Assembly (NCBI RefSeq): GCF_000003815.2
Contig: NC_049979.1
Location: 19,461,686 to 19,525,685, forward strand
DNA length: 64,000 nt
Reading direction: 5' to 3'
DNA from: Branchiostoma floridae
Taxonomy: Eukaryota; Chordata; Leptocardii; Amphioxiformes; Branchiostomatidae
Below, piece by piece: positions 1 through 64,000 of the stretch; position 1 is the first letter of the stretch; every line of letters starts with the position of its first letter. The notes below the pieces were generated by a model, which did not search any database, had not been told where the DNA came from, and worked only from the letters and a program-made list of their open reading frames with translations. The position numbers were made by a program, and so were the translations under genes.

Positions 1-189
1 ACGCTATGATAGTAAGCCTCAATCGAATCGACTTTCTTTTAAGTCTTTATCACAGCTTGTATTCATTGAACTATCTTATCATTATGAGTGTTCTTCTTAT
101 TCTTGACAGTCTGTAGCTAAAAATTCGTTTGAATATATCGATGATGATGTCCATTATGACCTAACCACCCCATCTTGAATCTCTTACAG

Positions 190-1381
190 GGTTTATTCAT
201 TTTCATTTTCCACTGCCTGCTGAACGAAACGGTACGTTTTACCTGTTGACTGCATCTAGCTATATTTTATGTCGCTGTACATTCGTTATTGTTAATAATG
301 ACACCTGTGCGCTTACTTACGTTAACTTATTGTATCAGTGTTCACGTATGCAGTAATTAATGTCCGTCATTTAAATTCATTTAAGACTACATCTTTCGTT
401 GATTCATTCTATTAGCTTATACTATTTGAAATTCTTTAACGTATATTACAATTCCGTACAGTTTTGTTTTTGTTGACTTGGTGTTAATTACGTTGTGTCC
501 GGGAGCAAATTATATGGCTATTTTCTAAACTGTTAGGTGCAAGACGAGATCGAACGCCGCTTTGGTGCTCGTTTCACCTGCTGCTCGAAGAAGAAAAGGC
601 AGAAAACGGTGAGGAGACAGACAAGGCGAACTGCAAGGTCACCTCAGCAGCAAGAGGTGAGAATATAGTCCCCGCTAGGGGTGGGTACTGGTACAGAAAA
701 TTCAGGTCCGGTGTTCAGGTCCAAAGGATCAAGTCCAGGTCCGGACCTGAACCTGGACCCGATTCAGTATGACTCATGCCAATGGCCCATTGCATTGCAC
801 TGCAAAGAAATCTGTTTGGTGGAGTATTAGACTTACACTGTTATCTTAAAATCATAAAACGCTAACTGCACCTGTACCATTGACTGTAAAACTTGGTAGA
901 AATGACTATAAACTCTACACTACTTCACTCATGTTATTTTCTTCCGCCAGCAAGCGCCAAACCGTGTGAATGCCTGATCAAATAATCTATTAATTTTCTA
1001 ATCGGTCCAACATCCGGTCCACCTGTTTTTTTCAGGTCCGGTTTTCCTGGACCGGTCCAATAAGAAAACCCGGTTTTGTACCGGTACCCAGCCCTAGTCC
1101 CCGCCATTTTTTGCATTTCAGTGAATCAGAGCTGCGCCTAAAATTACCATTTTTGTGGTTAAGAACTTGTATGAAACTCAGTTTGAAAAAAAAACGAAAA
1201 CTCTTTGTCTATGCAGATCTGGCTGGATGACTTCACAGACACTAAAGACAGCCACAGTTCAGCCACAAACACAAAGGACACCCTAGACGATGAGGGCTTC
1301 GTAGAAAACACCATCTACGAAGGCGGTGCCGGTGCCGAGGGCTCAGTGGACAATGTGATATATGAAGGGCTGCCGGATTAA
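190..1381 (+). CDS. Adhesion GPCR, 3' end only (TM7 and cytoplasmic tail)
   Basis: Three exons, 190-231, 537-656 and 1217-1381, are bounded by AG/GT and join in phase 0. The first encodes the TM7 helix GLFIFIFHCLLNET, matching the TM7 exon of the three complete receptors downstream in both length (42 nt) and sequence. The second encodes a basic juxtamembrane tail containing TCCSKKKRQK; the adjacent cysteines could be palmitoylated. The third starts with the tail motif IWLDDFTDT, shared with genes 2 and 3, and ends in an acidic stretch with two copies of N-x-I-Y-E-G (ENTIYEG and DNVIYEG). The stop is TAA at 1379-1381. TM1-TM6 and the ectodomain lie outside the window, so ligand and ectodomain type cannot be told. 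A hAT-type MITE sits in the last intron. Confidence 0.88.
676..1096 (+). mobile_element. hAT-type MITE, copy 1 (421 bp)
   Basis: The element starts TAGGGGTGGGTACTGGTAC and ends with the inverse GTACCGGTACCCAGCCCTA, giving terminal inverted repeats of about 19 bp. It is flanked by a perfect 8-bp direct repeat GTCCCCGC (668-675 and 1097-1104), the target-site length of hAT transposons. It encodes no plausible transposase, so it is non-autonomous. GGTCC-rich sequence lies near both ends. It occupies the last intron of gene 1. A second copy lies in reverse orientation at 63293-63725. Confidence 0.9.
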
Positions 1382-1906
1382 AGTCCTTAGAGAGCGATTG
1401 CGAATAACAGGGACAGGATTTTGATATACGATATTCCTTTTTATCAATTCTATATATTATGTAGATTCATTTTCCCGACGTGTGAGAGGAAATGTCCCAC
1501 TTGAAACACAGAGGCATGCGGTATGAAGTTGGAGTCAAATGTGATGGCATTTTAAAAGCCTCTCAAATCTTATACCCCGAATTAATTGTAACTAACAATG
1601 TATAGCTTTAGTAATCGTGTTTAACATGCTTGTATTAATTCAGTGATGCCTAGAATATTTGACGGAATACTTCTTCAATTCTTTAGTAAAATGATTTCAA
1701 TGATTTCTATTTATCTTCATTTTACACATGCCTATGTGGCTACATACTCTAATGACAGTACATGCTCATAATCTTGCATATACAAACTATATCTATTCAT
1801 ATTATATGATATGTTTATTGCAAGTTCTTGCCCGAGGGCTAATTGCAGGTACAAACAACATGTAAAATAAGGAAAATACAAAGGTGCTAGGAACTACATT
1901 CTATGA

Positions 1907-2245
1907 CTATATGCTATGCCAGTGTACATTATACTGGTTTTGTTGGGTTAGACATCTTCTATTTAGGCAGTGGAAGACGAATTTACCCACTTCTTTTATA
2001 ATGTGTGGGTTCTTTAATTTTAATAGTAGGATTGATTTTTCATTGTCAGGAATAGTTGGAAAGTAAGCGTGTATTTTGGATACACTCATAAATAGTGGGT
2101 TTCTTATATCATCATAAAAAGAACATTTAGTGATAAAATGACTCTCGTCTTCCACAGCATTTGAGGGGCAATATTTACAAATCCTCTCGGATTGTAATAC
2201 ACACAGTCTTGTGTGTGCTACTATCATAATGTAATGGTGATGTCA
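1907..2245 (-). mobile_element. LINE 3' fragment (end of the reverse-transcriptase ORF)
   Basis: On the minus strand an open frame of about 106 codons ends a LINE protein. It contains ERICKYCPSNAVEDESHFI followed by TKCSFYDDIRNPLF, the C-x2-C...H-x4-C pattern near the C-terminus of many non-LTR retrotransposon ORF2 proteins. The reverse-transcriptase core is absent and the frame is closed just upstream (about 2245), so this is a heavily 5'-truncated relic. No target duplication was recognised. It appears older than the LINE at 19682-21657. Confidence 0.7.
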
Positions 2246-3097
2246 GGCTGTGTTCATAAAAAATATCGGGTGTAAATATGTAATTCATAAGTGAACTGAC
2301 AATTTTACTGCAAGAAATGGGACTCTTTTTATTTTACAAAAATAACTAAAAGTATATAAAGATATTTTCATGATGGAATATATGCACGTGATAATATTCT
2401 TATGTAAACATTACAGTCATGCCATTTCTTAGATGAAAAATGTCTACAACTATTATTGATATCATGCATAAGATAGGCATCTTACATAAAGATAGCGCAC
2501 AATATAGTCATCTTTATAAGATAATCGGGATAACACTGAAAACAGAACAGCACACAGAATGTTACTATGCACATATTGCAGTTCTATACTAAAGAAGTTA
2601 GTTAATATGTTAAAAGTGTATCTTTGTTTGTGCGAATAAAAACTACAATGTACACTATAAAAGAGTTTTCTGTGGTCTATTGACTATTTCTATCATCACT
2701 CACGCTAGTACTTTTCCGCAACTACAATGTAATATGTCAAATACTGCTGAAAATATTACTAACATTGTAATTATATTTGTTAAATCTACTCACGGTGTAT
2801 GAATTAGAGATTACACCATTTTTTCTGCAGATAGTTATGATAAAGATTCTAGTGTGAATAATCTTTCGGACCGAAGATTTTATAAAGCTCTTAAGGATGT
2901 TGATTTCTGTTTTCTCAATATATGTACATGTTTTGAGGACAACATCTGTTAGAAACTACATTTTATAAAGGGCCAAAGACAGTGCATTGATATTTTTTAC
3001 CAAGCAATCCCTATATCCTATCATAAACTAACCCTTTATTCATACCACTAAAGCTTGAGCCGTGTTTGGAATCCTCAACATTTCCTCGGTATTTCTC

Positions 3098-3121
3098 CAT
3101 CATCATCATCATCATCATCAT
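3098..3121. repeat. (CAT)8 microsatellite
   Basis: Eight uninterrupted CAT trinucleotides in the intergenic region upstream of gene 2. Confidence 0.95.
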
Positions 3122-4137
3122 AAAAGTAATCATTTCCAAAAAGGCCCTCCAACTGGAGATCCAGAAGAATGTAATGACTTTGCCTTCTTTGACTGAATCA
3201 TCAACAACTGTCAACTGAAAGGCATAATGTTGTCTGAGAAGGAGTGACGGCGTTATCTGTTATGATGTCATGATCAGAGCGCTCAGTCCCCCATTGAGTT
3301 CACTTACACTGTGACATCAAAACATTTTATGTTTGCATTGTATTGTATGTTTGAAGAAAAAGCAAATCGTAGCATCTTGGAAAAAAATTCTTGAACTCTG
3401 AAAGTCTTTATCTTTTCTGTTCCTGTCTGACGATGGAGTATGCTCTACGTTATAAATGCAGTATAAAGCGGTCACTCTTTTTGTGCGTTGCCTATGACTA
3501 CTTCTAGGGGGCGCTGCTATGTTGTTTAAGTCCCTGTTGCATAATAGGTTAATTCCGGAAAGAAACCGAACAAAGCAGAGGCGGGCAAGGTATCAAATAT
3601 ATCGTACTTTTATCACTACTTGCTGCCAGCTTAAAGCTCTTGATAAATGAAAATCATTATAAGACAAATTTACAGAACAAAATCACCACCTGAAACAGTG
3701 CTACTGGCCTGCAGCAACTTCAAAGAGCATAGAAATAGCTGTAGCGATCTACCAATACCTATAATTCTATCTCATTCAATTTGCCTTAATCTTAGTAACC
3801 TTGTGACCAGACTACTACGTCAACAAACGGCATGGTTTAAGTGTAAATTTGCATACATTTTGCCTAAGGCTCCGGGACTCCGGGATCTCGTTGGACAGGG
3901 TGGCACGACATCGTCAGCGATAAGGCTAGACCACAAATTTTAGGGCTCTCATAAATCTACCTTTATCACCGAGAATCGGATTTTGTATGCTTGAGAGCGC
4001 GATTGGCTGAAGCTTAAAACTTGTATCCAAGCTTTTCACATTTGTGTATGTCTCGGTAACATTTTGGAGGAGACGATATTCTCAGGTGTCACAGAACGGC
4101 GAGAAATTGTCTTGTGTGTCATGGACAACTGAACAAC

Positions 4138-5397
4138 ATGAAAATGACGGTATCTTCTGGATTTGTCACGGGTGTTTTCCTGCTGCATGTGTTCTGTGCA
4201 CAAGCCAATGGGATGGGCGGATCAACAGGAAACCAAGGTCTGTAACAAATAAGACATACAACACGTTACATGTTACAGTTAAATAAGATAACCACAACAG
4301 CAGCATACTAATTGGGGCCACACCTATTCCTGTCTATGTACCGCCTCATGGCGTCTGACACATAACGTTAGTATTTTAGGTACAATAAGATCTTTTTTTA
4401 AAAATACGGTTAAGTGTCTTAACCATTTTCTTATTTCTAGATGCAGTACACGCAAAAAAAATCAAAACAAGATCATATGAAACGAAATGAAATGATGTTC
4501 TACGGTAGAATTGTATAAATATCAAACGGGAATTAAAATCTCAACTCTAGATCTATGACTCATAGCCAATGATGACTTACCTTTATAGGATAGCCTCGCA
4601 AACACAGGCTCTTGAAGTCTCCATATATGTCCATCTGCGATTTTTTTCAGTTCTTTAAAGCTTAAGATTGAATTAACAACAACAAAACTAAAAATGACCT
4701 TTATCCCCCAGTCCCCTAGATAATTTAACCTGGTCGAGCCACCTGGAACTCACTTAGGGGACTCCCTTTATCCTTTCAAGTTTTCATACAAGTGAAAACC
4801 CCTCAAATATTTCTAAAGAAGAAAAGTGTCACTGTTTTATACCCGCTGCAATAGAAATTCCCGAAGGTGACTGGAATCCACTTCGAAGCTACTTGACGCT
4901 TTGTGAAGTAACCTTAACTATCCCTCTGTAGTTTGAATATAGTGATGCAGCCAGCTGTGGTATTCATCGATACATGATTTGTTTCTAAATCAGGGTGGGA
5001 AATCTGCGAGTCGGAAAGAATGAAGGAATGTCAACAGCAAAACAAGATGCATTGTCACTCCTGCGAAGACACTACTTCTAGTCCTAGTAAGTTTCGTTTA
5101 ATAAATCTATGCTGTGACGTACACCTCTTTGCAAAGCTAATAAGCTATATTGATTGATTCTATCTGCATGTATAAGCTACCTTAGCTAAAATACGTCAAG
5201 TGATAATAGATATCTGTACATAAAGAAAGACAGTCACAGTGGCAGTATATAATTTTTCATTATTCCAGCACCCGTGCCACCCTGCTCAACAAACCCATGC
5301 AAAAACAACGGTACCGTTGGATACTGGTCTCCTGGTCAATCAGGGAAGGGGTGTTTCTGGTGTGACTGTCCGAACGGTTATAACGGAGACTACTGTG
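4138..5397 (+). other. Gene 2: signal peptide, Cys-rich exon and EGF-like exon
   Basis: Exon 1 (4138-4237) encodes the signal peptide, with likely cleavage after CAQA or ANG. Exon 2 (4994-5086, 31 codons) encodes a small four-cysteine segment with WEICESERMKEC and MHCHSC that I do not recognise. Exon 3 (5269-5397) encodes an EGF-like module: PPCSTNPCKNNGT, then CFWCDCPNGYNGDYC, with an unusual GYWSPGQSGKG insertion between the third cysteine and the C-terminal half. Exons 2 and 3 are both phase 1-1. Exon 2 is the least certain; it rests on AG/GT borders and an open 93-nt frame. Confidence 0.75.
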
Positions 5398-8300
5398 GTG
5401 AGCATTCATATCTACTAATATATGTTATAATGACGCGTAACGTTACACTAAGTTTAAGGAGGTGTGATGCTTAAGTCTTTTTGGACCAGTTTGCTTGCTA
5501 CGATGGTGGGTCTTCGATACTAGTATACTAAAGTCAAGGTCAAGATTGCCCCCGGTACTTTGTGCCGTTTGTTATGGACAGGCTAAGGTGTTTTGTGGTA
5601 GATGGGTCTCCTAGCAGCTCTGGAACTGCAAGGGTGCGTGCTTTTGTTAAAATATGCCAAAGAGGATAACTCTGAACGCACGATATTAAAAGCTTTATGT
5701 GAAGTTTGAACTATTTACAACCAATTCATGAAATAAACGTCTCTAGACGACAACCTTACAACATTCATTACTAACTTGTTAAAAGCGACCGCGCGGTGGC
5801 TTAATTAGAGCATTTTGGACAGACGTAGCCAAAGTAGCGCGGCGGTCATGATGATAAGGTGATGGACTTGATATTCATTGATCTCTGCTCGCCCGGACCC
5901 TGCTCCCGACCGTAACATTGACCGGTAGGCTGCAAGAGTCTGTGTGTGACTGTGCTGTACTTTTTGACGAAAAGATAAATAAGTGATAGATAATAAATGA
6001 ATGATGAGGAGTCAATATAAATGTGCTGTCTTCCTAGTGAGGTTAATAATGTTTGTAATGGTGTCGTTTTTATCCACAGAGGTATTGTTTGCGCGCGCAC
6101 GTGTGTGTGTGTGTTCGTGGTATTTGTGTGTCTGTGTGTTTCCAGATATTTGTGGTCACCAAAACTTACGAAACTCTGAATGGATTGTAATCATATCTGG
6201 CATGTAATATTTGGGAAGACGAGGGTCAAGGTCAATTTTGGGCCTTCTGGTGCCTTTGGCACAGCAGCAGAACGTCCGATTTTTGGACCTTTTCTTCTTA
6301 CGGTGGCAGATAGCAGCTTATTCGGGAACTTCCACTTTTTTTTAACAATAGGTCTAGAACGACTTTAAAATCAGTCGAACTTCTAGCGATCAAGCCGAAA
6401 TTTGACAGGTAACGTTTTACTTTACAGCAAGAGAGAAGCCATCTACCATACTTTGTGATTTTTTCCCTTCCAGCATGCCCCGGCCTGTCCGACTATGTGC
6501 CATTCAACGGAAATTCTTACCTCTTTAGCAACGCTTCAACAGACTACGCGGGTGCAGAAGGTCTTTGTCTCAAACATGATGGTCGCCTCATCAGGGTCAT
6601 GAACATTGAGACTCACGAGTTCCTTCTGAACCACATCCTGACGTGCATCAACCAGTCAGTCAGTTTCTGGATAGGTATGTATCGTAGATTGTAATAGAGT
6701 TAGGGATGTTGTAGCATCGGGGTTGGTAAGTGACCTAAACGGTGGTGGAATTATGTTCCATTATACGTCACAGAACACAATGCAATAAATATATTGATAA
6801 AGGATGCTTTCTTCCCAAAAGGTTTAGAGGACCGCTTGAATGAGGCAGTGTTCGTGTACTCGGATGGTAGTACCCTGGGATCATTCAACCGCTTCTATGG
6901 GGGCGTAGATGTAGCCAACGAGGATGACAGCGACTGTGTTCTGATGGCAACGGGCTTGATCCCACGTTGGGACTGGTGGACTGAGGACTGCTCAAAACAT
7001 CATCGATTCATCTGTGAATACAGTAAGCACCTCCGATTAGCCCTTTCCACCATATTTATAACGAATAAAAACAACGACTGATATTCGATTCTGGATCATA
7101 CTTTAGTGACTTTCCCCTTCATACTGACAGATTTAATTTGTGTAGGCAGGAGATGGTTCACCTGCATAGGGTCGAACCATTTGTTCAGTGTTGTGATTGC
7201 CTCCATGAAAAATGGCGTATCTGTTTGTTTAATTTGTTTTCGGGATTTGTGGTCAACATGGATTTAAAGCCTTTGGGTGATATTTGGTATGTGATATTTG
7301 GGAAGACTTTGCAAACATCCATTTAGTTCTTGAGAGTATTTATGGTACGTAAAATGTGTTAAGTTGCTGTGTGTATATCAAAAGATATGATTACTGTGGT
7401 ATTAATTTTCATCACTATAAATGTGTTCCTCTTTCTTACCACTTTGCAGCCAGCCCGACTTCCACGACAGAATCAACATCAACACTGTCACCATCGACCA
7501 AAGCTACAACATCAACACTTTCACCAACCACCAAAGCTACAACATCAACACTTTCACCAACCACCAAAGCTACAACATCAACACTTTCACCAACCACCAA
7601 AGCTACAACATCAACACTTTCACCAACCACCAAAGCTACAACATCAACACTTTCACCAACCACCAAAGCTACAACATCAACACTTTCACCAACCACCAAA
7701 GCTACAACATCAACACTTCACCAACCACCAAAGCTACAACATCAACACTTTCACCAACTGCCAAAGCTACAACATCAACACTTTCACCAACCACCAAAGC
7801 TACGACATCGACACTTTCACCAACCTCCAAAACTACTACATCCACACTTTCACCAACTACCGAAGCTACATCATCAACNNNNNNNNNNNNNNNNNNNNNN
7901 NNNNNNNNNNNNNNNNNNNNNNNNNNNNNNNNNNNNNNNNNNNNNNNNNNNNNNNNNNNNNNNNNNNNNNNNNNNNNNNNNNNNNNNNNNNNNNNNNNNN
8001 NNNNNNNNNNNNNNNNNNNNNNNNNNNNNNNNNNNNNNNNNNNNNNNNNNNNNNNNNNNNNNNNNNNNNNNNNNNNNNNNNNNNNNNNNNNNNNNNNNNN
8101 NNNNNNNNNNNNNNNNNNNNNNNNNNNNNNNNNNNNNNNNNNNNNNNNNNNNNNNNNNNNNNNNNNNNNNNNNNNNNNNNNNNNNNNNNNNNNNNNNNNN
8201 NNNNNNNNNNNNNNNNNNNNNNNAGCTACAAAATCACACTCACCATCACCAGTAAAACCAACAGCAACCTTGTCATCATCGACAACAGTTACAACAGCAC

Positions 8301-11300
8301 AGTCACCAGCAACAACACAGGAAATAACAACACAGTCATCTGTAGTTGGGTCAGCGAAACATTGTCCGAGCCAAGTAAGGAGGAACATCAACTGGCCTCA
8401 AACAGTCCAAGGAAGTGAGTCCATGCAGCGTTGTCCCAACGACGCGATTGGTAGGCTTTGTCATTATTATACTTGAAATTGCTACATGTCTGCTAATGAT
8501 TATATGCCTGCATCTTTTATCTTATCAAGTTGGTCTTGCCACGTCTTGCATCCTACTAATATTGCATTTCGCATCACTTTTTGTTGCTTCGTGTACAGGC
8601 AGATTTTAATCATTTTTTTGTATTCCCTGGTAAGATCTGATCAAACAAAAATTCAATCCACAGCTCGATGGAGATGCAATGAAATGGGTACCTGGGAAGG
8701 CACACCTGACGTGAGGAACTGTGTATCATCCTGGCTCCCGAATATTGTAAGTGTGACCTACATGTATATTGTAGTGCATATATAGGTAAACAGGCCTCGT
8801 TAGCAAGATCTGACGAACTCTGTTTGCTATTTTGCATTGTTCCTGTATTCAACCAATTATTGTCGACATGTCAGCTAATGTATTGTTTGAATCTTCCAAT
8901 ATGGTGCGATGTAACGAAGATTGCAGTAATATCGCTGGAACCAAATTCTAACCCTGTGCTATAAATATGCACGCAGAATCATGTTCAGTCATTTTGTTGT
9001 CGTTAGACGTTGCATAGCATATAATAGTTTTAGACGGTTCTAGGGGCAGTTGTCGCGGTGGTAGAGCTGCATTAGATAAATCTAATTTCTTCCATTTACA
9101 TTGCCAATGATCATTTTTTTCCAGACTGAAGCAACAGGCCCTGCAGAAGACATTCTTTCCAACTTAACAGATCATCTAGAACGCGAAGATAACATATACG
9201 GTGGAGATATCAGCAAAACTGTTTCAATACTTGGTTCGTTGGTGGAGATACAGGAGCAACAACTCAAGAACATTTCACAGGAGATGAAAGATGCTGTAGT
9301 GACCAACTTTACAACTGTACGTAGTCAGTCATTGATGATGATAATAACAGGATAGTGTTTATAACGATTAACCATTCAATGAAATATTTTTTTATTAATT
9401 GATTTTCTCCCAATATATCCTGTTTGGAAAGTTGGACATGTAACTTATATCATCTTTCCATAACAGACGATGATAAGATCTGTAAATGCTCTTCTGCGAG
9501 GAAGTAATGTTACGGAAGCTGCTTGGTCCGACATACACATGGTGAGTATTCCCTTATTAATAGATTTATCATTTTCTTGATACCCATGGCTGCCTAACAT
9601 TCCTGACATTTACTTTGATCACAGCACATTTAATGCTAGGATTAACTGGATAACAAAGTGCATTGTATACAATCAAGTGTATTTCCTTGTCGGAATAACA
9701 GTACTTGATCATTGTGTACAAAACAAATGTTAACCAAGATTACCAACCTGGTAAAAAGGAGTGTAAGTTACTGTTTATTCTGTGCTCTATCCCACGACAT
9801 TTTGAATTTACAGCATCATAGGTCTGATGTGGCGTCAGGTATCATGGATAGTACAGAGAAGACCGGTATTCTTTTCGCCAGAACGGTGGACAATAAAACC
9901 CTCTCAATCGTCATGGACAACATTGGTAAGTTCTACTTCAACATGGGTAAGTTGTAAAACATTCGGTAAGTTGTAAAATTCCATCAATTATACTGTAGCA
10001 GCCATTGGTGGATGAATAAAGTTCCTTATGGTTGTTGAACACCCTCATGCATGTCATCAAAGTTGATTGATTGGTTTATCTTGTGATCTTTAACCCCTAG
10101 TGATGGACGTTGGTACTACATCTGGCGGAAGGTCTACTTTCCCGGAGCTAACAAACGCGTCGTCCGACTGGGCCGATGTAACAGACGGCATCACCCTCCC
10201 CAGATCACAACACCCCGTCGTGGCTGTGCTCTACAACACCCTGGGGCGGTATCTTCAAGCCAATCCGACGAAGAGGACTGTCAACTCTCGGGTCATCTCG
10301 GCAACACTGGTGAACCGAAACTCTTCAAATGACGTCAAGGTCGCCGGCAATGTTACCATCTATCTTGAACATACGAAAAAGGTAACCATGTGCACTTGAG
10401 ACAATTTGTAGCGAGGGTGGTCAGATTTGATTAGCATATTGTTGTTATTGTACTGATGAATTGATTCACTGCATGAGAGAACTAAGAAGAAATTTAGAAA
10501 TGGTTTATTTTTTTCAGACTAGTAACAAGTCATCGTGTGCTTTCTGGAACTTCAATCTTAGGTAAGAATTTTTACATTTTCAGGAATATACGTTCAATTG
10601 ATCGATATTTGCGTAATAGCTTTTTATCAAATGATCGAATTCGTATACTATTTGATTGGTTTCTGAGTAATTGATTTTGTTAGAATATTAATTGTATTGC
10701 TAATATGTTATCAAACATTGCATTTGCTTCACAGGGATTGGTCAGATGAGGGGTGTACAGCGAACATACCAGACAAGACCCACACAGTCTGCGTGTGTAA
10801 CCACCTCACCAGCTTTGCTATTCTGGTGGATGTTACAGGACAAAAGGTATGTTGGTGGTTAAGTCTAAAGGCAAGTAAAAGCTGTTGAAAGTTGGTGGAT
10901 ATTTTCATTGCTAATGTGACTTTTTACTCCAACTATTTTTCAAGTGATAGTATTATTGATTTAGTTGTTCTGACGATTTTTGCGATTTGACTCAACATTT
11001 TGCATACACATATGAATGCATGATAGTGGATTCTGTTGACTTTTCTCCAGCATCCATTTGCACTGAGTGTCATCACCTACATCGGTTGCGGCATCTCCAT
11101 TGTGTGTCTGGTCTTCTGCATTTGCGCCTTTCTCGGATTTAGGTGAGTTCTCTCACTATAAAGTAATTTCAATTCTAGCTAGACATTATCTCTGAGATTA
11201 GTGTTAAACTATTTTAGATTACTTTGAGATATCGAGGCGAAAGCCTTACTTGGGCAAAAATCTCACTTGCAGCCCTTATCTTGTTTCAGACGGGTTCGCT

Positions 11301-14300
11301 GCCCCAGAACCATCATACATGCGAATCTGTGCATCTGCCTGTTGGTGGCTGAGGTGGTCTTCCTCGCTGCAGTCGACAAAACTGAAAACAAGGTACATCG
11401 CAATCAAGTAATTGTCACTAGATAGGCCTTGTTCTGTATCGTTAGGTCTCATTACACAACCTCTTTTTTGTAATTGAGATCTTCTCAAACTACACCTGAT
11501 GGCAGATGTAATAATGTCATTGATCATTCTTCTTTGGGTTTATAGATCGGTTGCGACGTGATCGCGATCATCCTCCACTACCTGTTCCTGGCCGTCTTCA
11601 CCTGGATGTGTGTGGAAGGAGTGGAGCTGTACGTCTTACTGGTCAAGGTCTTCAACTTGAAAATGAACAGATTGCTCTACTACCACCTGGTCGGCTATGG
11701 TACTATTTAACTTTTGTGTTGATATTTCCAAACCGTGGCTGGTTAGTGAAATATTCGGATATTGTACATACACATGCTTTGCACCAAAAGTTGCTCCTTT
11801 GCAACCGGAAATTCACATGTTTATTTCACACCTAAATCAAAGCTTGCTAGAGCTAGAAGAGGATGCTACACTGATGTTAAAATCTCCTATACTACTAAAA
11901 GTGAATGTTTTCTTTAGTCTTAGGAATATGCTAAATACAAAAGTTATGAGCACCGAAAACATGAACATTGTTTGTATCGTTTTAGTCACCTTAGTTTTCC
12001 TGACACCTTACTATGCAATATCGGTACCTTAGCCCTTTGCTTTGATAGGGCTAATGCCGTTACAAGGTTACCCCCAGCCCCATTTGACTAATATGTTATT
12101 TTTCAGGAATACCTGCGACAGTAGTCGTTATATCGGCTGCCATCAATTATGGGCTTGGCGTGGAAGGATACGGAAGATGGGAAGACACGGGTGGCAAAGA
12201 CAAACGGAATTAGTAAAGCATTCATTGTTTTGTACCATCTAACATTATTCGAATATCATTTACAAACTGTGTGCATTTTTGCACTAAGTACCTGCTACTT
12301 AAAAGACTTGGAACAGGCTTTTTGTTTGTCGGATTTTGTTCTGTACAAGGTATATTTTGCATTTGATTTCCTAGCCTTTCACCGATACATTCTATAAAAG
12401 ATTAATATTGATGTATAACCAAGTCAGCATTTTGTATTGAGATATCTACATGTAGTACCCTCGATATTTGAATACCTTAGCTTAGATTAGCTTAATTTCG
12501 ATTGTGAGAAAGATGAAGAAACTCATTGGTATGTTGTATTCATGTTTTGTTTTTCTCAGTTGCTGGTTGTCAGTAAAGAATTACTTTATCTGGAGCTTTG
12601 TGGGACCGATGCTTCTGGTCATTATGGTAATGCCGAACTCAGCTTCACTACTAAGTATATACATACGAACAATGTGTCACTTCTATCATAAAATGTATTC
12701 TTCTGTGTTAATTGTTTATTTCTAGTTGCCCATGTTTCTCTTTACAGTCACTTAAGATTATGATTATCATATGATGATATTTACAGGTTAACCTGATGTT
12801 CCTGGTCATTGTCCTGAAGACAATCTACAAACAGAGACTACATGAGAAACCCGGCAAACAAGGAACAATATTCAAGTAAAGTAGATGTTTTGCTATCATA
12901 TATATCAGTTACCTGATATGCTACAAAAGAGTATTTTCAAAATTCGAGAGGAAAGGGTACAACTTATCATAAATCATGCATCAGTACCAATAAGGTGATA
13001 TTTCATACAACTAAATTTATTACGGAAGCTTGACATATCATATTTTAAACATTTTGTGGTTGATGTTTTGTGGNNNNNNNNNNNNNNNNNNNNNNNNNNN
13101 NNNNNNNNNNNNNNNNNNNNNNNNNNNNNNNNNNNNNNNNNNNNNNNNNNNNNNNNNNNNNNNNNNNNNNNNNCTGCTTTTCATAATATCATCATTATTA
13201 CATATTTGCACTATACGTTGCATAATCGTAACTTTGAGTGCCATTTTTAAGGTCCTGGGTCCGAGTGTCCTTTGCCTTGGTGTGTATTTTGGGTATCACA
13301 TGGATGTTCGGTGTGCTATACGTCAGCAGGGAGACCATAGTGTTTGCATACTTCTTCACCATCAGCAACTCCTTCCAAGTATGTGTTTATGATGAAGTTG
13401 TCATTTTTTGTTGACCTACGGTAGCTCTTAACATAGAATGCAGTAAATTCTTGTCCACAGCGAGGTCTAAAGCTCGTTTCTAAGCTTCTTTTGAATTTCT
13501 ATTTCTATTCTATGCTTTTTATTGGAAATTTGAACATCGTGTGCAAAAAAAAATGTATAACAATCCTATTTCTGTAATTTTAGGGTCTCTTCATTTTCAT
13601 ATTTCACTGCCTGCTGAATGAGCAGGTAGGTACCTTACCTTATGTTTAAGTAAATATGTAATGTGGAAGTTTTCCACGTGCCAAACAGTGGCATACATTC
13701 TATGATCTTACCTCATCCAGAAAGCATTAATATTAATATCAAGTTCTTACACGCCTTGTTTGGTGCTACACTTGTTTTTAACATGACTTCATTGTTCAAA
13801 ACTACTAGGTACAGAACGAAATCAAGCGCTGCTTTGGCAGATGTACATGCTGTCAGAAGAAGCAGAAAGGACGGAAAGGACCAAAGAAAGATGCGCGGTC
13901 GCCTAGTCAACAAGGGGTAAGGAGACAGAGACAATGGTCTCGACTTCTAGGGAAAATGTGGAGGAATTTTAGTAGTTATTGAACCGTTTGGATACTTTGT
14001 AGATAACAAACTTCATCTCTTTCACACTGATGATTTGCGGTTACTCATATGGCTTTGGGGCTAGCAAAACTGCTTTGAGGTCAGAAACACAGACTGACAT
14101 GTACGTAGGGAAAACGTAGCAATACGCTTTGTAAGAAATGGGACTTAAATTTAAATGCTGCTTCGACCAATCACAGAAATACGACTAGCCATTCTTTATT
14201 CACATGTCACAGGTGAAATTCTGAAGCCCCTTAACACTTTCGAAATGATCTTTTCACTGGCACAGATTTGGCTGGGCGACTTCACAGACACAATGGGAAG

Positions 14301-14508
14301 CCTCAGCACCACGATGGACACCACAACAAGCAGCATTTCTTTGAACCACAGCACCAGCTTCGACAACATCGCGGAGAGGGTTTACGTGGGGTCCCCAAAC
14401 ACCAAAGACGAGGCGTCAGTAGACAACCAACTGCCCGAAGCGTGGACCAGCCTTAGTTATGGCCATAAGAGAAGGAAGTCAAAGGTTGCGCCTGACATAT
14501 TACACTAG
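4138..14508 (+). CDS. Adhesion GPCR with EGF-like, C-type lectin, mucin-like stalk, HRM, GAIN/GPS and 7TM
   Basis: Twenty-three exons encode a cell-surface receptor of about 1,250 residues (stalk length estimated, because of a gap). Order by residue: signal peptide 1-25, Cys-rich exon 34-64, EGF-like 65-107, C-type lectin 108-241, Thr/Ser stalk 242 to about 545, HRM about 546-603, GAIN 604 to about 865 with GPS, 7TM about 876-1135, tail to 1251. The ATG at 4138 is chosen because MKMTVSSGFVTGVFLLHVF is a good signal peptide and exon 1 ends in phase 1, as the next exon requires. Class B2 receptors of this kind are normally self-cleaved in the GAIN domain and coupled to G proteins through the 7TM part. 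Ligand unknown; a carbohydrate or protein bound by the lectin domain is a guess. One base appears to be missing in the stalk repeat. Confidence 0.9.
6474..7022 (+). other. Gene 2: C-type lectin-like domain
   Basis: Two exons of 201 nt each, 6474-6674 and 6822-7022, encode 134 residues. The first holds CPGLSDYVPFNGNSYLF, A-E-G-L-C and SVSFWIG (the conserved W-I-G core). The second holds DCVLMATG, WDWWTEDC and HHRFICEY, the conserved end of the fold. The extra N-terminal cysteine makes it a long-form domain. The Glu-Pro-Asn/Gln-Pro-Asp sugar-binding motif is not seen, and the usual Trp-Asn-Asp is Trp-Thr-Glu-Asp, so Ca-dependent sugar binding of the mannose- or galactose-type is doubtful; a protein ligand is possible. 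Confidence 0.9.
7450..8362 (+). repeat. Gene 2: mucin-like stalk coded by a 33-bp minisatellite
   Basis: After the acceptor at 7449 the exon runs through about 12 visible copies of a 33-bp unit encoding KATTSTLSPTT. The first six copies (from 7500) are identical; copies 8-12 are progressively diverged (TAKA, TSKT, TTEA). The array then enters an N run (7879-8223) and resumes as SHSPSPVKPTATLSSSTTVT-type Thr/Ser sequence before the HRM. Such stretches are heavily O-glycosylated, extended spacers. Copy 7 lacks one T of CACTTTC (about 7716-7718), which shifts the frame; the frame after that point is the one that matches the HRM end of the exon. Confidence 0.9.
7879..8223. other. Assembly gap (345 N) inside the stalk repeat
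   Basis: Unsequenced run within a tandem repeat, so the true copy number of the Thr/Ser unit is unknown and probably variable. Confidence 0.99.
8363..8746 (+). other. Gene 2: HRM (hormone-receptor-type) domain
   Basis: The end of the stalk exon (to 8450) encodes CPSQVRRNINWPQT, then GSESMQRCPNDAIG; the next exon (8664-8746) encodes ARWRCNEMGTWEGTPDVRNC. This is the HRM pattern C...W-P-x-T...G...R-C-P-x(3)-G...C...G-x-W...C. The intron falls after the G of the central C-P motif in phase 1, the same place as in genes 3, 4 and 5. In adhesion GPCRs the HRM sits directly before GAIN; its role there is mostly structural. Confidence 0.88.
9125..10846 (+). other. Gene 2: GAIN domain with GPS cleavage site
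   Basis: Exons 9125-9316, 9467-9541, 9814-9925, 10101-10381, 10518-10561 and 10735-10846. The first three form the helical subdomain A (NLTDHLEREDNIYGGDI; AAWSDIH; SGIMDSTEKTGILFA). The fourth starts the beta-rich subdomain B (VNSRVISATLVNRN, VTIYLEH). The last two carry the GPS: CAFWNFNL, W-S-D-E-G-C, then CVCNHLTSFAIL. Autoproteolysis is expected between Leu and Thr of HLT, leaving the tethered agonist [11 protein letters not shown] at the new N-terminus. All GPS cysteines and tryptophans are present, so cleavage competence looks intact. Confidence 0.92.
11051..13625 (+). other. Gene 2: seven-transmembrane region
   Basis: Exons: TM1 11051-11142, TM2 11290-11392, TM3 11546-11699, TM4 12107-12212, TM5 12560-12626 and 12787-12875, TM6 13252-13378, TM7 13584-13625. 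Signatures include [19 protein letters not shown] (TM2), [19 protein letters not shown] (TM3), [17 protein letters not shown] (start of TM5), ITWMFGVLYV (TM6) and GLFIFIFHCLLNEQ (TM7). These are latrophilin/EMR-like class B2 features. The TM4 exon ends within a Tyr codon (TA|T), so reading into the intron would meet TAG at once. A 100-N gap (13074-13173) lies in the TM5-TM6 intron and no exon is missing because of it. Confidence 0.93.
13074..13173. other. Assembly gap (100 N), intronic
   Basis: A run of exactly 100 N in the intron before the TM6 exon of gene 2; a round 100 usually marks a gap of unknown size. Confidence 0.99.
13809..14508 (+). other. Gene 2: cytoplasmic tail exons
   Basis: Exons 13809-13916 and 14266-14508. 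The first encodes VQNEIKRCFGRCTCCQKKQK, with four cysteines close to the membrane, likely palmitoylation sites. The second begins IWLGDFTDTMGS, the motif shared with genes 1 and 3, and continues Ser/Thr-rich before a basic GHKRRKSK segment and TAG at 14506-14508. Confidence 0.88.
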
Positions 14509-14730
14509 TGTCCATCGTGAGATTTGGACATCGACGAAACGATAGTACAGAAAATGTACAACACTACGGTGGAAATTGAAATTGTAAGATGACAAGTGAT
14601 GTACGATATGGCAGTAAATATTGCAGGGCTGACATCTAACGTTAGTATAGTCAAGTGATGATTATCGTTACTATTGTTATTATAACGTTACATTGATAAA
14701 CGAGGTAAAACTTCCACATGATTAGTAAGG

Positions 14731-14962
14731 CCCCTTTCCACTAGACGGCGATCGCGCTGCGCTCTCAATGCGACCTAAATAGGATATGTGTAGCCTTGGC
14801 TTTCATACTAGGTATATCATACAAAACGTACACGTATGACTGAGAACAAAATACACAAAGTGTAAAGAGATTCGTGTCTTTTCTGTACAATTGGTTGGGC
14901 GATCTGTCAAATCTTAGGTCGCAGAGAGAGCGCGGCGAGAGCGCCGTCCTAGTGGAAAGGGG
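14731..14962. mobile_element. TIR miniature element, CCCCTTTCCACTAG family, copy 1
   Basis: The left end CCCCTTTCCACTAGACGGCG and the right end CGCCGTCCTAGTGGAAAGGG (plus a further G) are imperfect inverses over about 40 bp, which also include GCGCTCTC/GAGAGCGC-like sequence. No open frame. No clear target duplication could be set, so the superfamily is open. A related copy lies at 56523-56733. Confidence 0.7.
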
Positions 14963-15286
14963 ATATTAGTGTTTTAACAGCACTTCATCAAATAATTCAT
15001 TACTGTGACAAGTGTAGCATTATTACACAATTGACAATAGCTTAATCTCGTCATATTTTCATCGTCAACACATCGATGATAATATTGTACATAACGTCAG
15101 GGCATCTACGTCACACAGCTGTTGAATGTATATCACGATCTAGAGTAGAGCTAACAGATGGAATGAAATGTGTAAATCCATAGATTATAATATTACAATA
15201 AGGAAATTTGAATGGCTTAAACCATCCAGAATATGACGAAAACAGTCGTATACATTCTGTAGACAGGCGAGATGATAATCCACGTA

Positions 15287-15292
15287 AATAAA
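15287..15292 (+). terminator. Candidate poly(A) signal AATAAA for gene 2
   Basis: AATAAA about 780 bp past the gene 2 stop codon. It is a simple motif match in AT-rich DNA, with no transcript evidence. Confidence 0.3.
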
Positions 15293-15614
15293 GAAAATGA
15301 CGATTAAGGTGCCTTGATGTAATGCAAAACCGTATAATTGGATTCTAATCTGTACCATATATTACATAGCTTTGTTATCAACTTGTTTTGTACTAAAAGC
15401 AGATTTAAAGGACAATACATGTTTACAATAATCGACTGTATGCTACCTTCAATCATATGCCAGTAGTTTGTTGATATTTCGTAGAAACCAATAGAAAACA
15501 TCTGATGACGCACGGTACATACTGACAAGTCATGATATGTATGATAAGGGCACTTTTTGATGGTACTCTAAGAGATCCGTTGTGTACCAATCTACAAGCA
15601 TTGATCTTGCTACT

Positions 15615-16380
15615 NNNNNNNNNNNNNNNNNNNNNNNNNNNNNNNNNNNNNNNNNNNNNNNNNNNNNNNNNNNNNNNNNNNNNNNNNNNNNNNNNNNNNN
15701 NNNNNNNNNNNNNNNNNNNNNNNNNNNNNNNNNNNNNNNNNNNNNNNNNNNNNNNNNNNNNNNNNNNNNNNNNNNNNNNNNNNNNNNNNNNNNNNNNNNN
15801 NNNNNNNNNNNNNNNNNNNNNNNNNNNNNNNNNNNNNNNNNNNNNNNNNNNNNNNNNNNNNNNNNNNNNNNNNNNNNNNNNNNNNNNNNNNNNNNNNNNN
15901 NNNNNNNNNNNNNNNNNNNNNNNNNNNNNNNNNNNNNNNNNNNNNNNNNNNNNNNNNNNNNNNNNNNNNNNNNNNNNNNNNNNNNNNNNNNNNNNNNNNN
16001 NNNNNNNNNNNNNNNNNNNNNNNNNNNNNNNNNNNNNNNNNNNNNNNNNNNNNNNNNNNNNNNNNNNNNNNNNNNNNNNNNNNNNNNNNNNNNNNNNNNN
16101 NNNNNNNNNNNNNNNNNNNNNNNNNNNNNNNNNNNNNNNNNNNNNNNNNNNNNNNNNNNNNNNNNNNNNNNNNNNNNNNNNNNNNNNNNNNNNNNNNNNN
16201 NNNNNNNNNNNNNNNNNNNNNNNNNNNNNNNNNNNNNNNNNNNNNNNNNNNNNNNNNNNNNNNNNNNNNNNNNNNNNNNNNNNNNNNNNNNNNNNNNNNN
16301 NNNNNNNNNNNNNNNNNNNNNNNNNNNNNNNNNNNNNNNNNNNNNNNNNNNNNNNNNNNNNNNNNNNNNNNNNNNNNNNN
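15615..16380. other. Assembly gap (766 N)
   Basis: Unsequenced run immediately upstream of gene 3; it may hide its promoter and 5' UTR. Confidence 0.99.
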
Positions 16381-16543
16381 TAGCTGTAGATAAGACTTGA
16401 GGTGACTGATCTGGCGTGGATAACAGAAATAGCCCCCTGTCTTCCTGTGGGACCGCTCGATGATACAAAGGATCTGAGACAGACCTTGGAAAGAGAAGAT
16501 TTCGAGGATTTACGACCTGGGGTCTACTGGATCAAGTGGGATT

Positions 16544-19500
16544 ATGGCAGCACACACTGCGGTCGCCACGTTTGTAGCAGTTGTGTGCCTCTACTTAAGA
16601 CTAGAGGTCAATGGACAAAGTAAGATTTATCTAAAAGTTATAACTCTAATCCCCCAAATCTACTATTCTTAATCAAAGTTTGTTGTTGGTGTAACCAACG
16701 GTTGACGATAAAGGCCAACTATATATCGCCTTCTAGATACGCTATTGGCTTTGTCGACAATTCGGCCTGTTCTTTTCACTTATTCAGTGGTATGGGACGG
16801 AGGGGAGGGTCCAAGAAAACAGACTTAAATATTACGAATGCAAAACGGGGTTCGCTTGCCGCTAAACCGGTAAACATCGACTCTTCTAGCATCAGAGAGA
16901 CAGAGACAGAGGAACTATAGACATATTGATGAATTGCTGTATGAGTGAACCCATACGTTTTTGTTAGCTTATTTACAGGCAAGGTCACCACAAAGCAGTA
17001 AGATTAACCTCAGAGCTGTGAGAGACAAACTACTGATTCAGACGTAAACACGCATCCGTACATTGTGGTTAAACGTACGATAATGCCTCATGCGTGTTTG
17101 ATTAGGACATGTTGAAATCTTTTTTCCAGTGTGAAGGAATCCTCACATGTCACCTCTGGCACCTTGATGTTTTGTCCTGGTTATTTCCGGGAGATGTCAG
17201 AAACAAAACAAGTGAACATGCCAGACAGAACTTTATAAATGATTGATATATCAAGGTTATCAAAGTTGTGAAGCATGGGGTGGAAAACAAAATATTAACG
17301 TTAACGGGAGGTCTCAATTTGAAATTAAGGTATATGAAACATATTGACCCTTTTTTTTTCTTTTTGGCCCGGCTGCTTGTGTGGCGAGATCTTTTTCAAC
17401 GAACTTGTCTTTCAGTCAATATTGGGACAATGCATGCTTGAAGATAAAATGTATTATGAAAAAGACAAAATAATTACTTAAACATCAAACTGTCAGAGTA
17501 ACATATAAAACTGGTTTCAANNNNNNNNNNNNNNNNNNNNNNNNNNNNNNNNNNNNNNNNNNNNNNNNNNNNNNNNNNNNNNNNNNNNNNNNNNNNNNNN
17601 NNNNNNNNNNNNNNNNNNNNATTGCAAAATGCTTTACCGAGATTTCAAGGAAATCATAATACATCAATTACACATAGTATCATTGGGCTCTTTATCTTGG
17701 ACATAGCTCGACCGTTACACACATTTCCATCTATCGGTACTTTTCAATTGAAGGTGTAAAATTTCTCCATGTATGTTTGATCCTCCTTCTAACTACCTCA
17801 GCTATACAGCCCCCCTCCTTGTCATCTCCTCTGCATCAAATCTTCTAACACATATTACTTTTGATCAGTTATCTGACGAAGATACATTTCAATTCTCCCA
17901 GCCTGTGTCATCTGGACAGAATGGTTAGACGGCGACGACCCAGTCGGTACGGGAGACTGGGAACTCCTGCCGGACCTACAGAGGGATTTCCCGGGTCGGA
18001 TATGTTCAAACACCTCCGGTATCCAAGCCCGTGTCCGCGGCTCGGGTGTGAAGGCATCCGCGACATTAGAGAGGTTTGTGGTCATCAACCCACAAGAGGG
18101 GTTCGCGTGTAGGAACAACATGCAGAGCGACTGCCTGTGCCAGGACTATGAAGTTCGCTTCTGCTGTAAACAGTCTGGTACGTATTGTACTTTCAACTGA
18201 TCTACGATTGAGTGATAGACCGTATTTATGAGTCCAGTTAGTAAAATACAGGAAAATTAAAATTATCGATATATCTTTTCAACAGAAGGTATTAGAAATT
18301 AAGTATGCAGATAATTGGCTTGACAGTCCCATAGAATGCTACATAATCTTAAACAGACATAATATTAGATATGATTTTTTCTTTAAGGTAAATACATGCA
18401 ATGACAAAACTGAGTTTTCTTTAGAATCCAAAACAGAGTTTCAACGTGCTAGAAATACGTGTTACGATAATCCTAACTCCCTAGAATACACATATTGGCT
18501 TAAAGTTGTGAATTTAAGAAACGTTACTGTTCCAACGAAATACTCAACTTAGAGCCTGAAATGGTTCTGTCAGCCACAGTATCAATTTAAAAGTGTTAAC
18601 GTTTCTTGAATAACTTGAGTATGAATTATCCCATTATACGAGGGGCGTTCAATAAGTAATGGTCCTGACCCACTTCTAGTTGTCTGATCTAGATGAAATT
18701 GTATATGTGTAATGATTCATATCTCTATAGATCATGTTGCAAAAAACAGCTCTGAACTAATTGTGGTTTTTGATTTACAGGAGTTTGAACTGAGTCAGGT
18801 GTGAAATGGAGTCAGTTGAGTGTCGCGCAGGTGATCCGGCGCAAGAACGCACACCACAGGAGACTTTTGATGACATGAAAGAAACTTATGGTGATGATAC
18901 CCTATCATATGACCTTGTAAAACGCTTATGATGAGGTATCATCACCATAAGNNNNNNNNNNNNNNNNNNNNNNNNNNNNNNNNNNNNNNNNNNNNNNNNN
19001 NNNNNNNNNNNNNNNNNNNNNNNNNNNNNNNNNNNNNNNNNNNNNNNNNNNNNNNNNNNNNNNNNNNNNNNNNNNNNNNNNNNNNNNNNNNNNNNNNNNN
19101 NNNNNNNNNNNNNNNNNNNNNNNNNNNNNNNNNNNNNNNNNNNNNNNNNNNNNNNNNNNNNNNNNNNNNNNNNNNNNNNNNNNNNNNNNNNNNNNNNNNN
19201 NNNNNNNNNNNNNNNNNNNNNNNNNNNNNNNNNNNNNNNNNNNNNNNNNNNNNNNNNNNNNNNNNNNNNNNNNNNNNNNNNNNNNNNNNNNNNNNNNNNN
19301 NNNNNNNNNNNNNNNNNNNNNNNNNNNNNNNNNNNNNNNNNNNNNNNNNNNNATTTCATCTAGATCAGACAACTAGAAGTGGGTCAGGACCATTACTTAT
19401 TGAACGCCCCTCGTAGGAGTATCGTCTAGTGACCCCGAACCCCCAAGTCAAGACACAGCGCGAACAGTTCAAAATGGTAAGTCGCCACTGAAAATCACAG

Positions 19501-22500
19501 TTCTTGTTGTTGTTTCAACAATATTTCCGCGTAGAAATGTCAACAAGCTTTGATCATGAGATGATCAGTGAACCGCAATAAATGACTTCCTGACATGAAT
19601 GCAACTATAGTTGTTAGCCAAGGTTTTCAAGTTGGCGCTGGATGAACCTTGACCTACTACAGGTTGTCTCTGTGTATCTTTTTTTTTTTTTTTTATTGGT
19701 ATACATATAAGACAAGACACAGTGGTAAATGCACTCTAGCAAAGCTAATTTTAACATTACCACTAGGACATTTGAAAATAAAATAAACAAAGGACAAAAC
19801 AATGTGAGATCAAATAAAAACAGTAGTACAGCAGTGGGGTGACGGATCCAACAAATAAATATATATATACATACAAGATTTAAAGGAAAATGTCAATCAG
19901 TTTGAAAACGGTTGGTCTGGAGTATGTATGTCTGTGTAAGCTGCATGATATGGTTATTTGTTACTGTTGGTAAAGTGGGTGAACCCTTGAGTAAAAGTTG
20001 AGTTAAGACTGGGTCAGACGTAGTTTTCAAATCAAGGGTTAAAAGGTCTTGAAGATTGCAGAGAAGGGTTTTTCTAAGATGGTTGTAGTTTGGGCAGTAC
20101 AATAAATAATGGACAACGCTTTCGCATCGGGAGCCACAGCTACAAGAAGGACTATCGACTAGATTACGTGTGAATAAGCTAAAGTTCAAACTACAGGTCC
20201 CGATGCGGAGGCGTGTTAGTAAAACGCAGGCGTACCTGGGGCCATGTCTAAAATGTGTGTTAGGGGAAGGGCGAACCAATTTTATTAAGTAGTTTTTGAA
20301 TGTTGAAGGATTTAATGACCGAACAGCTAAATCAAGATCATTCCAGTGATATGTAGAATACGGAATAAAGGACCTTTGGTAACGAGTGGTGGTACAAGCC
20401 GGTGACTGTAAGTTGTGTTTGTTGCGAAGGTCGTAGGGAGTAAGGGCAGAAACTTCAGGAGTGATCAACTCCTGAAGGTACTGGCGAGTTTGTCCATGAA
20501 CAATTTTATGAAACATTGTCAATGAGTGAATATAGCGACGGTCAGACAGCTTTTCCCACCCAAGTTCAGAAAGGAGTGACAAATATGAGGATCCTCTCAC
20601 AGCACCTGATACTGTGAGTGAGCACTCATATTGTACTCTTTCTATACGTCGGGAGTCCGATATAGTGCAGCCATGCCATACTATGTCGGCGTATTCAAGA
20701 AGAGGACGAATGAAGGACTTGTAGATAACTTCGAGTACATGTCGTGGCAATTTAAATTTAAGTTTGTTAAGTGTGGACACACGTTTTGATACTTTGGCAA
20801 TCATGTGTGTAATATGTTTTTCCCAAGACATGGTGGACGTGAGAAAAACACCAATGTGCTTGTGGTCTTTTACAGATTGAATGACACAGTTATCAAGAAA
20901 AAGGGGAGGATGGCAAGGGGGATCGATTTTCCTGGAAAAACACATTTCCTCAGTTTTTAAAGGATTCAGTTTCATAAGCCATGTGGAAGCCCAACATGAT
21001 ATCTTACTAAGATCAGAATTTAGACTTGACGCAGTTTCGGTTGGGCTATCCACTATATCTATTAAAGAACTATCATCTGCAAAGAGAAACGGGCAAGATG
21101 ATAAATCGTCCACCATATCATTGATGTAAACAAGAAATAAGAGGGGGCCTAATACAGAACCCTGTGGTACGCCTGCGCGAATATTACACCAATCTGAGTG
21201 CTGGCCATCTATAACTACTCTTTGTACACGATCAGAAAGATAGCTGTGGAACCAATTTAGGACCGGACCCTCGACCCCATTTCTTTGAAGCTTGAAAATG
21301 ATGCCCTTATGCCAAACTTTGTCAAATGCACGTGAAAAATCTAAATAAACCGCTCGGACCTCTCTATTAGAGTCAAGAGCTTCAAGAATTTTGTCAGTTA
21401 CACAAACAAGTTGGCCAACTGTAGAATCTCCACGGATAAATCCAGACTGGAGAGAATATAATAAGTTTTGGGACATCAGGTGGTTGTACAAGTGTTTAAA
21501 TACAATCTTTTCAAGGATTTTAGACAAACAGGGGAGTAGGGATACAGGTCGGTAATTCGACACATCCTCGGGGTCCCCCTTTTTGAAAATTGGTACCACA
21601 TTTGCTCTTTTCCAGGATTCAGGGAAGACTCCGTGATTTAGAGACAAGTTAAAAACATCTGTGTATCTTTCTTTTGTACATTTTATTGACGTCGACTGTG
21701 ATCAGATTAGATGCTATTTTCATGAAGATACCAAAATCTTAAGTCACTGTAACCACTCTGTATCACTTCAAGACTGCTTATGACAAAACAAACATATATT
21801 TAGTGCCACCGCTGTAAAATGCTCGGCTGTTTTCGGAAGGGCATTTTATGATTTATGGGTCAATCATTCCTTTCTTTCTAATGGCCTATAGCTATATTAT
21901 AGATATAGGTCATTCTGCTATAACGTTAGTTCATATTTATCCGTTGGGTAACCTATATGCGTTGCTTTTAAAAACAGGGTGGTTGAGATATTACGTCGAC
22001 AGACGTGGTTTCAGATTGCAATATTTTCAGTATATTGATGTGCCTAAATACCCTGCTTTGGAAAACAACGGATATAGGTTACCCCGCGGATAAAGGGGAA
22101 CTAGCGTTACCATATATTGTCGCTTTCTACTCACAACTTCTTCATCTGTAAAGGAGACTCATCTAATGTCAACATCTCCGACCCTACCTTCGATGGATGC
22201 GGTGCTCATTCGTCATGCGCTGAAAGTGAAACCAAAGGGTTGTACCAGTGTGTCTGTCACCATGGTTACGGTAGTGACGGTTTCTCTTGCCAAGGTTCGT
22301 GAGAAGTATCACTGATATATATACAGTGACTTTAGAGGAAATGTAACTGTTTATGTAACGCGAGGTTTCACAATTTGAACTTGAACACATAGATATCTTA
22401 AGTGTGAATCGAATATTCCTTTGGGGATTACTGATGTTGTATGGATAGATCGCTTTGACTTCCTTTTCTATATAGTGGCTTTATCTTATACTTGCTGAAT

Positions 22501-25500
22501 ATGTCGCAAAGACAGACATTCAAGAAGCAAAACGAGTGAAAAATTCAGTAAAAGCTGATAAAGCCATTTTGATCTTTGAATTAATTTCAATATTTTATCA
22601 TAGAATTGGTAATTTTTGATATTGCTTTGTTCTAAAAGGATCTGTTTAATGCTTTATTTTGTTTTATGTTGCAGATATTGATGAGTGCAGTGACGGTACA
22701 CATGACTGTCATCCTGACGCCGAGTGTCACAACAATGCCGGATCCTTTTCATGCCAATGCAAGCATGGATTCATAGGAAATGGGACATCGTGTTCAGGTA
22801 TATCAAAACTTAATACGTCTTTGCTAGAGTGTCTTGTTGTGCGTTGTACAAAGGTTGACAGATTTGCTGTCTTAAGTTCCATTGATTTAACAGTAGCTTA
22901 AGACCACACTTTGATACAGAACAGAACAGGAGAATTAACAACATCGTCTATTATATAAATCTACAAAGCCACGATTTGCGTTACAGATGTTGACGAATGT
23001 ACAGCAGCAGCGGCTCCTTGCGATCCAAAAGCAAACTGCACAAACACGGAAGGTTTCTTCTTCTGCCTGTGCAACACCGGATACATGGGAAATGGCACGT
23101 CATGTGCAGGTATGGAGCAGTTAATACACATCGATGTTTAGTCCTGTAAATTATGAGGTATTAGTGATGGCGAGATACCTAAAAATATTTACGACAAAGT
23201 CAAGAACAATGAAATATGTTTCAAGTAGCAAGAGTTACTGAGGTTTAGGGAATCTTGATACGTACTTTTCATTTGATGATTGCAGATATTGACGAATGCA
23301 CCACAGAAGCACACAACTGTCACATGAACGCACATTGCACAAACACTGATGGATCTTTCTTCTGCACGTGCAACATCGGATACTCTGGGACTGGAACGCG
23401 GTGCGAAGGTTGGTACAATTATGGAAAACAGAGGACTGTTTTATATTGTATAGACTGGCAATATTTATGCGTTCTGGCGGCAAACTCCCTCTTTATATGT
23501 ACCATGTACCTATTAGTAAATTCTTGCTTTAAGCAAAAATCGCTGTAGCCATTTGATTAATTGTCAGGTGTTATCAAACACATATTTATACGTCTGAGAT
23601 GACAATTTATCAAACCGTTTACAAATTATTATTTTTGCTACTTAGAAACCCTATGTAGTGTCATGTAAATCATATCATTTATTAATTTCATGTAACGTTA
23701 ACATGTACATCCTAAACGACTGGGGGTTCTTGTCACCCTTACACATTATTACAGACATCAATGAATGTGACGAGGATACAGACGGGTGTCATCAAAACGC
23801 TACCTGTACCAACATCCCCGGGTCCTTTTCTTGTGATTGTGACACGGGTTACACTGGAAATGGTAGCGTTTGCACAGGTTAGTCAATACTTTTTTTCACA
23901 AAAAGTTGTTGCATATAAGGACTATTTTGTACTGCCATTTCATAAATCCCAATTGACTCTTCACAAAATTATGGTAATCTTTGTTTGTTTGTTTGTTTGT
24001 AATGTTTTAATCTCACTGGTTTAGCGATATCTGTGTTTCTGCTCTTCATACAGATATGGACGAGTGCACTAAAGGAACTCACAGGTGTGACTCCAATGCA
24101 ACCTGTACCAACACTGCAGGGTTCTACATTTGTGAGTGCATGGATGGGTATGGAGGGAATGGTACTTACTGTGCAGGTAGGTTGGCTTCTGACTCATTCA
24201 CATGATTGTTTACGGAAAATTGCCATAAACGCCATGATGATTCTTAGCAGACAGATCGAGGAGTACTATCTATTGTTATATCCATTCCCTTCTCCCAAAT
24301 CTATAGCGTAGCGCACATATTTATCTTTATGGTTTCGTCGATTTTGTTTTTCACAGATATTGATGAATGTAACGAAGGTTTGGACAACTGTCATTCTAAC
24401 GCAACGTGCAGCAACAATGAAGGATCATACTCATGTGACTGCAAAGTTGGGTATTACGGAGATGGCACCTCTTGTTGGGGTAAGGACATTATAACGTTAC
24501 AGTAACCTACACGATGAATGCATGTGTCCGCAAGATCGAAGTGTTGTCAACATCGTAATAACGTCGTCATAAATATTGTGAGGAAATGATAATATCAGCT
24601 TTCAAAATCAATACCAAAATTTATCTCTTCCCTCATGACCTCAGTGAAAAGTGGCTTGCGCTTTCATGAATAAACAAAGGTTCAAACAAACAACAAACAA
24701 ACAAACCAGTAGATCTATAAAGCTTACGCCCGTACACGTGTAAGGTGATGATTAAGTTCTAAATCGTGCTTGTTGATTTCATACTACAGATATAAACGAA
24801 TGCAGGACAGGAAGTGACTGCGCTGAAAATGCCACATGTACCAACATAGAAGGGTCGTTCTTCTGTCTGTGTAACCATGGATTCACTGGAGACGGTTTGA
24901 TTTGTACAGGTACGTATGACTACAAGATTAGTTGTAACTTATATTCCATGTCCGGCATCTAAAATAAGGTTTATCTATTGTAGCATCTTAGAATTCTTCA
25001 GAGATTTTAGTTTCCAGGGTGCGATGAATGTTTCAAATCATTTATAATTTCAGATATCGATGAATGTGCTGAGGACACAAATATCTGCCACACAAACGCG
25101 ACCTGCAGGAACACTGACGGGTCTCATTCCTGTGTGTGTGATGTCGGATTTGTCGGAAACGGTACAACTTGCACAGGTAAGACACACATTTTAGACCGTA
25201 TGCATTAACTTAAACTTAATAGCAATGATGCGGTATGACAACGTATTATGATGGATGCTAAGAATTTCACATGTATAAGTCTAAAGAAACGACGGAAATT
25301 CTAAGATGTGGCTCTTAGCGTCATCAAATATTACGAATGATTATAAGATGAGTAATTGAATTGTCTTTAAAATAGCGAAATGATTGATATGAAATACCAA
25401 ATTATAATGTATGTTCATATCTTAATTATAATTAAACATTGTTTGCTGAATCAGAAACGGTTTAATTTTGTCATCTCTGGTCTATCTACAATACAGTTTT

Positions 25501-28500
25501 TATGTCTTAATAACAAACATGTTAGATTCTTTTTGTAGATATAATCAACATAATTAGGTGTAAGAACAGTAGTTAAAACTTACGTTCTTGCATATAAAGT
25601 TCCAAAAGTGCTGAAGTCTGAACCTTGCTAACACATCATTTCAGATATTGACGAGTGTAGTGACGGTGTACACATCTGTCATCCTAACGCCACATGTATC
25701 AACACTGTCGGTACTTTCTCATGCGAGTGCAACAACGGATACACAGGAGATGGAACCTCGTGCACAGGTACGTTGATATTGAGTGTGCTGAAATTCTATA
25801 TCTAACTTATCACAACTGTAATCTATTTCTACATTCTGGCATCGTTCGACCTCACGTTGAGTCATAGGTTCACAAATTTTCTTCATTACTATCACAGATG
25901 TAGACGAATGTGTATCGGAGACTGAAAACGACTGCGATCAACACGCACTCTGCAACAATACCGACGGTTCCTTCCTGTGTCGGTGTGATGCCGGATACGC
26001 AGGCAACGGTACATTATGTACAGGTATGTACCCTCTGGTTGATAACTATCTGTTTAAACAAACCTAACGCTTTCACAAACCAGGTCTCCCACCATACCTA
26101 TCAAGTTCAAACTTTAGAAATATGGACAAGATTAAATATTTCAAATCATACGATTCTATTATGATTGTATTTTAAAGACAAGATTTCTGACCAATGAATG
26201 GCGTTATTTCAGACATCGATGAATGTTCCTTGAGTACCCACGACTGTCACCCTAACGCTACATGCACCAACATTGGAGGGTCCTTTACCTGTCAGTGCAA
26301 CAAAGGATACATGGGGAATGGCACATTCTGTACAGGTTAGTAGTACAACATAAGATGTAGGCATTGATAGGAACGATAGTGAGATTGAAAATGGCTTAAC
26401 TTTGCTGCAAACTGATTCTTATTATGTATTAATTGATCCATGTCAAATATGTATCTTATCTAAAATATCTTATAGATAGGATGGGATATCAATATACATA
26501 TTACCTGTATTGCCCAACGATTGAATCAGAAAACGTATTGCAACTTCTATCACGTTCAAAAAACAATTATTCTAGATTCTTTGATGGAATCGAATTTCTC
26601 ATACTAGGACCGTTTCTTTTGTAACTACAATCATAAGTCAATATATAGATAAATTTGATCCTTTTATTCAGTTTGTAAAATTATTGTCTAGAAGTTGACA
26701 TGAGAGTAGAATATGTCATAATATGAAAATGTTAATTGACTTTCAGACGTTGATGAATGCTCCGAGGATTCACAAATCTGCCACCAGAACGCGACGTGCA
26801 CCAATACGGACGGGTCTTTCTCCTGCACCTGTAATCCGGGCTATGTTGGGAACGGCACGGCTTGTACAGGTACAATTCTAATGGTTTTAATACTTTGACT
26901 TGTTTCTCTAAAGCTTCGCAATGTGCATAGATGCGGATGATCTTTTTTATTGCGAATCATAATTTGTATGAATTGTAACAAGGACCGGAATCTTACGTTC
27001 CAATAAGAAAAAATATACACTAAGAGAAAAAGAATCATTGATTGATACAATAAAATTTCGTTGTACAGATATCGATGAATGCGCATCGGGAAGCGAAAAT
27101 GTCTGTGACCAAAACGCAGCTTGCACCAACATTGCCGGGTCATATTTTTGCCGTTGTAACATTGGATATGCAGGGAACGGCACATTTTGTACAGGTACGT
27201 AAAGTTTTACACACATTGGAGACTTGACCAGATCTTATAGATCTGACCAGAGTTTGTAAGAATTACATTCAAGTTGTACAGATTGACTGCGGTATGTGAC
27301 TACAGCTACAAAATGTACTAACTTAAAGAATCTTTTGATTGCGTTGACCGAAGCAGTCGTCGTATTTTGCAGATATTGATGAATGTGAAACGGCAGATAG
27401 AAATAACTGTGATGAAAACGCCACCTGCACCAACACTGACGGATCCTTCTTCTGCACCTGTAGTGAAGGGTTCAGAGGAAACGGTACAACTTGCAAAGGT
27501 ATATCAAGTCCATCATAAATCCCAGAAAATTTCGTTTCGAAATGCAATCTGATGATGAAATTTTCATCAAGACACTTATATTAGTCTGTGACTTATGTAT
27601 ACCATGTCATCGTGTCATTACAGATATCTCATTGACATATTGTCCAAGACAGCGAAGACGAGCCATCATGTGGCCGGAATCAGTCGGAATGACGGTCTGT
27701 CACCGCCCCTGCCCCAGAGGATCTGTTGGTAAGTTAGTGATGTTTATTGCTTTATTGTAGATCCATATACGCATTTTGATACCTGTAACAGTAAGATTAG
27801 TTCCTAGAATTTACCATCAACACAACAGTACATGAATCCTGCTTCATTGTGAATACGTGTTAATTCAGGATGTGGAACGTGTTTACACGTTGAGTATCAT
27901 ACATTCTAGTACCTTGTATACAACAAGCTAGCATTGACATTAGCCTAAGCTTTTATAATCACCCCATATCTCACAGAATCAAACCAACCAAGTTCGTTCT
28001 GTGTTCTGTTATATTAAGGTATCGCTAGCTGGACGTGCGGCAGTAATAGTGCATGGGAGGGAGAACCGGACCTGACCGGATGCCTGTCACATTGGCTACA
28101 CGATCTGGTGAGTGTCAACCATTATTAGATTAAACCTGACATGACTTTAAAGCTCGGAACTATAACTGCACTTGTCAGAGTCACTGTTTTTGCTGACCCG
28201 TAGTATACCAGTGACAAACATAACAAGGAAACACTATCGAGTTATTCTTTTAGCTTATATTTATCCTATCATAGGACTGTAGATTAAATCACATAAAGAC
28301 AAACATTACAATGAACCCATGTACATGTGTCTGTCTTGCAGACCACATGTATATGTCATTTTCAAAAAGAACATCATGGTATGGACTTTTCTATTGATGA
28401 TCCGCTATACAGAATAATGACGTTTGCCAGAACCTCATAGATGTCGATCTGTGCTCAAAAAACAAACAGATGTTGCTACATAATGATGATAATAGACACT

Positions 28501-31500
28501 TTCACCAACATTCTAAATTGAGTAATCTCCAGTTATGGTATCTGTTGTTCTTTGCTTTGCCAGGATACAGATAGGCCGTCTACAGACGTCCTCTTCTTAA
28601 TGGCCGAACAGTTGGAAAATCAACAACACATGTACGGCGGCGATGTCATCACCTGTACGGACCTTTTTGGACATATGGTTGAGAGACACGAACACGAACT
28701 AGACAGTGTGCTGCACGAACATAGGGAACACATCGTCACCAACTTTACTGAGGTATGTGCAAGTTGTATATGTCTTAATGTTGTACTAACGTTATAACGT
28801 CAACAAAATTAAAGTCCCGTATAAATGGTACGAGTCCAAGTCAACATTTGTATAAAATCATTTACCTTTTAAAATCTCACTACCCTACTACTTCTTGACA
28901 GACTATCTCATCAGATTGGTGTACTACAAAGTATGACAGAGTCACGGTCTGAAATTATTATAGATCTTATCTAGTTGTTTGGTTGTATGTATGCATGGAT
29001 CACTTAGCCCAAAGGTGTCTAAAGATGTATTTACGATCCTCGATATCTTTATTCCCTATAGTCAATGCTAACATGCGGAAGTGCTCTCCTGAGAACAACC
29101 GAAGCTTGGGGTGACATTCCTATGGTGAGTGTCTAAATCATTGTTACTACGCCCCTTGTTTATTTCCATTTATTACAGGTTTATGATAGCAAAATGCATA
29201 TTGTTATTGTTGGCGTATATGGGCGCCGCCATGTTTGCGCTGCCATATTTGTTTCCGGAAATTCCCGTCATGGTAAGAGTCAAGTAAACATTTTTCGTAA
29301 TTTGATTTGTTGCACGTGATGGGATGGTATTTTTGAGGAATCGGAATGGTTCTATCGTATATTTGTGGGTCTTGTTTGTCTATGTCTTACCTTATCAAAA
29401 GATATATGCTTCTCTTTATCACGCCTGCAGGAACGCCGGTTTGAAGTGGCTCCAGAAATCATGGACAATACCGAAAAGTCAGGTCTTCTCCTGGCGAAGA
29501 ACGTTCCCAAAGACACTGTCTCAATTACGAGAGAAAATATAGGTAAATTTCAGTATTTTTGTCACCAAGATTCATGGATGTAATCTATGGCAGTAATATC
29601 CACGACGTAAGTCAATAAAAAGGTCTACAGATGCTGATAAGGTCACATATAGACTTTTTTACATATGTCAATAAAAGTTAGAAATTCGGGTGTACGATAC
29701 ATAATGCAAAATGAATGGATGACCACCTTACTTGACGTCTTTGCAGCACTTCAAGGAAAGTTCCACAAGTTCCGCTTGTTCTAAGAAACTGGTTCGTGGT
29801 CATTTTATGAAAGATGCTGCTTGAAACTTCGATTATGATAGATTATCTGAAAAGGTCCGGTTATGTTATGTTAGACTATCCCAGCAATTTTTAATGCATT
29901 TTTTGTAACAATATCGTCTTCTGTCCCACAGTGATGGACATTGTTGCCAAGGGCAACGGAAGACCCATGGACTTTCCTCAAAGGACTGATGAGAGATCCT
30001 CCATCTTGGCCCGCATACCGGACTCCATAACGGTTCCCGGAACGAAGCATCGGGTCGTAGCCGCGCTCTACAAAAATCTGGGCCAGTATCTGAAACCTAA
30101 GCGGGCTGAGCTACCAGGCCTTAATGACAGTAACCTGGAGACAGACAGGGTACTCTCTCGGGTTATCTCCGCAACCATCGTAGATGACGGCAAACCTGTT
30201 GTGCTCAAGGACGGGACTGTCGAAATTTTCCTGGAACACATACAGGTATGTACACATGTAACTACCGTACGATCTCCCGACAGCGTAGCGTTTAGAACAA
30301 TGAGTCATTCTTTTGATCACCATTACATTATGAGCTAATCGCACATTCACAGATTATTGACATCAAATCGGAACTTTTACAGGCAGTCAACGGATCGACA
30401 ATGTGTGTCTCCTGGAACTCTGGGTGAGTGGGTCAGGTTTCAAAAAAATTGATTAGATAGGCAATCTCTTCTATACATCCAAGTCTTTACATATTAATCA
30501 AAATGTAATTATATGTTGGAAGCTTACCATGATTATCTAGGATGAACGAGAAGTAACCTTTATAACCTTTGAAATCTAAGAAAAAGAAATCTAAGAGAAA
30601 GAGTACAACAGTACTAGTTTTCTGTTCCATTGCATTTTTTGTGATTTCAGTGGAAACTGGTCAGAGGAAGGATGTAAAGTGAAGAAAAATGCCACGACAT
30701 ACACCATCTGCGAATGTACCCATCTCACCAACTTCGCCATTCTCGTGGATGTGACTGGACAGCAGGTGGGAATGTAGAATATAATCCACATCCACATAAC
30801 ACAAATCATGTTATCAACTAATCACACTTCATGATACATGCAAAATGAAATTCTAGAATATATACCATAGCTTATATAAATTTTGACAATCAAAGGTTCA
30901 TTTTCAAAGAATGGCAATTACTGTGACAGTTGCTCCATTGCTTTGATACTGACGGAATCTACTGGTAGGACGAAACGGGATGTTTAAAAGTCCAATAGAA
31001 AGCCCTACCCCCATCAGTAATACACACTAACATCACCCCATATAATTTACGACGTTTATTTGCTGTTGTGTTGTTACAGGATCTGTTCGCTCTCCATGTC
31101 ATCACATACATCGGCTGCATCATTTCCATCCTGTGCCTCTTCATCTGTATCTGTATATTCCTTGGCTTCAGGTAAGGTTTCTAATATCAATATAGCAATA
31201 TCGTCAATGGCGATTACGATGATGACGATATTGTTGATTGTGACGATGGCGTTGATGATGATAATGATGATGAAAATGCTGATGATTTATATGATGATGT
31301 TGATGATGATGATTATGTTCATGGTGATGATGATTATCAATTGGGATGGATATTGTCGATAAATGATTATCTATATTATGGGATGTTCGCCATCTTGTTT
31401 CAGACGGGTTCGTTGTTCCCGGACTATCATCCATGCAAACCTGTGTATCTGCCTGCTGTTTGCTGAACTTGTTTTCCTCGTTGGCGTGGACAAAGTTCAC

Positions 31501-34500
31501 AATCCGGTACAACAGCACTCTGTTACATGCTTTAAGTTTCATGTTCTTGCATTTCCATCCCACCATATGGAAGCTTCACTTCCAAAAAGCTTAAAGTGGT
31601 CTGGGTTCATTCTTGTCGGGCGGGTTTTCTGCTTGATTCTTCTCTTCTTTTAAGAAAAAGCAAACCTTATATCCTACACTGACATGTTTCTATTTGTTGT
31701 GGCATGATATAGTATGACAGTTAACTCGATTAATAACATTATGATGAAACTGATAATAGTGATATGTCCAAATTTGCACAGGTTGCTTGTGACGCGATAG
31801 CTATAACCCTTCACTACCTGTTCCTGGCCGTCTTCACCTGGATGTGTGTGGAAGGAGTGGAGCTGTACGTCATGCTCATCAGGGTCTTCAACTTGAAGCG
31901 CACCCGGCTGATCTACTATCACATAGTCGGCTACGGTACCGCTTACTTTTTTTGCAGTTCAGTGATAAAACAGCCACAAAGAAAATGGAAAGAATATTCT
32001 ATACATATAGTCAATGCATGAAATGTACTATGTTCATAAGGAAAGACATGCATACATATATAAGTCTTATAAACTGTAAAATCGTCTCCCGTACACATTC
32101 ACTGAGACGTTCGTAACGGAGGGAAATGACTCCATTACATAGTACCTGGTGGTATATAGACTCATTGTAGTTTAATACAATAAACGGGAATTGTTGGTGG
32201 CACCAGTATGATGATGTACTTTTACACACGTATTTTTCAGGAATACCTGCAATAGTGGTTCTTGTATCAGCTGCCATCAACTATGGGCTTAATCTAGAAG
32301 GATATGGAAAATGGGAAGACACGGACGAGAGGCGGAAATAGTAATCCATTCAATGTCAATTGGTTAATACGATTAATCGGAAGTCTGTTGCGAATGATTA
32401 TACTTAGAATATATGCTGATACTAACCAAATTTTGAGTTACGGATATTTCTTGGTTGCTTTTTACGTCTAATCGATGATATAAGATGTAATTTTCATCTT
32501 TCGTTGTTTCCTGTTAGGAAAGGTTAACCTACGAAAATTTTCAAGGTCATCATTCATACTAAATGAATATTTGTACTACATTTTTGTTGTGGCTGTTCAT
32601 TATCTCTCTGTATTTTTGGATTTGGCAGTTGCTGGTGTTCAGTTAAGAGCAAGTTTATCTGGAGTTTTGTGGGTCCGATGCTGGTGATTATTGCGGTGAT
32701 TATTCTTCTTTATTTGATCAAGTGCAATATAATGCTGGCATTGACACCCAAAACTAAGGTACCTGTTTCCATATAAATAATGGGATAAGTTAAGCTTTAT
32801 GCAATGGCATGCGTGACCTAGAAACACTCGGATAAGAAATCAATGCAAATGAAATCCAGACGTCCTTTTAGAAATATATATGGACGAACAATTCATCCAA
32901 TAGTCCGTTTGATGCTCTGCAAATGTAGTTTAAATTTAGTTGTCTTCATTACATTTGGTTATGAGAAAATACAGTACTCTTTTCAATACTAAAAGCCCAA
33001 GTAATTTTGACAGTGAGAAATACTGAATACTCGGATTTAAATAAACTTTAACGTTTTAGCAATTCTGAAAGGATACGTTCCCCAACCGATTACGATTCAA
33101 CAAAAATCTCCTCCAGGCCGTGACAGCGTTTCGGTCCATCTGTCCAGAACATGGTATACAAATAGACAGTTATGCTACAGTCCCAATGGTTGATAGGGGC
33201 CTCATAATCGACGTTCGTAACCGGGATAGCAACACGAGTATTTCAAACCCTTGTCAAACATGCTACTGCAAACAAAACGACCTCAACATTCGGAACAAAA
33301 TATAGCACATGACTGTATTCTTTTACCTAACGAAACTTTTCAGTACTTTTTCTTGTTTTATTTATACTTTATCAATTTTATGACATTTTAACGACATTAT
33401 TGCCTTTGCAGGTGAACCTGGGGTTCCTGGTCATGACCCTGAAAGTGATCTACTCACAGAGATCCCATGATAAACAGGAACAGGCCTGGCAGGGAGAAAA
33501 ATTCAAGTAAAGTATTTTTTATTTAGAATGTCAAGACCTTGTACCACACGTGTTGGGCGATAATGACACCAAAATGCACGCAACTGATCACAAACCAACG
33601 AGCAAATTATCAAACAAACTCAAACAAAGACACGGTTTGGCCGAAAAAAGGGAAAGGTTTAATCAAGCAAAACTTTTCCAAAGAAAACACAGCATTACTT
33701 AAACAAGTAAATTTATAATAACCTTCATAAACCATGTGGGTGGGTGAAAGGAAGAGCAAATTAAAGAAACCGTGCAGTCCGCTTGCCAACAAGATCTCGG
33801 GTGACGTCAAATCACGTGGTCAGGGTCAAAGTGTAACCGGGCCGAACAAAAACAATTACAGTTTGTGATCAATTAATAAAAATTACAAGGTGTAATTTTT
33901 CTCATTTTAAATCGAAGCGATCTAAGCATGTTACTGAACTTTCTTGCATTTACCATTTAATTCCAATTAATTCATGAATTGACCAATCAAACTGAAACAG
34001 TATGAGGGACCGTTGCAGGTTCTGGATCCGCGTGTCCCTGGCCCTTGTGTGTGTCCTGGGTGTGACCTGGGTGTTCGGTGTGCTGTATGTCAGCCGAGAG
34101 ACCGTCATCTTTGCCTACATTTTCACCATCGTCAACTCTCTACAAGTATGTCTCCTTGGCTCATAAATATGTACATATTGATATTCATCGCTACAGTTTC
34201 TTGGGGGTTTTATGAGTTTCAGTTTGTGATCGTTTAGAAATAATGGCGGCATTGGCCAAGGGGCCTTTTGGTCTTTTGTTTAATTTGTTTGTGTTTTTTT
34301 CAGGGCCTGTTTGTGTTTGTATTCCACTGCCTATTGAATGAAAAGGTATGTAGTAGATTTTTAATGTCTGTTATAGAGCTTGTAACAGTGGTACAGATAA
34401 TGTATCCGACATGATACTTTTACGTCTTCATTACATTATCTTGATAGATGTGTTAGTGCGCAATCGATTCCGTTTCTACCTGTTAAGCTATCATTAGAAA

Positions 34501-35463
34501 AGAATTAACTTGAATACAGTCTAAATGCCAGAGAAGGTCAAAGTTCATGTCTGGTAGCGTCTAGTGCTTGACACTATCTTTTGATTGCCATTCCGTATCT
34601 GTCTATCTTTTTCTTGAATCACATGTCAATAAACTGACTTGCCCACCAGGTGAGGGATGAGTTCAAGCGGCAGATGTCTCGCCGTGCGTGGTGGACTGGC
34701 AAGAGGAGGCAAGGATGGGAGACCGGTGCCACAGGGGAACAGGTAAGATATATTTCCATATATACCTATAATCAATATATCAACAAAGCAAAAAAGAAAT
34801 ACTTGAATATTTTTATTTAGCATCCTTTTTTTTGTATCGGTAATCAAAAACTAAAACATGGTTTCCAAGCAAGAACTAAGAGACGCCGGCGGGCGGTATA
34901 AACTTCCTGTCGCCTTTAACTAATTACTGACGTCACGAATTGTTATGCCACGCGATTGGTAATTTGAATTCTTAACAAAACAACAGTAGGACATAAACAG
35001 TCAAATATCAATGCGCTTACTTATAGTATGGATAACATTTAATATAGTTCTGTTTCACATGTTTGAAATTATTCATTAAAAACATTGTTGCAATCTTTGT
35101 GCATTGAATGATATTACTTGTCAGAATGTAGATTATATTCATCCCAAAAGCTCAAGTTAACGTTGGGCCTATTTCGATAAGGAACTAATACCTTTGATGC
35201 AATGTAGAATCGTTCAAATTTGGCGTCCCATTCGTACCAAGAAACGTCTATATTTACCCATTCTTTTATTCCTCCCTTTCCCTGAACAGCTTTGGCTGGG
35301 TGAAATCACAGACAGTAGGAAAAGCTCCAGTTATCTTACCAGAGACACCGTGGTGACAAGTGAGAGCTCAGAGGGCACAACTTCTGACCGGAGCTTGGTG
35401 AAAAATACAAACAACAACAATAGAAGAGGATCCCACAATCCAAAGATCACATCCTTTCGATAA
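16544..35463 (+). CDS. Adhesion GPCR with WxxW domain, 14 calcium-binding EGF modules, HRM, GAIN/GPS and 7TM
   Basis: Thirty-six exons encode about 1,451 residues: signal peptide 1-25, WxxW domain about 26-117, short linker 118-137, EGF-like 138-184, cbEGF array 185-760, HRM 761-825, GAIN/GPS 826-1103, 7TM about 1104-1363, tail to 1451. The ATG at 16544 opens [20 protein letters not shown], a good signal peptide, and exon 1 (16544-16619) ends in phase 1 as the WxxW exon needs. The EGF array plus 7TM resembles the EMR/CD97 group, but a WxxW domain in front of it is not an arrangement I know. Calcium binding should stiffen the array into a rod of perhaps tens of nanometres. Two transposons occupy its 5' introns. 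Confidence 0.9.
17521..17620. other. Assembly gap (100 N), intron 1 of gene 3
   Basis: Exactly 100 N, so size unknown. The phases of the flanking exons agree, and no exon is demanded here. Confidence 0.99.
17902..18177 (+). other. Gene 3: WxxW (mucin/CILP-type) domain
   Basis: One phase 1-1 exon of 276 nt encodes a complete domain of about 92 residues. It begins [20 protein letters not shown], the Trp-x-x-Trp and Asp-rich opening of the WxxW domain of gel-forming mucins and CILP proteins, and closes with [20 protein letters not shown] followed by CC, the expected Cys-rich end with Y-x-V-R-x-C-C. In mucins this domain is thought to help reversible matrix association; in a receptor it could bind mucus or cartilage-like matrix, which is inference. 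Confidence 0.88.
18639..19413 (+). mobile_element. Mariner-type fold-back element
   Basis: The ends are perfect inverted repeats of 61 bp (18639-18699 and 19353-19413) starting CGAGGGGCGTTCAATAAGTA, a mariner-like terminus, and are flanked by the TA duplication (18637-18638 and 19414-19415). The left arm continues into the start of a mariner transposase: an ATG at 18806 opens [18 protein letters not shown], then [14 protein letters not shown] and SYDLVKRL, closed by TGA at 18929-18931. At 18885-18901 and 18935-18951 lies a 17-bp inverted repeat, so the right side looks like a reversed copy of the left arm with a 33-bp loop. The rest is hidden by N (18952-19352). The element cannot make transposase. 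Confidence 0.85.
18952..19352. other. Assembly gap (401 N) inside the fold-back element
   Basis: The gap starts where the second arm of the palindrome begins and ends exactly where the perfect TIR starts to be readable, as expected of a hairpin that resisted sequencing. If the right arm mirrors the left fully, only about 185 bases are missing. Confidence 0.97.
19417..19476 (+). CDS. Gene 3: short linker exon next to the mariner copy
   Basis: A 60-nt phase 1-1 open segment encodes [19 protein letters not shown] and ends at a good donor GTAAGT. Its acceptor AG is formed by the A of the right TA duplication plus the following G, so the mariner insertion abuts the 3' splice site. Before insertion the site would have read CCATTATAG|GAG. 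The exon is Ser/Pro/Thr-rich and fits as a linker between the WxxW and EGF modules. It could be skipped without changing frame, so its use is uncertain. Confidence 0.55.
19682..21657 (-). mobile_element. 5'-truncated LINE (CR1/L2/Jockey-like reverse transcriptase)
   Basis: A 584-codon open frame on the minus strand (21647 to 19893) encodes the C-terminal two thirds of ORF2. Motifs in order: [43 protein letters not shown] (motif A), [20 protein letters not shown] (motif B), [11 protein letters not shown] (motif C, catalytic Asp-Asp), and a C-terminal [18 protein letters not shown] zinc-like motif. The endonuclease half is absent. About 210 bp of 3' UTR and a poly(A) tail (T run 19679-19694 on +) follow. 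A 13-bp target duplication TCTGTGTATCTTT lies at 19669-19681 and 21658-21670. The open frame and exact duplication point to a recent insertion. It sits in an intron of gene 3, antisense to it. Confidence 0.92.
22154..22294 (+). other. Gene 3: first EGF-like exon (non-canonical)
   Basis: A 141-nt phase 1-1 exon encodes [13 protein letters not shown], then [18 protein letters not shown]. It resembles the C-terminal part of the cbEGF modules but lacks the D-I-D-E-C start, so it probably does not bind calcium. The donor is GTTCGT, weaker than its neighbours. Confidence 0.78.
22675..27498 (+). repeat. Gene 3: array of 14 calcium-binding EGF exons
   Basis: Fourteen exons, each one module and each phase 1-1: 22675-22797, 22987-23109, 23286-23408, 23755-23877, 24054-24176, 24357-24479, 24790-24909, 25054-25176, 25645-25767, 25898-26023, 26213-26335, 26747-26869, 27069-27194, 27373-27498. 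Lengths are 123 nt (ten exons), 120 nt (module 7) and 126 nt (modules 10, 13, 14). Each opens D-[IVM]-[DN]-E-C; most carry N-A-T-C (N-glycosylation) and C-x-N-[TI]-x-G-[ST]-[FY]-x-C, which contains the Asn/Asp beta-hydroxylation consensus, and most end G-N-G-T-x-C or G-D-G-T-x-C. All six cysteines are present in every module. Module 5 has Asp-Met-Asp-Glu-Cys. Confidence 0.96.
27624..28107 (+). other. Gene 3: HRM domain
   Basis: Exons 27624-27728 and 28019-28107. The first encodes [17 protein letters not shown], then [11 protein letters not shown]; the second encodes [18 protein letters not shown]. The central W-P, C-P-x-G and G/A-x-W...C positions match the other copies in the window. The basic RQRRR stretch is specific to this gene. 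Confidence 0.88.
28564..30765 (+). other. Gene 3: GAIN domain with GPS cleavage site
   Basis: Exons 28564-28752, 29062-29124, 29431-29542, 29932-30245, 30383-30423 and 30651-30765. Subdomain [45 protein letters not shown]. Subdomain [38 protein letters not shown], then [12 protein letters not shown], with cleavage expected at HL|T. The second exon (63 nt) is slightly shorter than in genes 2 (75), 4 (69) and 5 (72). An extra loop ([20 protein letters not shown]) is present in subdomain B. Confidence 0.92.
31080..34345 (+). other. Gene 3: seven-transmembrane region
   Basis: Exons: TM1 31080-31171, TM2 31404-31506, TM3 31782-31935, TM4 32241-32340, TM5 32629-32695 and 33412-33506, TM6 34019-34145, TM7 34304-34345. 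Helix signatures: [17 protein letters not shown] (TM2), [19 protein letters not shown] (TM3), [17 protein letters not shown] (TM4), [14 protein letters not shown] (TM5), [20 protein letters not shown] (TM6), [14 protein letters not shown] (TM7). Exon lengths match genes 2 and 4 exactly except TM4 and the ICL3 exon. The TM4 exon again ends TA|, giving TAG if unspliced. Confidence 0.93.
31200..31345. repeat. Imperfect (TGA)n simple repeat, intronic
   Basis: An ATG/ATGA-rich stretch of about 145 bp in the TM1-TM2 intron of gene 3. It yields Met-rich or His-rich spurious frames on the two strands. Confidence 0.85.
34650..35463 (+). other. Gene 3: cytoplasmic tail exons
   Basis: Exons 34650-34742 and 35290-35463. 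The first encodes [20 protein letters not shown]; the juxtamembrane cysteine pair present in genes 1, 2 and 4 is here replaced by Trp-Trp. The second starts [14 protein letters not shown], a divergent form of the W-L-G/D-D-F-T-D motif, is Ser/Thr-rich, and ends ITSFR with TAA at 35461-35463. Confidence 0.87.
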
Positions 35464-38400
35464 AAAAAACTTGAAACATACTTGAGCGTGTATAATGTTT
35501 CTGCTATCACTGAATAGTGAAGACATCAAATGGGACTGGGGCTATGATGCAAGAACAAACAAAGTAATCCAGTTATACTTTCTTACAATGATAAATACTT
35601 CTGTCATTTTCAATATTCTATTAATGTCCAGATAACGCTGTATACACGCATTATATTCGTAACTCATATACATACAGTATACAATGTGTACAAGCTTTGT
35701 CTTTATCATAACGTATGGTATGTGTGTACATTTAATATCTTGCTTGCTTCTCATGCAATAGTCTTTAACCACTAAAACGTATGTCGATACAAGATACATT
35801 ACAAATGTATACTACAGTCGGCATTAGACTATCGGTACCGATGTCCGACGTGTTTATGTGTCCATGGCATTTATCTAGATCTATATTATTGCGGCCACAT
35901 GATAAAATGGTACGGTCGAATTAATCCTAAATCCATGTTATATCTGAATCTCTGAATTGAATACAAAATGTCCAGCTCCGGTGTTCATAGATGTACGAAT
36001 TAGTGGGATATGAGTTAATTGAATGTAAGGAACTCTCTGAGCAGAGGTTGTTGGGAAGGATTGTATCAAATGGCCCGTTTTCTTTCCACTGGTCCTACCA
36101 ACATCTGCTTCACGTTGTCAGTATTTTATGCATTGATGTATCGATACATTGTTTTTATTTTTGAGAATCTATGATGACCATTAGATTAGCAAATGTTGCT
36201 ACAAATAGTGTACGTGTTTATGAATATCTTATGATTCTTTAGAAAGCACACATTATATTTGTCATCTCACGTTATTTTCATTGTTCCTTGTTGTCATTTG
36301 TCCATACTCATTTTATTCTGCTGAATTTCAATATAATTTATAATATTAGACTCTTTTTATCTTTCAGCTATATTTACTACGGAATATAAAGAATACTACA
36401 CACTTACAAACCATAAACGCAATAAAAATTGGCAATGGCAAGAAATACAGGATTTCGACAAGTAAGGATAATAAATTGTGTTTTGCCAAAGATGCGATTT
36501 GGGGTTGTCAAATGATAGCTTATGTGTACATAGTGTTCGCAATTCCATCACTGTTATTTGCCCTGCCTTCTATTCATGCATAAACGGCCCCCAATTGATG
36601 CTGCCCAATTGTCTACGTGATCTACTATTGTCCTGTGTTATCCTTCTTGCACGTAAAAGAAAATTGGTTTCGAGGTTTCGAGCGACATATAAACAATGAG
36701 TCATGCGTCATAGGGTCGAAAGTGCTTGGCTCTATGAACAAATTATTCTTGCCAAATGATGTGAAACGCTGAACAACAACCCCTCTGTCCTCGAGCACGT
36801 ATTCATCATAAATAACGAATGAAGCACAATTAAGTCCTTGGTACACATAATGTAAATGTAAAGCTACATTACGTCGTCAAACTAGGGTAGAAAAATATAC
36901 TTTGTGGTTACTAGTGTGTAATGAAGGAATATCAGAAAGGAATGACTACAATACAAATGAATAAACAAAAGGCAAGCCCCTATTTGTCATTTTCGGAGAC
37001 GTGACGCTATAGAGCCACGCATCCTGTTGTTTGTCACAAGGCAGACATTCCGTCCAATGCTAGAAAGATACTTTACACAAAGAGATAACAAGGGTCATTA
37101 CGTATACCGTAGATAAACATCTCATGTTTTCAGAAAAGGGAGAGGTATACCCTCAGGTCACGTATTGGGAGAATTAAGCAGGAAAAGGTGGAGCACAACA
37201 GTCACGTATCTGAAGAATCTCCCGGTTTACAACTTGTAAACGGAAATATCTTAAGTTTACTGTATTCTAAAACCACGTATTACAAACTTTATTGTTGTGT
37301 ACTCCTTTCTGGGTGACCGAATATTCTGGCAAAATACGGCCACTCTGTATTCCCTCACTTCAAAGCTACTGAAAACGTGAGGAAAACACAGTTGTAACAA
37401 AAACCCCTTACGTTTTGTCCCGTGCCTGCCATATGTACTTTTCACAGGTTGGGCTGGAAGTGACGTTTAAGACGGCAGGAGGGTCACCATGCATTATTGT
37501 GCATTTTGTTCACTAGAACGTCTTCATTTTTCTCGAAACGCTAGATGGATTTTTTCAATCCCAATCAAGAATGTTTGAATTGTACTTTGACCAGTTTACC
37601 ATTCTTGCTCTGTTGTCGTAGCGCTGTTTGCCATAACCATATTCAATAGATTATCTTTCGAGCAGAAAGTTGCGACCCAACTTTTAAGCACCTATATTGT
37701 AATACGTGCCATAACGTTTAGGATAATGATATACGGAATTTGTATTTTCGATGTTGCAATCATTAAAAGGCATAACGACATTGTATAAAGTCGTTTTCAT
37801 GTCTTAAAAGACATTGTCACATGTATCACGTACATTTTCACAGACTGTGACGTCAACACCTACTAGATCTGGCATTGCATACAAATTAGTCTAAGTTTAG
37901 CCTACTCGGAAATGTAGGGGCAAACAACCAAAAGTATTTTGCTCTTTTTATCGTGCTGGGAACAACGTAAACTTCATTATGATGGTTTTCACAGCCACAG
38001 AATAGGTTCCATGTTCGCTTGTAAACATTTGCTTTGTCCATTGTTCGTCACCTTGAGTGACCTTCCCTCCCCACAACTTACTCTGATCCTCCCATAAACA
38101 AGTTAGGACTGCCACAAAACTATTTCACAGCCAAGACGAGCGAAACAGACCTAAATGTCAAAGTGTCAACTCCTTGGAAACTGCGGGTGTTTATTTGACG
38201 ACGATCCAAACGAACACGGTTTCGTCACCCCTGTCTTGTTGATTTTCTTCTGCTTGGTTGGGCCGAGCCGTAAGCCAGAGAACGCCCCCGGGTATCTCCT
38301 CGTGCCATTATGAGTCAACCACAGGGCAAGTAGTGGGCGGGGGTGTCATCCGTTTGACATTATGCACTCGTCTGGGCGTACACTACAATGATTATTTGGC

Positions 38401-39532
38401 GACTGCGCATTAACACATGTGCGAATGTTCCAGCGACTGGTCGTATCATCGCATTCACATTTCAAGGACTGTTGAGGGAAAGAAGTAGACTTCACAAGGC
38501 ACCGTGGTTTCTTAAGAAGATCAGGAAGCGTCCCGTTCTCAAGCTCTGACTCGCATACTAAACAGGTAGGACAAGTTTTATGTTCGCAAGGTAACGTATT
38601 CTGTTCATAGCGTTATTTCACTTTCAAGGCTATCATTGTGTGTGATTGTGCCCTCTATGGCCATGATACTATCTGAGTATTTGAATGTGATACTCAAAAG
38701 TGCAGTATCCTGTTTCAAGTCGCTGTTCTGGTTCTGTTGTTAAGAGGCTTTCAACTCACACATGTAATCACCAAATTCCGATCCTTGGCGGTCACCGACA
38801 TTGTATACTGCTCTACCACACCGTCAAGGGTGAATTCTACCCCACTATGCGCCAGACATGGTTAAACAAGCCTAGTTTACCCTTACGTTGGGTAACACAT
38901 GTGCATTGATAAACCCAGGTGCTAGAAATGATTTATTGCGACTAGTGTGAAAATGTTAACATTAAAATGCACCGTGGGAAGACTGAAATTTTGAATTGTT
39001 TTGTCATGTTATCTTAAACCACTAACTCCCCCATACGACTGAAATAACATTTCCCCTCCTCACCACTAAAACTTGCTGAATAGAAGCTTTCGCTGGTATT
39101 TTCCCTCCAGTGTTATTCCTTTATCTTAAACGGTGTCAATTGTGTTTGCTACAACCGTGTTGAAATTAGTCGTAGATAATTACCTGTTTCGGTCGGCCCA
39201 TATTGTGGGACAGTGAACAAAGATATTCAAGGTATTTCATCCCATTGAATGTCCCCACCTGGATGTCCTGTGTGATTGTTTCACGCTTTACGCGTTTGTA
39301 CATCTTGCGTCATCATCGATTTTTGCCACATGAAATAACCGATTTCGTCTTATCTAATAGTACTGCTAAGGTCGTTATATCAGCCATAACAACAAGACCT
39401 GGAGTTCGTTACTTGTAGAAAAGTAGTCTCTACGATTGACTGTGTACTATGCGTGGTTAAAAGAGGCTAAATCTTTGTGTGATGGCTCGGAGTTGAGGAA
39501 AAGTTCACGTTTTACCACAGGTGTAAACAGAC
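35464..39532. other. Intergenic region between genes 3 and 4
   Basis: About 4 kb with no coding gene found. It holds the 3' UTR of gene 3 (candidate AATAAA at 36421-36426, roughly 960 bp past the stop) and the promoter side of gene 4. The stretch around 38200-38400 is more GC-rich than its surroundings. Open frames here are short, lack domains and lack splice-site context. Confidence 0.5.
38566..39520 (+). promoter_or_regulatory. Possible 5' UTR intron of gene 4
   Basis: AACAG|GTAGGA at 38566 could be a donor, and TTTTACCACAG|GTG ending at 39520 is a good acceptor that lies 12 bp before the gene 4 ATG. Together they suggest a non-coding first exon near 38460-38565. This is motif-level evidence only. 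Confidence 0.35.
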
Positions 39533-42500
39533 ATGTCGACGGGCAACAAGTTGGTGGCCATCTTGTTTCTACTCCATGTGATGCGTGACCCAGGTGTTAC
39601 TGACGGAGTGGACGGGCAGAGCACAACAACACCGGGTACATCAAGTTATGGTGAGTAAACAAGGGTGTGGATTCACACCTATTATCATAGATAGGTACTT
39701 AACACGTACACAGCTCAATTCTTCTGTTAGGGGTTTCACAAATGCGGTGTCCGTATGTGTGATAGGGTCAATCTACTAATTGTCTCTTCGTCGACTAAAG
39801 GGCAATCAATCAATGAGCTTAAGGTAATCTCGAAGTATTAACAGGTGTGAAATAGTGGCCTCTTTTGAGGTCAAGAAATGTGTACAGTTAAGTTTCGAAA
39901 TTCATGTCGGCAACTATTGCAGAATAATTTCATTGTAAACAAGGACGTGAGTATTTCAAGTAAGAAAATCATTGAATATATAATGTCATATGAAAACTGT
40001 CATAAACAAATTGTACAACTGTTCTATCATTTTTATTGAGGAGACATACATTGCGAATATCTTTGTGAAATCAATTCTATTATTGACTTTCCGTCAAATA
40101 CATGCCGGTAGTGTTTCATCATCTGTCTTGAAAATAACAATAGAGCACTTAAACAATAGAAGATCGCTTGTGGAGTGATGACATAAATTTAGATTCATCG
40201 TTTCACAAGTGGACGCTGAAAGGCGTTCGTGCCTTAGGTTTATTTGAACTGGCACGTTTATTGCTAGCTTTGACATCAATCATTTTTCCTGTCAGGGCTG
40301 ATTATCCCCTCACCCCAGGCCCCGGAAACCTGTTGTCGTTCACTTCTAAAGGGGGTATCTCACTGCACTTGGGACACCGGTGCGGCTCTGCGGGGTTAAA
40401 AAAATTACTCAATGAATTTCAAGTTAAAGAACGAATTTTCTTACGTTTTGTGTATTTGTTGTCTTCTAAGTCATACTTTTACGTATTACGCAATATCTGA
40501 TTTTTTTTAAATCTGTGAAAATAACACAACAGTGTCGCAGTGAACGAACCCCGCAGTGCCGCACCGGTGCCCCAGTGCAGTGAGATACCTTAAGGCATGC
40601 CATCATGTATAAATTAGATACAATATAAGATATGGATTCTTAATTACTAAGACCAGTCTAATAGTTAGCTCAGGAATGTCTTTACCATGGAGACCAGTCA
40701 CCGCAGGTTTCAACGCCAAGGTTATATGTGGGCCCTAGTCTAAAGGACTGCTAGATGAATTGGAGTCAAGTTGTTCTGATAACTTTTTTTATTTTCTCTC
40801 AAGGTCGTTCGAAGAAGATAATCTTCCCCTATCCTCGCAGCATCAGTAACTACGCCAAAATGAATGCCACACTCTCTGAGCAACTGGGCAGTTTTACTCT
40901 CTGTGTGCACATGCGTACAAACGATACTGCCGGCTCTTTAGTCAGTTATGCAACCAGAAGATCCAGCAACGAGGTATTCATTGAAGGATGGAGAGGAAAA
41001 GGCTTCAAGGTACTCAAGGTTTTTTTTTGTCTAGTGCAAGTGATTCCCTATCAGGTCCCTACTAGGGTCAGTGATCTAATCTTCCAGTGGTCGTGACAGA
41101 GAGGACAGATGGTATGTAACGCATCACAGCTTCATTGTACAAAGAGCATTCCTTTAGCTCTTGTCAACAAGTTTATATGTGGATCCTGAGGACTTCGACC
41201 ATATGAAGTGTGCATGTCGACAAAGCCGGAATTGGAACTTCTTGCTATATAGTCAGAGAACATGAAAGTGTTAAGTTCCATTTTATTGCTAAAAGATATC
41301 GTGTACAATGATGTGTCATGTTCCAATTGCAGATACTCGCAGCAGGCGGAGTGAGTGAAGGAAAAACGTTCAGTCTACCAGTTTTGGACGGCTTATGGCA
41401 CGAGATATGTCTAACGTGGCAGGGCCGAGACGGAGCATGGAAGCTATACGTTGATGGTGCTCTCAATAGATCCGACTCGGGGCTTGGCACGCGCAAAGTC
41501 GTATCTACCCCGGGAACGTGGATCCTTGGACAAGATCAAGACAGTCAAGGAGGTGGATTTGACCCTCCACAGGCTTTCAGTGGGGAAATGTCGAGAGTAA
41601 ACCTCTGGGACCGCGTGTTGTCTAGATCTGAAATTGGGACAAACTGGACCACGTTTTGTAGTCACCAAGGCAACATTATCAACTGGACCAACACAGAGAT
41701 TCACGTGTTTGGACAGGCCAGCTTTGCTCAATATGACCATTGCGGTAAGTGTTTTTACAACAATATGATGTGCTCTACTGCACTCAAAATGGACTTACAA
41801 AATAATCACACATTTAGTAAATCAAGGGAACAAAGTTGCAGTACATGTACTCTTGAATTGTGAATAAGAAACGATTGATCGAAACTGTCGCAGTGTTTAT
41901 TAGGGGAGATTCACACAGATGTATCGTAGACAAAACAACCTGCTGTCAAATTGTCCTTGGAATCGTTATGGCCAAGAACAATCAAGAAGCGTTAGTAACG
42001 TCATCGAACATCAGCCATATCGGCTATGGGTGAGGTTAAAATATCTAAGAAACCAGGTCACCAGGTCAAAGAGTCATCGGCTCCCCAACATCCAATGAAT
42101 TCTCTACCAGGCGCATAAGTCAATAGAAATATTTGCCCTTATATAGAGATATATATTTTATTTTAGCAGCAATATAATAATTGAACTTCATGTCTAGCAA
42201 CACTGCCCGTCACGATTTTTGGTGATGCTCCTTATCATGATTTTTATCTGTTGTCCTGACTTAGCATAACGCTGCGCATACATTTTACGGATGATTGCGG
42301 ACAACTGATCTTATCACGCACTACACAGAAATAGACAAACCTTGGTTGCCAATTCTTTATGCGTTCTTCTAAGTTAAAAACAACCCCTTTGTAGTTTCCT
42401 ACAAAGGTTGCATTGTTTGTTGCAATCTTCGCAAAACAAATATACCTTTGTTAGCTTCCTATACGGCTATAGCAGCGTACTGTACACCTCCAAACCATTC

Positions 42501-45500
42501 ATACTGCTGTCAGATGCTCTACATAATGTGTTTATTAAAAAGATAACTGAGGGCCAGATGCTATGTTCCACTCTATTGTTTCTTCTATATATATCTATTG
42601 TAGAATGTGTTTAACCTGTAACCCCAATGTGTTCTCTGAACATTCTACAGATCAATGGCTCAATCCAGAGACAACCACCAAACCAATGACGTTGGCTTCG
42701 TCATCTGCTCCTGCTACCAAAATTAAAGGTTAGTCAAATCCTGACTTTTCAACAAAATTCGCAAAGATATCGGCATTTTGATTACTCGCATTGGCTACGA
42801 TAACTTTTCAACGTTTGTTAATGGCTATTTGTGTTCCTTTTCAGTTAACTGGCTATCATCAATCAAAGGTAACTAAACTGACTGTTCTGTTTGTCGTACT
42901 TTTGCATTCAATTTAATATTTTCCATTGACCAGTGAAGTGAGGATGTTGCCTGTTGATATTGAAGCAGATATGCCTGTACGTTAGGGATGCAGTTTGGTA
43001 AAGAGAAATTGGGTGCGCGGAAAAACGAAACGATTTGCCTCCAAACGTCTGCTCGAAGATCAAATGTGTGTTTATAAGGTAATACCACCAAGTCAAAGAC
43101 AGGTTAATGATTACGTAACTAATGATTAGCAATTGTTGTCGGTAATCATGTCTACTATAACGCATGTGTAACACGAGTTCTTCGTTTCAGACAAGTCGGT
43201 CCCAGACTGTCCAGAGCAGGAGCGCAGAAATCTCACCTGGCCTAGAACTGCACCAGGAGTAATGTACACACAGGCGTGTCCTAATGGAACCGTCGGTACG
43301 TAACAATACTGTTTCTATTCCTGCAGTCCCCTACTGTTTCCAACAAACACATATTTGTATATATCATCATACTGAAAGAATGAAGACCTTTATTGGACCG
43401 AGCTAAGCCTACAGGTTACAACAAGTCAAGATATATACATATAAAAAAAAATAAAGTATCACAAAAAGTATCACAAAAGTTCGGCTTCTTCTCGCTTCAT
43501 GGTAATGGTGAAAATGCAGGACTGTATGGGTTTAGCTATTGTCGGTTTGTCAAAACGCATGAACCATTTATGTGCCAATCTAATTGAATATGAATATAGC
43601 TAAACCAATGAACGCCGTACGCTTTCCTATATTGCCAAGACTAAAAAACGGACGGACAGAATACGTTTATACATTTGTGTGCGTTATCTATTGCCACCGT
43701 TCTTACCTTTGTCAATGGGAGCGCGGAAGCGTGTTTCACAGTATTTTCAGACGACATTCTATTGGTGAAATCATGTGTTAGCAGTGAAAACTCAGTTTGT
43801 ATTCTAAACTCATTCCTTTGAGCAGGCACGGCACCTCGGAGGTGTGGCACGGACGGTACATGGGAGGGGGAGCCTGACCTGAGCGACTGTACATCACCTT
43901 GGGTTGGCGAACTCTTCAACCTTGTAAGCCTGTTCATCCTTGACTTGAACAATCCACTGGCTGTCTATAATTTATTTAGCATTCACGAGTTATATGTCAC
44001 CATTTCTATTTCAACAGTTCTGCGAATTTTGTAAGCGAAAAAAAGGTAAATTCCTAGTTTCACAAGTTAGGAGGCAAACTTGAATGTTTCCCATACGTTA
44101 TGCTAGGATGGTTCAACTCAAACTAAAACAGACCCATTCTATGTCATTGTTGTGTAGATAGAACAGGGAGGCCCGGCAGGGGATGTGCTGTCCCTTGTGA
44201 AAGGCAACCTGGCAGAGGAAGGTGAAGTTTACGGCGGGGACGTGATAAAAAGCATCGACCTGCTCGGTGACCTGGTGGCCATACAGCAGCAGCAACTTAG
44301 CAACGTGTCACAGGAAGAGAGGAAAAGCATCGTCAACAACTTTACCAAGGTTAGTATACGTCATTATGTTTCCATGGAGATTTCTACAGGGTCAAACAAG
44401 GTGTGCTTCATCACGTTGATGGCAGCGAGTCATTATTGTAATTGTCATATACCCAATTCAAACTAAAACTGTCATTGTTAGAGATTTAAAGTCACCAAAT
44501 TCGTGACTAAAGAAATAGAAAGCGTGCATCTTTGGCAGAACATTGTTCACGACTTATTTAGCATATGCTTATATATGACATTATGAATAGAGACTTGTCA
44601 TTATATGACATAGTTTGATCATATGATAATCTACCTATACGATGTTGTGTTGGTGTGAGCATTACAGTGTGCATCTTTATTTTCCAGACGATGATATCAT
44701 GCGTCAGCGCAATCCTCAGCAGCAAACGGGGTAACGCCTGGGGCGACATTCCAACGGTGGGTCAATTGGCGTCAGAATTGTCTATTCTTTTTATGAAAAA
44801 AATAGTTTACCGCATCGTATGTAAAATCGCGAGCTGAGAGCGAGATGAGGAGAAAGAGGCAGAAAGATACAAGCTTACGAATTCATGATCAGACAGACGA
44901 AGCGCATTGCTACTTCTTCATGTTAACTTAAAGTTTGTAATTGTTGTATATACTTAAAGGGGTTTGTTATCCCGTTCTGATGCAAGTACTTTAGTTTGAT
45001 TTCAAATTTCTGATGATGTTCTCAGGAAAGTCAAGCTGGTGTTGCTTCAGGCGTCATGGCCAGTTTGGAGAAGACAGGTGTTCTTCTGGCCACGTCATCC
45101 CCAAACGAGACAATCTCTATCGTCGAGGAAAACGTCGGTAAGTCCCCAGTATGTTGTATACTGCTTCAAACAAATATACAACAAAATGGATTCAAAAAAC
45201 CCTATGTTAGATTATGGAGGCACGTTTAGAAACTTCCAAGTTACGATTTCTTTCCTCACGTTTTTTTTTACCTTTACAACCAGTGATGGACATACGTTCC
45301 GGATCAAAAGAGGAGGCCATGACCTTTCCCGACCTGACGATGGGTGAATCGTCCGCCTGGAGAAACGTAGAGGACAAAATAGCGCTCCCGAAGACAGGTC
45401 AACCAGTGGTCTCTGCACTCTACAGTCACACATTGAGCAGCTATCTCAAACCCAAGTCCACGAACAGGACCAACCCCGGCAGCAATGAGGCGGAGGAGAA

Positions 45501-48500
45501 GATCGTCAACTCTCGGGTCATTTCGGCAACGGTCGTAAATGAAAACTCGTCGACTGAGCTAGATGGTGTCGTTACCATCGTGTTGGAACATATCAGCGAT
45601 GAGAAGGTACAGGCACATCTATGTTTACCGTGACAAATAAACATCAACTACTCGTAGCATCGACATGCATTTGGAGCAATAAATACTGCGTTTGATTGTT
45701 TGATGTTAATGTTTATGTCTAATTCATACCTGCCTTTAACTGCCTCTCTGTTACAGACTATTAACTTATCAACGGCCTCTTGCTCTTTCTGGAACTTCTC
45801 TCTTGGGTAAGTTACTTGGATTCAGACATTTGTTAAGCTTTGCTGTACTAGATTAAAACGAGTTGAGACAGCTGTTGATTGTATTTGATTGTGATGAGTT
45901 TCCTTAGAATCAGCTTTTACTGTCGCGCACGATGTCCTTTACTAAATTGTTTTGCTTTTTTTTTTATCTCAGCGGGTTTTGGTCCAACGAAGGTTGTACA
46001 AAGAACTCCGACAAAAGTAACCTGACTCACACAATCTGTGAGTGCACTCATCTCACCAACTTCGCTATCCTGATGTCCGTGACCGAACTAGAGGTACGTG
46101 AAAGGCAAAAAAAAAACAAATATATCATTGTGTACTTTAACAAAAGCAATGCAACATAAATGTCTTTTAGTTGCTGACTACTTTTTTGATAATGTAAATG
46201 TGACTAAAGATTAGATTTCAACATGCATAATCAATTTTGTTACTGTCCAAATGCACCACATATATCATATTTATTCACCTCCACCTCCTTTATGGTATTT
46301 AATTGATATCATTAATCACAGTGGAAACAAAGTTCATAGAAAAATGAATGGCAACAAAAATGCAAATCCATCGTGTCATTGAATTTCCATGACAATTAGG
46401 CCTATAGGATTTTTACACCATTTATATCACCCGAACTTATCTTGAACCTGACCATTTCAGCATTCCTTCGCCTTAAATGTCATCACCTATGTGGGGTGTA
46501 TCATCTCCATCGTGTGCCTGTTCCTCTGTATCTGTGTATTCCTGGGATTCAGGTGAGGACAATGATTGCTTTACACCTGTATGACCTATTCTTAAAGTAT
46601 CAACTGTTATACTTTGCCTTCCATTCACACTGACTATTGTAGGCAGCAGTCTGCAATAATAGTATGGTAGTTAAGGCCTTGCGTACTATCCATTTCAGAC
46701 GAGTCCGCTGTCCCCGAACCATCATCCACGCAAACCTGTGTTTCTGTCTGCTGGCTGCTGAGGTGGTCTTTCTGGTCGCAGTTGAAAAGACACAGAATGT
46801 GGTACGAAATATAATATTACGGTTTTAATTAATGACTTGTTTGTCCATTCTCTTCTCGTTGGACCAAATTTCTAACAAATATCCAATTTGAAGGCATCAT
46901 AGACTGTATTGTTGCTTTATCGAATTTAATATTGCAGTTAACAGTATCTAAAAGATGAAATGTTGCACAACACTTTTTTCTATTCAAATGTAAAATTGAC
47001 AGGTCGTTTGTGACGTGATCGCGATCATCCTCCACTACCTGTTCCTGGCCGTCTTCACCTGGATGTGTGTGGAAGGAGTGGAGCTGTACGTCTTACTGGT
47101 CAAGGTCTTCAATCTAAAGAAGAAGAGGCTGATCTACTATTACCTTATCGGCTACGGTACCTAATTACTCCTTATTGTGATACTCAAGTAGAATATATAT
47201 ATATACGCAACGCTATGACGACAAGGCAGTGTACTATGTGGCACACACCAAATAACAATTACCCAAGCATCTGGATATGATTTTAGAAACGCCCAAGCAA
47301 CTGGATATGATATTGGAAACGAAATCATATACAGTTCCTTGAGTAATTGCTATTTGGCGTAAGTTATTACCTGTATGTCTAACCTTCATCTATGGACCAT
47401 GTAGCATATTTGCATTTTAGTAGAATTGTAGTATCAAGTGTCTATGCTTCCTCTCATCCTCTAAAGTAACTGGTATGGCTCAAACGAGAGGATACAGAAA
47501 GAACACTAAAGATAAAACGCTGAATACATGTAGGCTGGGATCTGTTGGAATGGACACAAACATGGCGGCCATCCCATGCACGCTTCATTGATAGCAAGGA
47601 TTTTCATTGAAAACCCAGGATTTTCCTGGAATTTGATTGCCCACAGATACATGAATAATTGATTCACCTGTAAAAGCGACATGCCAAATTAGTCCACTCG
47701 ATTACCTCAAGGACTGCGAATGGCGCAAAGTGATCCATCTTTCTATGAGTGAACAAAAATTAAATACTGTAAATGTATTTAGGTTCGCTGGGATTTGATT
47801 TCGCGAAAGCGGGAAAAAAGAACTTTTTGCGGTGGTTCGCGGTAGCACCATGCACTGTAGTCCCTTACTGCCATGGAAAAATGTTCGCGGTGGTTTTAAG
47901 TTCGCGGTTAAGTGGCCACCACAAAAACCGCGAACATTACACCACTGCAAAAGTTTCTGCATTTACAGTATATGCATTTTCTTACTGTAACACTGAACAC
48001 GACTGTACCATCAGACATTGACATCTGCTTTGAGCGAAGAATTTTAAGCAATGTGTTCAAATTGTGAAATTAACATAAGCTTACCTTTTGTCTTCCAGTG
48101 ACGCCTGCAATAGTGGTGGGTGTCTCAGTGGCAGTCAATTACATCTATGGCCATGTCCACTCGACTGACTTGAACGGTTATGGGACAGAAACATAGTGAG
48201 TCAACAAATTGGATATTTTGAATTTTTATTGTAACAACTTAATTGTGGTCAGGTGATATCTTACTCAACGAACGGGAGCATTTTTGTCGGACAGTTTTCC
48301 ACAAATGTATGATATTTAATTGTCTACCTTTATACAATTTATATAGTGACGAAAAATGTATATCTACCGAACATTAAATATTGTAAGGTAAAAAATGGTC
48401 CTTAATTACGATGACATGTATATTTTTCAGCTGCTGGTTATCGGTTGAAAACTACTTCATCTGGAGTTTTGTCGGTCCTGTGTTGCTTATAATTTTGGTA

Positions 48501-50475
48501 AGCTATCAATTATCCGAAATATGTCATATTTCATTGCCTTTTCACTCAGAAAAATCCATGTCATCTTAAACTTTATTTCTACATTTTTCTTTCAGGTAAA
48601 CATTGGGTTCATGGGCATGACCCTGAAGGTGATCTTCTCACAGAAATCCAATAAACAAGGCGAGAAGTCGGAGCAGGGAAAGCTCAAGTAAGATATCTTG
48701 ATAGTCGGAACAACTGCGCTTGATACCTTAGAACCCTGTTAATTTCATGCCTGATTTGTCAGTGGATTTTATGCAGTTATCAGGTTTAGTCCGTTAACCA
48801 TTGGTGACCAAACAAGCGCTGGTCACAAACCAGTTTTCAGAATTCTATGCATATCCCCGACTTATGCGGTTTAGCCTTCATGCAATTATTTGGAGTCTAC
48901 CTTACAGACAATAAGTACTTCTTTGTTTTCTTCGGAGGTTATGTTTTCTGTACATGGGGTTGACAGCGTAACTCAAGTTGTCGTTACTTCTTTATATCTA
49001 GTATGTGGGTGGATATTGTCTAGTTTGAATAGACGCCTCTTAGCGACTTTAGCTGATACCCCATTTTTATGTTCCATTGACTGCTTCATGCTACGGTCAG
49101 AATTCCATTTTTAGTTGTAACTGGTAGATAAATTTTGTTCATTTCGGACTGTACCGGCAATACTGACAGCACTGTTTACCCTTCACAGGTTCTGGATCCG
49201 CGTGTCTGCAGCCCTGCTGTGTGTGATGGGTGTGACATGGGTGTTCGGTGTGCTGTATATCAGCAGGGAGACATTGGTGTTTGCATACGTCTTCACCATC
49301 ATCAACTCCTTCCAAGTACGTTTTTCATTACTAAACGTTATTAACCATTTTGTCGTTAAACATGGCATTGTGTAAGTCACCATAATGAGAATTCGTGAAC
49401 TCTCATAATGTTGCCGTGTGCTATCTATATAGCTAAGACTGCTACATTATAAAAAGTGAATTCAAGGAGAACACCTTGTCCATTCCTTGTTCACAGACAC
49501 ATCCCTTTTTTATTTCAGGGATTGTTCATCTTCCTATTCCATTGCGCACTGAACGAAAAGGTACTTGGTTATCCGTTGCTGCAGTTCATAATGCATGTGA
49601 CAGGTGGCTACCAAATACAGTGTACAACCACTATGCATGAGTACAATGCGTAATACATGATGACGATACAGGAAATCACGTTTGGTTTGCAACATATGTA
49701 TTTGTAACTATACTTAGTGCCTTCGCCAAGAATGTTATATTTTTGGACCGTTTGGCTGTTTGTGTAGATAACTGGAGCTAACTATAACATGGATCATAGG
49801 TCATAAATCATGTAAGAAAGGGTTTGCCAGTTTAAAAAGGGAATAACTATCAAAACAACTTGCTGTTTTTCTGACCACCTAAATTGTTCGTTTTGTTTTT
49901 CATACCATCAGGTGCAGGAGGAAATGGTGCGTTTCTTTGGTCCATGTGCATGCTGCAGGGGGAGAAGCCATTACGACTGGAGCTCCTCACAGTCAACTGT
50001 GACACAGTCGCACAAACAAAACGGGGTAATCAATTATTATTTTACATTAATTGTATTTATCTAGTTCCTTGCTAATGTATTGGTGATAGATATCAACCTG
50101 TGTCAAAGTAAAAATAGGAACGAATTTTTTTTATGTTTTTAAACGTATAGATTTGGTCACTTATCCTAACTACTCAACAATGAAGAATGTAGACCCAAAC
50201 CACCCACCACCCCACCCAACGCACCAAGAAAAACACAAGCATAAGATTGCTTTGCATTGCCTTCAAAATTTTCATCACTAGACGTAAGCGTAAGCCTGTA
50301 TCATATTTTTCCTTTACAATGTATAACACAGCAAATGTAGAACTACTCTTTCCTACAGGGTCCCCCACAAGATTCGTCAGGTCCCAACAGCACCTATGTG
50401 TTCACTACTAAAGATAGCGGGGACACGAAGGGAGACAGCAACATGGACGAAGGCTTCGAGGAAACCTGCTTGTAG
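39533..50475 (+). CDS. Adhesion GPCR with pentraxin domain, HRM, GAIN/GPS and 7TM
   Basis: Twenty-three exons encode about 970 residues: signal peptide 1 to about 30, pentraxin about 40-246, short stalk 247-279, HRM 280-347, GAIN/GPS 348-636, 7TM about 637-894, tail to 970. The ATG at 39533 opens MSTGNKLVAILFLLHVMRD, a plausible signal peptide, and exon 1 (39533-39650) ends in phase 1, as the pentraxin exon needs. Pentraxin-type ectodomains occur in several vertebrate adhesion GPCRs (ADGRD1, ADGRD2, ADGRG4 and others), but the 7TM part here is the same latrophilin/EMR-like chassis as its neighbours, so the likeness to those receptors is probably convergent shuffling. Ligand unknown. Confidence 0.91.
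40348..40593. mobile_element. TIR miniature element in the first coding intron of gene 4
   Basis: Arms of about 44 bp (40354-40397 and 40547-40589) are inverted copies: GGTATCTCACTGCACTTGGG at the left, CCCAGTGCAGTGAGATACC at the right, with GCACCGGTGC-type sequence and a CCCCGC/GCGGGG pair inside. The interior is AT-rich and non-coding. Target duplication not clear, so the superfamily is unassigned. Confidence 0.75.
40804..41744 (+). other. Gene 4: pentraxin domain
   Basis: Exons 40804-41009 and 41333-41744, joined in phase 0. The first holds IIFPYPRSISNYAKM, LGSFTLCVHMRTND and LVSYATRRSSNEV. The second holds the pentraxin signature HEICLTWQG, WKLYVDGALN, then LGQDQDSQGGGFDPPQAFSG and GEMSRVNLWDRVLS. 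The Q-D-Q-D...G-G-x-F-D...Q...F-S-G-E residues match the calcium-binding loop of classical pentraxins, so calcium binding seems likely. About 200 residues, the usual length. Confidence 0.94.
42651..42868 (+). other. Gene 4: stalk exons including a 24-nt micro-exon
   Basis: Exon 42651-42728 encodes QWLNPETTTKPMTLASSSAP followed by ATKIK; exon 42845-42868 is only 24 nt and encodes VNWLSSIK. Both are phase 1-1, so either can be skipped in frame. The micro-exon rests on CCTTTTCAG and AAAG|GTAACT borders and is less certain. Confidence 0.6.
43191..43923 (+). other. Gene 4: HRM domain
   Basis: Exons 43191-43295 and 43826-43923. The first encodes CPEQERRNLTWPRTAPG and YTQACPNGTVG; the second encodes RRCGTDGTWEGEPDLSDC and the linker to GAIN. 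First-exon length (105 nt) equals that of gene 3. Confidence 0.9.
44158..46093 (+). other. Gene 4: GAIN domain with GPS cleavage site
   Basis: Exons 44158-44349, 44688-44756, 45026-45137, 45284-45606, 45757-45806 and 45973-46093. Subdomain A: VKGNLAEEGEVYGGDVIKS, NAWGDIPT, SGVMASLEKTGVLLA. Subdomain B: VNSRVISATVVNEN, VTIVLEH. GPS: CSFWNFSLGGFWSNEGC, then [15 protein letters not shown] cleavage is expected. After the HLT the sequence is MSVTELE rather than VDVTGQ as in genes 2 and 3. Confidence 0.92.
47248..47357. repeat. Small palindromic element, TM3-TM4 intron of gene 4
   Basis: CCAAATAACAATTACCCAAG (47248-47267) and CTTGAGTAATTGCTATTTGG (47338-47357) are inverted with two mismatches, and an internal CCAAGCA-x-CTGGATATGAT unit is directly repeated. 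Possibly a very short MITE; no target duplication was fixed. Confidence 0.5.
47764..47971. mobile_element. TIR miniature element with ATACTGTAAATG ends
   Basis: Perfect 12-bp terminal inverted repeats ATACTGTAAATG (47764-47775) and CATTTACAGTAT (47960-47971). The interior is rich in TTCGCGGTGG-type motifs (TTCGCGGT and CCGCGAA appear several times). This kind of element is common in lancelets and other marine invertebrates. Non-coding. Confidence 0.8.
49718..49768 (+). repeat. Dispersed repeat fragment (CCTTCGCCAAGAA family)
   Basis: GCCTTCGCCAAGAATGTTAT and the following TTTTTGGACCGTTTGG resemble, in opposite orientation, the sequence at 52899-52943. It lies in the intron after the TM7 exon of gene 4. 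Confidence 0.5.
49912..50475 (+). other. Gene 4: cytoplasmic tail exons
   Basis: Exons 49912-50025 and 50359-50475. The first encodes VQEEMVRFFGPCACCRGRS, keeping the juxtamembrane cysteine cluster. The second (GPPQDSSGPNSTYVFTTKDS, then NMDEGFEETCL, TAG at 50473-50475) lacks the W-L-G-D-F-T-D motif of genes 1-3 but ends with a D-E-G-F segment that also occurs in the gene 1 tail. Its terminal Cys-Leu is not a complete prenylation box. Confidence 0.85.
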
Positions 50476-50883
50476 TACGTCGTGCGATTGTCATGTCGCA
50501 AATATTTTCAATTAAGATTTTCAAGCTGGTTATGAAGCGAACCACCGACAAGGATCTAATAATAAGACGACCTGTTGGCGATAAGGCAGTTGTGCAACAG
50601 ACACATCGCACGACCATCGCACGACGATCCTACGACGAACGTAACCGGGCCCCAAGAGGACCAACCCACAACTTAAGAGGACCACCTTCAGGCAATTATA
50701 TATAGATTAAACAACATGAAAGAATAATATATATATATACGGAAAGTGTTTATGAAGGTTAGACATCCAGGTAAACAATGTTCGGATACAATTCAATCTC
50801 TACAACTGGACTAAACGGTGACGACCGTTTTGAGTGACATCCATCACTCTTCTTAAGCGTCACTAGAATGAACTGGCAGATTC

Positions 50884-50889
50884 AATAAA
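50884..50889 (+). terminator. Candidate poly(A) signal AATAAA for gene 4
   Basis: AATAAA about 410 bp past the stop codon in otherwise non-coding DNA; motif match only. Confidence 0.35.
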
Positions 50890-52458
50890 AGTACATCCAA
50901 CTAGAAAAAACGGTTGAACATGTAAAGATCGTATGGACACATGTCACTCATATAGACGGTATAGTTTAAATGACTATTTTTGAATGAGGTAGAATATCTG
51001 TGAAATCTCTCTGTGAAAAGCTTTTGCAAAATTCAATATCAGGAAAGGTATGTAATTGCGCATGCGCATTTATACAAGGGTATTCTTGATGATGCTACTT
51101 CTGTGCAACTTGTCAGGTTAACATTTTTGTTAATATGTTATATGACAAATGTTTATATGTCATTGCATTATTGTATATTACTATCCATACATCTGTCTCA
51201 TAGATTTAGAAAATATAGATAATCAAACTCTACTCTAAGTAGTTATGAATCAAGTTTGTAATATTGACAATATTCTAGATGTACCCGGCTTATACAGTAT
51301 TCTGGTATAAGCAGTATAGTTTTTCAACAAACACGATCCGACAAGGGAACTTATCTTATGGCTTAATCACAACCGTATGGTCACTATGTGCATTTGAGTG
51401 CGTTTGTAGCATTCTTTTAAATTCTTATCGCTATAGATTACTATACTTCTGTACAGATATGATGAGCAGCAACACATGATGTAAGGGCGAGCATGTATTT
51501 CATATGACTTCTCAAAGACAACAGGCTCCACGATAATTTGCAGTACTAACAGATAACGTTAGACTCGATTGTGAGAATGAGCTTTCAGTATCAATGATTA
51601 CTTTCAAAGTCATTGCGTTCATAAATAAATAAATTATACAGTGAAAGTATCAGACTTTCATGGTTTCTTCACTCTTATAAGTAACTGTGTTCTGAATTTG
51701 TACCTTAATTATTCTTTTAGTGCAGGTAATCCAATCAGAAAATGAGTGCAATATTACAATGGTAGAATTGATTTGTCTAACGGACAAATAAGAAAACGGC
51801 ACAAAAGACGTCAAAATACAGCCCGAACAGAACCTCTGCTTGTGGAGTACAACAACTCACCACCATGACTGATGACACATTGCTATTAAGCTCATAAGGT
51901 ACATTGTCGGTCGGGGGTTAAGTAGTGTTGTGCACAGTTGACTATGACACTGATTATTTATACAATTCATCAGCAAGGGCAATGACCCTGATTCTCACTT
52001 ATGCAAATTACTTCAAGTGACCAGGTTCCACGAGATATAACCATCATACACGCGAACTTGACCTTATACACGCTAATAATGTTGATGCGATCATGTGATG
52101 TGCCACGCAAACCTGAATGAAAACGTATGATTTCTTTCAGGACGAATACAAAAGATTATAGTTCCCGCCAATGTTGGTATTCAGACATGCAGTATTATTT
52201 GCAGTCCAGTGGACGTGGCGTTTGCGACATACCATTGTCTGTCCCGTCTGCCTACATGTACACTCAAACGTTAACCTGTCCAAAAGAACAACAGGTTTTC
52301 TTCCATCAAATCCTGTGAACAAAGAGTTTGTTAACATAAAGAAGAGGACTATACTGTCGCCGAACAATTCAACATTTTAATTAATGGCCTGCTATGTCAA
52401 TGAGCGACAAATAGCTAATACGTAAACTCTATCTTACAAACTAGAGTTCAACGACCCC

Positions 52459-52943
52459 ATACCTTCGCCAAAGGGTACTAACCTTTGCAAATAAATACGC
52501 ATTTTAAAGACCTCTCATTAATCATGCAAAAACGGCCTCATTTCCATATATCATACCCTGTCCACCCAAATAGCACAGGTTAGTCAGAGTATGGCAACAA
52601 TATCTTAGGAAAGATAGGATCTCCGGCAAAATGGTCCTTTGCAGCACCAACCAAGTCCAAACTTACACCACTTACTACCCACCTCAAGAACTACTAGTAT
52701 TTACCATCAAACCATATCACTTGAAGAATACGGGGTGTCAAACCGGACGTGCCGCCGCAGTATCGTGGCAAGCCGCTAGGACTCCCGTTATTAAACTCGA
52801 CCTTGTTAATTCGACACTTAAACACCTACTAAATACCATGACGATACATCCACAGCTTCACGAGTTATGAACACATACGACCACAGCTGCAGACACTCCG
52901 CCAAAGCATGACCGAAAACATATAACCTTCTTGGCGAAGGTAA
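52459..52943. repeat. Possible TIR element with TACCTTCGCCAA ends
   Basis: TACCTTCGCCAAAGGGTA near 52460 is matched in inverse by AACCTTCTTGGCGAAGGTA ending at 52943, giving imperfect inverted ends of about 12-18 bp. The right end also matches the fragment at 49718-49768. The interior shows no transposase. Confidence 0.45.
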
Positions 52944-53470
52944 CAAGCAGATGTTGGGAGATGTTGTTTGTCAGAGAAAAGTGCCGTGTAGAAACCGTAA
53001 CGATTTAGTCCCCCCCCCCCAACATCTGCTTGTAGATTGAAGAATGATGTTTGACTCGCTGTACCGTGTACATCATCATTGATAGCTAGCAAGTAAAAGA
53101 AGCAGGATATACCAAAATTACATGGCGCTCGGCACCATTTAGTCAATAGACAAAAATGACTTCACACGGGGCGTTACTGGGGTTGAAAGAGAAGGTTCAA
53201 AGGTTGTGCAGCATTGTGATCGGCATCGTCAAACAGCTCCAATCTACCCCTCAGGCCAAAAAATGATTATAGGATCTCGTCGGACAAGAATGGAAGGACG
53301 TCAGTCCACGTCAATGCCGATTGTTGAGTCGGTCTGGATATATCATTTGGCCCTCATTCAGTGATTACTCTATGTGGCACAAAACTCAGGAAACATGCAA
53401 GTAGAAACGGTACAATTGAATACCGGAGTCGACTAGACCCGCCTGGATGTGTCTTACCATCCTTTAGAAG

Positions 53471-56400
53471 ATGGAAAATTGGGGAAAAGGCCCACGAGAA
53501 GGCATTGAGAGGGAGTTACAGCAGAGGAATGTGACCATGAAGAGGACAAGGTCTGATCAGTTCGCAGCGGTCGTTCTCGCCATTTACGTCGTGTTCACCA
53601 CTGATTTACTTCTAACTGTGACTGTAGTTCACGGACAGGATAGCAACACAGGTAAGAATATTTTTGTTGCTGTAACCTTGACCGTACAATGAATAGGTGC
53701 GCTATCTCTATTTCCAAGTTACTTGTACTCAATCTTGATATGACCATGACCGGCATAGGTGTATGTTTCACAAGCATATACATAACGTTATAGGTTTTAA
53801 AAGGGCAATATTTCTTACTCATAGTTCTCAGATGTTAATGGTGATCGGAACGCTGATAATCATTTGAAATTTTCTCTGGGGCAATCGTATTTTGATCGAT
53901 GATTATAACAAAAAGTTTTGGAAACTTATGCTAAGATTACGTCTAGACAACATATAACGTCTCGATATTACCATGGTATTTTTTTCAGACAATCCTTACC
54001 TTTACATTATTAAATTATATGATATTGATGGTGAAGGCAAAGTTCCTTAGAAAGAATGCTGAAATGCAAATCGTATTGTTGTTTTCAGAATGTAAGTGGT
54101 CACTTTTCGGTGATGAGCAAAACCTGTACCGTCGAACCAGCCAAATCGACTGGGGAAACACGCAGTGGGACATTGTTCCCGTGGAAATCTGCTGGGGAGG
54201 GGGGTGGAGGTGTTCCATCGATTCAGAATGGTTCTTGGAGGACGGACGGTGGAAGAGTCTGTCGTCTCTGGAAACATACAGAAATTCTAAAGACGTCTTC
54301 AGGATATCCTACCAGGATGTGACAAGGGGACGGTGTCGAAGAAAAAGATTTGTCGAGGTGAGAATATCTTTAAGTACATGTATGCTTTCATAACGTCGTA
54401 CAGAAAATAAGTTGTGTCATGTGATGTATCCTAATTTAAGTGAGTTTCTGTTACGTTTACAAATATATGTTGGTGTCATTACAGTACGAAAAACGTCATA
54501 ATAGAAAATACACGCGTAATTCAAACAAGGCAATAATGAAATCTACTTATTGAATCAAACTAAGTATGAATATATTCGATCATCACTCCCACTAGTGTTA
54601 TTCTGATGATAATTGAATATTGCTTCTCTTTGTTCTAGTGGAAAGTCAACACTAGCGATGCTACACTGACTGGACTGGTCATCAAACTGAACATTATCTG
54701 CAATCTTACCTTTAATATCTTTACGCACTCACACACGGACTGCCTGACACTACGGCCAGCAGGGAACGAACTAAGTAAGTGTTCAATATGAATCTCGTAT
54801 AGCTTGCAACAAATACATAGATCTTTAATGATCCATGTACAGAACAACAAAACAGTAAATGCCAAAGGATCACATCCGACAGTCTTAATAATGTCAGAGT
54901 GTGGTGGACGTTTTACTGAAAGGGTTCTGTTCTCTTAGTTTACATTTCAGACGACCTGTTGTTGTAGTTTTGTGTTTACATGTTGTGAAGAATTCCAATA
55001 TACGTAGTTTGCACGAAGTGTTCCTGCATATTTCATGCATTCCCGTTCCTGCTAATGATTTTTACTAAATCTAGGTATGCTGGAGGATTCGGTTGCTTTA
55101 ACACCAGAAAGAGAGCAACTCTAATCATGTTAAAATGTGTTTTGTGTGTTGAATAACGTACATTTCTACAACAGACTCGACCAATGCCACCAGTGTTGAA
55201 AGCAACACCATAGGAGCTGATGACTGTGGGTGGGGGTTCGTGGATGAGAAACAAAGCCTGTACCGTCGGACCACACCCTTGCACTGGGGGGACACAGACT
55301 GGCCGACTACCAACGTGACAAAAATCCAGATCTCCCCAGATTTCTGCGATGCCTGGACATGCTCTGTTCAAGAACAGTTCTTCAGCAGTAACGGACAGTG
55401 GCGGGCGCTATCGTTTCTCGGACAGGAGGGTGTATCGGACGATATTTTTCACTTGTTTTACAAGGATAAACGCCACCTAGGGAACTGTAGCAGACAATGG
55501 TTCGTTCAGGTGAGTAGCAGTTACTAAGAACTAAAGGAATGGGTGAGAACACATGTACATGTCAGAAAATCTTTGTCTGATGAAAAGTCATTCTTAGACG
55601 TGTATTAGAACATATCCCATACTTAACAACAATGTATAAACTTTTAAGTTTTCGTGCATAAAAGGTGATAAACCATCGGTTACTTTGATATAACAAAAAG
55701 ACACTACAACGCACTAACGTGAAAAGTCCAACAAGAAGACACTGTAACACACTAACAGGAAAAGTCCAACAAGAAGACACTACAACACACTAACATGAAG
55801 AGTCTAGCAAGAACACACTACAACACACTAGCATGGAAAGTCCATCAAAAAGACACTACAACACACTAACATGAAAAGTCTAACAAGAAGAAACAGGTAC
55901 AATATATTGACAGCATCCAGTTAGTCCTCGATTTGATAAAATAAGAGCATACTTCATATCTTTAACGTTGCTTTGGTATAGATACTCTGTGAATCAACAA
56001 AGATGTTGTTTGTCTAGTGTAGTAATGATGGTACATTTCTGTTTTATTTAGTGGCATTACACTGAATACATCGCCCAGTTACGGCCCCTGTTATTCCAAC
56101 TCGGAATCACCTGCAGCTCAACAGGAAAACACACGGAGACAGAGTGCATCACATTTGAGACTGGCGATGCTCGCAATGGTAGGGATGTCTTCGTTACAAT
56201 TTTGTTTTCCATATATGATTTGTCTAACTTGTTTAAAAAAGCGTAACTATCATTATTGGGTCCATTTATTTGCAGCTGTTTCAAGTGTGAAGCTAAACGT
56301 AAGTGTTGCAGTGCCAGCGGTGTTGTTTTAATGGAAATAAACAATTCATACACCTGTATAGATAGTATAGGACTCAATGCAAGCCCTCATAATCCCCAGT

Positions 56401-59400
56401 CAATGTTGTTTGGTATTCATAGTTGGTCGTTATGTGTCATTATGTGTCAAATATGGGTCCGCTCCGTGCAAGTCACTGGATAGCTTCAGGGGCAACCGGT
56501 GATAATTACTGAAAATATGTGACCTTTCCACTACGGCGGTGCTATCGTCGCGCGCTCTCTGCGACAGATATCTCGACGAATTTTTACTTTGAAGATTGAA
56601 TTTTTTACGCGTTGTGTTTTTTGCTGTCTTTTAAGTCACACGTTTTCATTTTGTATGATATACCCAGTGTAAAATCAAATTTCCAAACATTCGTAGAGCG
56701 TAGCGCGATCGCCGTCTAGCTAGTGGGAAAAGGAAAAAGTTAGAAAAGGAGGACCAAGTCAAGTGTGAACCATTGTCAATGCTGGATGTAATCTTATGGT
56801 TCTATAATTCTGAATCCTAAGCTCACAGTCCGAGCTGTGCATATAATGGTGGTCGTACTTTGTGTAGTTTCACGCCGAGTTAAATGATAGCTATAGTCTT
56901 CATTCTTGCGTACATGTAAGCGCCTCGCCTGTGATATTAAAGGGCTATATCGTGCCCTTAAGCCAAGGTGCGTCATACAGAGGCAAACAACAATACGTGT
57001 CTAAACTCGCTTGAGTGAAGGTTTGGGAAGCCAAATCTCACATAATCAAACTAATGGGACAGTTAGAGACGCCATTGAATTCTGAAATTGTTGCATACCA
57101 AATTAGTTAGAATAACTTGAAAGAATGATGTCACACAGTGGACTTTGCCTCCATGATTGATAGGTGAAGTCACCAGTCTACAAAAGGCACAATGCGCATG
57201 GCTACACAATTACACCTGGCAGCACAATGTACATGGCAGACAGGAGGCAAATCTATTATCAATGACATCGGGTCTAGTACGTGGCAAGGTTCATGTCGAA
57301 AGCAAAAACAATGCGATAAAAACTGGCAGTTCTGTGCTTTTAAAACTCATCGCTTGCAGTAAAATCACAGCCTCTGCTAGGAGAACCTTGTCTCTACACA
57401 ACAGCTAGGATGAGTGACCTTGCAACGATAACTGAAGTGACATTTTCAGTGATTATCGCCGGATACCCCTGAAGCTGCCCAGTGGCACACACAGAGCGGA
57501 CCCAAAGTGTGACACGTAATTATAATGGTGAAATGCTAATGTCCAACAACAATCATTATGGCCATGACTGGGAGACCTCAAGGAATGCATCGAGTCGTCT
57601 ACTAATTCTAAACAGTTTCTTTCGAATTCTATTCTACATGTTTAAAGTCCATACCCGCTACAGTTATGTTCAGGCTTACACAGTAAGTGAACAGAAATAT
57701 TAGGTAAACGCCCAAATTGCAACTGGCATGGTACCAATAACATGAGTATGATAGGGTTCAATAACCACATATGATGACAGCAGACAAAACATACCTAAAA
57801 CCACATTTGATATATTGCAACGTCATAAATGGAAAATGATAATTTTCCGTCACAAGGCCATGTTTTAAAATCCTCAGTGACTGTAACGTATACGTATGAT
57901 TTTTGTTTTTACAGTGCCTGACCCTTCAACAACAAGGTCCACTTTAAGCAGCAGAACTAGTGAGTCATCTCAGTGTTTTTATCACTGCTTGTACACTGTT
58001 ACTATTTCGCGAGCTTTTGCAAAATATACACCTATCTATGATTATGTTTACGTTCTGATTACATTGTATTGGCCAGTAACAAATCAGTGTGAAAGTGTAT
58101 AAAAACATATACCCAAATATGGTAATCACATTTTACCTTTTGACAGGTCCCGCTGCCTCCACAACGTCAACACCTGCAACGTCCACGTTGATGAACAGTA
58201 AGCCGGGTTTAGAACTCATTCTAACACATTTTTGTCAATTCACATCCTTTTTACCTCTCTTTCAAACTGTGGCTACAAGCAGTGTAAATTTTCTTCTGTC
58301 ATCACAGATCCATCTACAACTACAAGAAGGTCAAGTAAGTTTTGTAATATTTTCAACATCATGAAAGGTTTTTTCTCTGACATTTTAGGCACTTGTCACA
58401 CAGCAGGTTGTTGCCTGCCATACAATCAGGATGCTTTTGATAATGAGTTTTCTTTTGTGTTGGAAAATTACCCCTGTGAAGGCCCGATGCAACAGTTTGC
58501 TCATTTGCCTATTGTAGTCTGTTACTTATTTTGATTTGCACCTACTTTGGCGCAAACTTTTTATCGACTAAATATATGCATAAACAAAACGATGATTGAT
58601 TTCTAAAAAAAGACTTCTCTAAAGTTGTCTACATAAATTATGGTTATGACAACTTTCCTATCCTTGAGTATTGCGATACATCGTTTCTTATTTTCCTTGG
58701 TATAGGTACTACAGCTACTACCACCATGGCCTCAACATCTATTAGACCATCAACCACACCAACAAGGTCCACAGTGGGGGCTAGTAAGTTCTTTTAATCA
58801 TAAAGGCCACATGTAATTTTCTGGACAATGTTACTCATTGCCAACACTGACTAACCGATCTCTCAATAAAACAGGTCCGTCCACTACCACAGCCTCAACA
58901 ACAGCAAGAATATCAACAATGGGCAGCAGTAAGTAAATTTTTCGAGTCTTTTAAAGTCAACATTTATGATATGTGTTGTAACTTTTTCTCTTCTGTCGTG
59001 ACACCACCGTCAACAGTTAGTTTTGTAAAGTATCTTCATAAATTTTCATTGGCTCCTCAACTCTTTTGTGTTTTTATCATACTTATTAATATCTATTAGT
59101 TATTGATACACGTACACTAAAATTTGGACAACATGGGCTACTTTACTGTTAACTGTATAAGTTTCTTCTCTTATTAGGTACGTCGACTGCCACGCCTTCA
59201 ACAACCACAAGACCGAGTACAGTACACATCAGTAAGTCTTTTCAAGTCCTAGCTATAATGCTGAAAGCATTGTCCTTTACTTGATATGACCTTTTTTATA
59301 CATATACTTCAAGCTAACGACTGAAAACCCTACTAGGGGTGCACATGTCCTAACCAGGTCATAGAAAACATTTCTTGGGTCTTTTATATTAGCTACCTTG

Positions 59401-62400
59401 TTAGAAGGCTGTAAAAGAACAAGAATATTTCATAGGGAATGATGAGTGGTGTAAGCTACATTTATTTCAGTCATTCTTGTAACTTTTATGTTTACGTTAC
59501 CGCAGGTCCTTCCACAACCCCTGCACCAACCACAACACGGCACGCAGGTTCTGACATTTTCATCACGTTAACTTGTTTTAAACATAACGTTATGTTTTAA
59601 AATTTGAACTCCTCTATGATACAGTACAATAATTCTATTCTCAATAATAGGTTTACTATATAAATCATATCACATCTGAAAGGCTTTCTCTAACTAAAAG
59701 CCAACTCTCTTGCAGCTGCAAGTACATCATCATCATCAGGTACAACGCACAGTTACATCTCTTCAAAACCAACGGCATCCCCTACGCCACTCCCCACCTC
59801 CACACAAATCACCACCCGCACAACCTTAGCTCCAAGCACAAGTATCGCGAGTAAGTTATACATCTGTATGTTTAAATGTTTCATACAAAGGACAAGGCTT
59901 TACGAATACATAGCCTGGTAACTACACTTTATTTAGTAATCACATCAAGATGAGATAATTTGATGGAGAAGTCGTAAGTATCTCTATCAATCAGATCTCA
60001 TTGGGAATATTAGAGAGAACAAGCCTTGATCTTTTATGGCTAACGCATGTTCTTTTACCTTGCCTTCCAATTAGGGACGGAAATACCAGTTAAATATTGT
60101 CCAGAATTCGAACCGACAATCGAATTAAAGAGGCTCGGAGTCTTCGTCTGGCCGAAAACAATACAAGGAATGGTGTCCTATCAACCATGTCCCAATGGCA
60201 CCGTTGGTAATAAGCTACACAACATTTGCATTGGGTGTGCTATATGGGCGACTATTTGTTCCTCTTCTTATCACCTATGTGTCTGTCAACACCATCCATA
60301 AAGATACAGATACAGCAAAGCACATGTGCTACAAATAATCAGAATCTAAACACCTCTTTCTCCTCTCAAAGCAAAATTCCAGACTTGTTAAAAATCTTTT
60401 TACTTCCATCTAGCTGCCATAATTTCCATGTTGCCCTTTTCAAGGGGATTACATTTGATGATACATTTCTGACTCCTCTTGTGTCTGGTACCCTTGTTAC
60501 GTGACTGTCCAAACAATTTTAGATAGGTCTTCTCACAACCACACAATGTTGGCTCGTCCTTTGAGGTATTTCACATGGTTTTAGTTCCAATATGTTCCAT
60601 TTCCTTTTGGGGTGCCAACCATCAATCATACGAATTACTACGATGCCCACGCTCGCCGATATAAAAATGATATTAAACTTTGACATTCCATGCAAACTCA
60701 AGTAACTCCATGCAAACTCGACAAGTAAGTCTACATTTCAAATCAGTTGCAGTAAATACGCCAACATAGCAAGAAAAAATACTAGATTAGATGTGTGTTC
60801 TGATTTTATCATAATTCATGACTTCGTTATCACCTAACGTACGTATTGTGTCATTTTCTAGGTCAGATACAACTGATATGTGGAGAAGACGGTACTTGGC
60901 AGGGGTCGCCTGATCTCTCCAATTGTACCACACACTGGATTCAGGAGCTCCAACTGTCTGTAAGTACAAGTACCAATATTCTGTAAGACGTATTGATGCA
61001 TGTTTTGTTAACTGTTATAACTAGATATGATATTCGGATTCTCCTTCCGATATTATATACAATATCATAACTTGGCAAGCTTTTTATTTGAAGGAAATTA
61101 AAGTTAATCAAAGGGTGATTGACAAAAATTAAAGAATTTTCATTACGACAGGCTTGCTCTGCAATATAACGTTACGTTGACTCTATGTGTTTTGATTGTC
61201 AACATTCAGTCTTGCACTGAAACACAAAGTCGTTTACGTGGAAAGAACTCAATTCTATCATAACATTTTTCAGCTCGCTCGAAGGGTTGACCCAGAGGAC
61301 GTCCTCCTCGAGATGACTGACGGACTAGTTTCAGAAAAACCCGTTGAGGCATTTGACATCATCAAGATCATTAACATAATCGGCGTCATCCTGGAAAGAC
61401 AGGAAGACGAGATGCAGTTCAGTAACGTAACACAAGGGGGCCAAGAACACATGAGAGAATCTCTTATAGAGTTTGCTAAGGTTTGTGTATTGCCAGTGCT
61501 AACTACTTACTGCTTTTTAAAGTGGCACTTCCATAATTTATCTTTGGCTGTGACTGGTCAGTTATACAGCCTCACCATTTATTGCTAGTTTTAAACGTTT
61601 GGCATATATAGTCTTTGCAATATTTAGTAAATAAACATTGGAAAAGTTTGCTGTGGAAAGAGTTCAATTTTGTTACCAATTATATTCTTTGCCAATAAAG
61701 AGGATAATGCCAATATCTTCTCACATTGCCGAAAAGACAAGAAAGTATATTCATTTAGCTTATTTTTACTACAGAGGATTATAAAGTCTTCAAGTTCTTT
61801 GCTAAAGAACGCACTTAACAAGGACTGGATGAGCATTGAGCCTTTGGTAAGTTGCGATTTCTTGCTATGACCATGCTATCATCATTTGGTATTTCTTTAG
61901 CCATATTTATCAATATAGATATTTGCATGTGGATATAATGCAGTTATATCAGAGAAATCTTTGCTTTTCCTTTTTTGTTTCATCGTCTATTATCGTTTAC
62001 GATGGCTCTTTCAGGATCGCAGAATTGAGGCGGCCGCAGCACTATTGGCTAAGGTAGAGAAGCTGGGTATCCTTTTGGCCTCGAAGTTGCCCAATAATAC
62101 CATCTCAATCATCGACGAAAACATAGGTACGTGTCTAGTCTGTCTGCAAGACTAATCCAGTAATCGTATGGTTCTAAACCGAACATTCCACCTGCCATGT
62201 ATTAACTATCCTCTCATACTAGGCCCACCGCTCGGGTATATCAAGCCGTGAGCTAAGCGTTCCTGCCTGTACATGTGACCTGTTCCCATTGCTTGTAGTT
62301 GGAAGGAAAGTTTTCAGCCGATTATCTCTCCATTTGAGATCAAGAGACAACGTAATTGGCTGTTATCTCTCCTTTCAACATCAGAAGGGGTAATATTTGA

Positions 62401-64000
62401 TTGGCTGGCGGCTATTCAGCTGGCTCAGCGAGAATGACGTACCGGCGTCGTTGCTTGAGATAATCTAACACAAATGGCGGACCTGACATTATAGGATGTG
62501 TATAAACATCGTGTAGATATAACCAATGACTCAATGTATCCTGATGACGACTTCTGTTCTCTCTTAGTGTTTGCAGTCGGTGTTATATTCAAGAAAGACC
62601 CCACCTTCCCTGATCCAACGAAGTTACTCAATACGTCTTGGAGCGGTGTCACAGACAGTATCACCCTGCCCCAGACTGACCACCATGCCGTGGCGACCCT
62701 GTACAAAACCATACACTTGTACCTAAACTCCAGTTCCAACCAGGTGAAAAGTGTCAACTCCCGCGTCATCGCGACAACCCTCGTGAACGGGACCATCCAA
62801 GATGGCGACAGAATCACCATCTTCCTGGAACATGACAAGGTATGGTACACCATTTCTAAAGATGGTTTAATGGCACCATAACTGAACCTGAAAACTTGTA
62901 TCAAGAACACCAGGAAAGTAACATAGAAATAACAACTCTTTGACGTAATATGTTTATCTCAAGTTCCCGTACAACAAACAGTAGATGCCTTTCCGATGAA
63001 TTCCTCGGCGTAGTCTTCAATTTTCTTACAATATGCATACAAATGTTCTCCCAAACCACATCAAGTGCTACAGTTGCATTGCGAAGAATATCACTTTCAA
63101 AATGTTATCTATGTTTTCATGCAAGTTGATTAATGACACGTATCCTTACAAATACAACCCTCTATACTACATTTCTTTCACAGAATCTAAACCAATTGAG
63201 GAACGCTACAGTAAATGTTACTTCGTCCTGCTCCTACTGGAACTTTCCCAGCCAGTGAGTACTCGATGATTTTATACATTAGGTATGTGTAGTAGGGCTG
63301 GGTATCGGTACAGCGTACCGGTACAAAACCGGGTTTTTCTTATTGGACCGGTCCAGAAAAACCGGACCGAAAAAAATAGGTGGACCGGATGTTGGACCGA
63401 TTAGAAAATTAACGTATCATTTTATCAGGTATTCACACGTTTTGGCGCTTGCAGTTGGAAGAAAATGACAAGAGGGAAGTAGAGTAGAGTTTATAGTAAT
63501 TTCTACCAAGGTTTACAGTCAATCGCACAGGTGCAGTTAGCGTTGTAGTGTTTTAAAACGCCAGTGTAAGTCTAATACCCCACCAAACAGATTTCTTGGT
63601 AGTGAAATGGACCATTGGTATGAGTCATACTGAATCAGGTCCAGGTTCAGGTCCGGACCTGGACCTGATCCTTTGGACCTGAACCGGACCTGGACCTGAA
63701 TTTTCTGTACCGGTACCCAGCCCTAATGTGTAGTATAATGCGAGATACGTCCAATAATATCTCGGTGACCAAAATGTGCAGGCAAATTATTCTCCCTATG
63801 GGCCATATAGCCAGTGCGCATGTACATGTAGTAATTCTGCTAAAGACTAGTTCTTGGCGTAAAATGCGAACCATATAGCAAGTCTACATTGCAGTACCAC
63901 TAGACACTTTTTCTAAGAATGATGTTTACCTCTCTTTAACCCAGGGATTGGGCAAATGGCAGTTGTACCGCGAAGGAGATTAACATGACCCACACCACCT
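53471..64000 (+). CDS. Adhesion GPCR with duplicated Trp-rich six-Cys domain, mini-exon stalk, HRM and GAIN; truncated by the window end
   Basis: Twenty-one exons are visible, about 850 residues: signal/anchor about 1-57, domain copy 1 about 61-195, copy 2 about 196-349, Ser/Thr stalk 350-511, HRM 512-588, GAIN 589-809, then the start of the GPS. The first exon (53471-53651) is open from ATG 53471; the later ATG at 53528 in the same frame gives MKRTRSDQFAAVVLAIYVVF, a more typical signal peptide, so the true start may be there. Exon 1 ends in phase 1. The 7TM part must lie downstream of 64000. The ectodomain type is new to me; the HRM-GAIN chassis assigns it to the same family as genes 1-4. 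Confidence 0.88.
54089..54774 (+). other. Gene 5: unrecognised Trp-rich six-Cys domain, copy 1
   Basis: Two exons, 54089-54357 and 54639-54774, joined in phase 0 after a conserved F-V-E|W. Landmarks: ECKWSLFGDEQNLYRRTSQ, IDWGNTQWDIVPVEICWGG, W-R-C-S-I, EWFLEDGRWKSLSSL, DVFRISYQD, RCRRKRFVEW, then a second half with two further cysteines (NIICN, TDCLTL). Six cysteines in total. No match to a known extracellular family comes to mind. Confidence 0.8.
55175..56178 (+). other. Gene 5: unrecognised Trp-rich six-Cys domain, copy 2
   Basis: Exons 55175-55509 and 56052-56178, split at the same place as copy 1 (WFVQ|W, phase 0), after a short Asn/Ser/Thr linker (NSTNATSVESN). Landmarks: DCGWGFVDEKQSLYRRTTPL, HWGDTDWP, FCDAWTCSV, FFSSNGQWRALSFL, DDIFHLFYKD, NCSRQWFVQW, then GITCSS and TECITF. 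Cysteine number (six) and order match copy 1, although the second cysteine sits at a shifted distance. The two copies are clearly homologous but diverged. Confidence 0.8.
55692..55893. repeat. 38-bp minisatellite, about five copies, intronic
   Basis: Unit close to AACAAGAAGACACTACAACA then CACTAACATGAAAAGTCC, in the intron that splits domain copy 2 of gene 5. Copies differ by a few substitutions. Confidence 0.88.
56439..57520. mobile_element. Element bounded by 78-bp inverted repeats, gene 5 intron
   Basis: 56439-56516 and 57442-57520 are inverted copies: TTCAGGGGCAACCGGTGATA at the left, TATCGCCGGATACCCCTGAA at the right, and GGGTCCGCTC/GAGCGGACCC further out. The interior of about 900 bp is non-coding and contains a separate TIR element (56523-56733). 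The outer ends are near ATTATGTGTCA. Probably a non-autonomous DNA transposon carrying a nested insertion; no firm target duplication. Confidence 0.65.
56523..56733. mobile_element. TIR miniature element, CCCCTTTCCACTAG family, copy 2
   Basis: CCTTTCCACTACGGCGGTGC at the left and CGCCGTCTAGCTAGTGGGAA plus AAGG at the right are imperfect inverses and match the ends of the element at 14731-14962. Both copies contain a GCGCGCTCTCTGCGAC-like or GCGCTGCGCTCTC-like segment next to the end. Confidence 0.65.
57915..59850 (+). other. Gene 5: Ser/Thr stalk built of eight mini-exons
   Basis: Exons 57915-57959, 58147-58197, 58308-58334, 58706-58783, 58875-58928, 59178-59231, 59506-59547 and 59716-59850, lengths 45, 51, 27, 78, 54, 54, 42 and 135 nt, all phase 1-1. 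Several end in A| and begin GT-C-C, so the junction codon is Ser (A|GT). Peptides repeat P-S-T-T-x-R-S/P motifs (DPSTTRST, NPSTTTRRS, SPSTTTAST, TPSTTTRPST). This is a mucin-like spacer, expected to be O-glycosylated, and any exon can be skipped in frame. The smallest exons are individually less certain. Confidence 0.72.
60075..60959 (+). other. Gene 5: HRM domain
   Basis: Exons 60075-60206 and 60862-60959. The first encodes YCPEFEPTIELKRLGVFVWP, then KTIQG and YQPCPNGTVG; the second encodes LICGEDGTWQGSPDLSNC. Compared with gene 4 (105 nt) the first exon is 27 nt longer, with extra residues before the W-P motif. Confidence 0.88.
61274..63254 (+). other. Gene 5: GAIN domain and first GPS exon
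   Basis: Exons 61274-61480, 61775-61846, 62015-62126, 62568-62839 and 63184-63254. Subdomain A: LEMTDGLVSEKPVEAFDIIK, NKDWMSIEPL, LAKVEKLGILLASKLPNNTI. Subdomain B: TFPDPTKLLN, VNSRVIATTLVNGT, ITIFLEHDK. The last exon opens the GPS with SSCSYWNFPS. Subdomain A is the most diverged of the four copies: the Y-G-G-D motif is absent (E-A-F-D instead). Confidence 0.87.
63293..63725 (-). mobile_element. hAT-type MITE, copy 2 (433 bp)
   Basis: Reverse orientation relative to 676-1096; roughly nine in ten aligned bases agree by eye. It begins TAGGGCTGGGTATCGGTAC and ends GTACCGGTACCCAGCCCTA. A perfect 8-bp target duplication ATGTGTAG lies at 63285-63292 and 63726-63733. It sits in the intron between the two GPS exons of gene 5. 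Confidence 0.92.
63945..64000 (+). CDS. Gene 5: second GPS exon, cut by the window end
   Basis: After the acceptor CCAG at 63941-63944 the frame reads DWANGSCTAKEINMTHTT, matching the W...G/S-C...T-H-T segment of the GPS exon of genes 2-4. The Cys-x-Cys-x-H-L-T cleavage motif would follow directly beyond 64000. Confidence 0.85.

Follow-up and report, generated by a model that had tools for sequence, protein, structure and literature searches.

Tandem copies of a previously unnamed Trp-rich, six-cysteine module on an adhesion GPCR of Branchiostoma floridae, with related copies in neighbouring receptor genes

An adhesion GPCR gene with two module units

The window analysed here is a stretch of 64,000 nt of the Branchiostoma floridae genome (C1:19461686-19525685; genome total 513 Mb). 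Its plus strand carries an adhesion GPCR gene, labelled R5, which was modelled from the genomic sequence alone with hand-chosen splice sites. The model comprises 30 exons in a single open frame, runs from 53537 to window-equivalent position 67402 and encodes 1140 residues to the last exon modelled, in the order signal peptide, two module units (D1 and D2), mucin-like stalk, hormone receptor domain (HRM), GAIN-type region, GPS and 7TM. Exon 1 (53537-53651) encodes the hydrophobic N-terminus of the signal peptide and ends in a phase 1 donor; it starts with the ATG at 53537, and a further in-frame ATG lies upstream at 53471. D1 is encoded by exon a at 54089-54357 (phase 1 in, 0 out) and exon b at 54639-54774 (phase 0 in, 1 out), and D2, with the same phases, by exon a at 55175-55509, which includes a short N-terminal linker, and exon b at 56052-56178. 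A putative small exon at 56276-56298 was excluded from the model, as by eye it breaks the frame.

The Ser/Thr/Pro-rich, mucin-like stalk (57915-59850) consists of eight small phase 1-1 exons (57915-57959, 58147-58197, 58308-58334, 58706-58783, 58875-58928, 59178-59231, 59506-59547 and 59716-59850) and is followed by the HRM (60075-60959; exons 60075-60206 and 60862-60959; PF02793, E = 2e-7). The GAIN-type region (61274-62839; exons 61274-61480, 61775-61846, 62015-62126 and 62568-62839) was placed by its position before the GPS; its roughly 240 residues between HRM and GPS have tblastn matches in five other receptor genes of the neighbourhood (R1-R4 and R6) and no Pfam match of their own in the spliced protein. 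The GPS motif (63184-64000; PF01825, E = 1.1e-10) occupies exons 63184-63254 and 63945-64056, the second of which crosses the window end, and the motif sequence is present at the expected cleavage site. The 7TM exons lie beyond the window, at window-equivalent 64223 to 67174 (PF00002, 7tm_2, E = 4e-66). All of these exons are on the plus strand, and R5 has two features of an adhesion GPCR, a secretin-type 7TM (PF00002) and a GPS before TM1 (PF01825).

A sequence-only reading of this DNA had described two homologous units at 54089-56178, and that description holds: the coordinates are exact, the borders are GT-AG, the phases are 1-0 and 0-1 in each unit, every motif claimed as common occurs in both, and D1 and D2 have the six cysteines each that were claimed for them, alongside eight tryptophans in D1 and seven in D2. 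The local alignment of D1 with D2 has 44 of 135 positions identical (33%, E = 3e-25) and scores 222, whereas 2000 shuffles average 31 and peak at 57. Since synonymous sites are near saturation (dS about 2.5, dN 0.65), the duplication of D1 and D2 is old, which agrees with the earlier proposal of a duplicated two-exon module, here a class 1-1 cassette, that is not recent. The assignment of the units to an adhesion GPCR is likewise supported by one frame over 30 exons into the 7TM and by the HRM, GPS and 7tm_2 matches. The observation of a Trp-rich six-cysteine module, previously unnamed, on an adhesion GPCR is confirmed.

Eight module copies in one receptor cluster

Eight copies of the module were detected (D1, D2, E, F, A, B, C and G), all within 166 kb at C1:19.427-19.593 Mb. 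A profile search over a 250-kb stretch returned eight matches to exon a (E <= 6.2e-19) and eight to exon b (E <= 1.2e-16), training copies included; the next best matches in the 250 kb were at 0.042 for exon a and 0.013 for exon b, none of them below E 0.01. When each copy was left out of its own profile it scored 99 (D1), 136 (D2), 119 (E), 147 (F), 177 (B), 156 (C), 64 (A) and 42 (G) bits, the divergent copy G reaching 42.1 bits where the best of 1000 shuffles reached 12.2. The profile was confined to the 250-kb stretch and the genome elsewhere was covered by single-copy queries, so that more divergent copies could remain elsewhere. These queries were D2 (E up to 1), B (10), G (10) and A (5), and each recovered part of the copies; the only match outside the C1 cluster was on C2, at E = 0.53 with the D2 query, and G recovered itself, then B and C at 0.76 and 2.3, and nothing else. 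Single places on C2 (E = 0.53), C3 (0.65) and C11 (1.0) were dropped as module copies, and so was a weak match at 19614287 that is kelch-like by eye.

The phase 0 intron noticed earlier at a matching point of both units lies at the same alignment site in all eight copies, together with a phase 1 entry; for copy A, one of two candidate acceptors six bases apart was chosen. A clear phase 1 exit is present in six of the eight (the exceptions being E and F). As a two-exon, phase 1-1 cassette, the module is a domain competent for exon shuffling. D1 is closest to E (41%) and D2 to F (53%). Because the module tree contains no starred branch, we claim no order of duplication; in it D1 and E are paired at 88/92, which is only fair, and the pairing of D2 with F is open.

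Within the module there are six cysteines in D1, D2, E and F, seven in B and C, and five in A and G. Genes A, B and G have one additional cysteine just after the module, which brings their totals to even numbers. The second and fourth cysteines are both missing from A and G, and this joint loss predicts a disulphide between them; the disulphides of the module as a whole are likewise predicted. All six module pairs compared show more synonymous than amino-acid-changing change, for example B and C (dN 0.12, dS 0.26, with one junction codon wrong in this count) and D2 and F (pN 0.28, pS 0.61), an excess that fits genes under constraint.

Six adhesion GPCRs, R1 to R6, lie in the 250-kb stretch, and five module copies are assigned to three of them. 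Besides D1 and D2 in R5, we infer from strand, from order and from no single TM exon being seen between them that copy C belongs to R1, and E with F to R6. Copies E and F stand in tandem upstream of R6 with Ser/Thr-rich frames between, the same arrangement as that of D1 and D2, and copy C lies upstream of the window, of TSP1 exons and of R1. R2, R3 and R4 had no module match in the 250-kb profile search.

The cluster holds other ectodomain pieces as well. Six of the eight tried match C-type lectin, pentraxin, SUEL lectin, EGF, TSP1 or F5/8 type C domains; of the remaining two, one was without a Pfam match and one fell under the WSC cut-off. Within the window, R2 has C-type lectin exons upstream of it (6413-7081; PF00059, 2.4e-11 for the two exons linked by an X), R3 an extended run of EGF-type frames recognised by eye (21818-27549; one frame tested, EGF_3, 7.6e-14), and R4 a pentraxin domain (41312-41860; PF00354, 1.1e-23). 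Similar GC-rich stretches containing ACCGG-type repeats, perhaps a dispersed repeat, were seen by eye near two neighbouring receptor genes (window about 669-1125 and 63283-63720). Elsewhere in the genome, many 7tm_2 exon matches at C10:4.88-8.68 Mb and 16.52-16.56 Mb apparently mark other large clusters of adhesion or secretin-type receptors.

The remaining copies belong to three single-pass genes, A, B and G, of 635, 550 and 565 residues, which are without internal stops and have largely matching intron phases. They were spliced by hand: in A an acceptor 11 bases further on replaced a first choice that gave six internal stops, and the small exons of B and G were sought as bridges between intron phases. 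In each gene the signal peptide is followed by a Cys-rich stretch, after which come the module, a stalk and a single TM helix whose end is basic; a long tail rich in Tyr completes the protein. The module is therefore not peculiar to GPCRs. The Cys-rich exon of B matches Sha_B_N (PF23328) at E = 1.4e-9, above the cut-off, and that of G comes just under it (E = 7.7e-5, 23.3 bits versus a cut-off of 24.4); no Pfam match to Sha_B_N was obtained for gene A, nor, to E 1, for the R5 protein. The N-terminal exon is thus, by these matches, probably of Shavenoid type in B and in G. A genome search with Sha_B_N gave six places to E 10, among which the exons of G and A were absent and only B and C1:19361830 were above the cut-off. 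The latter place (C1:19361830-19362042, minus strand) has no module match nearby in the single-copy genome searches.

The tails of these genes share a tyrosine motif. Among the six-frame ORFs of the 250 kb there are 12 instances of the pattern [VI][DE]Nx[IV]Y (200 shuffles gave 0.72 on average and at most 4), and all 12 fall in exons read as receptor tails: one in A, one in B, two in G, two in R1 and three apiece in a pair of minus-strand genes (at 19556k and 19570k), both of which have a TM-type frame close by. These two single-pass-type genes span C1:19556169-19572861; a frame adjoining the second matches SUEL lectin (6.6e-22), and an F5/8 type C domain (7.5e-15) lies upstream of the first. 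A search of the whole 513 Mb with a DNA pattern for the longer V[DE]NxIYEG, which intron-split copies would escape, gave seven matches, every one in a tail exon of the cluster; the reversed pattern, used as a control, gave none. Two of the seven lie in an exon at 1217-1381 of the window (plus strand), assigned as the last exon of R1, which starts with IWLDDFTDT and continues with VENTIYEG, VDNVIYEG and a stop; its start resembles the frames after the 7TM of R2 and R3. With the motif occurring twice before the stop of this exon, an adhesion GPCR seems to share a tail element with single-pass receptors. Other tyrosine motifs are found in the single-pass tails: A and B have NPxY just inside the membrane, and A, B and G have many YxxL by eye, without, in those inspected, the residue at -2 of the canonical ITIM [SIVL]xYxx[ILV]; the B tail includes YTSL-x7-YQDL, by eye an ITAM-like spacing.

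Comparison of the module with known families and folds

The sequence-only reading had found no named domain to match the units, and this holds across the family. Pfam returned nothing to E 10 for five single copies; for the eight rows of alignment A1 the one match was VASt, at E = 0.052 in a single member, with no curated cut-off reached. Of the checks proposed in that reading, the Pfam search gave no convincing known family, and a profile search, here over 250 kb of the genome, gave eight copies. These results support the suggestion that the units may be a new family of receptor-type ectodomains, and extend it beyond GPCRs to the three single-pass genes; D1 and D2 as members of a new sequence family of receptor ectodomains are supported on these comparisons.

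Searches of the PDB bear on the fold. By sequence, D1 and G found nothing to E 10, and the best values for D2 and B were 0.53 and 1.5. By profile, alignment A1 gave DPP9 at E = 0.16 and odorant-binding protein at 0.63-0.68, and alignment A3 gave one DPP9 sequence at E = 0.0022 over profile positions 12-102. With the same A3 profile the other nine of the ten DPP8/9 sequences listed were at E 0.31-0.83, and odorant-binding protein was at 0.75-0.94. We rejected the identification of the module as a DPP8/9 beta-propeller blade on this spread, one sequence in ten at 0.0022 and the rest at 0.31-0.83, and that as a lipocalin because bovine odorant-binding protein reached only E 0.63-0.94. The DPP9 profile match is not accepted as homology, yet it is the strongest lead to the fold of the module. 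An AlphaFold model of the D1 and D2 exon-a fragments only had a mean pLDDT of 39, was mostly strand and was too poor for use.

It is possible, though we would sooner expect otherwise, that the module is a highly diverged known beta fold, such as a lipocalin-like or beta-propeller-blade-like meander, in which case only the sequence family would be new. The DPP9 match over profile 12-102, the similarity to bovine odorant-binding protein (E 0.6-0.9) over about 60 residues and the mostly strand content of the poor fold model would suit such an origin. Weighing the other way are the much weaker values of the other nine DPP8/9 sequences and the lack, to E 10, of any lipocalin or propeller match in Pfam for all eight copies; six conserved cysteines are also not known as a feature of either group.

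Proposed role of the module and meaning of the cluster

We consider it reasonably probable that the module is an extracellular, disulphide-bonded unit of two receptor classes in one cluster, serving as a ligand-binding head that acts through the GAIN domain and tethered agonist or through a tyrosine tail. The receptor anatomy in the gene models, the homology of the copies, their detected number, their restriction to the cluster and the tail motifs are observed; we infer from them that the module binds a ligand, activates the receptor by way of GAIN and acts on signalling by the tail. A ligand-binding head seems most likely because each receptor carries the module at its far end or close to it, past the stalk, in a cluster with lectin-type and other ectodomain pieces. 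The first class would be the adhesion GPCRs R1 (copy C, then TSP1 repeats), R5 (D1 and D2) and R6 (E and F), and the second the single-pass A, B and G, in which the module would follow the Cys-rich N-terminal exon and precede stalk, TM helix and tyrosine tail. Release of the tethered agonist via GAIN and GPS is established for the adhesion GPCR class. In R5, the D1-D2 pair would be held off the membrane by the mucin-like stalk, and binding to it or a pull on it would be passed through stalk and HRM to GAIN/GPS, exposing the tethered agonist and activating the 7TM. For the single-pass genes A, B and G, a head of this kind may instead control phosphotyrosine or PTB-type signalling by the tail.

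Three other accounts of the module and its genes were weighed against a ligand-binding head shared by two receptor classes. That the D1 and D2 exons form a separate gene, joined to the receptor by proximity only, is very improbable; the splice sites were indeed picked by hand from genomic DNA, but the frame is open and the phases are compatible from signal peptide to 7TM, and the same layout is seen with E and F ahead of R6. The module may also be a structural spacer or protective cap, with no ligand-binding head. Its place distal to a long mucin stalk suits a passive role too, and yet the conserved Trp and Cys, the sequence constraint, the use in two receptor classes and the lectin-type neighbours speak for more than that, which makes a spacer or cap improbable. 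Less easily set aside, and still rather unlikely in our view, is a Shavenoid origin: the module would be the usual second ectodomain of Shavenoid-type proteins throughout animals, from which lancelet adhesion GPCRs borrowed it, and would be new only to GPCRs. In B and G the module exon lies directly 3' of the exon matching Sha_B_N, as this would predict; against it, the Sha_B_N place at C1:19361830 is without a module nearby in genome searches with E limits of 1, 10, 10 and 5.

The favoured reading, a ligand-binding head on two receptor classes, can be taken a step further, and here we are distinctly tentative. The cluster may be a lineage-specific recognition locus in which heads and tails have been exchanged between seven-pass and single-pass receptors, with R1 coupling one ligand to G-protein and phosphotyrosine/PTB outputs. 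Such exchange would give adhesion GPCRs and Shavenoid-type single-pass receptors a Trp-rich head in common, and would put the same tyrosine motif in R1, in the single-pass receptors with that head and in two other single-pass genes, one of which lies by a SUEL-lectin frame. If this were true, R1 would combine tethered-agonist G-protein signalling with a phosphotyrosine/PTB tail, and the locus would resemble paired receptors across receptor classes. Adhesion GPCRs sense their surroundings by ectodomains that they have borrowed, and for many of these receptors no ligand has been identified. A single head type with different outputs (GAIN/7TM, tyrosine tail, perhaps both in R1) would amount to a natural experiment and make ligand and output separable, and the arrangement suggests one gene cluster mixing and matching sensor heads and signalling tails.

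Integrin beta tails have NPxY and NxxY motifs, and the tails of A and B show the same order, NPxY and then N-x-x-Y; this is a resemblance of motifs only, and no integrin domain is among the Pfam matches of A, B and G. B (over the cut-off) and G (just under it) resemble proteins with the Shavenoid isoform B N-terminal domain (PF23328) in having a matching domain, which in them adjoins the module; R5 is without a Sha_B_N match. Shavenoid, after which the domain is named, is a gene that one paper, in the part available, calls specific to insects and arthropods (PMC9375228), and here the domain is placed in a chordate; titles and abstract beginnings of the literature searched contained no chordate Shavenoid case.

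The available part of a 2008 survey (Nordstrom et al. 2008, PMC2246102) reports that amphioxus adhesion GPCRs have many N-terminal domains new to the class, e.g., Somatomedin B, Kringle, C-type lectin and SRCR. Its receptor class matches that of R5, and so, probably, does its kind of animal, but its domain search used Pfam models and that part of the text names no module like D1/D2; a module without a Pfam model could not have been found by such a survey. Likewise, titles and abstract beginnings in the literature on amphioxus adhesion-GPCR ectodomains and tyrosine-motif receptors, a scope that excluded supplements and most subscription journals, mentioned no such module. Tyrosine signalling motifs are also reported, in the part of the paper available, for a phosphotyrosine-dependent inhibitory LRR receptor of amphioxus (PMC8211107). 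That receptor has LRRs, whereas the genes described here have NPxY, V[DE]NxIY and YxxL motifs, with one tail exon assigned to an adhesion GPCR. Adhesion GPCRs with unusual ectodomains are already known; R5 adds to them an unnamed module, which it shares with single-pass Shavenoid-type genes in a cluster with a tail motif of its own.
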